A stretch of DNA of 64,000 nucleotides, taken from positions 27,898-91,897 of the forward strand of contig JARGOX010000026.1 of assembly GCA_029233925.1 (NCBI GenBank). Reading direction: 5' to 3'. A model generated the notes under the pieces. The model saw only the letters and a program-made list of their open reading frames with translations. It did not search any database and was not told where the DNA came from. Made by a program: the position numbers and the translations under genes. The stretch comes from Rhizobiaceae bacterium (GTDB lineage Bacteria > Pseudomonadota > Alphaproteobacteria > Rhizobiales > Rhizobiaceae). Shown here piece after piece: positions 1 through 64,000 of the stretch. Numbering within the stretch: position 1 is the first letter of the stretch; each line of letters opens with the position of its first letter.

Positions 1-253
1 CGCGAAAATTGGGAGTTTTTGATGGCGGAAAATCAATCCGCTGGAGGCCGCCCGCACTTATTTGCAAATGCGGGCAGTTCGCTGTGAAGGGTGGTCGCCT
101 TGTCCGCCGCTCGCGTTGGATTTTGTCCATGGCGAGGCGCAATGAGACCTGTAATTGACCTTAAGCACTTGGGTCAAACAAGCGGAGGCATGACCGGAGC
201 AACAGCCAAAAGATTTTGCTGGTTCGGCCTTTGAACAGGAAATATTCAGACCG

Positions 254-718
254 TCAGCGGACCAGATAGAAATCCAGAATAACGCTTGCCTTTTCCCGCG
301 CACCCGTCCCCAAAAATATCATGTTGTTCATCCAGGCATAACGCGGATCACCCGTTTCCATACGGGCCATGCTGCGCATGTAATAGTCTTCCGGCGGACA
401 GTATTCTCCTGCTGCCAGCCGCTTGATCACCTCTTCAGGACCGTGTCGGTGACCAAAATTGATGACTTCGATCAACGCGCCGTCATCGGTTTCAATGGCG
501 TAACGGGCATCAAGTTGTGCAAGGCCGGATGCAAAGATGGTCTGCCAGTCGGCGCCGATATTCAGGATATTTCCCGACAGATGGGGGCCTGATACCCTGC
601 CGCCAAGAATCGGGATGATGCGTCGTTTGCCGCCGCGCCCTTCACCCATTTCTCGAATCGGGCCAAGCTCGACAATCACATTGCAGAAAAGTTCAAGTGT
701 CGGTTCGGGAATGTGCAT
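254..718 (-). CDS. DUF3237 domain-containing protein
   Basis: ORF 254..754; ATG at 718 gives MHIPEPTLELFCNVIVELGPI. The pattern GGRVSGPHLSGNILNIGADWQ...DARYAIETDDGALIEVINFGHR is typical of DUF3237. Confidence 0.8.
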   Translation of the reverse strand: MHIPEPTLELFCNVIVELGPIREMGEGRGGKRRIIPILGGRVSGPHLSGNILNIGADWQTIFASGLAQLDARYAIETDDGALIEVINFGHRHGPEEVIKRLAAGEYCPPEDYYMRSMARMETGDPRYAWMNNMIFLGTGAREKASVILDFYLVR

Positions 719-814
719 TTTGGGTCCTTTGGATTTGTTTTTTACACAGTGCACAGCGCGGTCGTTGACATTGCATCAAAGTAGAACCTGAATGCCACCG
801 CATGCGTCAATCCT

Positions 815-1858
815 TCAATTCCTGTAGGCACCGGGAGCCGGAACCCTTTGCCGGCGATATGCCGATGCCGTCATGCCGACCTGTTTGCGAAACAGGCGGC
901 GAAAACTCGAGCCTTCCGCATAGCCGACATCAAGGGCAATGTCATCTATTGGCATATCGGTGGCTTCCAGCATCTGCTTTGCTTCTTCGATGCGCAATGT
1001 CTGAACATATTCCACCGGCGATTGCCCGGTGGCGCGGCGAAAACGACGCAGGAAACTGCGTTCGGAGCGACCGCTGCGTTCAGCCATTGTGGCGACCGGA
1101 TTGGCAGCCGTGTAATTGTCGGCGAGCCAGATTTGCGCGTCTGCCACCAGACGGTCTTCGTGCTGTCGCCCGGCCATCAGGGACCCGTAATGCAATTGGC
1201 CGTCATTGTGGGTTTGCAACAGATAGACCCGGGCAATGCGGCGCGCTTCTTCCGGATCGACAAAATGCCCGATCAGGTACAGCAGCAGATCGGCCCAGGC
1301 CGATGCCCCGCCTGCGGTGATGACCCGGTGGCCTTCGCCTGAAGGCACCAATATGCGTTCGCGTCGCAATTTGACCTTGGGATAACGCTGTCTGAACGTA
1401 TCGAAATAGCCCCAATGGGTTGTGGCGTCTGTATCGTCCAGCAAGCCGGCCTCGGCCAGCAGAATTGCGCCCGAGCAGACGGATGCCACCGTCGCGCCGT
1501 GTGTGTGGGCAGAGCGGACCCATTGTGCATAAAGGCCAAAATCATTGGGTGGCGGGCCGGTGGGATCGATATGGAAATCCGTGATGATGATCAGGTCGGG
1601 ATGCGGGCAATCGTCAAGCCCGCCATCGGGAACGATCATGCGTCCGTTCGGATCGCGATAGGGGTCGCCATCAAAGGAAAGCAATCGGGGATGAAAGGCC
1701 GGTGGGCGCGTTGGGTGACCATGCAGCATCTGCCAGTCACGCCCCACCGAGGCAAGCACATCCAATATGCTGAAGGTCACCGAAGCGCTGGCACAGGAAA
1801 GCCCCAACACGACAGTTTCGATCGCCTTATTGCTGTTGTCCGAGCCGTGGTCTGGCAT
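815..1858 (-). CDS. GlxA-family transcriptional regulator (DJ-1/PfpI-like domain plus AraC HTH)
   Basis: DJ-1/PfpI-like core (HTHGATVASVCSGAILLAEAGLLDDTDATTHWGYFDTFRQRYP) plus C-terminal AraC HTH (ERSFLRRFRRATGQSPVEYVQTLRIEEAKQMLEATDMPIDDIALDVGYAEGSSFRRLFRK). Start taken at MPDHGSDN. Confidence 0.9.
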   Translation of the reverse strand: MPDHGSDNSNKAIETVVLGLSCASASVTFSILDVLASVGRDWQMLHGHPTRPPAFHPRLLSFDGDPYRDPNGRMIVPDGGLDDCPHPDLIIITDFHIDPTGPPPNDFGLYAQWVRSAHTHGATVASVCSGAILLAEAGLLDDTDATTHWGYFDTFRQRYPKVKLRRERILVPSGEGHRVITAGGASAWADLLLYLIGHFVDPEEARRIARVYLLQTHNDGQLHYGSLMAGRQHEDRLVADAQIWLADNYTAANPVATMAERSGRSERSFLRRFRRATGQSPVEYVQTLRIEEAKQMLEATDMPIDDIALDVGYAEGSSFRRLFRKQVGMTASAYRRQRVPAPGAYRN

Positions 1859-2129
1859 GGAACGCCCGATAGGAACCGTTGTTTTACAGACACATCCTAT
1901 CACGTCTTCGCCGCGCAGTCCAAAATGCGGGCGTTGATATTTCCGGCTCTGCACTGGACTGGCCGATGGAAAACTGTTGCTCGCGGGCGTTATGAGGAAC
2001 GTCAGCCATAAGGCAAGTCGCTTCGGTCTTATGGCCCGCGGATGGTTTCAGGTTGTTTTCCGGGTGTTTATACGGCATCCTATGCGTGTGAAAACGGTCG
2101 TGGTTGAAACAATCATTGAGGGCTTCTTT

Positions 2130-4307
2130 ATGACTGCGAATACGTTTGGTTCACATTTTGACCTGAATTTGACGCGCCGGCTTCGGGTCTATTCGGTCGA
2201 CCCCAGCCTTGCCTCGCGCATCAGTACACGCGAAATCAATGAAATCACCATCGATATTCCATGGGAATCCTATCTCGGCGGCAAAGCTGTCTCAGCCAGT
2301 TCCACCCACGCCGATATCGAGGCAATTTCACATGAGGATGTCAAGGAACGGAAAAGCTCCCTCAAGCCGGGCCCTGTTGGCGAATATGTCGAGGTGATCG
2401 ACTATGATCCGGCCAGTTCGGTGTTTTACGTGCCGGTTGATCTCAATGATCCACGCTTGCTGGCAAGCGACGGATTGGCGCCCTCAGAGGCCGATCCGCA
2501 GTTTCATCAGCAAATGGTCTATGCGGTGACCATGGCCACCATACACCGCTTTGTTCAGGCTTTTGGCAGGCCGATCTTCTGGTCCAATCACATCGTTATC
2601 GGTGACAAATATGTGGCGCAATTTGTGCGGCGGCTGCGGATCTATCCGCATGCCCTCAGAGCGCGCAATGCCTATTACAGTCCGGCCAAGAAATCCTTGC
2701 TCTTCGGCTATTTCCCGGTGACGGCCAAAGACAGCGAGAACACGCCCGGCACGACCGTCTTTACCTGCCTTTCGCATGATATTATCGCCCATGAGGTGAC
2801 GCACGCGCTGCTGGACGGAATTCATCCGCGCTTCAACGAGCCAAGCAACCCGGATGTCCATGCCTTCCACGAAGCCTTCGCCGATCTGGTGGCGCTGTTT
2901 CAGCGCTTTTCCTATGCGGGAATTCTCGAGCGGGAAATTGCCAATACGCGGGGCGACCTTTCCAGCGAGACCATGCTTGCACAATTGGCCGGACAATTTG
3001 GGCGTGCCACCGGGCATGGTTCGTCGCTGCGTGATGCGCTGGGGCAATGCGACCGGCAAACAGGCCAATGGAAAATTCGCGAGCCCGATCCCTTTGCACT
3101 CGACCGGGAAACCGAGCCGCACAAACGCGGATCCTATCTTGTGGCTGCGGTTTTCAAGGCTTTCAATCTGGTCTATGCCGAACGGGTGGACGACCTTTTT
3201 CGCATTTCTACGCAGGGCACCGGTGTCCTGCCGGATGGCGACATCCATCCCGATCTGGTCAACCGCCTGGCCCGAGAAGCGCGCGAAACTGCGGCGCATA
3301 TTTTACGCATGTGCATTCGTGCAATCGATTATTGTCCCCCCGTTGACATAACCTTCGGCGATTTTCTGCGCGCCATCATCACCGCCGATCTGGACATCAA
3401 TCCGGTCGATGAATGCGGTTATCGTGTAGCCTTTGTTGAAAGCTTTCGTGCCTGGGGTATCTACCCGCACGGCACCAGGAGCATGTCCATTGAAAGTCTG
3501 CGCTGGCCGGGGTTTGCCGAAGCCTTTGCGCGGGCAAAGGCGCTCGCCGACAATGAGGCGGTTCATGCCGAATCCATTCAGGTGGTGGGCACCAAGGGCC
3601 GTATGATGGCCCAGCAAAGCCTTGACGGTTTTCTGGATGCCGGTCCCGACGGCAGCGGGACAGATGAAATGCTGCTGCGTGATGTCAGCCGAACCAAACG
3701 CAAGTCTTTTGAGGCGTTGGATCTGCGGCAGGACCGCTTTGATCTGTGGAAGCAGATGAAAGCCAATGGATATTTCATCTGGCGCTGGCTGATGCAGGAC
3801 AATGAACGCGAGGTCGTCGGCACGCTCGGTCTGGTCATTGACGACAACAAGGCACCCGCCACGGTCTATCGCAACAGGAAAAACGAACCGACGATCGAAG
3901 TGCATTCGGTGCGCCCGATCGTTCTGAAGACGGATGAATTCGGCGAGCAGAATTTCCTTGTTGTCGAGGTTCTTCAGCGCAGAAGAGGCTATCTGGATCC
4001 TGAAAAGCAAAAGAAGATGGATCGCACGAGAAAGCCTCTGTCACGCGATGAGCATGGCGATTTTACCTATCGGGCCGGCTGCACCTTTCTGATCAACCCG
4101 GAAAACAAGGAAATCCGCTGGGTCATGAGGACGGCCGGCACCATTGTGGCCGACAGTGAACTGGAGCGTATGCGCCGCTATCTTACAGGCGACAATCTAC
4201 CCAATCTCAACGAGTTCGCGATCACCAGTCCGGCAACCATGGGGCTGGCATCCACGACCATGCGCGATGAACCTTTTGCCCTCCTGCACGACCAGCATGA
4301 GGATTAA
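2130..4307 (+). CDS. M4/thermolysin-like (gluzincin) metallopeptidase, no obvious signal peptide
   Basis: HEVTH zinc motif (nt 2790-2804) followed by HEAFADLVALF (ExxxD third-ligand pattern): HDIIAHEVTHALLDGIHPRFNEPSNPDVHAFHEAFADLVALF. Start chosen at MTANTFGSHFDLN after TTGAGGG. Confidence 0.75.
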   Translation: MTANTFGSHFDLNLTRRLRVYSVDPSLASRISTREINEITIDIPWESYLGGKAVSASSTHADIEAISHEDVKERKSSLKPGPVGEYVEVIDYDPASSVFYVPVDLNDPRLLASDGLAPSEADPQFHQQMVYAVTMATIHRFVQAFGRPIFWSNHIVIGDKYVAQFVRRLRIYPHALRARNAYYSPAKKSLLFGYFPVTAKDSENTPGTTVFTCLSHDIIAHEVTHALLDGIHPRFNEPSNPDVHAFHEAFADLVALFQRFSYAGILEREIANTRGDLSSETMLAQLAGQFGRATGHGSSLRDALGQCDRQTGQWKIREPDPFALDRETEPHKRGSYLVAAVFKAFNLVYAERVDDLFRISTQGTGVLPDGDIHPDLVNRLAREARETAAHILRMCIRAIDYCPPVDITFGDFLRAIITADLDINPVDECGYRVAFVESFRAWGIYPHGTRSMSIESLRWPGFAEAFARAKALADNEAVHAESIQVVGTKGRMMAQQSLDGFLDAGPDGSGTDEMLLRDVSRTKRKSFEALDLRQDRFDLWKQMKANGYFIWRWLMQDNEREVVGTLGLVIDDNKAPATVYRNRKNEPTIEVHSVRPIVLKTDEFGEQNFLVVEVLQRRRGYLDPEKQKKMDRTRKPLSRDEHGDFTYRAGCTFLINPENKEIRWVMRTAGTIVADSELERMRRYLTGDNLPNLNEFAITSPATMGLASTTMRDEPFALLHDQHED

Positions 4308-4312
4308 GACCA

Positions 4313-5911
4313 ATGCCCTTGATGACAGCCCCAAAATCAGGCGCCAGGATCAGAATGTACCGTCAGGGACATGGTGACTGTTTTCTATTGGCTTTTCCGC
4401 GTGAAGGCGGTGGAAAGCCGGTCTATATGCTGATCGACTGCGGATATAAGCCGGGATCGCAAATTACCAGAAAAGGCAAGAAGGTTGATGCCAATCGCAT
4501 CGTGAAAGACATTGCCGTTGCGACCGGCAAGAAGATCGATATCGTGGTGATCACCCATGAGCATCAGGATCATGTTAACGCTCTGGGCAAGTTCAAGGAC
4601 TTCGAATTCACAGAGGCCTGGTTTGCCTGGACCGAGGATCCGCATGATGAATATGCGCAGGAATTGCGCAAACGGCACAAGGATCAGCTTCTCGGGCTGC
4701 TGGGTGCGCGCCGGGCCCTGAAGCTGGCCGCAGATGGAAACGCTGGCGCATCGGATGCCCTCGAGCGGATCGACGAATTGCTGGCACTGGAACTGGGCAA
4801 TGACGACGATGACGCAGACGATGCCGATAATGCCATCCTCTCCAGCCTGAATATTCCGGCGGTCTTCGGAGCGGCCTCCGATCCACTCAAGTCAAAAAAC
4901 AAAAAGGCCATGTCCCTGATCAAGAAACGTGCGGGAAACCGGCTGCGTTTCATCAATCCACACGAAAAGGTCCTGTCGTTGGGAGAGGCGGCAGGTATCC
5001 GTGTCTTTCCGCTGGGTCCGCCCAGAAATGTGGACCTTCTGTCCGATGAAGACCCCAAGGGCAGCGAGGGATTTCCCGGTCACGGCATGGCGACATCGCT
5101 TTCCTTTTTTGCCGCCGGTGCTAACCGGGCCAATGGCGCTGCGGGCAGGGCGGCAAGCGTGATTGCCGGTAAGGAACAGCCGGAGGCCGAAATGCCCTTC
5201 GACCCAACCTTCAGCCTGCCGAAGGATACGGCTCTGGAGCCCTTGAAGCATGACGGATTTTTCTGCCGCAACTATGGTGAAGGCGAGACGGGCAATCCGG
5301 ATGATGATTTCGAAGCGCCTGCCGCTGCTTCCTGGAGGCGCATCGATGAAGAATGGCTCTATTCGGCGGAGACCTTTGCGCTCAAATTGAATCGCGGCAT
5401 CAACAATACCAGTCTTGTCCTGGCCATTGAATTGACCAAAACCGGCAAGGTTCTTCTGTTCGCCGGTGACGCCCAGCTCGGCAATTGGAAATCATGGGAT
5501 GATGGTGTGTTTGTCGTCGACGGCAAGACGCAGACTGCCAGGGATATTCTGGGCCGCACGGTCGTCTACAAGGTTGGCCACCACGGCAGTCACAATGCCA
5601 CGCTCAATGGCAGCGCGGAGGACGCCTATCCAAACCTTGGCTGGATGGGGCGAGGGCCTTTTGAAGCGGAATTCACCGCCTTCATCACCGCGCACAATCG
5701 TTGGGCGCTTGACAAGGCACGCTGGAATCATCCGCTTCCTTCCATCAAGAAGGAACTGCTCAAAAAGGCTCGGGGCCGCGTATTCCAGACGGATGAAGAC
5801 GCGCCTGAAAAACCCGACAACGTGTCCCAGTCCGACTGGGACGGCTTCATGAACGATGAGCGGGTCAAATGCACCGATCTCTACTTTGAACTGACTGTGC
5901 TGGACGATTAG
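4313..5911 (+). CDS. ComEC/Rec2-like metallo-beta-lactamase-fold hydrolase
   Basis: N-terminal YRQGHGDCFLLAF...YMLIDCG, HxHxDH motif ITHEHQDHVNAL, LLFAGDAQLG, and VGHHGSHNAT. Starts 6 nt after the peptidase stop. Confidence 0.85.
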   Translation: MPLMTAPKSGARIRMYRQGHGDCFLLAFPREGGGKPVYMLIDCGYKPGSQITRKGKKVDANRIVKDIAVATGKKIDIVVITHEHQDHVNALGKFKDFEFTEAWFAWTEDPHDEYAQELRKRHKDQLLGLLGARRALKLAADGNAGASDALERIDELLALELGNDDDDADDADNAILSSLNIPAVFGAASDPLKSKNKKAMSLIKKRAGNRLRFINPHEKVLSLGEAAGIRVFPLGPPRNVDLLSDEDPKGSEGFPGHGMATSLSFFAAGANRANGAAGRAASVIAGKEQPEAEMPFDPTFSLPKDTALEPLKHDGFFCRNYGEGETGNPDDDFEAPAAASWRRIDEEWLYSAETFALKLNRGINNTSLVLAIELTKTGKVLLFAGDAQLGNWKSWDDGVFVVDGKTQTARDILGRTVVYKVGHHGSHNATLNGSAEDAYPNLGWMGRGPFEAEFTAFITAHNRWALDKARWNHPLPSIKKELLKKARGRVFQTDEDAPEKPDNVSQSDWDGFMNDERVKCTDLYFELTVLDD

Positions 5912-5937
5912 GTCCCTGCCTGCAAAGGAGAAACGCG

Positions 5938-6948
5938 ATGTCTGTCAAAATTAACGGTGAGGATAAACGCCTTGGACTGGCGCTTTCCGGCGGCGGTTTT
6001 CGTGCCGCCGCCTATCATCTGGGGGTTTTCAAAAAACTCGATGAGCTGAAGCTTCTGGACAAGATTGACCTGCTTTCCTGCGTCAGCGGTGGCAGTATTG
6101 CAGGGGCCTTTCTGTGTGCGAACTGGGGCAAGGACGACACCCTCGACCGGCTTGAAACCTACCTTCGCACCAAATCGATTGCCGTCTCATCCGTGCTTGG
6201 CGGTTTGCTGAGCCCCTTTTCTTCACGGCTGGATGAACTGGCCAAGACCTATGACCGCGACCTTTTCGGCAAAAAGAAACTGTCCACTTTGAAAAAGGGG
6301 CCGCGCATCTATCTGAACGCCACCAATCTGGCGACCGGCAATATGTTTTTTTTCGTGGCCGGCGGCAATGGCGCCACGGAACTGGGCGAACATGAACTGG
6401 GACAGGCGGATGGCTCGAAGATCAGGATCAGTGCCGCAGTGGCCGCTTCATCAGCATTCCCGCCTGTCTTCCCGCCGTTACGACTGGAGGAGGGCGACTT
6501 TCCCAGCGATCAGGTGGACTATGTCACGCTGACCGATGGCGGCGTCTATGACAATCTCGGCGTCAATCCGCTGATGCGGGTCAAACGCAACAATCTGGAC
6601 TACGCGCTCGTCAGCGACGGCGGCAAGCCATTTGCCAATAGTCCGGACCCAACGGAATCCGGTTCCATTGTCCTGAAGGAAGCCATCAACATCCTGATGG
6701 AACAGGTGCGTGGATTGCAGTTCGAGCGTCTTAGCCTCGGGCACAAAGCAGGGCAGGGGCCCAAGCCCTTGTGGTTCTCGATTGACAGCGCCGAAGGAGA
6801 ACTGCATCCGGGCGACGCACATTTCGCTTCGCTGATCGGCACCAACCTGACACGCCTGTCATCGATAGAAATGGATGTACTGATGCGCCATGCCGGGGCC
6901 CTGTGTCAGGCGCGGATCGAGAAATATGCGCCTGAACTGATTGCGTAG
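5938..6948 (+). CDS. Patatin-like phospholipase
   Basis: Oxyanion motif LSGGGFRAAAYHLGV, nucleophile elbow SCVSGGSIAGA, catalytic Asp motif TDGGVYDNLGV. RBS AAAGGAG upstream. Confidence 0.9.
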   Translation: MSVKINGEDKRLGLALSGGGFRAAAYHLGVFKKLDELKLLDKIDLLSCVSGGSIAGAFLCANWGKDDTLDRLETYLRTKSIAVSSVLGGLLSPFSSRLDELAKTYDRDLFGKKKLSTLKKGPRIYLNATNLATGNMFFFVAGGNGATELGEHELGQADGSKIRISAAVAASSAFPPVFPPLRLEEGDFPSDQVDYVTLTDGGVYDNLGVNPLMRVKRNNLDYALVSDGGKPFANSPDPTESGSIVLKEAINILMEQVRGLQFERLSLGHKAGQGPKPLWFSIDSAEGELHPGDAHFASLIGTNLTRLSSIEMDVLMRHAGALCQARIEKYAPELIA

Positions 6949-6990
6949 AACGCCTATGGAAAGACGCACATTGCGGTTTGCAAATGTGGT

Positions 6991-8466
6991 CTAGTCACCA
7001 TAACTCAATGCACTATCGGCCATACGCGTCGGCAGCAGGTGCGACCGGAATGTGTCGTGACGATGCCGGTCTTTGAGTGTTTCGGAACCACCGAAATAGA
7101 ACCGGATGCCACCGTAGGCCCGGTAGAAATCACGATCACCAAAAGCCCCTTCCGCAAACAGGGACAGGCCCGGCAGAGCAGCAAAGCCCGGCCTGTATTC
7201 CACGCCGACACGGCCGAGGAAATCATGATTCGGGTTTGTCTCGGCACCGGTTGTCAGCAAGAGGTCATCGTTCAGGTACCATTCGAAATCCAGTCGCCCC
7301 ATGAAACCGTCATTTCCCTGGCCCTCGGAAAACTGGTAACCGGTCAGACCTGAGAATGTCACCTGTTCCAGATAGTATTCGCCTTCGGCTGCAATCAATC
7401 CCGTTCCGCGCGAATCCCCGAACAGATTGCCTGATTCGGTTTGCACGAAACCGGCTGCAAAGCCGAGCAGGCCCATGTCGGGGTTGCGCCAGAACAGATG
7501 CAGCGCGCCGCCGCCAAAAAAGTCGCCGTCATGGGCACCCAATGTCCCATCGATGCGGGCGCCAAATTGTTCGGCAAGCGGCATTGTGAATGCACCTTCC
7601 GTCACAAAGGTACCTTGATCATCCAGAGCACCGCCCATGATTGCCAGTTCGGCATTGGGAGCCGATACGGCATGGTTGTTATTGGCAGCATCATCAGCAT
7701 GGGCTGCCGCGACCGAGCCAATACCAAGAAAAGCGGCAACAGCGGACACATTGGCCCTTTTTGCGATACGTTCCAGAATGCCACGGCCAGCCTGCAGCGA
7801 ACGATTGTCAATGGGTGTGGCGTCGAAGCCCGGGTCGGAGAAACAGACCCGAACCGTGGAAATGAAATCGGTCGCGTCCCTGTCGCAGGTTCCCTGCAAA
7901 ATTGTTCGGATCAGCGGTTCGGAAACCAGCATATGCGGGTGCCCGGATGATGCATCCTTTGGAAAACGATCACGATCAAGGACCGTGAACAAGGTTCCCG
8001 TGCGGCTGTCCCAGAGCAGTTTTTTGACACTAGGGCCAAAAACACGCCTCATCTCATGCGCAAACCGAACAAGTTTACCGGCCCGGTCAAAGACACCTGT
8101 GGGGTCAAACAGGATTTCATCGTGCATGAAGGGCGACACAAATGCCTCCAGGCTTTGAGCGCGTTCAAGCGTGCGCACGCTATGTCTTGCAACTTTGCAA
8201 CGGGCATATCTGCTGTCGGACAACAGGTAGGATGATAATTTTCTGGATTGCTGCCGTGACATGGCGTTGCGTGGCGCGTGAATTTTCAGGACCGTCTTTT
8301 TTCCGTTGGCGGACCTGTCGGCACCAACCAGGAAAGCGCGGCCATAATTGCCACCCTTCAAGAGGCGTGAAAATTCTTGAGAAATCCTGGTATGATTATT
8401 GGTCGATAATGGCAAACCTGTTCTCCTCGATACGTCTATATGAAAAGCTCCCTCGGCCAGTCGCAA
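6991..8466 (-). CDS. Two-part protein: uncharacterised N-terminal domain, internal signal-peptide-like segment, C-terminal beta-barrel-like region
   Basis: 491 aa ORF. Internal LERIAKRANVSAVAAFLGIGSVAAAHADDA resembles a signal peptide with AxA-type site. C-terminus has amphipathic, aromatic-ended strands (GALHLFWRNPDMGLLGFAAGFVQTES...YRAYGGIRFYFGGS). Confidence 0.5.
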   Translation of the reverse strand: MRLAEGAFHIDVSRRTGLPLSTNNHTRISQEFSRLLKGGNYGRAFLVGADRSANGKKTVLKIHAPRNAMSRQQSRKLSSYLLSDSRYARCKVARHSVRTLERAQSLEAFVSPFMHDEILFDPTGVFDRAGKLVRFAHEMRRVFGPSVKKLLWDSRTGTLFTVLDRDRFPKDASSGHPHMLVSEPLIRTILQGTCDRDATDFISTVRVCFSDPGFDATPIDNRSLQAGRGILERIAKRANVSAVAAFLGIGSVAAAHADDAANNNHAVSAPNAELAIMGGALDDQGTFVTEGAFTMPLAEQFGARIDGTLGAHDGDFFGGGALHLFWRNPDMGLLGFAAGFVQTESGNLFGDSRGTGLIAAEGEYYLEQVTFSGLTGYQFSEGQGNDGFMGRLDFEWYLNDDLLLTTGAETNPNHDFLGRVGVEYRPGFAALPGLSLFAEGAFGDRDFYRAYGGIRFYFGGSETLKDRHRHDTFRSHLLPTRMADSALSYGD

Positions 8467-8559
8467 AAAAGACTGTAAGCGCAGAAATGTTACAACAGGA
8501 GCATAGGTGTTTCTAGGTAAAAAACTAACCTTTTGTTAACCTTTTCCTGTCTGGCTCCT

Positions 8560-9774
8560 CTATCCAATATTCAGGATACGGCGAAAAACGTCATTTGCAA
8601 ATCCCGGTTTGTTTTGCGGATCGGTAGAATTCATGTAACCGATACAACTTTGTGCAAGCCCGAATGCCCGTCGTCGTGCCAATCGCGGTTTCCGCGCCTG
8701 TTCGCAGGCTGACAACCAGAATGGCCACCACGGCTTTACCCGCTCTTGCCAGGACCAGCTTCTGATCCTTTCGCGGTTCTCCAGGCAAAGCGCCCTATAT
8801 TCATCTTCATTGGTCAGTATGTTTTTCAGCGCCAGAGCAAAAGAGTTGGGACTTGAGTTTTTCAAAATATACCGGGATTGCAGTGGCCCGAAGAGTTCCG
8901 GAACGATGCCGACATCCGTCGAAACAACTGGCACGCCGCAGGCCATGGCCTCCAGCACCGGATTTGGCGTTCCCTCCATCGAAGATGTACAGGCCAGAAT
9001 GTCAATCTTGCGATAGAATTGCGGCATTTCATGAAACGGGATGTGTTTGACCTGTGGATCGGCAACCTGCGCAATCGCGGGTATCCCGGTATTTTTCAGA
9101 TGTTCCAGCGCAGGCGTGAAAAGACGATGATAGCCTTTGGGGTCTCCACCTTGATGTTTGCCCCACTTGCTGTTGCCCACCCAACCAACAATGGGCTGGT
9201 CGCGTTCACACGGACCCTGTTCATCCGGATAGAACAGGTCAAGGTCCACGCCATCTGTTATGACGCAGTCAGGCGGCGGAAGATGAGGCACAGATGTATA
9301 TATTTTCTGCAGCTTTTGGGACGAAACCGAATAGGCATCGATCAGATGAAAAGAGGTCGTCCGCTCGAACAGCGATTCCTGTGAAAGGTGCAGGTGGTCG
9401 TAGACTGACGTTGTCAGTGCGCGGTTGCCGATTGTCTCAACGATATCGATGAAATCGACGCCCATCTCGTGGGCTGCTGACAGCATGGTCTCAGGTCTCA
9501 AAAATTCAAAAAGGTCCTCTCGCCAGAAAAGATGAACCAGATCAATCTGTTCCGACGCAATAACTTCGAAAAGCCTTGTCAAATCACGGTTCCTGCCTGA
9601 CATCATGTAATATTTGCTGATGTCCAGATAATCAGGCGCGAATCGAATGATATTGTCGGCAATGTGGTCAAATGCCCAATTGGGTTGATCCGGGCACAAC
9701 AGAATGCGCAAAGGGCGTTTGAGAAGCGAACGGGCGCGACTGGCGGGATCTGTTGACTGCAGCTTGTCGTTCAT
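8560..9774 (-). CDS. Glycosyltransferase family 4-like protein
   Basis: GT-B C-terminal signature: VGWVGNSKWGKHQGGDPKGYHRLF...MPQFYRKIDILACTSSMEGTPNPVLEAMACGVPVVSTDVGIVPELFG. Confidence 0.88.
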   Translation of the reverse strand: MNDKLQSTDPASRARSLLKRPLRILLCPDQPNWAFDHIADNIIRFAPDYLDISKYYMMSGRNRDLTRLFEVIASEQIDLVHLFWREDLFEFLRPETMLSAAHEMGVDFIDIVETIGNRALTTSVYDHLHLSQESLFERTTSFHLIDAYSVSSQKLQKIYTSVPHLPPPDCVITDGVDLDLFYPDEQGPCERDQPIVGWVGNSKWGKHQGGDPKGYHRLFTPALEHLKNTGIPAIAQVADPQVKHIPFHEMPQFYRKIDILACTSSMEGTPNPVLEAMACGVPVVSTDVGIVPELFGPLQSRYILKNSSPNSFALALKNILTNEDEYRALCLENRERIRSWSWQERVKPWWPFWLSACEQARKPRLARRRAFGLAQSCIGYMNSTDPQNKPGFANDVFRRILNIG

Positions 9775-9988
9775 TCTTTGCCCCACGCTCTCATCAAACG
9801 CTCAGTTGCAAATGGGCCCGGTTGTCCTTGAAAACGGTGTCTGAAGACAAGTTCAGCGGATAGGGTTAAAGTGTCCCTGAATCGGAGCCATTGGTGAAAA
9901 TGGTATAGGAGCGTTGCAATAGGCGCAAATGGCAGTTTGCGGCTGTAATGATATTCAGTATTGACCGATACGGTCAAATTGATGAGAA

Positions 9989-11791
9989 GTGCTCATGTTC
10001 TCCAGAATTTGGGGCAGGCCCCGTCCATCCCCGGCATTGAGGCCGGATGCGTATTGTGAACAACGCATTTTGTTGCTTTATGATTCGACAGACACCTACG
10101 CTGTCAGTGCCTATGAAAACGCAGTAAAGGCGCTGGACTATGCGCGTCTGGAGTTCATGAGCCTCGATTTTTCGCACGAAGAGGAATGGCCTGACCTGAC
10201 GCGGTTCAGTTCATTGCTGCTCTGTGCAGAATACCTGTTTAATCTTGATGACCGTCAGGTGGTCGCCATTCGCAGTTACGTTGCCCAAGGCGGCGGGCTT
10301 GCCGTTATCTACCGCGGCTGGAACGTTGGTCTGGCCGATCTGCTCGGTGTTCCGGATGGGAAGGATTGGCCGACTTTTGTTGCCCTTCCAGTGGAGGCTT
10401 TGCACTTTACGACAGACATTTTTCCGGGATTTCAAGGGATTCAACTGTCTCCGGAAGACGCATCTGGCCACGAGCCTTATGATTTTGAACCGAGTTCGCA
10501 GGCACAGGTTATCGCGACCTCCGGTCATGGTCGTCCGCTGGCCTGGTTTGTGCGCTTCGGGCAGGGAAGAGTAATCTACTGGAATTCGGCAGTGCTGGCG
10601 GAAAAACCGATGCGGGGCTTGATTATCCAGTCGCTGATGTGTGTACAGCAGATGTCTGTCTTGCCAATCGCCAATGTTGCGACGATCCAGATTGACGATT
10701 TTCCACCGGCATGCGAGCCGGACTGTGCTGCCCTGGCCGTGTCGGATTATGCGGACACGCATCCCGTCACCTTCTTCCACCGTATCTGGTTGCCTGACAT
10801 GACGGCATTGGCGGAGGATTTTGGCCTGATATACACCTATCTGCCTATTTTTGACTATGCGGGTGTAGGAGAGCCACCCTTTGAATTTGACAATTGGCAC
10901 GCCCAGAAGGTCGAAATCCATGGCATGCCTGTTTCATACAAGACCCATACTGCATGGACAGTCGCCCGAACGGGTGAATTGGGATTGCACGGTTACAACC
11001 ACGACCCACTGACACTGGAATACTGGCCTGACAAAGCTGCAATGGCCAGTGCCCTGAAGGCTGTCGTTGAACACTGGAAGCTCAATGATTTCGGTCCGCT
11101 GCCCACAACCTATGTTCCGCCCAACAACATCTATGATGCTGCAGGCGCAAGGGCGATCAGTGAGGCGATTCCAGGATTGCAGGTTATTTGTGGACTTTAT
11201 CTGTCGGGTGATTTTGAATTGGGCGCAGATAGGGAATTTGGACCCGAACCATGGAACAACCGGCTTTTTTCCATGCCGCGTGCAACATGGGGATACGAGC
11301 GCACGGACAAGCAGCGATTTGCCATGGTTTCGCAAATCGCAAATATGGGCGTGTGGACACATTTCCTCCATGCCGACGATGTTTATGATACGCTGGGGAA
11401 TTATCCGCAAATGCCCTACCACCGCAATCCGGACTCCAAACCCTGGCGAGGATCAGGCACCGGTCAGGAAGACGGACTCTTTTACGCGTTCCAGGCCTGG
11501 ATGGAATTCACGCGATCAGAATTTCCGTGGCTGAATTTTGTTGAGACCAGAGCGGCTTTGCCCATCGTCAAATCGCATCTGGACAATGCCGTTGACGTGC
11601 GTTTCGCTCGAAACAGCCTCTCGCTATCGATGAAGCATCTGACCTGTTTTCAGCTTCGTTTAAACACTGGCCTGCATCTCAATCCAGCAGGCTTGTCAAA
11701 TGCCGAACTGGTCCATAGTCAAAGTTGTAACGGAAATGAACTCTATACGGTGCGTGCCATAGGGCATGAAGTGAAACTGGAAATCCTGTAA
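9989..11791 (+). CDS. DUF2194/CE4-like (polysaccharide deacetylase-fold) protein
   Basis: TIQIDDFPPA (DD metal motif) and LGLHGYNHDPL (HxxxH) fit NodB-homology/CE4 motifs. N-terminal part resembles the DUF2194 architecture (QRILLLYDSTD...YVAQGGGLAVIYRG). Confidence 0.6.
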   Translation: MLMFSRIWGRPRPSPALRPDAYCEQRILLLYDSTDTYAVSAYENAVKALDYARLEFMSLDFSHEEEWPDLTRFSSLLLCAEYLFNLDDRQVVAIRSYVAQGGGLAVIYRGWNVGLADLLGVPDGKDWPTFVALPVEALHFTTDIFPGFQGIQLSPEDASGHEPYDFEPSSQAQVIATSGHGRPLAWFVRFGQGRVIYWNSAVLAEKPMRGLIIQSLMCVQQMSVLPIANVATIQIDDFPPACEPDCAALAVSDYADTHPVTFFHRIWLPDMTALAEDFGLIYTYLPIFDYAGVGEPPFEFDNWHAQKVEIHGMPVSYKTHTAWTVARTGELGLHGYNHDPLTLEYWPDKAAMASALKAVVEHWKLNDFGPLPTTYVPPNNIYDAAGARAISEAIPGLQVICGLYLSGDFELGADREFGPEPWNNRLFSMPRATWGYERTDKQRFAMVSQIANMGVWTHFLHADDVYDTLGNYPQMPYHRNPDSKPWRGSGTGQEDGLFYAFQAWMEFTRSEFPWLNFVETRAALPIVKSHLDNAVDVRFARNSLSLSMKHLTCFQLRLNTGLHLNPAGLSNAELVHSQSCNGNELYTVRAIGHEVKLEIL

Positions 11792-11898
11792 ACTACACGC
11801 AGCCCGGCCAATTGGCCTGTTTTGTTGACAGGGGTCGCATCGAAAAGAAACGGATGAATGTCGGCGAGGCATTCCCTTGTAAATTTCAAGGAAAATGG

Positions 11899-11933
11899 AA
11901 CATGTTGTCGATTGTCGCAGCCGACAACATGTT
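11899..11933. terminator. 12-bp perfect inverted repeat, possible bidirectional terminator or stem-loop element
   Basis: AACATGTTGTCG - ATTGTCGCAGC - CGACAACATGTT between convergent genes; arms perfectly complementary. Confidence 0.5.
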
Positions 11934-11981
11934 TTGTGTCAAGTGGATTTTGTAAAGTGGTCGAAAAGGCTTCTGCTCTGA

Positions 11982-12401
11982 TCAGTATTGCGCAAGCAGA
12001 TATTTGACGAGGTCCGTTGTCGTCACGATACCGACCAGATCACCATCATTGTCCACGACCGCCAGAGAGTGGTGGCCTCCTTCGCTCAGCTTTTCAGCAG
12101 CCGATCGGATCGCGTCGTCAGCCTTGATCGTGTTCAGATCGGTCGACATGATCTTTTCGATGGAGAACTGTGAATCCAGATATTCAGCATTGGCTGCATC
12201 CGGCGTGCCATAGGCATCAAGGCTGAGCTTCATCATGTCTGAAGAACTGATCATCCCGACCAGTTTTTTGCCATTGACGACCGGAACGTGGTGAATCGGG
12301 TTTTCCGTCAGCAGCCGGTAAACCTCGCTGGGCTTCTGAGCGATATGGGCGGTCACTGTCTCAGCGGACATGATATGGGAAACGGGCTCGTTGTGTCGCA
12401 T
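11982..12401 (-). CDS. Two-CBS-domain protein
   Basis: CBS pair: VSHIMSAETVTAHIAQKPSEVYRLLTENPIHHVPVVNGKKLVGMISSSDMMKL...IMSTDLNTIKADDAIRSAAEKLSEGGHHSLAVVDNDGDLVGIVTTTDLVKYLL. Start at MRHNEPVSH. Confidence 0.9.
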   Translation of the reverse strand: MRHNEPVSHIMSAETVTAHIAQKPSEVYRLLTENPIHHVPVVNGKKLVGMISSSDMMKLSLDAYGTPDAANAEYLDSQFSIEKIMSTDLNTIKADDAIRSAAEKLSEGGHHSLAVVDNDGDLVGIVTTTDLVKYLLAQY

Positions 12402-12476
12402 TTTCACTCCTTGGTTACCGGGTAAATCCGGAATGTGTGTATGCATAAAACGATATCTTATTCGCCAGGTCGTTGC

Positions 12477-12490
12477 TTGACCTGTATCAA
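12477..12490. promoter_or_regulatory. Candidate FNR/FixK-type box
   Basis: TTGACCTGTATCAA matches TTGA-N6-TCAA; about 76 bp upstream of the CBS protein start codon. Confidence 0.5.
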
Positions 12491-12881
12491 GTTCATCCGC
12501 TGTATTGTGTTGAACGCGAAGGCAGGCGGCGTGGTTTGCGGTGGTATCGGGTGCAGACCACAGCGACTATTGACTTCCATTATGGCGCTGGCCTAAGAAT
12601 CCAGTAGAATTTTCAGGATAGGTGGACGATCACGATCTTCCTGCATTGATGATCGATGGGGAAGCTGTGGTCAAAATGTTCGTCCGCACATATCGTGACA
12701 GGCCAGTCCATTTCGAAACCGTCGCAACAAGCAGGCTGTACATGTCCTCGCGATTGTATGCGACAGGCGGTCACTGCCTGCGAGCAAGGGAAAGCAGCGG
12801 CTTCAAAATATTCGTTTCAAACTGCGACAAGAGTTCAATTCCAGCGGATATTGTTCGCGATCATTTCAACCGGAGGAAACC

Positions 12882-13895
12882 ATGACGAAAATCAACAGAA
12901 GACAAACCATTGCCCTGATGGCAGGCGTTGCCGCATCGGCGCTGATAGCTCTGCCGGCTCAGGCCAAGACAAAGATCAAGGTTGGCGCCCTGCGTTTTAC
13001 CAGCCATGCCGCAAGTTTTGTGGCGTTTGAGCGGGGTTATTTTGACGACGCCGGCCTTGAAGTCGAATTCGTCTTTTTCGATGCCGCGCAGCCCATGGCC
13101 ATCGCGGTTGCCTCCGGCGATGTCGATTATGCGGTGACGGCAATTTCGGGTGGTCTGATTTCCCTGGCTGAAAAGGGTGCTGCAAAGGTCGTTGGCGGGG
13201 CGCTATCGGAAGAAAAGGGCATTGATGGCCAGAAAATCCTGGTCTCGGACGCCGCCTTCAAATCCGGCGTCACCGACCCATCGAAGCTTGATGGCAGGTC
13301 CTTTGCCATTACTCAGGCTGGATCGTCTTTCCATTACATGGGCGCCAAGATCGCCGCCAAGGAAGGCATCACGCTGAAATTTGTACCCCTGCAGAAAACC
13401 GGTGCCATCATCGGTGCGATCAAATCCGGCCAGGTGGATGCCTGGTCCATCGTGCCGCATATTGCCAAGCCACTGGCTGCCAGCGGTGCTGTTCATATCA
13501 TCGGTGATGTTGCCGACTATGTGGATGACTACCAGGTGACCACTGTATTCACGTCAGCCGGCAATGCCGCCAATGAACGCGAACAGACGCAAGCCTTTTT
13601 GACGGCATTCTCCAGAGGCGCCGCTGACTTTAACGCGGCGCTGGTCGACAAGACGGCTGGCGATGACGGCGCGGAAGACATGGTGAAACTGGTTCACAAA
13701 TATGTCTATGCAGACCGTCCTTACGAGAAGGCCGCGCCAAGCATCATCAATGGCGCCATGCGCATCAATGCCGATGCCGCGATGAATGTGGCGTCGATCA
13801 AGGATCAGCTGGACTGGTTCAAGGCAGAAGACCTGGTCAAGGATACGATTACCTATGACACCCTGGTCGATGGGTCTTACGTCAAAGCCAAGTAA
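12882..13895 (+). CDS. ABC transporter substrate-binding protein (NMT1/SsuA/TauA-like)
   Basis: Signal peptide (RRQTIALMAGVAASALIALPAQA) and KIKVGALRFTSHAASFVAFERGYFDDAGLEVEFVFFDAAQPMAIAVASGDVDYAV. RBS GGAGG upstream. Confidence 0.88.
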   Translation: MTKINRRQTIALMAGVAASALIALPAQAKTKIKVGALRFTSHAASFVAFERGYFDDAGLEVEFVFFDAAQPMAIAVASGDVDYAVTAISGGLISLAEKGAAKVVGGALSEEKGIDGQKILVSDAAFKSGVTDPSKLDGRSFAITQAGSSFHYMGAKIAAKEGITLKFVPLQKTGAIIGAIKSGQVDAWSIVPHIAKPLAASGAVHIIGDVADYVDDYQVTTVFTSAGNAANEREQTQAFLTAFSRGAADFNAALVDKTAGDDGAEDMVKLVHKYVYADRPYEKAAPSIINGAMRINADAAMNVASIKDQLDWFKAEDLVKDTITYDTLVDGSYVKAK

Positions 13896-13903
13896 TCTGT
13901 GCA

Positions 13904-13925
13904 GGGCAGGCGGTCTCGCCTGCCC
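13904..13925 (+). terminator. Intra-operon hairpin after the SBP gene
   Basis: GGGCAGGCG-GTCT-CGCCTGCCC perfect 9-bp stem followed by TTCTTCT, between SBP and ATPase genes. Confidence 0.6.
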
Positions 13926-13960
13926 TTCTTCTACTTCAGCAGAAAATCAGCGGAACCGGC

Positions 13961-14728
13961 ATGGACCTGCGTCTTGAGAATATCGGTCACTCCTATGGAG
14001 ACATGGAGGTCATGCAGGGAATGGACCTTGAGATTCCGGCTGGAAAGATCGTCTGCATCGTTGGACCATCGGGATGCGGAAAATCAACGTTATTGCGGCT
14101 GATAGGCGGCCTTGAGCAGCCGACCACGGGCCGTGTTCTGCAGATCGGCGAGCCCCCGGTGGAAAGCCTCAATCCGCTTACTTTCGTTTTTCAGGACTTT
14201 GCACTGCTGCCATGGCGCACGGTTGAGGGCAATATCAGCCTGGTGCTCGAGGATCATGGCATTCGCGGCAAACAGGCCGATGCCATCATTTCCGGTGTGC
14301 TTGCCAGAACCAAGCTGACCGAATTTCGCAAGGCCCTGCCCAAACAATTGTCCGGTGGCATGAAACAGCGTGTCGCGATCTCCAGAGCTCTGGCGGTCAA
14401 TCCTGCCGTCATGCTGATGGATGAGCCGCTGTCAGCCCTCGACAGCCAGACCCGCGAATTGCTGATGGATGATCTTGTCAGCCTTTGGACCCGCGAACCC
14501 TTTACCGCCGTCTATGTGACCCACAATCTTCATGAGGCCGTCAGGCTTGGTCACTTCATTGTGGTTTTGTCCCGGCGACCCGGACGCATCCGCGAAGTGG
14601 TCGCCGTCGACAAGCCGCTTGCCGAACGGGAACTCGGCGACGTCGACCTGGAACAGACACAAAAGTATTTGTGGAACCTGATGCGCGAAGAGGCTCTGGC
14701 TGCCGACAAGGAGCTGATCAATGTCTGA
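13961..14728 (+). CDS. ABC transporter ATP-binding protein (SsuB/TauB-like)
   Basis: Walker A GPSGCGKST, signature LSGGMKQR, Walker B AVMLMDEPLSALD. Confidence 0.95.
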   Translation: MDLRLENIGHSYGDMEVMQGMDLEIPAGKIVCIVGPSGCGKSTLLRLIGGLEQPTTGRVLQIGEPPVESLNPLTFVFQDFALLPWRTVEGNISLVLEDHGIRGKQADAIISGVLARTKLTEFRKALPKQLSGGMKQRVAISRALAVNPAVMLMDEPLSALDSQTRELLMDDLVSLWTREPFTAVYVTHNLHEAVRLGHFIVVLSRRPGRIREVVAVDKPLAERELGDVDLEQTQKYLWNLMREEALAADKELINV

Positions 14729-15530
14729 CAGTGTGCAAGCCAAGCAGACAAAATCGGTCGCCTTTCGTGGCGGCGGCTTTTCACCCATACACATCAAATG
14801 GGTTGGCCTGTCGGTTTTTGTCACGCTGATACTGGTTCTGGAGGCGGGCACCCGTTCCGGTTTCATTTCCAACCTGACCATGCCGCGTCCCTCCGACGTC
14901 GGCTGGACCTTTGTCGAACTGTGGACGAGCGGCCTGTTGTGGAAACACGTCCTGCCCTCCGTTTCGCGGCTGCTCGTCGGCGCCACCCTCGGTGCATCGC
15001 TGGGCATCGGCGTCGGGATATTGATCGGTCTTTTCTCCTATATTCGTGCCGGGCTGGTGCCACTGATCTCCGCCATTTTCCCCGTTCCTAAAATCGCCCT
15101 TCTGCCGCTTTTTGTCATCTGGTTCGGCATCGATGAAACCTCCAAATATGCCTTGATCGCCTTTGGCACATTCACACCCACCGTGGTCTCCACCTTCGGC
15201 GCTGTCGACAATGTCGACCGCTCACTGATCCGCATGGGGCAGAGTTTTTCCCTTTCATGGTTTTCCATTGTCACCAAGATTGTGCTGCCAGGCGCCATGC
15301 CCGGCATCCTGTCTGGGCTGCGTGTATCACTGGCAATTGCCATTATCCTGCTGGTCGCCGCGGAAATGCTGGGCGCGGAATACGGCATCGGCGCCTATAT
15401 ATTGCAGGCCGGTTCCCTCTATGATCTGGAGCGCCTGTTTGCCGGCGTTGTCATACTGTCCGTCATGGGCGTGACCGTCAGCGCCGTGATCGGCTTCTTC
15501 GAAAAGCGTTTGCTTGGATGGCGGTCGTAG
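14721..15530 (+). CDS. ABC transporter permease (SsuC/TauC-like)
   Basis: BPD-type permease: VPKIALLPLFVIWFGIDETSKYALIAFGTFTP; EAA-like VLPGAMPGILSGLRVSLAIAIILLVAAEM. Overlaps ATPase gene by 8 nt. Confidence 0.93.
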   Translation: MSDSVQAKQTKSVAFRGGGFSPIHIKWVGLSVFVTLILVLEAGTRSGFISNLTMPRPSDVGWTFVELWTSGLLWKHVLPSVSRLLVGATLGASLGIGVGILIGLFSYIRAGLVPLISAIFPVPKIALLPLFVIWFGIDETSKYALIAFGTFTPTVVSTFGAVDNVDRSLIRMGQSFSLSWFSIVTKIVLPGAMPGILSGLRVSLAIAIILLVAAEMLGAEYGIGAYILQAGSLYDLERLFAGVVILSVMGVTVSAVIGFFEKRLLGWRS

Positions 15531-15832
15531 CCGGATCGCTGCGCAAGTCGAGCGGATTTCGGGGCAAGAAATGCGGTAAATTCAAGGGGATGGATGCTCT
15601 TGTTGATTCACCCAAATGGGCAGGGCTTCGGAAACTCAACCCGTCATGCCACAAATCAATGTAACAACAACCGGATAGATTGAAATTCGGACTCATTTTC
15701 CCGGAAATGACTTCCGGCCTGACATGCCCGAAATCACGCCAGTCAAATGCAACCATAAGATTCTGAAATCAACCCTTTGCAACGGTTTCCTGAATCAGAA
15801 TGGCAACCGCTTTTGAGGGATGAACCAGCCCG

Positions 15833-17506
15833 TCAATTGCCCAGAATGCCGGGCAGGCGCAGGTTGTTTTCGCGGGCGCAATCCAGCGCGATCTCATAGC
15901 CAGCATCCGCGTGGCGCATGACACCGGAGGCCGGATCGTTCCACAGAACGCGAGCGATGCGCGCGGCGGCGGCATCTGTTCCGTCGCAGCAGATGACCAT
16001 GCCGGCATGTTGCGAAAAGCCCATCCCGACACCGCCGCCATGGTGCAGGCTGACCCATGTGGCGCCCGATGCACAATTGAGCATGGCGTTGAGCAAGGGC
16101 CAGTCGGACACGGCGTCCGAACCATCTTTCATCGCCTCGGTTTCGCGGTTGGGGGACGCGACCGAACCTGAATCGAGATGATCGCGGCCAATTACCACCG
16201 GCGCTGACAACTCTCCGGTTCTGACCATTTCATTGAAGGCGAGACCCAGCTTGTCACGCTGGCCGAGACCCACCCAGCATATGCGGGATGGCAGTCCCTG
16301 AAAGGAAATGCGTTCGCGGGCCATATCGAGCCAATTGTGCAGGTGGGGATCGTCCGGGATCAGTTCCTTGACCTTGCAATCGGTCTTGTAGATATCCTCC
16401 GGATCGCCGGAAAGGGCGGCCCAGCGGAAAGGGCCGACGCCGCGGCAAAACAGCGGCCTTATATAGGCGGGAACAAAACCTGGAAAGACAAAGGCCTCTT
16501 CAAGTCCTTCATCCCGTGCGACCTGACGGATATTGTTGCCGTAGTCAAAGGTCGGAATGCCCGCCTTGTGAAAGGCGACCATCGCCGCCACGTGAATTTT
16601 CATCGAGGCCCTCGCGGCCTTTTCCACCGATTTGGGATCGCTCTCGCGGCTGGCTGTCCACTGCGCCAGGGACCAGCCCTGCGGAAGGTAACCATTGACC
16701 GGATCATGGGCGGAGGTCTGGTCGGTGACCATGTCAGGTCTGACGCCCTTTCGAACCAGTTCGGGAAGGACATCGGCGGCATTGCCCAGAAGACCGACAG
16801 ATTTGGCTTCGCCTGCTTTCGTCCAGCGCGCGACCATCGCCAGTGCGTCATTGAGGCTTTCGGTCTTTTCATCGACATAGCCGGTGCGCAGCCGCATATC
16901 GATCCGTTCCGGATCACATTCAACCGCAAGGCAGCAGGCTCCGGCCATGGTTGCCGCCAGGGGCTGGGCGCCGCCCATGCCGCCAAGGCCGCCGGTCAGG
17001 ATCCATTTGCCGGTGAGGTTGCCGCCATAGTGCTGACGGCCCGCTTCCACAAAGGTTTCATAGGTGCCCTGCACAATGCCCTGACTGCCGATATAGATCC
17101 ATGACCCGGCGGTCATCTGGCCATACATCATCAGGCCTCTTCTATCGAGCTCGTTGAAATGGTCCCAATTGGCCCAATGGGGCACGAGGTTGGAATTGGC
17201 GATCAGCACACGCGGCGCGTCCGCATGGGTCCTGAAGATGCCGACCGGCTTTCCCGATTGCACCAGCAGGGTTTCATTGTCTTCCAGCGATTTCAAGCTG
17301 GCGACAATCTGGTCAAAGGCCTCCCAATTGCGTGCAGCCCGGCCGATGCCGCCATAGACGATCAATTCATGGGGATTTTCCGCCACGTCCGGATGCAGAT
17401 TGTTCATCAGCATGCGCAGCGGCGCCTCGGTCAGCCAGGATTTGGCATTCAGTTCGCTGCCTGTGGGCGGGTAAATATCGCGGGTGTTGTGCCGAGGGTT
17501 TGTCAT
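15833..17506 (-). CDS. hutU: Urocanate hydratase
   Basis: [101 protein letters not shown]-like region. Confidence 0.97.
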
Positions 17507-18339
17507 GATCTGTGAGCCTTTGGCGTTTCGGGCTGTTTCTGTAGCACCTGATCCAGTGCCCATCGCTCGATCGACACAAGGATATCGGACAGATGCCGCT
17601 GCAGTTTTTTTGCCTTTGCGGCATCGAGTTCAAACGGATGGGTTTCGCTGGCCAGATGGGATTTTTGCGTCAGTTCCATCTGGATTGCATGCACGCCTCG
17701 CTCCGGTTTGCCGTAGTGACGGGTTGTCCATCCGCCCTTGAAGCGACCATTCACCACAAGGCTGTAACCCTCTGCCGCGCGGCAGATCCGGGCGACGATG
17801 TCCTCCAGCGCCGGGGCGCAGGTCGTGCTGTCATTGGTGCCGATATTGAAATCGGGCAGGGTGCCTTCAAACAGAAAAGGTGCGACGGAGCGGATCGAAT
17901 GGCAATCATAGAGGATGGCAATGCCATGCAGGTCGCGCACCCGTTCAATTTCTGCGGCCAGGGCTGCATGATAGGGCGCGTGAAAGGCAGCGCGGCGCGC
18001 CTCTATTTCTGCGGCGTCAGGTTCCATGCGAACACGATAGAGCGGCCTGTTGTCGAAATCCGTCAGCGGGCACAGCGACGTCGTATTCTGGCCCGGATAA
18101 AGGCTTTTGCCCGATGGGTCCCTGTTGGCATCAATGACGGTTCGATGAAATGTAGCGCGCACCGTCGTCACTTCGGGCAGCAGGCCCCGATAGAGATCAT
18201 GGATATGCCAGTCCGTATCGGTCAGCGCTTTGCCTGTCTCGTTGAGCCGCACAAAAATGGCTTCAGGCACATCAAGGCCCGTATGGGGCAAGCCCAGAAT
18301 GACGGGACTGTCGCCGCGCGCAATCTCTACCGGGTTCAT
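17503..18339 (-). CDS. hutG: N-formylglutamate deformylase
   Basis: [40 protein letters not shown]...[27 protein letters not shown]...YDCHSIRS; located in hut operon. Confidence 0.95.
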
Positions 18340-19895
18340 GGTGACACGTGCCTTTCTGCGCCCAGCGGCGGTATCAGCTGAATGCCGCTGGCGTTGACCA
18401 AAGCGCGGGTGCGCACGAGCTCAGCCGATTTTTCCAGATCGCCTGCCATATAGCGATCATCGGTGAGAACCGCGATGTCCTGTCGATAGACATCCATAAC
18501 GCGGGCAAGCGGCGCGCTGGTTTTCAAGGGCGCGCGAAAGTGGATGCCCTGCGCGGCGCACAGCATCTCGATACCCAATATGCGGCCCAGATTGTCATTC
18601 ATGTCGGCCAGACGGCGTGCGCCATGCGCCGCCATGGAGACATGATCTTCCTGATTGGCGCTGGTCGGCGTGCTGTCGGTTGAGCAAGGGTTGGCGCGTT
18701 GTTTGTTTTCACTCATCAGGGCGGCGCTGGTGACTTCGGCAATCATCAGACCGGAATTGAGGCCGGGCTTGGGTGTCAGGAAGGGCGGCAGGTCGAAACT
18801 CAATGTCGGATCCACCATCAGCGCAATGCGGCGCTGCGAGATGGCGCCGATCTCGGCAATGGAAAGTGCGATCTGATCGGCGGCAAAAGCGACGGGTTCA
18901 GCGTGAAAATTGCCTCCGGAAATCACATCTCCCGTTTCGACGATGACCAGCGGATTGTCTGTCACCGCATTGGCCTCGATTTCGAGCGTCGTGCCAACCT
19001 GGCGCAACAGGTCGATACAGGCACCGGTGACCTGCGGCTGGCAGCGGATGCAATAGGGATCCTGCACACGGGTATCGCCCTCACGGTGACTTTCGCGAAT
19101 GGCAGAACCTTCCATCAGGGCCCTTATGGCGCTTGCTGCTTCGATCTGGCCGCGGTGACCGCGCAAGGCATGGATTTCAGGCCGCATGGGGGCGGTGGAC
19201 CCCATGATTGCATCGGTCGAAAGAGCGCTGATCAGCAGCGCATTTTCCGCGCAGCGCCAGGTTTCGAACAATTCGCCAAGCGCATAGGCGGTGGAAAATT
19301 GCGTGCCGTTGATAAATGCCAGCCCTTCCTTCGGGCCCAGCGCAATCGGTTCCAGCCCGGCGGCCTCCAGAGCTGCGCGTCCCGGCAGGATCTGCCCTTC
19401 GTGAACGGCTTCGCCCTCCCCGATAATGACCGCAGTCATATGGGCAAGCGGCGCCAGGTCACCGGAGGCACCAACGGATCCTTGAGCGGGAATGACGGGG
19501 ATGACTTTGCGGGCCAGCATCTGCTCCAGCAAGGTGACCAGTTCGAAACGCACCCCCGAAGCACCACGACAAAGCGAAAGCAATTTCAGCACCATCATCA
19601 TGCGCACGGTGCGTTCGGGAACCGGGGCGCCGACCCCGCAGCAATGGGAAAGGATGAGATTGCGTTGCAAGGTGGCTGCATCTCTGGGGGCAATCTTGAC
19701 GCTTGCCAGTTTGCCAAAGCCTGTGTTGACCCCATAGACGGCGGCATCTCCGGCGACGACTTCGGCAATGATGGCCGCAGCGGCATCAATGCCCGGGCGG
19801 CAGGCTGGATCGATCCTGATGTCCGGTTCGTTCCAGTAGATGGATTCAAGCTGCGCCAGCGACATGGCGCCGGGTGTCAGGGTTATGGCAGTCAT
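18336..19895 (-). CDS. hutH: Histidine ammonia-lyase
   Basis: MIO-forming ASG motif in [40 protein letters not shown] at 19895 overlaps hutI stop. Confidence 0.97.
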
Positions 19896-21097
19896 GAAAG
19901 GCTCCCGACGATGCGGCGAGTGAGAGGGTTGAACCCCATTCGGTAGGCGAGTTCCGCCGGGTGGGTGACATCCCACAGTGCAAGTTCGGCGCTTTTTCCA
20001 GTCTCAATGGTGCCGACATGCGCCAGCCCCAGAGCCCGTGCGGCATTCCGCGTCACGCCTGCCAAAGCCTCTTGCGGCGTAAGGCGGAACAAGGTGCACG
20101 CCATATTCATGCTCAGGAGCAGTGAGCTGAGAGGGGATGAACCGGGGTTGCAATCGGTGGCGAGCGCCATGTCGACGCCGTACTGCCTGAAGAGGTCCAC
20201 CGGTGGCTTCTGTGTCTCGCGCAATGTGTAATAGGCGCCAGGCAGCAGAGCGGCGACAGTCCCGGCATTGCTGAGCGCGATGACACCCTCTTCATCGAGA
20301 TATTCCAGGTGGTCGACCGACAATGCGCCGAATTCAGTGGCCATTTTGGCGCCGCCGAGATTGGAGAGTTGTTCCGCATGCAATTTGACCGGCAAGCCGA
20401 GGCTGCGGGCTTTTTCGAAGACCCGTCTGATCTGCGCCGGAGAAAAAGCGATACCCTCGCAAAATCCGTCGACCGCGTCGACCAGACCTTCGCGAAAGGC
20501 GACCTCAAGGGTGGGAATGCACACGTCATCAATATAGGCGTCCGGCTTGTCCGCATAGTCCGGCGGAATGGCATGTGCGCCGAGAAAACTGGTGCGAATG
20601 CGAATATTGCGTTCTTTTGAAATGGCGCGCGCCGTGCGCAGCATGCGCAATTCGGTTTCGCAATCCAGGCCGTAGCCGGATTTGACCTCGATTGTCGCTG
20701 CACCTTCGGAAATCAGTTGATCGACCCGGGCGAGCGCCGAGGCCAGCAATGCGGCGTTGCTGGCGCTGCGTGTTGCTGTCACTGTCGCGTTGATGCCGCC
20801 ACCGGCGCGGGCGATGTCCTCATAGGAGGCACCCTGCAAGCGCATTTCGAATTCTCGGGCGCGGTTGCCCCCGGCGACGATATGGGTGTGACAGTCGATC
20901 AGGGCAGGGGTGATCAACCGCCCGTCTACATCCTCAATCGGCAAATGGCTGAAAGTTTGCGGAATATCCGTGGCCGAACCCAGCCAGGATATGCTGCCGT
21001 CCACAACGACAAGCGCGCCCTGTTCGATGAGGCCATAGTCGGCCCCGCCCTTTGTCATGGTGGCAATTCGGGCATTCTTGAGGATAAATCCAGTCAT
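19892..21097 (-). CDS. hutI: Imidazolonepropionase
   Basis: [78 protein letters not shown]. Confidence 0.97.
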
Positions 21098-21130
21098 GGA
21101 TCATCTGCTTTCGGCTTTTGCTTTCTTCCG

Positions 21131-21152
21131 TTATTATGTATATTCATAATAA
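21131..21152. promoter_or_regulatory. Candidate HutC operator in hutI/hutF divergent promoter
   Basis: TTATTATG-TATATT-CATAATAA: perfect 8-bp arms, and core TGTATATTCA differs by one base from the described HutC core TGTATATACA. Confidence 0.75.
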
Positions 21153-21178
21153 ATTATTGTCAACGAAATGGAGTGGGC

Positions 21179-22552
21179 ATGACGCCGCTTTTTGCTGAAC
21201 AGGCACTTCTTCCCGATGGCTTGGCCAGGGACGTGCGGATCGTCGTGGATGACGCCGGTATTATCGCCAGCGTGACGCGGCACAGCGCGCCGCAGCCATC
21301 CGATCTGAACCTGCAGTCAAGGCTGCTGCTGCCCGCCCTGTGCAATGTGCACAGCCACGCGTTCCAGCGGGCCATGTCGGGCATGACGGAATACCGGTCT
21401 GCCAAACACGATGATTTCTGGACCTGGCGGAGGCTGATGTATCGTTTTCTGGATGTACTCACCCCGGATCACATCGAGGCGATTGCCGCCCTTGTCTATG
21501 TGGAGATGCTGGAGGCGGGTTATGCCGCCGTCGGCGAGTTTCACTATGTGCACCACCAGCCCGGCGGGCGCGTCTATGACAATCGTGCCGAATTGTCTGA
21601 ACGCATCTTTGCAGCGAGCCAGCTGTCCGGCATTGGCCTGACCCATCTGCCGGTTCTCTATTCCTATGGTGGCGCCGGTAAAGCGCCATTGCAGGGAGGG
21701 CAATTGCGCTTTGGCAATGATCTGGAGGAGTTCACACGGCTTTTTGAAGCCGCCAAAAAGGCCATGAACCATCTTCCGCCCGACAGCGCAATCGGTGTTG
21801 CGCCCCATTCTCTGCGGGCCATGGACCCGCAAAACCTCGAACAGATCGCCTCACGCTTTAAGCAGGGGCCAATCCATATCCATGCAGCCGAACAGGTCAG
21901 GGAAGTTGAAGACGTACAGGCCTGGCTGGGCGCCCGTCCGGTTGAATATCTGTTGGAAGAGGTGGGTGTCGATCCGCGCTGGTGCCTGATACACACCACC
22001 CAGATGAATGACACGGAGACCAGCGGTCTGGCGCAATCCGGCGCTGTTGCCGGCCTGTGTCCGATCACCGAGGCCAATCTCGGCGACGGCATATTCAACG
22101 GGCAGGAATTCCTGGCGGCAGGAGGCACTTTTGCCATCGGATCGGATTCCAATATTCGCATTTCCCTGTCGGAGGAATTGCGGCAGTTGGAATATAGCCA
22201 GCGGCTGTCGCTCAGGGCCCGCAACATCATGGCGTCGAGCGATCTGTCGACGGGGCAATTGCTCTACACGAAGGCTGCTGCGGGCGGTGCGCAGGCCCTG
22301 CAGCGCAACAGTGGCGCTCTGCAAGTGGGAAATTGGGCTGATCTGGTGGCCATTGATACGCAGGACATTCATCTGTGCGGATTGTCGCAAAGACAGCTTC
22401 TGGATGGTTGGATTTTTTCCGGCAATGACCGGCTTGTAACGGACGTCTGGTCGGCAGGGCGTCATTGTGTGCAAAATGGCCGCCACCGGCAGCGCGATTC
22501 GATTGCGCATCACTATCGTGGCGTGCTTCGCGAACTGACCAATCTTCTGTGA
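21179..22552 (+). CDS. hutF: Formimidoylglutamate deiminase
   Basis: Start ATG 21179 in frame within ORF 20717..22552. LLPALCNVHSHAFQRAMSGMTEYRSAKHDDFWTWRRLMYRFLDVLTPDHIEAIA; GSDSNIRISLSEELRQLEYSQRL. Confidence 0.95.
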   Translation: MTPLFAEQALLPDGLARDVRIVVDDAGIIASVTRHSAPQPSDLNLQSRLLLPALCNVHSHAFQRAMSGMTEYRSAKHDDFWTWRRLMYRFLDVLTPDHIEAIAALVYVEMLEAGYAAVGEFHYVHHQPGGRVYDNRAELSERIFAASQLSGIGLTHLPVLYSYGGAGKAPLQGGQLRFGNDLEEFTRLFEAAKKAMNHLPPDSAIGVAPHSLRAMDPQNLEQIASRFKQGPIHIHAAEQVREVEDVQAWLGARPVEYLLEEVGVDPRWCLIHTTQMNDTETSGLAQSGAVAGLCPITEANLGDGIFNGQEFLAAGGTFAIGSDSNIRISLSEELRQLEYSQRLSLRARNIMASSDLSTGQLLYTKAAAGGAQALQRNSGALQVGNWADLVAIDTQDIHLCGLSQRQLLDGWIFSGNDRLVTDVWSAGRHCVQNGRHRQRDSIAHHYRGVLRELTNLL

Positions 22553-22568
22553 CGGGATCACCATCGGC

Positions 22569-23276
22569 ATGCGCAGCTACAAGGACATTCACAATATTCT
22601 GCTGGAGCGTATCAAGAGCGGTGAGTGGCCGCAGGGCGGTCTGATTCCTGCAGAGGCGGATCTGGCTCTTGAATTTGGCTGCACGCGGGTGACGGTCAAC
22701 CGGGCGATGCAGGCGCTCGCCGATGGCGGGCTTCTCGAGCGGCGGCGCAAGGCCGGAACGCGGGTTATCCAGCGGCTGACACGCAATGCGCATTTTCAGA
22801 TCCCGATCGTTCGCCATGAGATCGAAAAACGCGGTGGCAATTACAAATACCTGTTGATCGGCCGGGAAGAAGTGACTGTCCCACAAAAGGTGCAGGCCGA
22901 ACTGGCCATCGGCCCGGATGAAAGCGCCCTGCACATCCTCAGTCTGCATTTTGCCGATGGCAAACCCTATCAACTGGAAGACCGCTGGATTGCCTTGGGC
23001 ACCGTGCCCCTGGCGCGGGAGGAAAGCTTTGATGCAATAAGCCCCAATGAATGGCTGTTGCAGCAGGTCCCCTATACAAATGCGGAACATGTTTTTCGCG
23101 CCGCACAGCCCACACCGGAAGATGACGACCATTTGAAACTGGCGCCAGGCGAACCGGTTTTCATCATAGAGCGGACAACATGGTTGTCAGACAAGGCGGT
23201 GACCCATGTTCGGCTGGTTCACCCGGGCCACAGTTTTCAACTGGTCACCCGCGACCAGAATGCCGCCACGCTTTAG
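22569..23276 (+). CDS. hutC: GntR/UTRA-family histidine utilization repressor
   Basis: wHTH (IKSGEWPQGGLIPAEADLALEFGCTRVTVNRAMQALADGGLLERRRKAGTRV) plus UTRA domain; downstream of hutF. Confidence 0.93.
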   Translation: MRSYKDIHNILLERIKSGEWPQGGLIPAEADLALEFGCTRVTVNRAMQALADGGLLERRRKAGTRVIQRLTRNAHFQIPIVRHEIEKRGGNYKYLLIGREEVTVPQKVQAELAIGPDESALHILSLHFADGKPYQLEDRWIALGTVPLAREESFDAISPNEWLLQQVPYTNAEHVFRAAQPTPEDDDHLKLAPGEPVFIIERTTWLSDKAVTHVRLVHPGHSFQLVTRDQNAATL

Positions 23277-23398
23277 ATAAAAACCGGCACCTTGCCAAAA
23301 GACATTGACGCTGGGCAATTCGATCGCCAACCTGAAAAGCGATGGAACTGTGCTCCAATTGTGGGACCAGCGCCGGACGCCAGCTTTTGGGAGCCATT

Positions 23399-24292
23399 GT
23401 GAGCAAGCGCTATTACGGTCTGCCATCTCTGACCAGCCTGGCCGTGTTCGAGGCCACGGCACGGCATCTGAGTCTGAAACAGGCGGCCTCGGAGCTTAAC
23501 GTCACACCCGGCGCTGTCAGTCACCAGATCAAGGCACTGGAAAGCGAAGTCGGCAAACCCCTGTTCAAACGCATCCACAGGGGCGTTGAACTGACGCAGG
23601 CTGGTGAAGAGCTTCACTTCGTGCTGGCCTCATCCTTTGCGCAGATGGCGTCCTCCATTGACATGATCAGTTCCGGCACGTCCGAGCGAACGATCACCAT
23701 CGGCGCAACCACGGCCGTTGCAGGCCTTTGGCTGATGCCAAGGATGGGGCGTTTCCTGCAGGCACATCCCGATGTGCGTCTTAACCACCGGGTTTCCGAC
23801 ACCTCCTTCGATTTGGCGCGTTCGGATGTGGATCTGGTCGTGCGATACGGGTCAGGTCGGCGCGACGGAGAACATTCGATCAAACTGTTTTCCGATACAG
23901 TCGTACCGGTTTGCAGCCCGGAATTTGCCGCAAACCATGTGGTGCAGAGCTGTGAAGATCTGCTGGCGCAACCTTTGCTGCAACTGGAAGGCCTGGATAC
24001 CGGCTGGATGGGCTGGAAGGGATGGTTTGCCGAGTGCGGCGTTGATGCGCCGCGCATTCACGGTCCGAAATTCAACAATTATACCATTGCACTGCAGGCA
24101 GCAGAACAGGGTGCCGGCATCGCTCTTGGATGGCAGCGGCTGATTGATCGATATCTGTCAGCTCAAAGGCTGGTTGTGCTGCCCGGCTTTCGCGTGACGC
24201 CGCCGGGGGCCTTTTATCTCTCCTGGAGCAGCAAGAAAGAACCTGATTCATCCCTTGCGCTGGTGCGCGACTGGCTGGTGCATGCGGTGTGA
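23399..24292 (+). CDS. LysR-family transcriptional regulator (GcvA-like)
   Basis: LPSLTSLAVFEATARHLSLKQAASELNVTPGAVSHQIKALESEVGKPLFKRIHRGVELTQAG. GTG start inferred at 23399. Confidence 0.92.
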   Translation: MSKRYYGLPSLTSLAVFEATARHLSLKQAASELNVTPGAVSHQIKALESEVGKPLFKRIHRGVELTQAGEELHFVLASSFAQMASSIDMISSGTSERTITIGATTAVAGLWLMPRMGRFLQAHPDVRLNHRVSDTSFDLARSDVDLVVRYGSGRRDGEHSIKLFSDTVVPVCSPEFAANHVVQSCEDLLAQPLLQLEGLDTGWMGWKGWFAECGVDAPRIHGPKFNNYTIALQAAEQGAGIALGWQRLIDRYLSAQRLVVLPGFRVTPPGAFYLSWSSKKEPDSSLALVRDWLVHAV

Positions 24293-24399
24293 AATTTCAG
24301 GTGAATCATGCTCACCTGAAAGCGAATTGATTCCGAATTGATCGATACCCGGTTTGTGCGTCATGAATGCAAACAGAGTGCGTTCTCATGGAGGGTGTG

Positions 24400-25572
24400 A
24401 TGGGTTTTGTTCAGCCGGTTGATCTGGAGCGTGTCATGAGACCCGTCCATCAGGCGCAGGGTCTTGCCAATGAATTCTATGTGGACCCGAACCTGTTCGA
24501 GCAGGAAAAATCAGCCGTCTTCTTTCGGAACTGGACGGCGATCGGTTTCTGCAAGGATGTGCCCGAACCCGGTGATGCCATGCCCGTCGACCTTCTTGGG
24601 CAGCCCCTGTTGGTGGTGCATGGACGCGACGGCATGGTGCGGGTTTTCCAGAATACTTGCCGCCATCGTGGCATGATCCTGATGGAGAAAAAGGGCAGAC
24701 TGCGCGGCGCGATCCGCTGTCCCTATCATTCCTGGTGTTACGATCATGATGGCGCCTTGAAAACCACCCCCCATGTGGGCGGGCCGGGAAAGAATATCCA
24801 CGAGGATATTGATCGCAGCACCTTGGGGCTGTTTCCCATTCGCTGCCATGTCTGGCGCGATATCCTTTTCGTCAATCTGTCCGGCGATGCACCGGAGTTT
24901 GACGATTACGCCGCAGACCTGAAGGCACGCTGGGCAGAATTCGATCAGCCCATGCATCCCGGCGGCGACGAAAGTGCGTTTCGCCTGGAGCTTGATACCA
25001 ATTGGAAGCTGGCGGTCGAAAACTATTGTGAAAGCTATCATCTTCCCTGGGTTCACCCCGGTCTCAACAGCTATTCCCGGCTGGAAGACCATTACAATAT
25101 CGAACAGCCGGGACATTTTTCAGGGCAGGGCACCCGCGTCTACCGGTCGATGATCAATGAAGGGGGCGCGCCTTTTGCGGATTTTGAGGGCCTCGGTGAT
25201 AAATGGCAGGCCGGTGCGGAATATGTAGCGCTCTACCCCAATGTCCTGCTGGGTGTGCACCGCGATCATGCCTTTGCCATCATCCTGCAACCGGTGACCC
25301 ACGAAAAGACCATCGAGCACGTGCAGCTTTATTACGCCACCGGCGATACGGCCGTGGCAGACCGCTCCGACTTGCGCGCCGCCAATGCCGCGCTTTGGAA
25401 AACGGTGTTTGCAGAGGACATTTTTGTGGTGGAAGGCATGCAAAGAGGACGGCACGGAGCAAAATTTGATGGCGGACGGTTTTCTCCCATCATGGACAGT
25501 GCGACCCATCTTTTTCACCACTGGGTGGCCAGCCAGTTTGCCGCTTCGCTGCAGGACAAAGAACCCGTGTGA
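24400..25572 (+). CDS. Rieske [2Fe-2S] aromatic-ring-hydroxylating-type oxygenase alpha subunit (GbcA/Stc2-like)
   Basis: Rieske motif CRHRGM...CPYHSW; mononuclear iron region NWKLAVENYCESYHLPWVHP. Confidence 0.92.
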   Translation: MGFVQPVDLERVMRPVHQAQGLANEFYVDPNLFEQEKSAVFFRNWTAIGFCKDVPEPGDAMPVDLLGQPLLVVHGRDGMVRVFQNTCRHRGMILMEKKGRLRGAIRCPYHSWCYDHDGALKTTPHVGGPGKNIHEDIDRSTLGLFPIRCHVWRDILFVNLSGDAPEFDDYAADLKARWAEFDQPMHPGGDESAFRLELDTNWKLAVENYCESYHLPWVHPGLNSYSRLEDHYNIEQPGHFSGQGTRVYRSMINEGGAPFADFEGLGDKWQAGAEYVALYPNVLLGVHRDHAFAIILQPVTHEKTIEHVQLYYATGDTAVADRSDLRAANAALWKTVFAEDIFVVEGMQRGRHGAKFDGGRFSPIMDSATHLFHHWVASQFAASLQDKEPV

Positions 25573-25802
25573 TGGTGAATCCGGAAAATTTGAATGCAGC
25601 CTTGCTGGATGCCCATGACAGAGCCGAAGGCGGTCGATTGGCTGAACTCTATCATAGGGCTGCAAGCATCAGTGAACAGGCCGGTAAGATGGACCAGGCC
25701 TGTTTCTATTTCACCCATGCCTATGTCTTTGCCCTGCAGGAGGGCCTGCCCGTGGCAACGGACCTCCATGCACGGCTGAAGGCGCTCGGTCGCGAAGAAT
25801 GA
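25569..25802 (+). CDS. Small uncharacterised helical protein (77 aa)
   Basis: ATGA overlap with the Rieske gene stop; MVNPENLNAALLDAHDRAEGGRLAELYHRAASISEQAGKMDQACFYFTHAYVFALQEG... is TPR-like. Confidence 0.65.
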   Translation: MMVNPENLNAALLDAHDRAEGGRLAELYHRAASISEQAGKMDQACFYFTHAYVFALQEGLPVATDLHARLKALGREE

Positions 25803-25829
25803 CAGTCTCGGTCGCGAAGAATGACAGTC
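25785..25829 (+). repeat. Perfect 22-bp tandem duplication spanning a stop codon
   Basis: CTCGGTCGCGAAGAATGACAGT repeated twice in tandem (25785-25806, 25807-25828), followed by C. Confidence 0.95.
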
Positions 25830-25866
25830 CGGCAGATGCAACAAGCCGGCAATCGAAAGTGAACAG

Positions 25867-28293
25867 ATGAAATCACATGCAAAGGTCGTGGTCATTGGCG
25901 GCGGTGTCGTCGGGTGTTCGGTTCTCTATCACCTGACCCGCTTCGGTTGGCGTGACGTGGTTCTTGTTGAGCGGTCTGAACTCACATCCGGTTCAACATG
26001 GCATGCGGCAGGCGGCATGCATACGATCAACGGCGATCCCAATGTCGCAAGGCTGCAAAAATATACGATTGATCTCTACCGGGAGATCGAAGCGCTGTCA
26101 GGGCAGGATATCGGCCTGCACATGACGGGTGGGGTCATGTTGGCGGCCACTCAGGCGCGGTTTGACTGGCTCAAATCCATCGTCGCCAAAGGAAAGATCA
26201 CCGGGCTTGAGGCAGAGATCATTTCACCGCGCGAAGCCCATGAACTGATGCCTTTGCTGGATCCGGAGCAATTTGTCGGCGCTCTTTACGACGAGGTGGA
26301 AGGCCATCTGGACCCCTATGGCACAACCCATGCCTATGCGAAATCCGCCAAAATGGGCGGTGCCGAAATATACACCCGTACAAAGGTTGAAGACCTCGTG
26401 CAGCGACCGGATGGCCATTGGCGGGTGATCACCAATGCCGGTGAAATCATCGCCGAGCATATCGTCAATGCCGGTGGTCTATGGGCGCGGGAGGTGGGGC
26501 GCATGGTCGGGTTGGAACTGCCTGTTCTGGCGATGGAGCACATGTATCTGATCACCGAAGACATGGATGAGGTGGCCGATTTCAACCAGGCCACGGGCAA
26601 GGAAATGCTCCACGCCGTCGATTTCGATGGTGAACTCTATCTGCGGCAGGAGCGCAAGGGCATGCTGATGGGCACCTATGAGAAGGATTGCCGGCCCTGG
26701 AGCGAACGCGAAACGCCCTGGTCCTTCGGACACGAATTGCTGGAGCCGGATCTGGACCGGATCATTCCGGAACTGGAGGTCGGCTTCAGGCATTTTCCCG
26801 CCTTCAACAATGTCGGCATCAAGCAGATCATCAATGGACCCTTCACGTTTTCGCCCGATGGCAATCCGCTGGTCGGCCCGGTACGCGGCCTGCGCGGTTT
26901 CTGGTCTGCCTGTGCTGTGATGGCCGGATTTTCACAAGGCGGAGGCGTCGGTCTGGCTCTGGCAAACTGGATGATCCATGATGATCCGGGCTTTGATGTC
27001 TTTGCCATGGATATCGCCCGCTATGGTGATTACGCCACCATGGCCTATACCAATGCACGGGTACGCGAGAACTATGCGCGGCGTTTTTCCATACGTTTTC
27101 CCAATGAGGAACTGAAAGCGGCCAGAGGATTGCGCACGACGCCGATCCACGGCGAATTGAAAGCCGCGGGCGCGCAGTTTGGTGCAGCCTATGGGTTGGA
27201 GGTGCCCCTGTGGTTTGCGCCGGAAGGTGTGGAAGATACGTTCTCCTGGCATCGCTCGACCGACTTTGAGCATGTCGGGGCGGAAGCCCGGGCGGTCCGC
27301 GAGAGTGTCGGCCTGATGGAAATATCCGGTTTTGCAAAATACCGCATATCCGGAGCCGGAAGTGCCGAGTGGCTGGACCGGCTGCTGGCCTGCCGCCTTC
27401 CGGGGCAAGGGCGCATGACACTGGCGCCGATGCTCAAACAGGACGGCAAGCTGATCGGTGACTTCACGCTCGCCCGGTTGAACGACAACGAATGGTTCCT
27501 TGCCGGATCGGGGATTGCTGAAGGTTATCACATGCGCTGGTTTGAACAGCATCTGCCGGATGACGGTTCTGTCAAAATTGAGGCCCATGGCGGCAATCTT
27601 GTGGGCCTGTCGATTGCCGGGCCGAGGGCACGCCAGGTGTTGCAGAAGGTCACACAGACAGATGTGAGCGCCGAGGCCTTCCGCTTCATGCACTTCGCAC
27701 GAATGGATATCGGCATGGCCGATGCCCTTGTTGGCCGTGTGTCGTTCACCGGAGACCTGGGCTATGAAATCTGGATGAAACCGGAATTGCAGCGTCATGT
27801 GTTCAACGAACTGATGGACGCCGGTGCCGCCTTCGGTATCAGGCTGTTCGGGTTGCGCGCGCTCAATGCGTTGCGGCTGGAAAAGGGCTTTGGCGGATGG
27901 GCGCGTGAATACCGGCCACTCTATGGTCCTTGCGAAACAGGTCTTGATCGTTTTGTTGCCTATGACAAACTGGCGGACTTCACCGGCAAGGCTGGGGCAA
28001 TTGCAGAAAGACAGGACGGTGGCGCCATGCGCCTGTGCACATTTGTTGTGGACGCCACGGACGCCGATGTCATCGGTGATGAGCCTATCAGCCTGGATGG
28101 TCATCTCTGTGGCTGGGTGACATCGGGTGGCTATGCCCATGCCGCGCAGGTTTCAGTCGCGATGGGTTACGTGCCACGGGAAATGGCAGAGCGCAGCGAC
28201 GGATGGCAGATCGAAATATTGGGAGAAAAAGTGACAGCCCGGCTGCAGTCCCATGCCTTGTTTGATGACAATGGATCGCGCATGCGATCATAA
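25867..28293 (+). CDS. Dimethylglycine/sarcosine dehydrogenase-like FAD oxidoreductase with GcvT-type C-terminal domain
   Basis: N-terminal VVVIGGGVVGCSVLYHLTRFGWRDVVLVERSELTSGSTWHAAGGMH and C-terminal folate-binding GcvT-like region (VGLMEISGFAKYRISGAGSAEWLDRLLA...). Confidence 0.92.
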   Translation: MKSHAKVVVIGGGVVGCSVLYHLTRFGWRDVVLVERSELTSGSTWHAAGGMHTINGDPNVARLQKYTIDLYREIEALSGQDIGLHMTGGVMLAATQARFDWLKSIVAKGKITGLEAEIISPREAHELMPLLDPEQFVGALYDEVEGHLDPYGTTHAYAKSAKMGGAEIYTRTKVEDLVQRPDGHWRVITNAGEIIAEHIVNAGGLWAREVGRMVGLELPVLAMEHMYLITEDMDEVADFNQATGKEMLHAVDFDGELYLRQERKGMLMGTYEKDCRPWSERETPWSFGHELLEPDLDRIIPELEVGFRHFPAFNNVGIKQIINGPFTFSPDGNPLVGPVRGLRGFWSACAVMAGFSQGGGVGLALANWMIHDDPGFDVFAMDIARYGDYATMAYTNARVRENYARRFSIRFPNEELKAARGLRTTPIHGELKAAGAQFGAAYGLEVPLWFAPEGVEDTFSWHRSTDFEHVGAEARAVRESVGLMEISGFAKYRISGAGSAEWLDRLLACRLPGQGRMTLAPMLKQDGKLIGDFTLARLNDNEWFLAGSGIAEGYHMRWFEQHLPDDGSVKIEAHGGNLVGLSIAGPRARQVLQKVTQTDVSAEAFRFMHFARMDIGMADALVGRVSFTGDLGYEIWMKPELQRHVFNELMDAGAAFGIRLFGLRALNALRLEKGFGGWAREYRPLYGPCETGLDRFVAYDKLADFTGKAGAIAERQDGGAMRLCTFVVDATDADVIGDEPISLDGHLCGWVTSGGYAHAAQVSVAMGYVPREMAERSDGWQIEILGEKVTARLQSHALFDDNGSRMRS

Positions 28294-28316
28294 TTCAATG
28301 TTGATCCATCGGAGCG

Positions 28317-28348
28317 GCCTGTCCAGAATAAGAGGACTCAGGACAGGC
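28317..28348. terminator. Hairpin between convergent DMGDH-like and GntR genes
   Basis: GCCTGTCC...GGACAGGC 8-bp stem with 16-nt loop, overlapping the GntR gene 3' end. Confidence 0.45.
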
Positions 28349-29054
28349 GCATTGCAACCGCATCATCCGTGCCGTGCGGAATTTCAAGGCCAATCGACAG
28401 ACCTTGCGGCGCGATCGAGGGCATGATGAGCTTGCGGGAAAGCACCCAATGTTCGTAGGCGAGTTCTTCCGAACGCTGTTCGTCATGCTGCCGAAAAGCC
28501 TCAATCATCTGTAAGTGCTGCTCACCGGCAATGATCAGATTTCTCTGCAGTGCAGGATTCTTGGCCTGGTAGTAGGTGTTCGCGATGCGGGCATGGTCAA
28601 TCAGCAGCCGCTCATAACTCGGCTTGAGGAATTCATTGTCTGCCATTTCACCGATCAAATGGTGAAACTGATTGTTGTAAATGGCCAGATCAATGGTGGA
28701 GCCGGCCCTCACGGCTGCAGCGAATTCCTTCTGGAAAATTCCGAGTTCGCCGATTTGGTGCGGCTTTGCATTGCGCGCTGCCAAACGACCGATGGCGGCA
28801 TACATCATGGGCGCTGCCAGGAAAAAATCACGCAAAGTCTTGTGTGACATGGGAGATACACAGGCACCGCGATTGCTTTCAATGACGAGATATCCCTCGC
28901 CGGCCAGATGGCGGAAGACGTCACGCAGAGGCGTACGGGAAATACCGTACTCCCGGCTCAACTGCATTTCATCCAAATTCGCCCCTGGCTCGAGTTCGAG
29001 CGTTATGACGCGCCTTTTAAGATCCCGGTAGAGGTCTTCCTTGCCATTATTCAA
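28338..29054 (-). CDS. GntR-family regulator (FCD domain)
   Basis: LYRDLKRRVITLELEPGANLDEMQLSREYGISRTPLRDVFRHLAGEGYLVIESNRGACVSPMS plus helical FCD-like C-terminus. Confidence 0.92.
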   Translation of the reverse strand: MNNGKEDLYRDLKRRVITLELEPGANLDEMQLSREYGISRTPLRDVFRHLAGEGYLVIESNRGACVSPMSHKTLRDFFLAAPMMYAAIGRLAARNAKPHQIGELGIFQKEFAAAVRAGSTIDLAIYNNQFHHLIGEMADNEFLKPSYERLLIDHARIANTYYQAKNPALQRNLIIAGEQHLQMIEAFRQHDEQRSEELAYEHWVLSRKLIMPSIAPQGLSIGLEIPHGTDDAVAMRLS

Positions 29055-29124
29055 ATCACCACCCGATTTGCTGTATGAGTTCGGCCGCCCCGTCCTGCAA
29101 ATAAGCGCGCAATAGACAGAGATA

Positions 29125-29139
29125 TTGCCTAGAAGGCAA
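29125..29139. promoter_or_regulatory. Short inverted repeat upstream of GntR gene
   Basis: TTGCCT-AGA-AGGCAA; perfect 6-bp arms. Confidence 0.3.
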
Positions 29140-29153
29140 GCACCATTGCGACA

Positions 29154-29969
29154 CTAAACGTTCGACGAGTGGATTTTGCCCGCGGTTACCGACTGCGGCA
29201 AAACAAAAGCGTTGTTACCGGCGGGCACTGCACTGACGCGCAGATTGCATTCAAAAACGCTCTGCAGCAAGTCATTTTTCAAAACAGCATCTGGAGGGCC
29301 AAAATCCCGGACTTTTCCCTGATGCATGACAAGGATATTATCGGCATACATGGCCGTCAGGTTCAGATCGTGCAGAATGGCCAGCACACCGCCGCCGCGT
29401 TGGGCAAAGTCCCGGGCAATGTCCAGAATGACCAACTGATGGCGAATGTCGAGGCTCGATATCGGTTCATCAAGGAAAAGGTAGCGCGGCATCTCATCCA
29501 TGACCGGATGCCAGACCTGGCAAAGAACCCGCGCCAACTGAACCCGTTGCTGCTCCCCGCCTGACAACTCTTGATAGAAGCGCGCGGAAAAACCCTGCAG
29601 ATCAACACGCGCCAAAGCTTCCTCGACGATATCGTCAGTTTGGCTGCGTGACACACCCGTGCGTCCTGCCGTCAGCCCGAGGCGCACGACCTCGCGAATG
29701 GTGAAGGGAAATGACAGGCTTGAACTTTGCGGCAGGACAGCACGCATGGCAGCCATTTCCCAGGGCTTCAAGTCGCAGATCTCCCGGCCATGCACCCGGA
29801 TTGAACCGCCATAGGGCAGATCTCCGGAAATGGCTTTGAGCAACGTGGTCTTGCCGCTGCCATTGGGGCCTATGATTGCTGTGATTGCACCCGGCATCGC
29901 ATTGAATGCGATGTCTGACAGGATGGGCTTTTTGCCGATCTGCACCGAACCATTCTTGACTTCTATCAT
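29154..29969 (-). CDS. hmuV: Heme ABC transporter ATP-binding protein
   Basis: GPNGSGKTTLLKAISGDL; LSGGEQQRVQLARVL; YLFLDEPISSLD; operon context with hmuU/T/S. Confidence 0.95.
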   Translation of the reverse strand: MIEVKNGSVQIGKKPILSDIAFNAMPGAITAIIGPNGSGKTTLLKAISGDLPYGGSIRVHGREICDLKPWEMAAMRAVLPQSSSLSFPFTIREVVRLGLTAGRTGVSRSQTDDIVEEALARVDLQGFSARFYQELSGGEQQRVQLARVLCQVWHPVMDEMPRYLFLDEPISSLDIRHQLVILDIARDFAQRGGGVLAILHDLNLTAMYADNILVMHQGKVRDFGPPDAVLKNDLLQSVFECNLRVSAVPAGNNAFVLPQSVTAGKIHSSNV

Positions 29970-29987
29970 AGCGTTACAATGGACCTT

Positions 29988-31094
29988 TCAAAGATCGAGA
30001 AAACCACGACGGCTAAGCAGGATCCACAGGAAAAAGGGTGCGCCGACGAGTGCCGTAATGATACCGATAGGCAGTTCGGCCGGCGCGACAATGGTGCGGG
30101 CAATTGCGTCTGCGACGAGCAGCAGGCTGGCACCCAGCAAAGCCGATGCAGGCAGCAGATAGCGATGATCCGGTCCGATCAGCAGGCGCAACAGGTGCGG
30201 TACGACGATACCTACAAATCCAATCCCGCCACTGACGGCAACACTGGCACCGGTCGCGGCTGCCACAACCAGTATCGAGCAGGCCTTCAAACCCTGGACA
30301 GGAATGCCGATGTGTCGGGCGGTTGCTTCGCCCAGCGTCATGGCGTTCAGTCCGCCGGCTAGAAACGGCACAGTCAGCAGCACCACAATGATGATCGGTG
30401 CGGCTGCCAGAATCTTGACCCATGTGGCTCCCGCAAGCGATCCCATGTTCCAGAAGGTCAGGTCACGCAATTGCTGGTCATCGGCCATGAAAATCAGAAT
30501 ACCTGTCAGCGCCAGGGCAAGCGCGCCCAACGCGATGCCCGCAAGCAGCATGGTGGCGACGGAGGTTTTGCCATTCTGTGTCGATACTCTGTAAAGCACC
30601 AAGGTTGTAATCAGGGCGCCGGCAAAGGCCGTCAACGGCAGGGCAAAGACACCCAGGAAAGCGGCAATGGGCGCAAGCGTTGAAGACCCCAATACTATCA
30701 TCGTCACCGCCCCGAGCGCTGCTCCCGATGATACCCCGACAATACCGGGATCGGCCAAGGGATTACGGAACAGGCCCTGCATAGTCGCTCCGCATACCGC
30801 AAGGCTGGCCCCGACCAATATGCCAAGCACCATACGGGGTAGCCGGATGTCATGGATGATGATGGAATCGCGGATGCTCAGTTCGATCTGGCCACCGGTC
30901 AGCGGCGCTATCCAGGACTGGATAACCGCCAGCAGGGAAGCGTCGGAGGCCCCTGTTGCCAGGCTGAGAAAAGACGTCACGGCCAGAAGGCCGGCAAGCC
31001 CGACAAGTGTCAGGCGTGCCTTCACCGACCGGTCACCCCTGGTGTCGTTCCGATTTGCAGGCAAATGTGAGGCCGTGGACAGGGTTTGCAACAT
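29988..31094 (-). CDS. hmuU: Heme ABC transporter permease (FecCD family)
   Basis: RLPRMVLGILVGASLAVCGATMQGLFRNPLADPGIVGVSSGAALGAV; GGIGFVGIVVPHLLRLLIGPDHRYLLPASALLGA. Confidence 0.95.
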   Translation of the reverse strand: MLQTLSTASHLPANRNDTRGDRSVKARLTLVGLAGLLAVTSFLSLATGASDASLLAVIQSWIAPLTGGQIELSIRDSIIIHDIRLPRMVLGILVGASLAVCGATMQGLFRNPLADPGIVGVSSGAALGAVTMIVLGSSTLAPIAAFLGVFALPLTAFAGALITTLVLYRVSTQNGKTSVATMLLAGIALGALALALTGILIFMADDQQLRDLTFWNMGSLAGATWVKILAAAPIIIVVLLTVPFLAGGLNAMTLGEATARHIGIPVQGLKACSILVVAAATGASVAVSGGIGFVGIVVPHLLRLLIGPDHRYLLPASALLGASLLLVADAIARTIVAPAELPIGIITALVGAPFFLWILLSRRGFLDL

Positions 31095-31097
31095 CGT

Positions 31098-31982
31098 TCA
31101 GTGTGCCTTGCCGGAAATTGCGTTGGAAAGCTCGCGGACAGCCTCGGCGGTTCGGGGCCCGAATCCGAGCAGATAAAGGCTGTTCATCCGCACCACTTTC
31201 CCGGCCTTCGCCGCCGGTGTTGATCCCAATGCGGCATGTGTCAGGACAGAATCATCATCCGTGGAATGATTGCTGTTGCGATCAATCAGCAAGATCACGT
31301 CCGGAGCGGCATTTATCACAGCCTCGTCTGAAATCTGTTTGTAGCCGGCAACCCCGGAGATGGCATTTTCGCCGCCAGCCATTTCAATAATGCCTGCAGC
31401 GCTTGTCCCGGTGCCGGCAGCCATGACCTTGCCGCCCTGAAGGCTCAGCACGAAAAGAACGCGCTTGGAATGTGTGTGCGAGACGTCATCCTTCTGGACC
31501 GCTTCAAGGTCCGCTTCCACCTGCCGTGCCAGCAGATCGGCTTTTTCCTCGACACCCAGGGCTTTGCCGACGATGCGGATTTTCTCCACAATACCCGAGC
31601 GGTTATAGTTCTCCGGTACGGTGATGATTGTCAGGCCTGACTTTTGCAGAACGTCGAGCGCTTCCGGTGGACCGGCACCCTCCAGGGTGAGCATCATTTT
31701 CGGATTGACCGACAGGACGCCTTCCGGCGACAGGGCTCTAATATAGCCGACATCCGGCAAATTGAGGGCTTCGGGCGGAAACAGGCTGGTCGTGTCCCGG
31801 GCAATCAACTGGTCTTCCTCACCCAGAGCGTAAACAATCTCGGTGATGGAGCCGCCTATGGCGACAATTCCGCCATCAGCAGCAACTGCCCCGGCAGTAA
31901 AGGAAAAGCCAAATAGTATTGCGGCAACAGCTGTTGCCCGTACGAGGGTATTTACTCCGCGAGCAAGCGTTTGCGTGATCAT
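31098..31982 (-). CDS. hmuT: Heme ABC transporter periplasmic binding protein
   Basis: Signal peptide; GGIVAIGGSITEIVYALGEEDQLIARDTTSLFPPEALNLPDVGYIRALSPEGVLSVNPKMML. Confidence 0.93.
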   Translation of the reverse strand: MITQTLARGVNTLVRATAVAAILFGFSFTAGAVAADGGIVAIGGSITEIVYALGEEDQLIARDTTSLFPPEALNLPDVGYIRALSPEGVLSVNPKMMLTLEGAGPPEALDVLQKSGLTIITVPENYNRSGIVEKIRIVGKALGVEEKADLLARQVEADLEAVQKDDVSHTHSKRVLFVLSLQGGKVMAAGTGTSAAGIIEMAGGENAISGVAGYKQISDEAVINAAPDVILLIDRNSNHSTDDDSVLTHAALGSTPAAKAGKVVRMNSLYLLGFGPRTAEAVRELSNAISGKAH

Positions 31983-32028
31983 GATCGTCTCCAGTGCATA
32001 TCGATAGCTATGAAATTCAGTTGCCTGC

Positions 32029-33123
32029 TCAGGCCGGTGCGGGCTGCCGCACCTTTGGCAGGCTTTCCATCACAAGGCGCCAGTCATCACGCTCAACCTC
32101 GCCCTCGTGGCGTTTGCCGAAAAACTGGATGATCAGTTGATGATTTCTGTCATAGGCTTCCATCGAGGTGACATGACCATCCTTGGTCGGTTTGCGAACC
32201 GCCCATAGTTCATGGATGTGATCAAGCCGCAGATGCATGTGAAATTTCGGATCCAGTATATTGATCCAGGGGCCCATGGTTTTGATGTCGTGGATTGGTC
32301 CCGAATGGATCTGAACGCAGCCCGGGCTGCTGATGAAACACATGATGGGGATTTCTTCGCTCACCGCCAGATTCAGCATGGCAACGAGGCTGTCGGCTTC
32401 AATGCGCCAGGCAAATGCATCGTCGATGGCCGTGACGGCCTGGTGTCTTGTCAGGCTGAATTTACGCAAGATGCCCATGAACTGGTGCACATCAGTCATC
32501 GCGGCCCATCGCTCCCGCAGATCGGCGATATCCGCCGTGCTGAGCACAGGCGCGGCAATCACTTCGGTCTCGGGTGGAACAATCGTTATGCTTTGGGACT
32601 GATCATCACTTTTGAGACTGGCGACCAATCGATCAAAAGCATCAACATCAGAAGCCGGACGCAAGTGAACCTTGTGGACTGCAACGCCTGCCTCGTTAAA
32701 GAACTGCAGGCTGCGTTTGATGCTTTCGCCATCCGGTTTTTCGACGCAAAACCCATGTAACCAGGCCTTGTGAAAAATGCGCAGGTCAATGTCTTCACCC
32801 AGGACAATGGCACCACGTTCACTGGTGCGGACTTTGTCATAGACGCCGATTTTTTCATGAACGGCACTCTCATTGCGGGTCAGTGCCATGACCTCTCCCA
32901 GGGCTTCAAGACTGCTGAGGATTTCATTGACCCGTGGCTCTATCCTGGTCGTCGTGATGCCGCACCAGGCGGCCACAAATTGCGCTTCTGAAATCCCCAA
33001 TTGGGAGGCAATTTCGCGCTCACGCATCTTCGGATTGTCGATCCGCGCCTGCCGGATTGCCTCGGGAGAGGGGCCCATTGTCGGCATGGATGGCTGTTCT
33101 GATATTTCTGCGATGGTGTTCAT
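32029..33123 (-). CDS. hmuS: Hemin-degrading factor / heme transport protein (HemS family)
   Basis: Duplicated HemS/ChuX-type domains: AWCGITTTRIEPRVNEILSSLEALGEVMALTRNESAVHEKIGVYDKV; FISSPGCVQIHSGPIHDIKTMGPWINILDPKFHMHLRLDHI. Confidence 0.95.
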   Translation of the reverse strand: MNTIAEISEQPSMPTMGPSPEAIRQARIDNPKMREREIASQLGISEAQFVAAWCGITTTRIEPRVNEILSSLEALGEVMALTRNESAVHEKIGVYDKVRTSERGAIVLGEDIDLRIFHKAWLHGFCVEKPDGESIKRSLQFFNEAGVAVHKVHLRPASDVDAFDRLVASLKSDDQSQSITIVPPETEVIAAPVLSTADIADLRERWAAMTDVHQFMGILRKFSLTRHQAVTAIDDAFAWRIEADSLVAMLNLAVSEEIPIMCFISSPGCVQIHSGPIHDIKTMGPWINILDPKFHMHLRLDHIHELWAVRKPTKDGHVTSMEAYDRNHQLIIQFFGKRHEGEVERDDWRLVMESLPKVRQPAPA

Positions 33124-33131
33124 GAAGATAC

Positions 33132-33356
33132 CTATTTGTTCAAAACGAGTTTGCCCTGACGGGTGATTTTAAGCCTGTAGAATAGACCCTGATGTTCGAT
33201 GCCCAGTTCTTTTGCACCTTCGAACAGGTCGTCGCTATTCAGCGTTCGTATTCTAGGTTCCTGTACGCCACCCGAATCGTCCGCCTGGGAACCGCCCGCC
33301 TGCGAATGATTGTGTTCGAGTGATGTTTTTTCAGTGCTGCTCATCTGTCCTTGCAC
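33132..33356 (-). CDS. hemP: HemP/HmuP family hemin uptake protein
   Basis: C-terminal PRIRTLNSDDLFEGAKELGIEHQGLFYRLKITRQGKLVLNK is the HemP signature. Confidence 0.92.
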   Translation of the reverse strand: MQGQMSSTEKTSLEHNHSQAGGSQADDSGGVQEPRIRTLNSDDLFEGAKELGIEHQGLFYRLKITRQGKLVLNK

Positions 33357-33435
33357 GCGAAAATGACCTTTCGAATTCGTTTTCCTGGGTTTCTCATTGC
33401 TTGTTTGGAAGCGTGGAAAAACGCTTCAATTAACT

Positions 33436-33450
33436 TGACATAAACAATCA
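33436..33450. promoter_or_regulatory. Candidate RirA (IRO-box) operator
   Basis: TGA-CATAAACAA-TCA matches TGA-N9-TCA, lies between hemP and the receptor gene, and is nested in AATTAAC(33428-33434)/GTTAATT(33452-33458). Confidence 0.55.
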
Positions 33451-33577
33451 TGTTAATTAGTGAGTGCAATACCGGAGACAAATTGTCAAGTTTTGAAAAT
33501 TGACTATTTTTGAAAAATCTCCGCCTCAGTTCAATTTAGCCAGCACGCGATTCCGCCAGCCAGCTCAGCCGATAATT

Positions 33578-35704
33578 ATGGAGAAAGATCAAATGAGTTT
33601 GGTTGGTCACAGGGCCGCGCTAATGTTGGGAAGCGCCGCATTTATCCTGTCCACAGGCATAGCGGTCGTTATGGCGCAGGACGCGGCAAATACGCCAAAT
33701 GAAGACGCCATCAAGGCAAGCGAAGAAACCGCCAGTAATGGCGAAAAGAAAGGTCGGGTCACGGCCCTTGATCGTCTTGTCGTCGGTGCGGGCATTGAAA
33801 AGGTGGCCATTGATACGCCGCAGGCCGTTTCGGTCGTTGATCAGGCCGATATCGACAATCTGCAGGCAACGGAAATCACCGATATTGTGGACAATGTTGC
33901 CGGGGTTAACGCCACCGGCGGGGCAGGGGCTTTGGGCCAGGGCTTTAACATGCGCGGTATCGGCGGCTCTGAAAGTTCGGCGGAAAAGGGCCGGATCATC
34001 CTGAACGTCGATGGGGTCAACAAGTATTTCGAGCAATACCGGATGGGTGGGCTGTTTACGGATCCTGAACTCTACAAACAGGTGGAAATCCTGCGCGGGC
34101 CTGCGTCGTCGACGCTTTACGGTGCCGGGGCACTTGGCGGCGTCGTCAATTTCACCACCAAGGATGCATCTGATTTTCTGACGGGCGACCTGAACACGGT
34201 CGTGCGTTTGAAAGGTGGCTATGAGACCAATGGTGAAAACATGCTCGGTGCGGCGATTCTCGCCCACAGGTTCAATGAAAATGCTGAATTTCTGCTGTCG
34301 GGAAACTATCGCAGAGCCGGCAATTACACCACCGGCGACGGCAGCGAAATGGTCGGCATGGAGATGGATTCACCCAATGGTCTGGCCAAGGGTACCTTCC
34401 ATTTCGGTGAAAATCTGGAGCAGGAACTGCGGGTCTCCTATCAGCAGTATACAGCCACCGAAAATGATCAGGAATACAACAAGATCAATGGGGGATCCCA
34501 GGTCTTCGGCCCCATCGACAAACGCGTTGTGACCGACAAGACGGCTATCATCGCCTATCAGAACGAAGCGGCTGACAATCCCTTTCTGGATCTCAATATT
34601 CAGGCGTCCTATTCGGATACATTCAATGATCAGACATTGGATGGTGGCGGTTCTGCCTACAACAATTCCGACTACGGTTATGAAACCTATCAGGTCAATG
34701 TCGACAATACGTTTGATCATATTGGCAAAAAGTTTGAAAACTATCTGACCATCGGCAATCAGACGGCCTATCTGATACGCACACGCGACGGCTCGGATTC
34801 GTCGACGCATCCGGAAGGCAACGAATTTCAATCCGGGTTTTTTGTTCAGAACGAATTTATCTGGGATGAGCGCCTGACCATCATCACCGGGACACGGCTG
34901 GACTATCAGCTGTTGAATGCCGATGAAAATACGACCCAGCCTGCAGGCACACCGAATGTGGATGATTGGGCTTTCTCGCCGAAAATTGCCGCCCTGTACA
35001 AGGTGACGGACGACTTTTCCGTCTTCGGCTCCATCGCTCATACGGAACGGATGCCGGGCCTCGATGAAATCTATGACAGCGTTTCAGGCCCGGTCAATTA
35101 CATGGGGTTGGAAAAGGAAAAATCCAACAATTTCGAGATCGGCTTTGCTTTGTCCGGCTATGATCTCCTCGCCGATGGTGACGGTGTTCAGCTCAAGACA
35201 ACGGCCTACTATAATGACATCACAAACCTGATCGAGGACGGAGGACGCATCGCAAGTCCGCGTTTCACCAACACCGGTCATGCTGTCATTTACGGTGCAG
35301 AAGTCGAGCTGTCCTACGATTCGGACGCTTTCTACGCCAATGCCGGATATGCCTTCGCCCGTGGCGAAAACAAGTCGGATGGCGGTGCTCTCAATACGGT
35401 CGCACCGGACGAATTCTTCTTCACGCTGGGCAAACGCCTGCCTGAGCAGGGGATCAATTTTGGCTGGACCAGCCGTATTGTCGCCGCCCAGAACGACACT
35501 GTTACCAGGCCGACAACGGCTGCCTTCGACACCCATTCAGCCTATTTCAACTGGGCACCGGTCGAAGGTCCACTGGTTGGTTGGGAGACGCAGTTCCGCG
35601 TCGATAACATATTCGACGAACAGTACGACGAATATCTCGAAGGCTACCCCAGCAGCGGGCGTTCCTTCAAATTCACGCTTGTCAAACAGTTTGGATGGTC
35701 ATGA
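33578..35704 (+). CDS. hmuR: TonB-dependent heme/hemoglobin receptor
   Basis: Plug (DRLVVGAGIEKVAIDTPQAVSVVDQADIDNLQATEITDIVDNVAGVNATGGAGALGQGFNMRGIGGSESSAEKGRIILNVDG) plus beta-barrel; heme locus context. Confidence 0.93.
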   Translation: MEKDQMSLVGHRAALMLGSAAFILSTGIAVVMAQDAANTPNEDAIKASEETASNGEKKGRVTALDRLVVGAGIEKVAIDTPQAVSVVDQADIDNLQATEITDIVDNVAGVNATGGAGALGQGFNMRGIGGSESSAEKGRIILNVDGVNKYFEQYRMGGLFTDPELYKQVEILRGPASSTLYGAGALGGVVNFTTKDASDFLTGDLNTVVRLKGGYETNGENMLGAAILAHRFNENAEFLLSGNYRRAGNYTTGDGSEMVGMEMDSPNGLAKGTFHFGENLEQELRVSYQQYTATENDQEYNKINGGSQVFGPIDKRVVTDKTAIIAYQNEAADNPFLDLNIQASYSDTFNDQTLDGGGSAYNNSDYGYETYQVNVDNTFDHIGKKFENYLTIGNQTAYLIRTRDGSDSSTHPEGNEFQSGFFVQNEFIWDERLTIITGTRLDYQLLNADENTTQPAGTPNVDDWAFSPKIAALYKVTDDFSVFGSIAHTERMPGLDEIYDSVSGPVNYMGLEKEKSNNFEIGFALSGYDLLADGDGVQLKTTAYYNDITNLIEDGGRIASPRFTNTGHAVIYGAEVELSYDSDAFYANAGYAFARGENKSDGGALNTVAPDEFFFTLGKRLPEQGINFGWTSRIVAAQNDTVTRPTTAAFDTHSAYFNWAPVEGPLVGWETQFRVDNIFDEQYDEYLEGYPSSGRSFKFTLVKQFGWS

Positions 35705-36150
35705 AAAAAAGCAAACGACATTTTCCCGCATGCCTTGGATTGGCAGTCCTGACATTCTGTGGAGCGGCGTCACCCGCCGCTTCACAGGAGCCCACAGCCA
35801 AAGGGCAGCTGTCACTCGAACTCAACAATCTTGCAACCACCGATACCGGCTGTCTGGCAACCTTCATGGTCAAGAACGGTTTTGAAAAGCCTCTGGAGAA
35901 AGTGGCTTTCGAAATTGTATTGTTCGGTAAAACCGGACTGGTGGATCGTATGTTGATCCTCGATTTCAGCCCCTTGACCGTGGGCAAGACGCGGGTCCGT
36001 CAATTTGAACTGGATGGTGCGTCCTGCCCCGATATATCGCGTGTCCTCGTCAATGACACGGCCAGTTGCGAAGCCGACGGTCAGCCGAGCCGTGCATGCT
36101 TGCAGGAGCTGAAGACATCAACCCCCCTGTCTGTCGAATTCGGTACCTGA
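35701..36150 (+). CDS. Predicted exported hypothetical protein in heme/TonB operon
   Basis: Signal peptide (MKKSKRHFPACLGLAVLTFCGAASPAASQ), paired cysteines (DTGC, ASCPD, SCEAD, RACLQE). Start overlaps receptor stop. Confidence 0.75.
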   Translation: MKKSKRHFPACLGLAVLTFCGAASPAASQEPTAKGQLSLELNNLATTDTGCLATFMVKNGFEKPLEKVAFEIVLFGKTGLVDRMLILDFSPLTVGKTRVRQFELDGASCPDISRVLVNDTASCEADGQPSRACLQELKTSTPLSVEFGT

Positions 36151-36217
36151 TCATTGCTTCGCCAGAGGCCTTTCCAAAGAACCGGAAACACTCCGCATGA
36201 ATGAAACTGGATCCTGA

Positions 36218-36931
36218 TTGATGATTGATAATCTGTTTTTGACATCGGCCTCGCTGGTAAAGCTGGGCGGTCCCGTGGTGGCAATCCTGATGGTGCTGTC
36301 CGTCCTGGCTCTTGCGATCATCCTGATGAAACTCTTTCAGTTTGCGGTTCAAAGAGTTGGTCGGCGCAATCAGGTGCAACAGGCATGGATGCTCTGGTCA
36401 CATGGTGATACGACCGCCGCGCTTGCCGTCCTCGATCGCGATCGTTCGGCGGTGGCATCCGTATTGGGTGTCGCCATTCGTCTCGGTGCGCAGGCCGGCG
36501 TGCCAAGACATGTTGTCGAGGAAGAGGTCGGGCGTGTCGCCGTCACCCGTATCTATGGTTTGCAAAGGGGGCTGCGTGCGCTGGATGCGATTGCACAGAT
36601 TGCCCCTTTGCTGGGGCTTTTCGGAACCGTCATTGGCATGATTGAAGCGTTTCAGACGCTGCAGCAGGCGGGCAATTCCGTTGACCCCTCGATACTTGCC
36701 GGCGGCATCTGGGTGGCCCTGTTGACGACCGCCACCGGGCTGGCTGTCGCCATGCCGGTCTCCCTGGTTTTGACCTGGTTTGAAAGTCGCATCGAAAACG
36801 AGCGGATCGCCATAGAAACCATGACGACCAAATTGATGTCTCAGCAGAGCATTCTGGCCGCGAAAGCCTCCAAGAGTGGCGAAAAGCAGGTAGTTCAACT
36901 CGGGGAGCGGATTGGTCATGCCTCTTATTGA
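36218..36931 (+). CDS. exbB: ExbB (MotA/TolQ/ExbB proton channel)
   Basis: GLQRGLRALDAIAQIAPLLGLFGTVIGMIEAFQTLQQAGNSVDPSILAGGIWVALLTTATGLAVAMPV. Confidence 0.95.
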   Translation: MMIDNLFLTSASLVKLGGPVVAILMVLSVLALAIILMKLFQFAVQRVGRRNQVQQAWMLWSHGDTTAALAVLDRDRSAVASVLGVAIRLGAQAGVPRHVVEEEVGRVAVTRIYGLQRGLRALDAIAQIAPLLGLFGTVIGMIEAFQTLQQAGNSVDPSILAGGIWVALLTTATGLAVAMPVSLVLTWFESRIENERIAIETMTTKLMSQQSILAAKASKSGEKQVVQLGERIGHASY

Positions 36932-37310
36932 CCAGCCAATGGTGCGGCGCCGCAGGTTGTCTTTGACCTCGTTGATCGACGTCATTTTCCTACTTTTGCT
37001 GTTCTTCATGTTGTCATCGACCTTTACCCGCTTTGCCGAGGTTGACATTGTCGCCGGTCGTGCCGGTCAATCCATGACCACTGACAATCTTCCGGACGTT
37101 TTTATCCGCCTGGGAAAAGACGGTGACTGGAAGATCAACGGCGCAGCCTTGAGTGATGCCGACGCCATGCAGGAAATTGCCCGGCTGGAAGAAGCCGGCG
37201 CCAGGACGGCTGTTCTGGTGGTGCGCGAGGAAGTGTCCTCACAGGCCTTGATCGACGCTCTTGAGACTCTGGCAGAAAATACCGATCTGGCCATAGCGGT
37301 GGCGGGCTGA
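36918..37310 (+). CDS. exbD: ExbD/TolR family protein
   Basis: LTSLIDVIFLLLLFFMLSSTFTRFAEVDI; ATG at 36918 overlaps exbB. Confidence 0.92.
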   Translation: MPLIDQPMVRRRRLSLTSLIDVIFLLLLFFMLSSTFTRFAEVDIVAGRAGQSMTTDNLPDVFIRLGKDGDWKINGAALSDADAMQEIARLEEAGARTAVLVVREEVSSQALIDALETLAENTDLAIAVAG

Positions 37311-37313
37311 ACC

Positions 37314-37754
37314 ATGAAAAAACTGCCTCGCCCGGCCGAAAAGCCACCAAGGGAAAATACCATTGCGCTGATCAATATCGTATTCCTGATGCTGATCTTC
37401 TTCCTGATCGCCGGAACGATCGCACCGCCTCTGGACAATGACGTCGAACTGATAAAATCCAGCGATGCAGATCCTGCCGAGCCGCCCCATGCCCTGTTCA
37501 TCACCGAGGACGGTGTCCTGAGATTTCAGGGCAAGTCGGTGACGCCTGCATCTTACATTGCGCTGGCGCGTGAACAGGGTATCGGCACAGACAGTGATAA
37601 TGGAGACCTCGATGCTGCACAGGAGGTCGGCCTGTCGGTGAAGATCGCTGCGGATGGAAAGCTGCCGGCAACCGGATTGATCGCAGTCATTGACCAGTTG
37701 AAAAATGCCGGTGCGGGCAAGATCACCATTATTACAGAAAGGAAAACGCCATGA
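37314..37754 (+). CDS. Second ExbD/TolR family protein
   Basis: TIALINIVFLMLIFFLIAGTIAPPLDNDVEL single TM plus periplasmic domain; directly after exbD. Confidence 0.85.
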   Translation: MKKLPRPAEKPPRENTIALINIVFLMLIFFLIAGTIAPPLDNDVELIKSSDADPAEPPHALFITEDGVLRFQGKSVTPASYIALAREQGIGTDSDNGDLDAAQEVGLSVKIAADGKLPATGLIAVIDQLKNAGAGKITIITERKTP

Positions 37755-38881
37755 GCTTGCGCTGGTGGCATCTGGCCATTGCAACGATGGCGTCTCTGGC
37801 AATCCATGGCGCTGCCGACTTCGCGCTGCGTGATGCAAAGGACCCCATCCAGGAGGAGGGCAGCGCACAGGCACAGATCAGCCTGCTCGGCAATGCCAGC
37901 CAGGATATGATCCTTGCCGGGCAAACGCCCCAGACGATCGTTGCAAGCGCTGCTGCTGCAGTTCAGCCGGTGCAGGCATCAGTGCACAAGCCGACTGAGA
38001 CAACAAAGGATCTTGCCAAGGCCAGCGTCCAGGCAATGGCAGCGCAGATCCCGCTCGCCGAGACGGCAAAACCAATCATCGCTGCGGCAAAGGTTGATAG
38101 CCCCAAGGGCAGCGCTGCGACGGCGCAACCGGCGGTTCCTGTGCAGCCGTCTCCCACACAAGAAGCTGCGGCCGCAGAACCAGTGGAATCAACCAGCCCC
38201 CGCGAACAATCCGTATCCGAAGCAAGGGTCGTCCGTGCACAAACAGCAAAGCCGGTAACCAGCATGCCACAGGACGTCGTGCAGGCACCGGAACCAAAGG
38301 TAGTGGAAACCGTAAAGCCGACGGCGGTAAAGCCGGTCGGGAGCCAGAAAACGGTGCAAGCAAAAGAGCCGGAACCTCTCAAGGCGGAAGAAAAGACAGC
38401 GAAGGTCAAGCCGCAGGAAAAAAACAAGAAGGTCGTCAAGCCTGCAAAAAAAGCTGACCGAAAGGGCAACACGGGAAACAACAAAAAGAGTGGCAAGGCC
38501 GGTCAGGCAGACGGAGGCAAGACAGGCACGGCGCGATCTGCCGGGAACAAGGAAAAGGGTGGTAAAAAGGGCACGGCCGGCAATGCCAAGGTTTCAAATT
38601 ATCCCGGAATCGTAAGGCGTAAATTGCGGCGTGCGCTGCGTTATCCAAAGAAGGCGCGTTCGAGAAAAATCCGCGGAACGACCGTGGTCCGTTTTAGTGT
38701 GACTGGATCCGGCGGCATCGCCAATTTGCGCGTGGCGCGCAGTTCAGGCTCAAAGGTTCTGGATGACGCCGCGCTTGCAACAGTGCGTCGGGCCGCGCCG
38801 TTTCCCGGGATACCAGCAGAAGCCAGACGCAAGAGTTGGGTCTTTACGGTGCCTCTCGAATTTACGCCTGGTCGTCGGTGA
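37751..38881 (+). CDS. tonB: TonB family energy-transducing protein
   Basis: Pro/Lys/Ala-rich linker and C-terminal TonB domain: NYPGIVRRKLRRALRYPKKARSRKIRGTTVVRFSVTGSGGIANLRVARSSGSKVLDDAALATVRRAAPFPGIP. Confidence 0.93.
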   Translation: MSLRWWHLAIATMASLAIHGAADFALRDAKDPIQEEGSAQAQISLLGNASQDMILAGQTPQTIVASAAAAVQPVQASVHKPTETTKDLAKASVQAMAAQIPLAETAKPIIAAAKVDSPKGSAATAQPAVPVQPSPTQEAAAAEPVESTSPREQSVSEARVVRAQTAKPVTSMPQDVVQAPEPKVVETVKPTAVKPVGSQKTVQAKEPEPLKAEEKTAKVKPQEKNKKVVKPAKKADRKGNTGNNKKSGKAGQADGGKTGTARSAGNKEKGGKKGTAGNAKVSNYPGIVRRKLRRALRYPKKARSRKIRGTTVVRFSVTGSGGIANLRVARSSGSKVLDDAALATVRRAAPFPGIPAEARRKSWVFTVPLEFTPGRR

Positions 38882-38893
38882 CGCGAGCGACGA

Positions 38894-39373
38894 ATGTTTA
38901 TTGGGAGGAACTTCAGAATGTCGATTGAGCAGCGATATGCGAAAAACCAGGATCAGGGGCGCACAGGACAAGAGCGGTTTCAAGTCGAACTTCCGAGCAG
39001 CCTGAACGCAACGGCGCTTGCGCGGTCCGGCATCAAGACGAAAAAACAGTCGCTGGATGGAAAAAACCTGCTTTGCATCACCAATGGAACGATGCCGGCT
39101 CACCTCGAGGAGGTGGCATCGCTCTTCGGCGCAGGCATTATCCTGGCCGATGCCGAACATTGCCTTCGCGCGAACGCAGCGGATCTCATTCTTCCGCATG
39201 CCGATTGTGTGCTGTGTCCGCTCAGTTGCATTGATCCTGTCACCAGAACCAGCCTGCGCAGACATTGCCGATTGACCGGCAAATCGTTCATGCCCCTGCG
39301 CAACACCAGCAGAACCTGTCTGCGCCATGCCGTGATGCGTTACGCGGATCAGCTGCAGGACGTCAGCAAATAA
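38894..39373 (+). CDS. DUF2325-like protein
   Basis: C-terminal DCVLCPLSCIDPVTRTSLRRHCRLTGKSFMPLRNTSRTCLRHAV resembles the DUF2325 cysteine/basic signature. Start uncertain (38894 or 38918). Confidence 0.65.
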   Translation: MFIGRNFRMSIEQRYAKNQDQGRTGQERFQVELPSSLNATALARSGIKTKKQSLDGKNLLCITNGTMPAHLEEVASLFGAGIILADAEHCLRANAADLILPHADCVLCPLSCIDPVTRTSLRRHCRLTGKSFMPLRNTSRTCLRHAVMRYADQLQDVSK

Positions 39374-39403
39374 CAGCACAGCTGGCCGTTTTTCATCGCT
39401 CCA

Positions 39404-41026
39404 TTATTGCGCCTTGTGCCCGGCCAGAATCATCTCCGCTGCCTTTTCGGCAATCATGACGACCGGTGAAGCGGTATTGCCGGAAACAATTTTCGGCATG
39501 ATCGACGCATCGATAACGCGCAGGCCGTCAAGGCCGTGGACCTGCAATCTGTCGTTGACGACTGCACGGTCATCCTGCCCCATCTTGCAGGTGCCGATGG
39601 GATGGAAAATGGTCGTCCCAATGTCGCCGATTGCGTGGAGAAGATCCTTCTCGCTGGTGACGGCCGGGCCTGGCAGAAGTTCCTTGGGGCTGTAACGCTT
39701 CAGGGCTTCGGCCTGCATGATTTTACGCACCTGACCAATGGATTTAAGCGCAACGATCCTGTCGCTTTCTGCTGCCAGGTAATTCAACCGGATGTCGGGC
39801 TGCACATCGCAATCAGTTGAGGCGGTATGGGTGCTTCCAACGCTTTCAGGGCGCAGGTTGCACACGGAAACGGTAATCGCCGGATAGGGATGCAGCGGGT
39901 CACCCAGCTTGTCCGTGCTCAAGGGCTGCACATGATATTCAAGGTCCGGTGTGTCGCGGGAGTCGTCGCTGCGCGAAAACATGCCCAACTGGCTGGGGGC
40001 CATCGACAGCGGGCCTGATCGGCGCAGCGCATATTCCAGCCCCATGGCAAGCTTGCCAAGCACGCTGTTTGCTTTGTGGTTCAAAGTCAGGGCATTGGAC
40101 ACGCCGTAGACCGTTCTGAGCTGCAGATGATCCTGCAGGTTTTCACCAACACCGGCCAGCGCATGGACAATTGGAAGGCCCAGGGAGGACAATATATCCG
40201 CACGCCCGATGCCGGAAAGTTCCAGTATTTTCGGTGAATTGATCGCCCCTGCCGTCAGCAGCACTTCACGCTGCGCCCGCACCTCGTGGATCTTGCCATC
40301 CTTGCGAAAGGAAACGCCTTCGGCGCGCTTGCCGTTCAGCAGAATGTGGTCCGTATGCGCTTCGGTGATCACCCGCAGGTTGGCCCGGTTGCGGACAGGC
40401 TTGAGAAAAGCCTTGGCCGCGTTCCAGCGGACGCCCCTGTTCTGATTCACCTCGAAAAAGCCGGATCCTTCATTCGTCCCGCTGTTGAAATCATCCGTTG
40501 GATGAATGCCGAACTCTTGAGCAGCTCTTTGAAAGGCGAGCAGAATATCCCAATTCACGCGCTGCTTGCTGACTTTCCATTCACCGCCGCTGCCATGCTG
40601 ATCGCTGGCTCCCAGATAATGGTCTTCTGTCTTGCGGAAATAGGGCAGAACATCATCCCAACCCCATCCCTTGTTTCCCATCTGGCGCCAGCCATCATAA
40701 TCGGCTGCCTGACCGCGCATGTAGATCATGCCATTGATGGATGTGCAGCCACCCAGAACCTTGCCGCGCGGATAAAGCAGGGTACGACCGTTCAGCCCCG
40801 GTTCCGGAGCCGTTTTCATCATCCAGTCGGTGCGCGGATTGCCGATGCAGTAGAGATAACCGACGGGAATATGGATCCAATGGTAATTGTCATGCTTGCC
40901 GGCTTCCAGCAACAAAACGCGCGTTTGCGGATCAGCTGACAACCGGTTGGCAAGGACGCAACCTGCCGGACCTGCACCGACAATGATGTAGTCGTAGTCG
41001 CCTTCAATTGTCGCTGAGCTTGCCAT
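39404..41026 (-). CDS. GMC-family FAD oxidoreductase (choline dehydrogenase-like)
   Basis: DYIIVGAGPAGCVLANRLSADPQTRVLLLEAG; GKVLGGCTSINGMIYMRGQAADYDGW; IGTCKMGQDDRAVVNDRLQVHGLDGLRVIDASIMP. Confidence 0.93.
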   Translation of the reverse strand: MASSATIEGDYDYIIVGAGPAGCVLANRLSADPQTRVLLLEAGKHDNYHWIHIPVGYLYCIGNPRTDWMMKTAPEPGLNGRTLLYPRGKVLGGCTSINGMIYMRGQAADYDGWRQMGNKGWGWDDVLPYFRKTEDHYLGASDQHGSGGEWKVSKQRVNWDILLAFQRAAQEFGIHPTDDFNSGTNEGSGFFEVNQNRGVRWNAAKAFLKPVRNRANLRVITEAHTDHILLNGKRAEGVSFRKDGKIHEVRAQREVLLTAGAINSPKILELSGIGRADILSSLGLPIVHALAGVGENLQDHLQLRTVYGVSNALTLNHKANSVLGKLAMGLEYALRRSGPLSMAPSQLGMFSRSDDSRDTPDLEYHVQPLSTDKLGDPLHPYPAITVSVCNLRPESVGSTHTASTDCDVQPDIRLNYLAAESDRIVALKSIGQVRKIMQAEALKRYSPKELLPGPAVTSEKDLLHAIGDIGTTIFHPIGTCKMGQDDRAVVNDRLQVHGLDGLRVIDASIMPKIVSGNTASPVVMIAEKAAEMILAGHKAQ

Positions 41027-41121
41027 TGCCTGTTCCCTGCTTCTTGCCAAACGTGTCATCCTATGATCACAGGCTTTATGACACGTTTTAATGTCCGTGC
41101 GTATTGAAGGATAATCGTGTT

Positions 41122-42675
41122 TTACCCAAGCTCATTTGTTACGGTAGTGCCATCATTAGCCAGAAGACCGGCTCTGCTCATACGGTTCCACAGCGGTAAC
41201 AGGACCTCCGACAGATCAGAATAAATCTTGTAGCGCTCGGCGTAGTGTCCGGACAATGACAAATTGGGTACATAGTGGCGATCGGATTGTGTCATGGCGC
41301 CGACCGCCGCCTCATAATCAGCGTATTGGCCAATGCCAACCGCCGCAGCGATAGCAACACCCAGCGCACCGGTTTCACTGGCTTTTGCAACCGTTACCGG
41401 AATCTCCAATATGTCGGAAAACATCTGCGGCCAGACCTGGCTTCTGGATCCGCCACCCGCAAGAGTCGCTGTGTCAAAGTGTATTCCTGCTGCAGCAAGC
41501 TGGTCGCAGTGGCGTTTGTGCTCGAACACAACACCTTCAAAAACCGCCCGTAACATATGGGCTTCCTTGTGCCACCCGGCCATTCCGAAATAGCCGGCCC
41601 GCATCTGGGCACCTTTGGCCGCACCATACAGGAAGGGAAGATAGACCGGGTCGTCAATAGACGGGGAAATGGAGGAAACAAGCTGATTGCAATAGGCAAA
41701 AGGATCCGCATCAAATCCCGCCCGTTCGACAAATTCGCGTGCATACCATTCAAGGTTTGCTGCGGATGTGGCGCTGGATTCGATGCTGACGAAGCGCTCT
41801 TTTCCGAAGGAGGAAACGTGAAATATCTTTTCGCTGACCAGAGGTTTGGCGGAGATGACCTGGTTGACACTCCAGGTGCCGGCAATGATAGACGCCTGGG
41901 CATTCTGCACAACACCGGAACCAAGGGCGCAAGCGACAACATCAAAAAGGCCAGCGACGACTGGAGTGCCTTGCGTGAGCCCGGTTGTTTCGGCAACCTC
42001 GGCCGTTACGCCGCCGATGACCTGGGTCGGGTCCAGCAGTTCCGGCAACAAGGGCCGTATTTCCGGCAAGCCATACAGGGCGTTGAGATCATCATCATAG
42101 CAGCAATCGGGCAACCGAAGCAGTCCGCAGCCGCTCATGTCGGAAATATCCGTTGTCCGTCGTCCCGTCAGTTTGTAGGCAATATAATCCTTGCACAGCA
42201 TCACAGTGCCAATCTGGCGATAAATCTCCGGCGTGTTTCTTTTAACCCAGGCCAGAAGTGTTGCGGTTTGCGATGGCCACGGTTTTTGCAGACACAACCT
42301 ATGCAGCGCTTGGGCATTGCCGGATGCGCCAAGCTTCTCAGCGAGTGCGGCACCGCGCGTATCCAGAGACTGGATGCCCAGAAGCGGTTCGTCGGCCTTG
42401 TCGAGCAGGTAGAGCCCGTTGCCGTGACCGGAGCATCCGATGCCGATAATCTGATGGGAATTGATCGATGCTTTTTCGATGCAATCCCGGATGACGGTCG
42501 ATGTATTGCGCCACAACTCGGCCAGGTCACGCTCCACATGACCGGGTTGCGGCGTGCTGGTCTGGCCATCCAGGGCACTGGCCGCGACCTGCCTGCCATT
42601 CAGGTCAAACAGGACTGCCTTGATGACAGTATTGCCGGCATCCAGACCCAGCAGATATGTTGTGCGTTCAGCCAC
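41122..42675 (-). CDS. FGGY-family carbohydrate kinase
   Basis: TTYLLGLDAGNTVIKAVLFDLNGRQVAA...GIGCSGHGNGLYLLD...ATLAGGGSRSQVWPQMFSDIL. GTG start inferred, overlapping aldolase gene. Confidence 0.92.
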   Translation of the reverse strand: MAERTTYLLGLDAGNTVIKAVLFDLNGRQVAASALDGQTSTPQPGHVERDLAELWRNTSTVIRDCIEKASINSHQIIGIGCSGHGNGLYLLDKADEPLLGIQSLDTRGAALAEKLGASGNAQALHRLCLQKPWPSQTATLLAWVKRNTPEIYRQIGTVMLCKDYIAYKLTGRRTTDISDMSGCGLLRLPDCCYDDDLNALYGLPEIRPLLPELLDPTQVIGGVTAEVAETTGLTQGTPVVAGLFDVVACALGSGVVQNAQASIIAGTWSVNQVISAKPLVSEKIFHVSSFGKERFVSIESSATSAANLEWYAREFVERAGFDADPFAYCNQLVSSISPSIDDPVYLPFLYGAAKGAQMRAGYFGMAGWHKEAHMLRAVFEGVVFEHKRHCDQLAAAGIHFDTATLAGGGSRSQVWPQMFSDILEIPVTVAKASETGALGVAIAAAVGIGQYADYEAAVGAMTQSDRHYVPNLSLSGHYAERYKIYSDLSEVLLPLWNRMSRAGLLANDGTTVTNELG

Positions 42676-43510
42676 TTTGATACAGGTCCCATGCCTCTTC
42701 CGCGCCGACGCCATCATGAATCATGGTCATCAGAGAGCGAACAACACGGCCAGGCTGTGCGTGTTGGTAGACATTGCGGCCATAGACGAGACCTTGAGCC
42801 CCCTGTGCCAGCAGGGCAGCCGATTTCGTCAACACCGTTTTCAAGTCGTCCTTTCCGCCGCCGCGCACCAGCACCGGGCAGCGTGCCGCTTCGATCACAC
42901 GATGAAAATCAGCCGGGTCGGTCGTCGGATCCGCCTTGATGATATCAGCCCCCATCTCGGCGGCGAGACGCACCAGCGTTACAATTTTTGATGTATCGCC
43001 ATCCACTTGGTAACCGCCCCGCACACCATTGGGCAGCATGACCAGAGGTTCGATCATCAGCGGCATGCCATAATGCGAACAGGCTGCGCGTGTGGCCGCG
43101 ATATTGGCAACACATTGTCTGAAAAGCTCGGGTTCATCCGGCAACATGAAAAGATTGACCACAACACATGCGGCGTCCATTTCCAGAGCGCCGATGATGG
43201 GCTCTTCGGCATTTTGCAACTGGGCCCACATCGAACGATGGCGCAAATCATTGTAGGGATTGCCCATATCAATTCTCATGACCAGTGCCGGCTTGTTCCT
43301 TTCCGGTCGGGATTGAAGCAGGTCCGAGTTGCCGTAATTCATCTGGATTGCATCCGGACCGGCGGCGACAAGCTGATCAACCACCTTGCCAATATCTTCA
43401 AGACCATCCATGAAGCTTGGTTCATTGCAAACGCCGTGGTCGATGGCCACATCCAGGCAACCATTGTTGCTGAACAACCGGTTGAGCCGGGCCTTTTGAG
43501 TCACTCGCAT
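42668..43510 (-). CDS. Class I aldolase of the LsrF/FbaB-like (DeoC superfamily) type
   Basis: LDVAIDHGVCNEPSFMDGLEDIGKVVDQLVAAGPDAIQMNYG; Schiff-base Lys candidate GADIIKADPTTD; PVLVRGGGKDD. Confidence 0.88.
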   Translation of the reverse strand: MRVTQKARLNRLFSNNGCLDVAIDHGVCNEPSFMDGLEDIGKVVDQLVAAGPDAIQMNYGNSDLLQSRPERNKPALVMRIDMGNPYNDLRHRSMWAQLQNAEEPIIGALEMDAACVVVNLFMLPDEPELFRQCVANIAATRAACSHYGMPLMIEPLVMLPNGVRGGYQVDGDTSKIVTLVRLAAEMGADIIKADPTTDPADFHRVIEAARCPVLVRGGGKDDLKTVLTKSAALLAQGAQGLVYGRNVYQHAQPGRVVRSLMTMIHDGVGAEEAWDLYQSG

Positions 43511-45276
43511 TATTGTCTCCTGTTCCTTGCGTCCAGCATGGCTGTTGAAACGCGATGGTGTTCTTCGAGATAGGTTATGAAATTGGCCTTTTGAGAGGCT
43601 ATGCCCCCGTCGTCCCAGCCAAGTTCAAGCGCCATGATGGCAATGACCGTTTCGATGGCGGTCGTCGAAATGCCCCCGGTGATGCCAATCGAGGTGCGGC
43701 GCAACAGAATGTCGGCAGGGGATTGGGCATATTCCGTGCGCACCAGATAGCGGATCTCCGCCTCACTGTAGGGACTGCCCGGGGCAATTTGTCGATCGTC
43801 AACCGATTGCGCGCAATACTCCAGGATTGTCCTTGCTGTCGTGCCGTAATGGGACACTGCGTGCCAGGCACGCTTGGTGTCGATTCCAAAATTCTCGCAC
43901 AGCATAGCCACAAGTTTTTCCTGTCCGTCCTGGTTTGTCGGAAAATCTTTTCCGCCACCTATGGGCATGGTGCTTGTTCCAACCGTTCGGCTTTGCTTCA
44001 ATTCGGCAAGAACCAGGTCACAGGTCTGTTCGCCGAACGCGCGGAATGTTGTCCATTTACCACCCACCATGCAGAAGACCGGAGGCCTGCCAGCTATGCG
44101 ATGGGTGAAATGATCTCTTGAGATGCGACCGGTGAAACCAGCATCGCTTTGGGGCAGGGGTCGGATGCCACTATATGTATAGACAATCTGATCCGGTGTG
44201 ACCTTGATATCCGGAAACACCTCGGCGAGCGAGGTGAGGATATACTCTATTTCCTCATTTTCGCAGCGAACAGGACCGGCACTGTCGACACGAAGATCAG
44301 TCGAACCAAGCAGCACGTTTCCGAGATATGGAAACATGATGCACACGCGTCTATCAGAGTTTTCGAAATAGATCATGTGCCCGTCAAGCGCCTCCGACAA
44401 TTGCCGGTTGGCGACAATCAGGTGTGATCCCTTGGTTCCTTCGACAAATCGTTTGGGTTTGGAGCCTTGCTGCAGCAAATCCCGGTTTGTCGCGTCCAGC
44501 CAGGCCCCGGTTGCATTGACGATCGTCTTGGCCATGATGGGATAGGTCTTGCCAGTCAACAGATCCTCAACGGCGAAACTGTCACCGTCGCGGGTAACAT
44601 GTGCATAATTGAAAGCGGTTGCGTCAAGTTGTTCGCAGTCCTTCAGTATCTCGATACCCAAGCGTTCGGGATGTGAAATCCAGGCATCATGGTAAGTGGC
44701 GGAAAATCGCAAGGCCGGGTTGAGTCTCGGCCACCGGGCAAGTGTTTCCTTCCTGTTGAGAAAAACGTGTTTTGGCAACAGGCGTCTGTTGCGGGTGAAA
44801 ATGTCATAGAGCATCAAGCCGGCCTTGACGACAAGAACCCCACGGCTGGCGGGTCGACCACGTTTTGTCACAAATCCCATCAGACCATTCATGATGCCCG
44901 AAAAAATGGATTTGATGGGGACTGTGGTGGGAAGCGGCATGACCAGATGGGGGGCGTTCGTCAAGAGTGCATCTCTTTCATGCAGGCTTTCTCGCACCAG
45001 ATGGAATTCGCCATTCTCCAGGTAACGCAGGCCGCCATGGATCATTCGCGATGGGGCAGAAGAGCAGCCGCTGCAAAAGTCGTTGCGCTCCACAAGCAAC
45101 ACCTTCAAACCTTGCAACGCAAGTTCGCGATAGGTGCTTATCCCATTAATGCCGCCGCCTATCACCAATGCATCGAAGGGCGGTGCGGTCGGGAGCCTGT
45201 CAAATTTTTTCTGCCGCGATTTTGGCATGGGGTCACTACAGGCCGAAGTGATATCTTCGGCGCCTTTTCTTTTCAT
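43510..45276 (-). CDS. FAD-dependent glycerol-3-phosphate dehydrogenase family protein (GlpD/EryB-like)
   Basis: DALVIGGGINGISTYRELALQGLKVLLVERNDFCSGCSSAPSRMIHGGLRYLENGEFHLVRESLHERDALL; SGIRPLPQSD. Confidence 0.92.
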   Translation of the reverse strand: MKRKGAEDITSACSDPMPKSRQKKFDRLPTAPPFDALVIGGGINGISTYRELALQGLKVLLVERNDFCSGCSSAPSRMIHGGLRYLENGEFHLVRESLHERDALLTNAPHLVMPLPTTVPIKSIFSGIMNGLMGFVTKRGRPASRGVLVVKAGLMLYDIFTRNRRLLPKHVFLNRKETLARWPRLNPALRFSATYHDAWISHPERLGIEILKDCEQLDATAFNYAHVTRDGDSFAVEDLLTGKTYPIMAKTIVNATGAWLDATNRDLLQQGSKPKRFVEGTKGSHLIVANRQLSEALDGHMIYFENSDRRVCIMFPYLGNVLLGSTDLRVDSAGPVRCENEEIEYILTSLAEVFPDIKVTPDQIVYTYSGIRPLPQSDAGFTGRISRDHFTHRIAGRPPVFCMVGGKWTTFRAFGEQTCDLVLAELKQSRTVGTSTMPIGGGKDFPTNQDGQEKLVAMLCENFGIDTKRAWHAVSHYGTTARTILEYCAQSVDDRQIAPGSPYSEAEIRYLVRTEYAQSPADILLRRTSIGITGGISTTAIETVIAIMALELGWDDGGIASQKANFITYLEEHHRVSTAMLDARNRRQ

Positions 45277-45289
45277 GTTCGAAATTGAA

Positions 45290-46285
45290 TTACCCTGTCA
45301 TGCCGGTCAAATGCCGGGGAATCGCCAGGTCAATGGTCTCGATTTCGTCCCTTTGAAGCCTCAGCCGTCCGGCTTTCGCATTTTCCGCAGCCTGCTGTGG
45401 ATTGCGGGCACCACACAGCGAAAACGTAATTCCGGGCTGTTGCAGGGTCCAGGCAATGACCACCTGCGCGAGGGTCGCCTCATGAGCGTCTGCAATCGGC
45501 TGAATTTCAACCATCAGACGCGCAACCTTTTCCCGGTTTTCAAAGGAAAATCGTGGGTTCGTATTGCGCTGGTCGTCGTCTGCGAAGGCACGCTCCGGTC
45601 CGATTTTACCCGAAAGCAGTCCGAGTGCCAGGGAGGAATAGCTCAAAGTGGATATGCCGTGTTCTGCACAATAGGGCAGCAAAGTGGTTTCAATTTCGCG
45701 ATGAACCATACTGTATTCTTCCTGGATGGATTCGAGGTGACCTGCCGAAACGTAGGCCTTCAGGTCATCACCGCTGACATTGCTTGCGCCTATTGCACGA
45801 ATCTTGCCTTGCTGTTTTAGCAGTTCCAGCGTCTCCATCGTTTCCGCGATCGGCGTGGTGGGGTCCTGCCAATGCGTGATATAAAGGTCGATATAATCGG
45901 TTTTCAGACGTTTCAGACTTTGTTCAACTTCGTGCAGGATAGACTGCTTGCCCAGGTAGCGGTGAACCGGCTTGTCTTGTTGATCAAAGAAGTAATTTCC
46001 CTCTTGGGTATGCCAGACCAGTCCGCATTTTGTAGCAAGGACAACCTTTTCACGGCGGCCCTTCAATGCGTTGCCCACAATCTCTTCTGCGCGCCCCATC
46101 CCGTAGGCCGGTGCCGTATCAATGAGCGAGATTCCTTCGTCTATCGCGGTTTGAATAGCTTGCACGGACTGTGCTTCGTCTGTCCCCCCCCACATCCATC
46201 CACCGATTGCCCAGGTTCCAAGGCCCACAGCCGAGCAGTGCAGGTCTGAATGCCCTATCTGTCTGTTGATCATCGTTCCGTTCAT
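45290..46285 (-). CDS. Aldo/keto reductase
   Basis: AVGLGTWAIGGWMWGGTDEAQSVQAIQTAIDEGISLIDTAPAYGMGRAEEIVGNAL; LKRLKTDYIDLYITHWQDP. Confidence 0.94.
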   Translation of the reverse strand: MNGTMINRQIGHSDLHCSAVGLGTWAIGGWMWGGTDEAQSVQAIQTAIDEGISLIDTAPAYGMGRAEEIVGNALKGRREKVVLATKCGLVWHTQEGNYFFDQQDKPVHRYLGKQSILHEVEQSLKRLKTDYIDLYITHWQDPTTPIAETMETLELLKQQGKIRAIGASNVSGDDLKAYVSAGHLESIQEEYSMVHREIETTLLPYCAEHGISTLSYSSLALGLLSGKIGPERAFADDDQRNTNPRFSFENREKVARLMVEIQPIADAHEATLAQVVIAWTLQQPGITFSLCGARNPQQAAENAKAGRLRLQRDEIETIDLAIPRHLTGMTG

Positions 46286-46286
46286 C

Positions 46287-47264
46287 CTACGCATCCTCTT
46301 CCAGAGACGCCACGACGCCTTTTGCTGTTGTTTCGTCGATAACGAGCGCATTGAGGTAATTGCCACGCAGCGCCGCGTGAATGGGGGCTACTTTGCTTTT
46401 CCCCGAAGCGACACCCATGGTCAGTGGAATACGCGCGAGTTCATTCGGTTTCAGAGCAACGAGCCGGCTGTTCAATTCGTAGTCACACACATTGCCATCG
46501 GCATCCATCAGGTGCGCCAGCAGCTCTCCTGCAGCGCCAACGCGTCTGATTTCTTCTTGATCGCCTTTGGGCATCGGGTGCAGGTCATAGTAACTGGAAT
46601 CCGCCGACAGGATTGAGCCCACACCGACAATGGCGATTGTTGCTTTGCGAGCCCGGTCGAAAATCTCGTTGACTGAGCGCATGGCCATCAACATGTCTTT
46701 TTGCTCGACGCTCTCGGCAAAAAGCGGCGCGTGAATCTGGTAGGGTGTGCCGCCCAGCTTCTCCGCCAGCTGCGTCGCAACATGATTGACATCCGTATAA
46801 TGCTTGCCCTGGACACAGCCAGTCGCCGGCACCACTTCGACATCATAGGTACGATCAGGATTCAGTCCTTCTACAACGGCGCTGACGCCTTTCCCCCCGG
46901 TAATGCAAATGGTATCGCCGTCCTTGAGGTTTTCGAGGAGCAGGTTTGCCGCCGAAGCGCCGACATGCTGCAGGACAATGTCGGGGCTGTCCGATGCGGT
47001 TGGGGCAACGAGTACGTTGCCAATCTGACCCAGATCCCTGATGCTGCGTTCCAGATCGAACAGACGCTGGAACGGACTGCGGATGGTGATCTCCACCAGC
47101 CCCATTTCTCGACCCTGTTTGATCAACCGGTTGACCTTGACAGTGGAGAGGTTTGTCAATGTTGCTATCTCGGACTGCTTGAGCCCTTCCTGATAGTGCA
47201 TTACCAGCACACTGTGGATCTGTCGCGCCGCTTCGTATCGCTGAAAATCACTGCCGATGGTCAT
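46287..47264 (-). CDS. SorC/LsrR-family sugar-binding transcriptional regulator
   Basis: HTH (HYQEGLKQSEIATLTNLSTVKVNRLIKQGREMGLVEITI) plus sugar-phosphate-sensor domain (VVPATGCVQG...IVGVGSI). Confidence 0.93.
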   Translation of the reverse strand: MTIGSDFQRYEAARQIHSVLVMHYQEGLKQSEIATLTNLSTVKVNRLIKQGREMGLVEITIRSPFQRLFDLERSIRDLGQIGNVLVAPTASDSPDIVLQHVGASAANLLLENLKDGDTICITGGKGVSAVVEGLNPDRTYDVEVVPATGCVQGKHYTDVNHVATQLAEKLGGTPYQIHAPLFAESVEQKDMLMAMRSVNEIFDRARKATIAIVGVGSILSADSSYYDLHPMPKGDQEEIRRVGAAGELLAHLMDADGNVCDYELNSRLVALKPNELARIPLTMGVASGKSKVAPIHAALRGNYLNALVIDETTAKGVVASLEEDA

Positions 47265-47296
47265 GCCGTTTGCTCCCAGGAAACCATTTCCCACCC

Positions 47297-48307
47297 TTAC
47301 GCTTTGTTCTTGTTGAGGTAGTGGTCAAAAGATACGGCTGCCAAAAGGATCGAGCCGCGAATAATATCCTGCCAATAGACCGATACATCCAGAAGTGCGA
47401 GTGAGCTTGAAACCACTGACAGCAGCACAGCGCCAAGGATGGCACCCAGAATGGTACCGGAGCCGCCCTTCAGGCTGGCTCCACCTATGACCGCTGCGGC
47501 GATGACATTGAGTTCCATTCCAATCCCGAAAGTGGGCTGCGCGGAACCAAAACGCGCCATGTAGATGATGCCGGCGAAACCACTCAGTGTTGAACACAGG
47601 ACGGTGGAAAGAAAAATGACTTTTTTCGTTCTGATACCGGAATAGGCCGCAGCTTTCTCGTTGCTCCCCGTATAAAATACCTTTCGGAAAACAGTTGAGC
47701 GGCGCAGCATGAAATCAAAGGCTATGACAACGACAACGAAAATGACGATGACAAATGGGATCGGGCCAATTGAACCCTGTCCTATGAATTTGAACTCCGG
47801 CGGCAGGGTATAGAGCCCTATCGGCCGTCCCTGCGTGATCAGCAAACAGGCACCACGAGCGATCACCATGAAAGCCAGTGAAACGATAAAGTGGTGCAGG
47901 CCGATCTTGGTAACGCAAAAGCCCATGGCCATGCCAATACAGGCGCAAGCCGCAATTGCTATGGCCGATGCCACCCATGGGTCCGTGCCGGACAGAAACA
48001 ACCAGCCGGCCAATACCATTGCAAACGACACGACGGATCCGACTGACAGGTCGATACCGCCGGAAATCAGCAGGATCGTCATGCCCACCACGACAATGCC
48101 CTCAACCGCAAAAGCCATGACCATTGCCCGCATGTTCACCCAGGTCAAAAAATACGGTGAGGCAAAACTCATTGCGATAAACAATATGAGAATGATGGCG
48201 ATCAATCCGGTTTCGCGCATTGATGCAATGCGCATCACGGCGGCCAGAATGCCGGTTTTTGCGATTTTGTTACCGTCTTCGTTCACAGGTATCCCGGCAT
48301 TGCTCAT
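47297..48307 (-). CDS. Ribose-type (CUT2) sugar ABC transporter permease
   Basis: [42 protein letters not shown]-type hydrophobic pattern; [35 protein letters not shown]. Confidence 0.95.
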
Positions 48308-49848
48308 GGCCTTGCATCCTGCATGTCATGACCTTTCATGGGTTCGCTCCCTGTAATCGATGCCAGATGCATGATGTGTTCCTCGGTCAACGTGTCACCA
48401 CTAACCTCGCCGCTGATCAATCCTTCCCGCACCACCAGAACCCGATCGCAAACGCCGATCAGTTCTGGCAATTCTGATGAGATGATCACAATGCCGACCC
48501 CGTTGCGCGCCAGATTGCGCAATATCCCGTGGATTTCAGACTTTGCGCCCACATCGACACCGCGTGTCGGCTCATCGAGAAAAATAACCCGGGGACTGAC
48601 GGAGAGCATTTTTGCCAGCGCGACTTTCTGCTGGTTGCCTCCACTGAGCGATGATACCGGTTGGTCCAGATGTCCGCGTTTGAGATTCAGCCGGTCTCCC
48701 AGATCTCGGGCCTGTTCGCGTTCACGCGAAGCATCGATCAGACCCCAGCGGGTCGCGACCTGTTCGACACACAGGGCCGAAACATTCGAAGCGATGGACA
48801 AATCCAGAAAAATACCGTCACCCTTGCGGTCTTCGGAAAGATACACCATGCCAAGGTTGATGCTGTCCTGATAGTTTTTTACCGATACGGGCTTTCCCCG
48901 AAGCCACAATTCACCTTCAATATTGCCTTCCAATCCGCAGATGCCTTTGGCGATTTCGCTGCGGCCCGCGCCGATCAGGCCTGCAAACCCGAGGATTTCA
49001 CCCTTGAATATCTCAAACGAAATATTCCTGAAACGTGACTTCTCGGTGTAATTGCAGACCTTCAACAGGGTTTCGCCGGTTTTTTCATGTTGTTCCTGCT
49101 TGGGCGGATAGAGCTTGTCGATAACGCGGCCGACCATATTCTTGACGATGTCATCTGGAGTGATGTCCTGGACTTCACTGGTGATGATGTGTTGGCCATC
49201 GCGGAACACGGATACCCGGTCGCAATGGTCAAAAATCTCAACCATCCGGTGGGAAATATAAATGATCGAAATGCCTCTGGCGGCCAATGATTTCATGATG
49301 GCGAAGAGAACCTGCGCTTCCTTTTCCGTCAGAGCAGCTGTCGGTTCATCCAGAATCAATATCTGACAGTCCAGCGTGAGCGCCTTTGCTATCTCGACAA
49401 GCTGTTGGTTGGAAATGGACAACTCACGCACCAGGATACCCGGATCGATTGGGCTCAACTGGGCAAATACGGTACGCGCACGCTCATACAGATCTTGGTA
49501 ATTCATCAGCCGGGCGCTGCTCGCATTGGTTTCGGCCATGAAGATGTTCTCGGCTACTGAAATGTCGGGACAAAGTGCAATTTCCTGATGCACAAAGCCA
49601 ATGCCCAATTTTTGCGCCTGAGCCGGGGATGTAATCTTCACCTCCTGACCGTTCAGGTGAATAGTGCCACTTGTAGGTTGCAGGATGCCGTCGATGATGT
49701 TCATCAGAGTTGATTTTCCGGCGCCGTTTTCACCTGCCAGAGCATGAATCTCGCCCTTGCGCAAATTGAAATCAACGGCCTTCAGGGCTTGGATGGCCCC
49801 GAAGGACTTGCTGATTTTGGAGATTTGCAAAATGGTTTCTGCTGGCAT
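48304..49848 (-). CDS. CUT2 sugar ABC transporter ATP-binding protein (duplicated ATPase, RbsA-like)
   Basis: GENGAGKSTLMNIIDGILQPTSG; second module VSSLSGGNQQKVALAKMLSVSPRVIFLDEPTRGVDVGAKSEIH. Confidence 0.96.
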   Translation of the reverse strand: MPAETILQISKISKSFGAIQALKAVDFNLRKGEIHALAGENGAGKSTLMNIIDGILQPTSGTIHLNGQEVKITSPAQAQKLGIGFVHQEIALCPDISVAENIFMAETNASSARLMNYQDLYERARTVFAQLSPIDPGILVRELSISNQQLVEIAKALTLDCQILILDEPTAALTEKEAQVLFAIMKSLAARGISIIYISHRMVEIFDHCDRVSVFRDGQHIITSEVQDITPDDIVKNMVGRVIDKLYPPKQEQHEKTGETLLKVCNYTEKSRFRNISFEIFKGEILGFAGLIGAGRSEIAKGICGLEGNIEGELWLRGKPVSVKNYQDSINLGMVYLSEDRKGDGIFLDLSIASNVSALCVEQVATRWGLIDASREREQARDLGDRLNLKRGHLDQPVSSLSGGNQQKVALAKMLSVSPRVIFLDEPTRGVDVGAKSEIHGILRNLARNGVGIVIISSELPELIGVCDRVLVVREGLISGEVSGDTLTEEHIMHLASITGSEPMKGHDMQDARP

Positions 49849-49961
49849 GACTCTGCCTGTAACCTTTTTAGAGTTCCTGGCCGCCGGATGGGAGCCATAA
49901 AGCTGGACCATACCGGCGGGCAGTCGTTCTATGCATCAATAATTTCTAATAATTTCCGGGT

Positions 49962-50981
49962 TCATCGCCCTTCCATATATTTACCGAGTTCAAAATCGTC
50001 GGCATTGTCCTTGGTGATGACGGCAAAGCCGTTGTCGATGAAGGCAATACCCATCGGGTTGAAACCCGTGCGCTTGTAATCATTGAAGGGGTCGATCAAT
50101 GCCGGATGCGCGGCCATGAACGTGGCTACGAAACCCATATAACCCTGCATCCCCTGGTTCGGGTTCAAAGCCTTGTGGATGTTTCCGGCCTTGATGTGCT
50201 CCAGAGTCGCCGGGGTGACATCCGCATGCATGATGATCACATCTGCCTTTGCCTCAAGAACAGCTGCGACCGCTCCTTCGGCTGAACCTGCTTCCGGAAT
50301 CCAGATGGCGCCCAGATTGGGGTTCGCCTGTATCATTGACGACACGGCTGTATAGGCCTTCGATGAATCCTGGTTTGTTGCCTGCCGGCCGACCAGTTTC
50401 ATGTCGGGAAAATTCTGTTCCATATAGTCAATGAAGGCCGTGACCCGGAGGTCGTGGTTGCTTTGCCCGGGATTCTCCAGGACCGCGTATTCGCCCTTTT
50501 CGTTTAGCAGTCCAGCAATTTCCTCTGCAGCATATTTGGCTTCGGCCAGATTGTCGGAAGTGATATAGGATACGCGGTTTGACTGCGGCGAATCCGCTGC
50601 AAAGGTTACCACGGTCGTGCCGGATTCAATGGCTCGGTTGATCGGTTCGATGAATGGATCTGCGTTCATTGGATGCAACAGGATACCTGCAGGCTTCTTT
50701 GCAAGGTCCTGTTCAAACGACGCAATCTGTTTGGTGATGTCATAGTCAGGCGTGCCCGAGAAGATTACGTCACATCCCATGGCTTCAGCAGCCTGCTTCA
50801 TACCTTGATAGACAGGAACCCAGTAGGGGTGTCCCGAGACCATGACATTCATGATGTAGGTTTCGCCGGGTTCGCAGGCAAATTTGCTTTCTGCTGCTTC
50901 GGCAGACCCGAGGCCCGCCAATGAAAGGGACAACGTCACAACCGACGATGCCAACAGTGTATTCAATCTCAAAGGATTCAT
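49962..50981 (-). CDS. CUT2 sugar ABC transporter substrate-binding protein (RbsB-like)
   Basis: Signal peptide; GETYIMNVMVSGHPYWVPVYQGMKQAAEAMGCDVIFSGTPDYDITKQIASFEQDLAKKPAGILLHPMNAD. RBS GGGAGGG upstream of ATG. Confidence 0.93.
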   Translation of the reverse strand: MNPLRLNTLLASSVVTLSLSLAGLGSAEAAESKFACEPGETYIMNVMVSGHPYWVPVYQGMKQAAEAMGCDVIFSGTPDYDITKQIASFEQDLAKKPAGILLHPMNADPFIEPINRAIESGTTVVTFAADSPQSNRVSYITSDNLAEAKYAAEEIAGLLNEKGEYAVLENPGQSNHDLRVTAFIDYMEQNFPDMKLVGRQATNQDSSKAYTAVSSMIQANPNLGAIWIPEAGSAEGAVAAVLEAKADVIIMHADVTPATLEHIKAGNIHKALNPNQGMQGYMGFVATFMAAHPALIDPFNDYKRTGFNPMGIAFIDNGFAVITKDNADDFELGKYMEGR

Positions 50982-51050
50982 AGTGCCCTCCCTCATTTCC
51001 AACGTTGATTTCCTCCAGAAACACCGTGATTGATAATGTCAAAGACGGTG

Positions 51051-51084
51051 TTGAAATAAATTTCAATACAAAATATTTATTTCA
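51051..51084. promoter_or_regulatory. Nested palindromes upstream of sugar SBP; candidate SorC-regulator operator
   Basis: TTGAAAT-AA-ATTTCAA (51051-51066) and TGAAATAAAT (51052-51061) / ATTTATTTCA (51075-51084), all arms perfect. Confidence 0.55.
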
Positions 51085-51531
51085 TTTTGGGAAACTAGTT
51101 TAGATACGAGCGGGTTGTCAACCGCTCATTTCTCAATGCCTGAATTGTCAGAGCTTCTCCCAGCACCCGAAACGGTCGGCGTACTTGTGGTAAGGTTTGG
51201 AAGGCTGATCGGTGAGAAAATCTATAAAATCAATGTCATGGATCAGATGACTGATCCCATTGGAGCGGAGTGCTCTGGTTGCTACGGGTAACCATACCGA
51301 ACCGTTGTGAATGGTCTGTTGCAAGCCGTTTTTGTACACGGCATTACCCGGTTCCATGACAATTTCACCAGTGAGCGGGACTGGCTGTCAGCGCGTTTCA
51401 TGTCCAAGCATTCGATATTCCATTGACGGTGCTGGCAACATCCGGAAAACGGAAATGCGCCGACAATGGACAAAATCTGCACAAGCATTTATGTCCATCA
51501 CCGACGCAGAGCGGGTTTTTGAAAGGCCCTG

Positions 51532-52056
51532 TTACAGTGATCCCAGGAACCGTGTCAGCGATTCTTCGGCAAAATCCAGGATGGCTGCATCGGTCAGCAT
51601 GCCGTCTTCCACCTTGCTATTGGCGCTTGTGACCAGAATTTCCTTGTCGGCAAACGGCCGTGACAGCATGCCACTGAGAATATATTTCAAATGTCCCTGG
51701 GCGCGCACGCCGCCGAGCGGGCCGCCTGAGACGCTGACGATGAAGCAGGGCTTGTCCTTGAAGACTGACGCATAGGCCGGGCGTGAGGCCCAATCAATGG
51801 CATTTTTCAACACACCGGGAACACTGTAATTATATTCTGGCGTGACGAAGACGACGCCATCTGCAGCCGCAACCTGCGCAATCCATGCCGCAACCTTTGG
51901 ATCATCCGCGATGTCGGCATTGTAGTGGGGCAGAACGCCCGTATCGGCAGTCACTGTTTCAGCCTTGCCTTCCAGACGGGCGATCAGCGCGCGGGCAGTT
52001 GCACGGGATGATGAAGCAGCCCGGAGGCTGCCGGGTACAAAAAGCAGAGATTTCAT
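51532..52056 (-). CDS. NADPH-dependent FMN reductase family protein
   Basis: LLFVPGSLRAASSSRATARALIARL...DGVVFVTPEYNYSVPGVLKNAIDWASRP...VSVSGGPLGGVRAQGHLKYIL. Confidence 0.93.
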   Translation of the reverse strand: MKSLLFVPGSLRAASSSRATARALIARLEGKAETVTADTGVLPHYNADIADDPKVAAWIAQVAAADGVVFVTPEYNYSVPGVLKNAIDWASRPAYASVFKDKPCFIVSVSGGPLGGVRAQGHLKYILSGMLSRPFADKEILVTSANSKVEDGMLTDAAILDFAEESLTRFLGSL

Positions 52057-52073
52057 GAATTGGTCCTGTTTGG

Positions 52074-53387
52074 TCAGAGACGCGCCAACCACGTGGCGAT
52101 TGACGGGAAGATGGCAATAATAACCAATGCAACAAGCATGGCAAAGACAAAAGGGATGGCACCCCTGAATATCTCGCCAACTCTCAGATCAGGATCATTC
52201 ATGGCTGATTTGATCGTATAGACCGATAGTCCGAAGGGCGGCGTCAGCAGACCCATTTCGACGGCAACCACGGTCAGAACCCCGAACCAGATCAGATCAA
52301 ACCCGGCGGCGCTGGCGATGGGCAGCGAGATAGGCAACAAGATCAGCATGATCGATATGGAATCAATAATGCATCCGAGCGCTATGATGAGAACCAGATA
52401 GAGAATCAAAAAACCATAGGGGCCAACCGGTCCGGAGAGGAAAAAATCGGCCAGCTCGCGTGGAACACCTGACAGCGCCAGCATGCGGCTGAAAAACGTG
52501 GCCGCCATGATCAGAAACAGCACCGAAACGGTAATCTGACCTGTCTCTACAAGCAGACTCCAGAAAGACTTGCCGGAAAGAGACCGGCGCAGAAGGGCGA
52601 TGACCAGAGCGCCGAATGCGCCTGCGGCACCCGCTTCCGTCGGATTGAAATATCCGCCATAAAGGCCACCCAGCACCAGCAGCATGAGTGACACGATGGG
52701 GACAGATTTGCGCAGCATGGCAAACCCGCCGATATCCACATAGCCGGCATTGTCGTCACTTGTCTCGAAGACAAAATCTTTTCGCGTTTTGGCCAGAATG
52801 ATGATGGTGGCGCAAAACAGGACGGAAAGAAGCAGACCGGGGCCGACACCGGCCAGAAACATCCTGCCAACCGATTCTTCCGCCAGCACGGCATAGATGA
52901 TCATCAACAGGGAAGGGGGAATCAGCATGCCAAGAACCGACGATCCGGCGACCACTCCCGTGGCGAATTTCTTGGTGTAACCATGACGGGTCATTTCCGG
53001 CACGGCGACCCGGCTGAAGACCGTCGCAGAGGCAATGGATATGCCGGTAATCGAGGCGAACACGGCATTGGCAAAAACCGTGGCAATGCCCAGTCCTGCC
53101 GTCACCCTCTTCAACAACCGCTCAAAAACGTCGAATGTATCCTTGCCGACCCCTGACACGGTCACCAGAAGTCCCATCAGAACGAACAGGGGAACAACGG
53201 CAAACAGGTATTCACGCAAGGCATCATTGGCCACCGCGCCGATCATCCGTGTCGCGATGACCTCGTTGCGGATCAGCGCCACGCCGGCAAATGATACGGA
53301 CACCATGGCGACCGCTATGGGCATACCCATGTAAATCAGTACCAACAGCACGCAAATGCTGTACCCGCCAACTTCAATCGGACTCAT
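52074..53387 (-). CDS. dctM: TRAP transporter large permease (DctM)
   Basis: GMPIAVAMVSVSFAGV; IPPSLLMIIYAVLAEESVGRMFLAGVGPGLLL; GCIIDSISIMLILLPISLPIASAAGFDLIWFGVLTVVAVEMGLLTPPFGLSVYTIKS. Confidence 0.95.
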   Translation of the reverse strand: MSPIEVGGYSICVLLVLIYMGMPIAVAMVSVSFAGVALIRNEVIATRMIGAVANDALREYLFAVVPLFVLMGLLVTVSGVGKDTFDVFERLLKRVTAGLGIATVFANAVFASITGISIASATVFSRVAVPEMTRHGYTKKFATGVVAGSSVLGMLIPPSLLMIIYAVLAEESVGRMFLAGVGPGLLLSVLFCATIIILAKTRKDFVFETSDDNAGYVDIGGFAMLRKSVPIVSLMLLVLGGLYGGYFNPTEAGAAGAFGALVIALLRRSLSGKSFWSLLVETGQITVSVLFLIMAATFFSRMLALSGVPRELADFFLSGPVGPYGFLILYLVLIIALGCIIDSISIMLILLPISLPIASAAGFDLIWFGVLTVVAVEMGLLTPPFGLSVYTIKSAMNDPDLRVGEIFRGAIPFVFAMLVALVIIAIFPSIATWLARL

Positions 53388-53953
53388 GTCGTCTCTTTCT
53401 TCACGGCGCTCGAACGCAACGCAGACACCGCGCGCAGCAAGAACTCCACCGAAGCAACCGCCAGACCCAGCAGGATCAGGATGCGAAAGGGCCAGGTGGG
53501 AATGGTGGCGATGCCGGGCACGCCGATAAATTCTCCCGACGCGAAGTCCTTTTCAAAAATTCTGATGGTGGACCAGGCCATCAACCCGATCATGGCAGCA
53601 CCGATGGCGTCAAAAAGTGCGGTCAGCATGGCGCCGAGACGCGGATAGCTTTGCCGGAAGACCACCAGGAAGATTTCGGTGCGGGCGAGCCTGTCAGCCC
53701 TGATTGTGGTGGCCAGTTGAAGATAGACAATCATGACAACTGTCAGTGCACCCAGTTCCGAAATAAGCGGTAGCGAAGCTCCCATCGAGTTGCGGGCAAC
53801 GATGTCAACACAAATGAGAAGCATCAAAAGACCGATGAGCACAGTTCCCAGAACCGCAAGGCTGTCGACCAGTCGTTGCCAGATCAGTTCTGCAAAAACG
53901 AGCCGATGCCCACGATTGTCGTGAGCATCGGTAGATTTTGGGTCATCAAGCAC
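53384..53953 (-). CDS. dctQ: TRAP transporter small permease (DctQ)
   Basis: Four-TM DctQ pattern adjacent to dctM with ATGA-type overlap. Confidence 0.88.
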   Translation of the reverse strand: MLDDPKSTDAHDNRGHRLVFAELIWQRLVDSLAVLGTVLIGLLMLLICVDIVARNSMGASLPLISELGALTVVMIVYLQLATTIRADRLARTEIFLVVFRQSYPRLGAMLTALFDAIGAAMIGLMAWSTIRIFEKDFASGEFIGVPGIATIPTWPFRILILLGLAVASVEFLLRAVSALRSSAVKKETT

Positions 53954-53964
53954 GCGCCGTCGAC

Positions 53965-55038
53965 CTACTTGTCCCAGTCACGCACTGGCGTATCACCGCC
54001 CGCGCGAAGTCCGTTCATGTAATCAGACAGGAACGCCTTGGCGGGAATACCGCGGGCTTCGAGACCTTCAGCCCATTCACCAGCCAGGTTCGGAAGACCG
54101 TTGACCCATTTTGCCCGTTCTTCTGCCGGCATGGGTACGATGGTGACCGGTGTGCTTTGATCGGCGCCAAGTTCAACCATCTTGTTGAGCGCAAATTCAT
54201 GACGCTGAACCAGGTCTTCACCATGGGTCTTCGTATAAAGCTTGCCAGCTTCAATCATGGCGTTTTGAACTTCTTCCGGCAGGGCGTCCCAGCTGTCCCG
54301 GTTGATGGCGACAGCACCCGAGAATGCCGCGCCTGCATCAAAGCGGTTGATATAGGGCGCGACTTCGTAAAGCTTGATCGGCAATGCGCCGAGAGCCAGC
54401 GTCAGGGCGCCGTCCGATACACCGGTCTGAACGTCCGTGTAGAAGGTGGTCAGGGCGCCATCGACAGCATTTGCGCCCGTGCCACGAAGCCAGTTTCCAA
54501 GCACGCCGGGTGCGGACAGTTTCATGCCGTTGATGTCGGCAATGCCCTTCAGCGGCACCTTGGTGTAGATGTCATAAAGGTCGGTCCCGGTCAGGCCGAG
54601 GACCTTGAGATTATGGCTTTCCCATTCCTTCAGAAATGCTTCGTTGGTCTCCAGCAACTGCTGCATGACAGCCAGCATCACTGGCGGATTTGATGTGGCG
54701 AATGGCGAGTTTGTGGAAACCTGGCTGAGGGGCAGCTTGGCCGCTTCCAGAAAGGAGAACACCCAGCCGATATCCGTAATGCCTTCTTCAACTGAAGTCA
54801 GCGTCGCATTGGCCTTGTATAGCTGGCCGCCAAAAGCCTCATTCCAGTTGATCTTGTAGTTGCCGGATGTCGCCAGAATCTCGTCCGTGCGCACCATGAA
54901 GACCGATTTGATCATGCCCACCCATGGCACAACTGTCGGGTGACTGGATGCCACCGTCAGATTGATGGTTTCCTGTGCGGCAACCGATCCCGGTACCGCG
55001 ATAATCCCTGCAACCAGCAGGCCAAGTAGATTTTTCAT
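53965..55038 (-). CDS. dctP: TRAP transporter substrate-binding protein (DctP-like)
   Basis: Signal peptide; INLTVASSHPTVVPWVGMIKSVF...GLTGTDLYDIYTKVPLKGIADINGMKLSAPGVLGNWLRGTGA. Confidence 0.92.
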   Translation of the reverse strand: MKNLLGLLVAGIIAVPGSVAAQETINLTVASSHPTVVPWVGMIKSVFMVRTDEILATSGNYKINWNEAFGGQLYKANATLTSVEEGITDIGWVFSFLEAAKLPLSQVSTNSPFATSNPPVMLAVMQQLLETNEAFLKEWESHNLKVLGLTGTDLYDIYTKVPLKGIADINGMKLSAPGVLGNWLRGTGANAVDGALTTFYTDVQTGVSDGALTLALGALPIKLYEVAPYINRFDAGAAFSGAVAINRDSWDALPEEVQNAMIEAGKLYTKTHGEDLVQRHEFALNKMVELGADQSTPVTIVPMPAEERAKWVNGLPNLAGEWAEGLEARGIPAKAFLSDYMNGLRAGGDTPVRDWDK

Positions 55039-55059
55039 TGGTATTCCTCCCTTTATTGA

Positions 55060-55464
55060 TCAGACGAACGTGAATTTTTGCGTTGAATTGTCCAGTCGTA
55101 CTGTGATGGATCCCTCATTGATCAGCCATGGCCGTACTTTGAAGGAGCGCGCCCCACTTGTATGCATGGGGTCGCGTTCGGCGATTGCGATGGCCGCGGC
55201 GCGTGATTCTGCGCGCACAACCACCATGCCCTCACCCTCCCAGCTCTGTTCATCATCCGTCCACAGCGGGCCGGCCGCATACATGATGCCGTCCTGTTCG
55301 AGCTGCACCTGGAAAGCCAGATGGTTCTCGATATTGGCAAATACCGGACCAAGTCCATCTGTCGGCGTGGTGAAAATCGCATAGAGCTGCTTCTGCAACA
55401 TGCCTTTGCTGGCCTCCAGAACCGCCCCTGCCGGGACAGATTTCGGATTCTCCGCCTCACTCAT
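55060..55464 (-). CDS. YciI-family protein
   Basis: KQLYAIFTTPTDGLGPVFANIENHLAFQVQLEQDGIMYAAGPLWTDDEQSWEGEGMVVVRAESRAAAIAIAERDPMHTSGARSFKVRPW. ATG at 55464. Confidence 0.85.
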   Translation of the reverse strand: MSEAENPKSVPAGAVLEASKGMLQKQLYAIFTTPTDGLGPVFANIENHLAFQVQLEQDGIMYAAGPLWTDDEQSWEGEGMVVVRAESRAAAIAIAERDPMHTSGARSFKVRPWLINEGSITVRLDNSTQKFTFV

Positions 55465-55465
55465 T

Positions 55466-56632
55466 TTATTCCTCCCCTGCCGGCATTTTTGCCGCCTTGT
55501 TTTTTGCAACCTCTTTGCGGATCGCATCCCCGTGTTCATCAAGGACGGGTGGCGGACAAACGTCAAGCCCGGGTTTCCCGTTGAAATTGTAGGGCGCTCG
55601 CACGGTGGTGAATGTTCCCATTTGCGGATGTTCGGCGTAAACGGCCAATTGCAGGTGCTTGGCCTGCGGGTCGTCCAGAGCTTCATTGGAATCATAGGCA
55701 GGTGAATGCGGCACTTCGAGCGCCAGCAGTTTTTCGCACCATTGGTCCCGTGTCTGTTTGAGGAAAACCGGCGTCATGATGGCAATCAGATCGTCCTGAT
55801 GGGTAATGCGCTCCAGCCGTTCGGCAAACCGGGAATCCGCATTGAGGTGCTGCTGCCCCGTTGCTTCCAGAAAACCCATCCAGAATTTGGTTGGCGAAGA
55901 CAGATGGATGGCGATCCATTTTCCGTCGGTGCATTCGAATGTATAGGACTGCGAAACCACCGGGCGCGAAAGCGGTCCCATGATCTCGCCCTCGGAGAAA
56001 TAATGGGTAAAACTGTCCAGGTTGAAGTGGCACATGGCTTCCAGCATCGAAATGTCGAGGCGACAGCCACTTCCTGATGTTTTGCGGTCCAGCAGAGCGG
56101 CCAGAATGCCCATGGCGGCATATTGACCGGTGACTGAATCGGCGATTGCCGGACCAATCACCCGCGGGTTGGTTGGTGGCGTCAGCAGTCGCAGGTAGCC
56201 ACTGGCGGCCTGAGCAACCGTGTCATAGACCGGGCGATCACGCGAAGGGCCTGAATTACCAAAGCCCGAAATGGCGCAATAAATCAGCGAGGGATTGATC
56301 TTTCGCAAATCATCTTCACCGGCGCCCAGTTTCTCCGCCACGCCGGGCCGAAAATTCTGGATAAAGACATCCGCATCCGCAATCAGTTCATGGAACACGT
56401 CCAGATCATCCGGATTCTTGGTGTCCAGCGCAATGGAGCGTTTGTTGCGGTTGTAGGTCTGGTAATGTGGTGAATACAGACCGCCCTTGAAGGCGCGAAA
56501 CGGATCACCAGTGCCCGGTCGCTCCACCTTGATGACATCGGCGCCGAGATCAGCCAGGTGCATGCCGGCAGCAGGACCGGTGATATAGGTGCCCAGTTCG
56601 ACGACACGAACGTTTTTTAGAATTTTGACCAT
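55466..56632 (-). CDS. CaiB/BaiF family III CoA-transferase
   Basis: VKILKNVRVVELGTYITGPAAGMHLADLGADVIKVERPGTGDPFR...YNRNKRSIALDTKNPDDLDVFHELIADADVFIQNFRPGVAEKLGAG. Confidence 0.95.
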   Translation of the reverse strand: MVKILKNVRVVELGTYITGPAAGMHLADLGADVIKVERPGTGDPFRAFKGGLYSPHYQTYNRNKRSIALDTKNPDDLDVFHELIADADVFIQNFRPGVAEKLGAGEDDLRKINPSLIYCAISGFGNSGPSRDRPVYDTVAQAASGYLRLLTPPTNPRVIGPAIADSVTGQYAAMGILAALLDRKTSGSGCRLDISMLEAMCHFNLDSFTHYFSEGEIMGPLSRPVVSQSYTFECTDGKWIAIHLSSPTKFWMGFLEATGQQHLNADSRFAERLERITHQDDLIAIMTPVFLKQTRDQWCEKLLALEVPHSPAYDSNEALDDPQAKHLQLAVYAEHPQMGTFTTVRAPYNFNGKPGLDVCPPPVLDEHGDAIRKEVAKNKAAKMPAGEE

Positions 56633-56642
56633 GCCGGCTGCT

Positions 56643-57458
56643 CTAGACCTCGTCTTTCGCGCTGTTGCGATTCGACTGTTTGCCATCATAGGTGATCGCC
56701 TGATCGGCCTTGTGGGACATGATGAAACCGATGGACCGCAGTGATTCCTCGTAAAGATGCGCAGCCAGTCCGGCAGTCCGGGCGAGCAGCGGCACGGCTT
56801 TGATCGCTTCCAGCGGCCAGCCTGCGTCCAGAATAACAGCCGGGATCGCCCCGGAAACGTTGATTGGCAGGGGGCGCTCAATAATGCCTGGCGCGTGGTT
56901 TGCCAGTGTCCGGATTGTCTCGACATAGGTGCCGGAAACACCGAGGCCGTCAGCAATTTCCAAAAGCCGGTTTGCCCTTGGGTCACCTTCATTGTGCTGG
57001 GGATGCCCGAGGCCCGGCACCTTCTTGCGGGCCGCCTTGAGTTCCTTGAGACTTGCGATGGCTGCCGTTTCGATGTCAGTTCCGTCTGCTTCAGCACGCG
57101 ACATGACTTCAGCCAGATACTTACCAGCAATTTCAGAACTGCCTGCAACCACGCTGCCCATGCCCAAAAGGCCCGCTGACATGGCGCCCTGCCAGGCCTC
57201 CGGTCCGGAGGCGAGTGTCATCCTTGCGGCCTGAACGCTGGGAACAAGCCCATGCTCGGCGATGGCGACAAGGCAGGCATTCATCATTGTCCGCTGCGCA
57301 TCTGTGGGCTTTTCTCCCACCACGAGGAGCCAGAAATAGTGGGTGAAATCGATCTGACCGATCAGATCATCACACAGATCATAACCGCGCACCGTAATGG
57401 AATCTGCATCCGAACAGGCGATTGCCGTTGATGCCTGGTCCTGTTTGCCAATTCTCAT
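56643..57458 (-). CDS. Citrate synthase/citryl-CoA lyase-like protein
   Basis: ITVRGYDLCDDLIGQIDFTHYFWLLVVGEKPTDAQRTMMNACLVAIAEHGLVPSVQAARMTLASGPEAWQGAMSAGLLGMG...VPGLGHPQHNEGDPRANRLLEIA. ATG at 57458. Confidence 0.85.
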   Translation of the reverse strand: MRIGKQDQASTAIACSDADSITVRGYDLCDDLIGQIDFTHYFWLLVVGEKPTDAQRTMMNACLVAIAEHGLVPSVQAARMTLASGPEAWQGAMSAGLLGMGSVVAGSSEIAGKYLAEVMSRAEADGTDIETAAIASLKELKAARKKVPGLGHPQHNEGDPRANRLLEIADGLGVSGTYVETIRTLANHAPGIIERPLPINVSGAIPAVILDAGWPLEAIKAVPLLARTAGLAAHLYEESLRSIGFIMSHKADQAITYDGKQSNRNSAKDEV

Positions 57459-57469
57459 GGTATCTCCAG

Positions 57470-57513
57470 TTTTCGGATGCCGAAAATGTTTTCTCTTGTC
57501 GAAACATATTCGA
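57470..57513. promoter_or_regulatory. Two adjacent palindromes, candidate IclR-family operator region
   Basis: TTTTCGG-ATG-CCGAAAA (57470-57486) and TCGAA-ACATA-TTCGA (57499-57513), just upstream of the citryl-CoA-lyase-like ATG and divergent from the IclR gene. Confidence 0.5.
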
Positions 57514-57762
57514 TGGATTAACCTTACGTCAAGCCTGAAAACGGGCGGCACTCGTCTGAAGATCGGCCACAGGTTCGTGGTTCAGGCCTTCGATGTGTTT
57601 TGGAAGATGACGGAAGAGGACTTTGAAGCGATTGGAAAACAGGATCATCAGAATATGTATTGAGGCCGCATGCACGACCTTTTCTGATATCGATGCGATG
57701 CATGCCACTGTCAGCCAAGGCAACACTGTTGCCAAGGAGAATTAGAACAAGTGGAAGCAGCG

Positions 57763-58572
57763 ATGGACATGGCGCCGGAAAAAGAAAAATCGTCGGATTT
57801 TGTAGAAGCTCTGGCAAAGGGCGTGGCCATTCTTGAATCCTTTGATGCGGCCCATCCTGAAATGACCCTGAGTGAGGTCGCCCGCCGGGTGGGTCTGTCA
57901 CCGGCGGCGGCTCGGCGTAGCCTGATCACACTGACCGCCCTTGGTTATATCGGGCAGACGAAAAAGCGATTTCATTTGAAGCCGAAGATCATGTCGCTTG
58001 GCTCCGCACTCTATTTTTCCGCCAGGATTGATGAACTCATGCAGCCTGAACTGCGTGATATCGTCGACAAATTTGGCGATGCATCTTCTGTCGCCACGAT
58101 GGAGGGCGACAAGGTGATCTATATCGCTCACGTCTCCGTGCAGCGTGCACGGCGTGCGGCCGCCGTGGTGGGTGTCCGCTATCCTGCTTATGCGACATCG
58201 CTTGGGCGTGTACTTTTGGCGGGATTGCCAGAGAACCGGCTGAATGACTATTTCAGGACAGTGGAACCCGCTGCGCTGACCTCGAAGACAATGATCGACA
58301 AGGTTGCGTTGCGCGCTGAAATCCAGTTGGTCAAGAAGCAAGGCTTTTCGACCACCGTCGACCAGCTTGACTATGGCATCACCGCGATCTCCGTCCCTGT
58401 TCGCGACATCGCCGGAAATACGGTCGCGGCTCTCAATTCTTCCGGATACACGGGCATGGTGACACCAAAATCCCTGCGCACACAGCGTCTGCAGGAATTG
58501 CATGCCGCAGCATCGCGGATTGCACTTTCCATCGCACGCTATCCGATACTGGGATCAATCATCGGAACCTGA
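57763..58572 (+). CDS. IclR-family transcriptional regulator (PcaR-like)
   Basis: FVEALAKGVAILESFDAAHPEMTLSEVARRVGLSPAAARRSLITLTALGYIGQTKKRFHLKPKIMSLG; effector domain PAYATSLGRVLLAGLPENRLNDYF. Exact start uncertain (57751 or 57763). Confidence 0.93.
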   Translation: MDMAPEKEKSSDFVEALAKGVAILESFDAAHPEMTLSEVARRVGLSPAAARRSLITLTALGYIGQTKKRFHLKPKIMSLGSALYFSARIDELMQPELRDIVDKFGDASSVATMEGDKVIYIAHVSVQRARRAAAVVGVRYPAYATSLGRVLLAGLPENRLNDYFRTVEPAALTSKTMIDKVALRAEIQLVKKQGFSTTVDQLDYGITAISVPVRDIAGNTVAALNSSGYTGMVTPKSLRTQRLQELHAAASRIALSIARYPILGSIIGT

Positions 58573-58603
58573 AACCACACAGCAACTTTCTGGGAGGAAA
58601 ATC

Positions 58604-60118
58604 ATGTGTAGACTATGCAATCCGAAGACGCCTCAAGCGGCCTGTCCGACACGGCGGGGTTTCCTGACGACAGCGGCCATAGGCGGCGCAGCAGCTGTTG
58701 CCGGTGCCGGTTTTGCTCAGCCCGCGATGGCGCAAAGCGACACCAAGGCAACCAATATGCCGGAAGGACTTGGAACACCCGGCAGACGCGTATTGCTCAA
58801 GGGTGGCGCAGTGCTTTCCATGGATGATGCGGTGGGCAATTTCCCGGTTGGGGATGTTCTGATCGACGGGGCGAAAATTGTCGAGGTCGGCGCCAATATC
58901 GACGCCCCTGATGCGGTCATTGTCGATGCAAAGGGCAAGATTGTCATGCCCGGTTTTGTCGATACCCATCACCATCAGTTTGAAACGGCGCTGCGCAGCC
59001 AATTGTCCAACGGCATATTGATCAATGATGGACGCCCTGCAAATGAACATAATTATTTTGATACGATCCTGCAGAAATTCTCCATGGTCTATCGGCCTGA
59101 GGATGTCTACATCAACGAGCTTTACGGCTCCATCGCGCAGCTTGATGCCGGCGTGACAACCGTCATGGATGTCAGCCAGATCCATCATTCTCCGGAACAT
59201 TCCGACGCGGCCATCGAAGGCCTGCGCGATGCGGGACGTCGCTCCGTCTTCGGCTATTTCGAAGGCTGGGGCGAAAAGGCCAAATATCCCGGTGATGCCG
59301 CACGCATCAAACAGCAATATTTCTCCTCCGATGATCAATTGCTGACCATGGTTATGGGCGGCGAAATCTATCTTCCCGGGTTTGAAAAAGCCTGGGAGGT
59401 TGGCCGGGACCTCGATATCCCGATCGCTCTGCATGTGGTCGGCACATTCGGCATGCAGCCCACTTTTGACAAATTGGGGGCGGACGGCCAGTTCGGAGAA
59501 GACAATATCTTCATTCACATGACCGGAATGTCTGACGACGGCTGGAAATATGCCGCCGATGCCGGTGCCCATGTGTCCCTTGCAGTGCCGATAGAAATGC
59601 ACATGCGCCATGGCACGCCGCCTATCCAGAAAACCATCGATCTGGGCATGTCGACATCGCTTTCCACCGATGTGGAATGCACCATGACGGCTGATTTCTT
59701 TACTCAGATGAGGGGGCTGATCACCCTGCAGCGCATGTTTGCCAATGAAAAGGCGCTGGCAGGCGCGGAATATCCGGCCCTGATGACCACGATCGAAGCC
59801 ATCCGCCGCGCCACGGTCGGTGGAGCGGAAGGTTTGAAACTATCGCGCAAGATTGGCACACTCACCCCGGGCAAGGAGGCCGATATCATTCTGCTTGATG
59901 CCGAGGCCATCAATGTTGCGCCGCTGAACAATGTTCCAGGCGCCGTTGTCACATTGATGGAACGCAGTAATGTGGATTCCGTCTTTGTTGCCGGTCAGGT
60001 GAAAAAATGGTCCGGCGAAATGTTGGGCTTTGATATCCCGCGCCTGACACAGGAACTGGAAAGCAGCCGCGACTATCTGTTCGAGGCCGCCGGAATCAAT
60101 CGCGACCTTTTCGCCTGA
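58604..60118 (+). CDS. Tat-exported amidohydrolase (TrzA/AtzA/8-oxoguanine-deaminase-like family)
   Basis: Tat signal (TRRGFLTTAAIGGAAAVAGAGFAQPAMAQ); IVMPGFVDTHHHQFETALR; LSTDVECTMTADFFTQMR; GAEGLKLSRKIGTLTPGKEADIILLD. Confidence 0.88.
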   Translation: MCRLCNPKTPQAACPTRRGFLTTAAIGGAAAVAGAGFAQPAMAQSDTKATNMPEGLGTPGRRVLLKGGAVLSMDDAVGNFPVGDVLIDGAKIVEVGANIDAPDAVIVDAKGKIVMPGFVDTHHHQFETALRSQLSNGILINDGRPANEHNYFDTILQKFSMVYRPEDVYINELYGSIAQLDAGVTTVMDVSQIHHSPEHSDAAIEGLRDAGRRSVFGYFEGWGEKAKYPGDAARIKQQYFSSDDQLLTMVMGGEIYLPGFEKAWEVGRDLDIPIALHVVGTFGMQPTFDKLGADGQFGEDNIFIHMTGMSDDGWKYAADAGAHVSLAVPIEMHMRHGTPPIQKTIDLGMSTSLSTDVECTMTADFFTQMRGLITLQRMFANEKALAGAEYPALMTTIEAIRRATVGGAEGLKLSRKIGTLTPGKEADIILLDAEAINVAPLNNVPGAVVTLMERSNVDSVFVAGQVKKWSGEMLGFDIPRLTQELESSRDYLFEAAGINRDLFA

Positions 60119-60130
60119 TTGGAAAATCAC

Positions 60131-60150
60131 CGGGCGCTTTTGGGCGCCCG
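60131..60150. terminator. Intercistronic hairpin after amidohydrolase gene
   Basis: CGGGCGC-TTTTGG-GCGCCCG; perfect 7-bp stem without U-tract. Confidence 0.35.
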
Positions 60151-60186
60151 GCCGTCCCATTGTCCGGCTTATTGAGGAGAGCAAAA

Positions 60187-61047
60187 TTGGCTGAACTTGT
60201 CGCCACCCTGGCATCAACGCACCACCCCTTCTACCTGAAGGCCACGACCATGCCTGTGGAGCAGCAAATGCCCCAGGCGCCGGAGTGGAAACGCAAGGTC
60301 GAATCCTACCGGGAAACGCTTGCGAAAACCAAACCCGACATTCTGGTGATGATCGGCTCCGACCATTTTCACCAGATCTTTCTGGACAATTGCCCGCAAT
60401 TCCTGATCGGCAAGGCCGAGGCCTATGACGCAACCTTCTACAATGAGGAACGTGAATTCGGTATTCCGAAATATCTGCTGCAGGGCGATCCGCAGATGTC
60501 GGGTTTCATGCACCAGCATCTGATGGACCAGAATTTCGATTTCGCCTTTTCCAACGAATTGAAAATCGATCATTCCATCATCTGCCCGATCATCACCGTG
60601 CGACCGCAAAATGATCTGCCGGTGGTGCCGATCTACACAAACATATTCGCACCGCCGCTTCATTCACCCAAACGGTTCTATGATCTGGGGCGGGCCATCC
60701 GAAAGGCAATCGACGATTATCCCACAGACAAGCGCGTTGCAGCCATTGGCACCGGGCATCTGTCGCTTGAACTGGGCGGGCCGCGCCAATTCATGGAAAC
60801 CGGTCCCGACCCGGAATTCGACCATCAGGCGATCGACTGGCTGCGCACCGGCGATATTGACGCCATTTTGGAAAATGTCAGTCTGGAAAGCATGGAAAAA
60901 AGCGGCAATGCTACCCATGGTTTTCTCAACTTTATTCTGATGCTGGGCGTTGCCGGTCCCGAGGCCGCAGACTATGTCGACAATCTCGACCTCTTCCATA
61001 CGATGGAAGCCTATTTCACCTGGTATCCCAAGGAGCAGGCAGCATGA
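60187..61047 (+). CDS. Class III extradiol ring-cleavage dioxygenase, LigB-type catalytic subunit
   Basis: STHHPFYLKATTMP...KPDILVMIGSDHFHQIFLDNCPQFLIGKAEAYD...VAAIGTGHLSLELGGP. TTG start inferred from GAGGAG RBS. Confidence 0.85.
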   Translation: MAELVATLASTHHPFYLKATTMPVEQQMPQAPEWKRKVESYRETLAKTKPDILVMIGSDHFHQIFLDNCPQFLIGKAEAYDATFYNEEREFGIPKYLLQGDPQMSGFMHQHLMDQNFDFAFSNELKIDHSIICPIITVRPQNDLPVVPIYTNIFAPPLHSPKRFYDLGRAIRKAIDDYPTDKRVAAIGTGHLSLELGGPRQFMETGPDPEFDHQAIDWLRTGDIDAILENVSLESMEKSGNATHGFLNFILMLGVAGPEAADYVDNLDLFHTMEAYFTWYPKEQAA

Positions 61048-61409
61048 GCAAATATTATGTCAACAAGTTCCTGTTCACCGTCGACCGCGATCCGGAATAC
61101 CTGAAACGATATGCCGAAGATCCCCGCACATTCGTGGCGACCTGGGAACAATCGATCGGACCGAAGCTCAATGATGCTGAAATCTCCACGGTGCACAGTT
61201 TCACCCCTGAAGAACGCCAGGCGCTGGTCAACCATGACTATGTGGCGCTGTTCGAAATGGGCGCTCATTTTTTCCTCAACCTGACGATTTTCATCGGCAT
61301 CTATGATGAACCCTATATGGCCAAGGATGGCCCGCTGGCCTTTCAAAAGGAGTTCGCCCGCAAGCTTGAACACTGGAAGGGCAAGGACTATCCCTCAGTG
61401 GAAACGTGA
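61044..61409 (+). CDS. LigA-type extradiol dioxygenase small subunit
   Basis: NKFLFTVDRDPEYLKRYAEDPRTFVATWEQSIGPKLNDAEISTVHSFTPEERQALVNHDYVALFEMGAHFFLNLTIF; overlaps LigB gene by 4 nt. Confidence 0.85.
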   Translation: MSKYYVNKFLFTVDRDPEYLKRYAEDPRTFVATWEQSIGPKLNDAEISTVHSFTPEERQALVNHDYVALFEMGAHFFLNLTIFIGIYDEPYMAKDGPLAFQKEFARKLEHWKGKDYPSVET

Positions 61410-61526
61410 GCCTGCCTTGATGCGGTGACGTCAGAGACATCGGTGCGCGAACTTTGCACATTAACTAGACAATGACAGGCGCGGTTCCGATATCTTTCGG
61501 AGCCGGCGCCATACAGGAGGAAGGCC

Positions 61527-62549
61527 ATGCTGTTTCCAACATCTCTGGTCGGAAGTTATTGCCAGCCCGATTGGCTGATCGACCGGGCCAAACTGGCTGG
61601 TCAGTTCCCGCCGCGTACGCGCGCCAAGGAACTCTGGCGCATACCTGCGGAATTCCTCAGGCAAGCGCAGGATGATGCGACGCGCATTGCCATTCTCGAA
61701 CAGGAAGAGGCCGGTCTTGATATCATCACCGATGGTGAAATTCGGCGCGAAAGTTATTCCAACCGGTTTGCCACCGCGCTCAGCGGCCTGGACCTCGACA
61801 ATCACGGCACGGTGCTGACCCGTTCCGGCAAGCCTGTGCCTGTTCCCCGGATCGTCTCAAAAATCAGCCGCATGAATCCGGTTGAAGTTGAGGACATGAA
61901 GTTTCTGCGGGCCCATACGGATCGGTTGATCAAGGTCACCTTGCCCGGCCCCTTCACCATGAGCCAGCAGGCGGTCAATGAATATTACCCGTCGCTGGCT
62001 GCCGCTGCGATGGATTATGCCGAGGCGGTCAAGGAGGAGATTGCCGATCTGTTTGCAGCGGGCGCAGATGTGGTTCAACTCGATGAACCCTGGCTTCAGG
62101 CCCGCCCGGAGGCGGCCGAGGAATACGGACTGGATGCGATCAATGCCGCTTTGCAAGGGGCGGCCGGTAAAACGGCCGTGCATATCTGCTTTGGCTATGC
62201 GGCCATGACAAAGGACCGCCCGGAAGGATATTCCTTCCTGCCGCAGATGAAAAATTGTACCTGCAACCAGATCAGCATCGAGACAGCCCAGTCCAATCTG
62301 GACACCTCTGTGCTGGAAGAACTGCGCGGCAAGGATATTATTCTGGGCGTTCTCGATCTGGGTGACCAGACGGTCGAAACTCCTGAATTGGTTGCGGCCC
62401 GTATCCGTCGCGCGCTGCCCCATGTGGATGCCGACAAGATCATCGTGGCACCCGATTGCGGTCTCAAATATCTTCCCCGTGCCGTGGCATTCGGCAAGAT
62501 GAAAGCCATGGCCGATGGCGCAGCCATCGTGCGGGCGGAACTTGGGTGA
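61527..62549 (+). CDS. Standalone MetE C-terminal-like (cobalamin-independent methionine synthase family) protein
   Basis: LFPTSLVGSYCQPDWLIDR...EEAGLDIITDGEIRRESYSNRF...GADVVQLDEPWLQARPEAA...VHICFGYA...IVAPDCGLKYLPRAVAFGKMKAM. RBS AGGAGG. Confidence 0.9.
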   Translation: MLFPTSLVGSYCQPDWLIDRAKLAGQFPPRTRAKELWRIPAEFLRQAQDDATRIAILEQEEAGLDIITDGEIRRESYSNRFATALSGLDLDNHGTVLTRSGKPVPVPRIVSKISRMNPVEVEDMKFLRAHTDRLIKVTLPGPFTMSQQAVNEYYPSLAAAAMDYAEAVKEEIADLFAAGADVVQLDEPWLQARPEAAEEYGLDAINAALQGAAGKTAVHICFGYAAMTKDRPEGYSFLPQMKNCTCNQISIETAQSNLDTSVLEELRGKDIILGVLDLGDQTVETPELVAARIRRALPHVDADKIIVAPDCGLKYLPRAVAFGKMKAMADGAAIVRAELG

Positions 62550-62664
62550 TATGAACGGTTGCCCGTTGTATTTTCCGCATCAATTGCCGTGAAGGTTGAG
62601 CGGTGGCCACGTAAAAGTGTGCTGCCTGGGGTTTACCCATGCGATCTTGAATAGTAGCTCAGAC

Positions 62665-63909
62665 ATGCGTGTCATGGCAGGAGAAAGCCGCTTGGGTGAA
62701 ATTCATATTGCGACCGAATCCGACGTCACAAACAATCAGTTCTGCAATACAATCTTGATTCGTCGGCGAGGACGCAGGGAACGTCGAATCTTTTATCGGT
62801 ATTCCGAACCTGATTTCCCAGGCACCAGCAATTCGCAGAATTATGCTGTTGTGGCAGTGCTTCCATACGCTATGGCCACAGGCCTGGACATTCGATGCTC
62901 CGGGCCGGTGGATGCAGATCTCATCGAACAGCTTGAGGAATGCCAGGAGGCGTGGGCAATGTGGCGTCCCGACCTGTTTCGCGTGATCCGAATTCTGCCG
63001 GACACAATTGCCCCGTCACGTTTGCCCAGCAGCCGAAAAGCCATTATCGCGTTTTCCGGTGGCCTGGACTCGGTCTATTCGCTGCATGCACATAAACGCG
63101 GTCTGCTTGGACACCGAGAACTCGATATTGCATCCGCCATACAGGTCCACGGGTTTGATCTTCCCGTCGACCAACCATCCTGGTGCGAAAATGCAGCGAC
63201 AATGGCGCGGGGCATACTCGACGCCTATGGTGTTCCACTGACGACTGTACAGACCAATTGGCGCGATCTCGAAGATCCATGGAATCTCAGTCACATTTTC
63301 GGTTTGGCAGCCGTCCTGCACCAATTCTCGGCAGGTTTTCCCCATGCCATTTTTTCCTCGGATTTCTCCTATCTTCGCGGCAGATTTGATTGGGGAAGCA
63401 ACCCCATTACGAACCGCCTGGTGAGTGGGCCGTCTTTTCCCATCCATGTGACCGGCACCAACAAGTCGCGGTCGGCCAAGGCAAGGGCTGTCATCAATGA
63501 ACCGGCTGTCTTGAACAATTTGCGTGTTTGCTGGCTTCGCCCCGAATCCATGGGAAATTGTGGTCGTTGCAAAAAGTGCTTGCTGACCAAATTGAGTTTT
63601 GCAGCGGCCGGTCTCACTCATGTGCCGGCGCTTGGGGCGCCTGTCACGGCGGAAGATATTTTGGGTTTCACCTTTAATGAGAAGCAAGAAACCGAAGGTT
63701 TCATGGAGGTCCTGGCTGATTGGGAGGGCAATTCCGACCTTCGGTCCGCCTTGGCAGAATTGCTGCAGCGAAGCGACTGGAAAAGCGCTGCACTGTCTGC
63801 GCTGCCACAGCCGAAACTTCGAGGCCTGCCGAAAATCCGACACTCCCTTCGCAAACGAAACCCATTCAGGAACAAAAATTCAAATGCGAATGTGTCGAAT
63901 GAGACCTGA
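62665..63909 (+). CDS. PP-loop ATPase (QueC/asparagine-synthase-like adenylation fold) with Cys cluster
   Basis: PP-loop IIAFSGGLDSVYSLHAH; C-terminal MGNCGRCKKCLLTKLSF (CxxCxxC). Start uncertain (62596, 62665 or 62674). Confidence 0.65.
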   Translation: MRVMAGESRLGEIHIATESDVTNNQFCNTILIRRRGRRERRIFYRYSEPDFPGTSNSQNYAVVAVLPYAMATGLDIRCSGPVDADLIEQLEECQEAWAMWRPDLFRVIRILPDTIAPSRLPSSRKAIIAFSGGLDSVYSLHAHKRGLLGHRELDIASAIQVHGFDLPVDQPSWCENAATMARGILDAYGVPLTTVQTNWRDLEDPWNLSHIFGLAAVLHQFSAGFPHAIFSSDFSYLRGRFDWGSNPITNRLVSGPSFPIHVTGTNKSRSAKARAVINEPAVLNNLRVCWLRPESMGNCGRCKKCLLTKLSFAAAGLTHVPALGAPVTAEDILGFTFNEKQETEGFMEVLADWEGNSDLRSALAELLQRSDWKSAALSALPQPKLRGLPKIRHSLRKRNPFRNKNSNANVSNET

Positions 63910-64000
63910 GCTGTCACAGAATTGTTTGTTTCTGCCAGGTTGCTTGATCGTGTCCCGTGGCGTGGTGTAGCTTATTACATCCACGGCGTCTCCGGGTTTT

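Follow-up and report, generated by a model that had tools for sequence, protein, structure and literature searches.

The four co-oriented genes that lie directly 3' of hutF-hutC in the window (the whole 64,000-nucleotide stretch analysed here, from contig JARGOX010000026.1 of a Rhizobiaceae bacterium) probably make up an independent cassette for the catabolism of a methylated quaternary amine; this cassette would have been inserted between hutC and the GntR gene and would have no part in the histidine pathway. They encode a LysR-type regulator, a Rieske oxygenase, a 76-aa ORF and a DMGDH-like protein, and their families, motifs, gene order, empty sites and conservation were read from sequence. 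Domain searches recovered every part of the gene set described by an earlier, sequence-only reading, namely a Rieske oxygenase, a small protein and a DMGDH-like gene beside a complete hut set; the latter comprises HutU, HutG, HutH and HutI on the minus strand and HutF and HutC on the plus strand (15833-23276). The Rieske gene is carried by 34 of 299 genomes of the family. The features of the locus are:

21134..21149, no strand: HutC operator candidate TTATGTATATTCATAA in the hutF-hutI promoter (a prediction; no second site near the cassette)
22569..23276, plus strand: HutC, repressor of histidine utilisation, on the left of the insertion (TIGR02018, above cut-off)
23399 (alternative start 23342)..24292, plus strand: LysR-type regulator, GcvA/choline-sulfate-regulator-like (PF03466/PF00126)
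24296..24320, no strand: palindrome TTCAGGTGAATCATGCTCACCTGAA 5' of the Rieske gene, probable LysR operator (predicted; shuffles)
24388 (alternative start 24367)..25572, plus strand: Rieske oxygenase, group V, quaternary ammonium (PF00355, PF00848, residues)
25572..25802, plus strand: conserved helical (TPR-like) 76-aa partner protein (its ATG overlaps the Rieske stop codon)
25867..28293, plus strand: DMGDH-like protein, putative FAD/tetrahydrofolate oxidative N-demethylase (DAO, FAO_M, GCV_T, GCV_T_C; GSTWHAAG, H46)
28338..29054, minus strand: GntR/FCD regulator (abuts hutC in congeners lacking the cassette)

The GntR/FCD regulator is part of the hut/hmu neighbourhood and lies outside the cassette. 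A heme uptake set, hmuV-U-T-S with a TonB receptor (29154-35704), flanks the cassette's other side, and an ABC transporter with an NMT1-like binding protein adjoins hutU (12882-15530). Rfam and tRNA scans across the window returned no matches, and scanning the cassette for promoters and terminators gave nothing beyond chance.

The Rieske oxygenase carries the CxH...CxxH motif and the 2-His-1-carboxylate iron site of group V, and both its cluster ligands (C91/H93/C111/H114) and its iron triad (H218/H223/D344) are invariant in aligned relatives, as is E215, which aligns with the bridging glutamate of CntA (E205). Two residues before that glutamate, Y213 matches CntA Tyr203, the residue that marks group Va enzymes acting on carnitine, choline and benzalkonium (PMC7948474), and the position is Y or F in 102/102 aligned relatives. 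The group Vb demethylases GbcA and Stc2 have an Asn in place of that Tyr (PMC7948474), an Asn that is absent here. CntA was the top PDB match both by sequence and by the fold of the AlphaFold model, followed in the fold search by Stc2 as the next kind of enzyme; these two are the group V structures reported (PMC10952381). Common to our protein and CntA (group Va, PDB 6Y8J/6Y9D) are the fold, the Rieske and iron ligands, the bridging Glu and the substrate-facing Tyr (PMC7948474). Unlike CntA, to which it is ~22-25% identical, the window enzyme has a conserved small partner protein and no adjacent reductase, and it lacks the Cys206/Cys209 pair; such a pair has been described in some group V members (PMC10952381), and the corresponding Cys-X-X-Cys positions next to the mononuclear iron are occupied here by S216 and L219. 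Stc2 and GbcA likewise belong to group V, and the Stc2 fold match nearly equals that of CntA, but the window enzyme has Tyr rather than Asn at the diagnostic site and scores 128.3 bits against the GbcA equivalog NF058607, far under its curated cut-off of 670. The former description of a "GbcA/Stc2-like demethylase" thus stands as regards a group V quaternary-ammonium Rieske and is doubtful as a label, Y213 being the group Va residue. Fold, residues and the low GbcA score together indicate an oxygenase of the quaternary-ammonium type that is closer to group Va, although the Va/Vb classification is built on few characterised enzymes, so that class does not fix the chemistry.

Conservation beyond chance indicates that the small ORF is genuine: 101 of 106 loci have a match to it within 3 kb downstream of the Rieske gene, on the same strand, and the protein has invariant positions. 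Its AlphaFold model, built from an alignment from which one row from a plasmid record was left out, consists of four helices (pLDDT 88). The fold matches of this model are weak and TPR-like, and the protein scores 16.3 bits against Pfam TPR_8, which is below the cut-off of 25.7. No other neighbour of the Rieske gene is as steady, and the constancy of this pairing suggests an accessory role with the oxygenase.

The last gene of the cassette encodes a putative FAD/tetrahydrofolate oxidative N-demethylase with the domains of the DMGDH/sarcosine dehydrogenase family (DAO, FAO_M, GCV_T and GCV_T_C). It aligns over its full length with mammalian DMGDH (PDB 4P9S), sharing the domain order and the flavin-attachment motif GSTWHAAG (H46); in contrast to the mammalian enzyme, of which it is a distant homologue, it is linked to an uncharacterised Rieske, and its activity on dimethylglycine or another N-methyl amino acid is putative. 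The window genome holds more DMGDH-like homologues, the nearest at 57-61% and on another contig. A DMGDH-like gene of one of at least two subtypes lies within ~3 kb of the Rieske gene in ~20 further non-redundant loci, so the pairing is real, if not universal. As far as the enzyme classes go, the assignment of the Rieske-DMGDH pair to methylated-amine catabolism is supported.

The same cassette is present on Phaeobacter inhibens plasmids, in the order LysR-Rieske-ALDH-small-DMGDH (Rieske 64% and DMGDH 42% identity), in a cluster so far annotated only in general terms; unlike the window, it has no hut genes, and an ALDH, a PDR/VanB reductase and a BCCT carrier are nearby. P. inhibens, Leisingera and Ruegeria all carry a LysR-Rieske-small unit, in many cases accompanied by ALDH or DMGDH, near genes for BCCT carriers, ProVWX, a PDR/VanB reductase, GlxA-type regulators, MttB-family proteins and sarcosine oxidase, which is the company of betaine catabolism. 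A BADH-like ALDH gene adjoins the Rieske gene in Phaeobacter, Leisingera and Cupriavidus, and on a Cupriavidus pauculus plasmid (L173:8965-15764) a 46% identical Rieske is followed by ALDH, two FAD oxidoreductases, EutQ and LysR. In Roseovarius, Sulfitobacter and Shimia (L097, L106, L108 and similar), the Rieske and small genes are fixed between ilvBN and amidase/prfB/PBP1A, with neither DMGDH nor LysR; since the pair stands alone there among housekeeping genes, its context is not always "betaine". A sister Rieske subfamily (L062-L069; 50-60% identical) occurs without the small protein and near genes for a GST, a Cys/Met PLP lyase, a 3-hydroxyacyl-CoA dehydrogenase/enoyl-CoA hydratase fusion and DMGDH-like proteins.

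A tblastn search with the P. inhibens PDR/VanB reductase found no match on the window's contig, in agreement with the earlier remark that the window holds no cognate reductase. Candidates elsewhere in the genome were limited to VanB-type proteins at 34-37%, three of which adjoin other Rieske genes, and none was accepted as the cognate reductase. An FMO-like gene beside the Ruegeria copies, considered as a sign of trimethylamine as the product, was set aside as Baeyer-Villiger-like rather than Tmm.

The LysR gene lies 5' of the Rieske gene in hut-linked and unlinked loci alike. The palindrome TTCAGGTGAATCATGCTCACCTGAA upstream of the Rieske gene, for which shuffles gave 0 occurrences expected by chance, is a probable LysR operator, and its GTGAAT...CTCAC core is recognisable in L039, L040 and L042. 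The HutC operator candidate, a ATGTATATTCAT palindrome, was found in the hutF-hutI promoter of eight loci, two of them cassette-less; perfect matches occur once per locus and only at this promoter, and no HutC operator candidate was found at the cassette in the eight loci compared, which places the cassette outside the predicted HutC regulon. Having a LysR gene of its own and, as predicted site, the palindrome before the Rieske gene, the cassette looks self-contained and separately regulated. The hutF, hutC, lysR and Rieske genes are co-directional in the window, and read-through from hutF-hutC into lysR-Rieske is possible.

In two genomes of the same genus that have hut but no cassette, the site is empty and GntR immediately adjoins hutC (L169, L171). 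The order is hmuRSTUV-GntR-hutC-hut in congener G164, with ~12 bp between GntR and hutC, and GntR-hutC-hut in congener G085, and neither has a cassette there. Empty sites by themselves cannot separate insertion from loss. In a sample of one family plus the best 80 GTDB loci, hut genes are close to 7 of the 109 non-redundant Rieske sequences, counting that of the window, and these seven fall on two separate branches. Six of the seven form one group in the tree (support 73, which is not firm) and share the hut-cassette order at the hut-hmu boundary, a position kept through two genera; the other, on a MAG contig (L105), is separate and has the order HutU-LysR-Rieske-small. Urocanase is no commoner in genomes with the Rieske gene (25/34) than in those without (221/265), and five near-complete genomes (G146, G162, G058, G266 and G056) retain the Rieske and small genes while urocanase was not found in them at the threshold used. 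The catalytic-domain motifs (residues 205-236 and 343-379) are essentially identical in the 7 hut-linked and 95 unlinked Rieske proteins, which argues for one common substrate. Taken together, the empty sites, distribution, regulation, co-occurrence and conservation, tests that share some genomes and are not fully independent, indicate that hut is a neighbour of the cassette rather than a partner. The position beside hut looks like a local insertion and not a sign of feeding histidine degradation, although L105 with its independent hut neighbourhood, and a position kept through two genera, leave room for some functional tie.

In the hut-linked locus of Nitratireductor sp. XY-223 (L072:4828-9010), hutC is separated from the cassette LysR by genes for a radical-SAM protein and for a SAM-dependent carboxyl methyltransferase (PF03492), and congener L037 has an old-yellow-enzyme gene in the same interval. 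The L105 contig, besides hut and the cassette, carries a second, distant Rieske (27%) with an RpiR regulator and a DMGDH-like gene (14607-19048).

The sequence-only reading had proposed stepwise demethylation of hercynine or an N-methylhistidine by the module, yielding histidine for HutH. Such a route would account for a cassette directly beside a complete hut set and for a second hut-linked branch with another gene order, and a Rieske-DMGDH pair could plausibly carry out successive demethylations. The genomic linkage that it predicts is, however, limited to one clade and one independent MAG, and congeners show empty sites; the HutC operator candidate is confined to hut, urocanase shows no positive co-occurrence and was not found in a number of near-complete genomes that have the Rieske and small genes, and unlinked copies have the same catalytic motifs. 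Our literature search, moreover, found no paper describing such a route, which we regard as very unlikely here.

Ordinary glycine-betaine demethylation, by GbcA and then DMGDH, would agree with a DMGDH-like protein closest to mammalian dimethylglycine dehydrogenase and with the glycine-betaine carriers near some relatives, but given the low score against the GbcA model and the Tyr at the diagnostic site we find it unlikely. Since Ruegeria pomeroyi uses the corrinoid Mtg system to demethylate glycine betaine (PMC12478193), a different amine may be the likelier substrate in bacteria of this kind. CntA-like chemistry, a variant of the cassette explanation that differs in the first reaction, would either split a trimethylammonium compound at its C-N bond into an aldehyde and trimethylamine or hydroxylate a choline-like carbon to give an aldehyde for an ALDH. 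The aromatic group Va residue (Y213, F in some relatives), CntA as the closest fold and the BADH-like ALDH genes of Phaeobacter, Leisingera and Cupriavidus all point in this direction; yet the window cassette has no ALDH, CntA's Cys pair is absent and trimethylamine would need no DMGDH. TMAO demethylase, in addition, had no match in the window genome at the threshold used and is not clearly enriched among genomes with the Rieske gene (10/34, versus 56/265 without). We consider this variant possible but doubtful. Homarine, too, was weighed as a possible substrate.

For the self-contained cassette that we favour, we infer the substrate class, the order of the steps, the role of the small protein and the reductase as follows. 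After entry of the cassette at the hutC-GntR junction, LysR would sense the substrate and turn on the Rieske-small-DMGDH genes, and an unlinked VanB-type reductase would feed electrons to the Rieske oxygenase, which would oxidise a trimethylammonium substrate or one like it. The helical 76-aa protein may work with the oxygenase as a subunit, assembly factor or docking factor, and the DMGDH-like enzyme would then transfer further N-methyl groups to tetrahydrofolate. The less ordinary part of this cassette is the conserved small TPR-like partner, and the Rieske proteins of this family could well, as we tentatively suggest, constitute a distinct subclass of quaternary-ammonium oxygenases that depends on this dedicated protein and acts on an amine widespread in marine and soil Alphaproteobacteria.

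The hut case warns that one gene neighbourhood is insufficient for reading a pathway. Algae, plants and bacteria exchange much carbon and nitrogen as methylated amines, and quaternary-amine Rieske enzymes with an assigned substrate are few; a Rieske family found across Rhizobiaceae-like and Roseobacter genomes together with a conserved small partner is therefore a tractable target.
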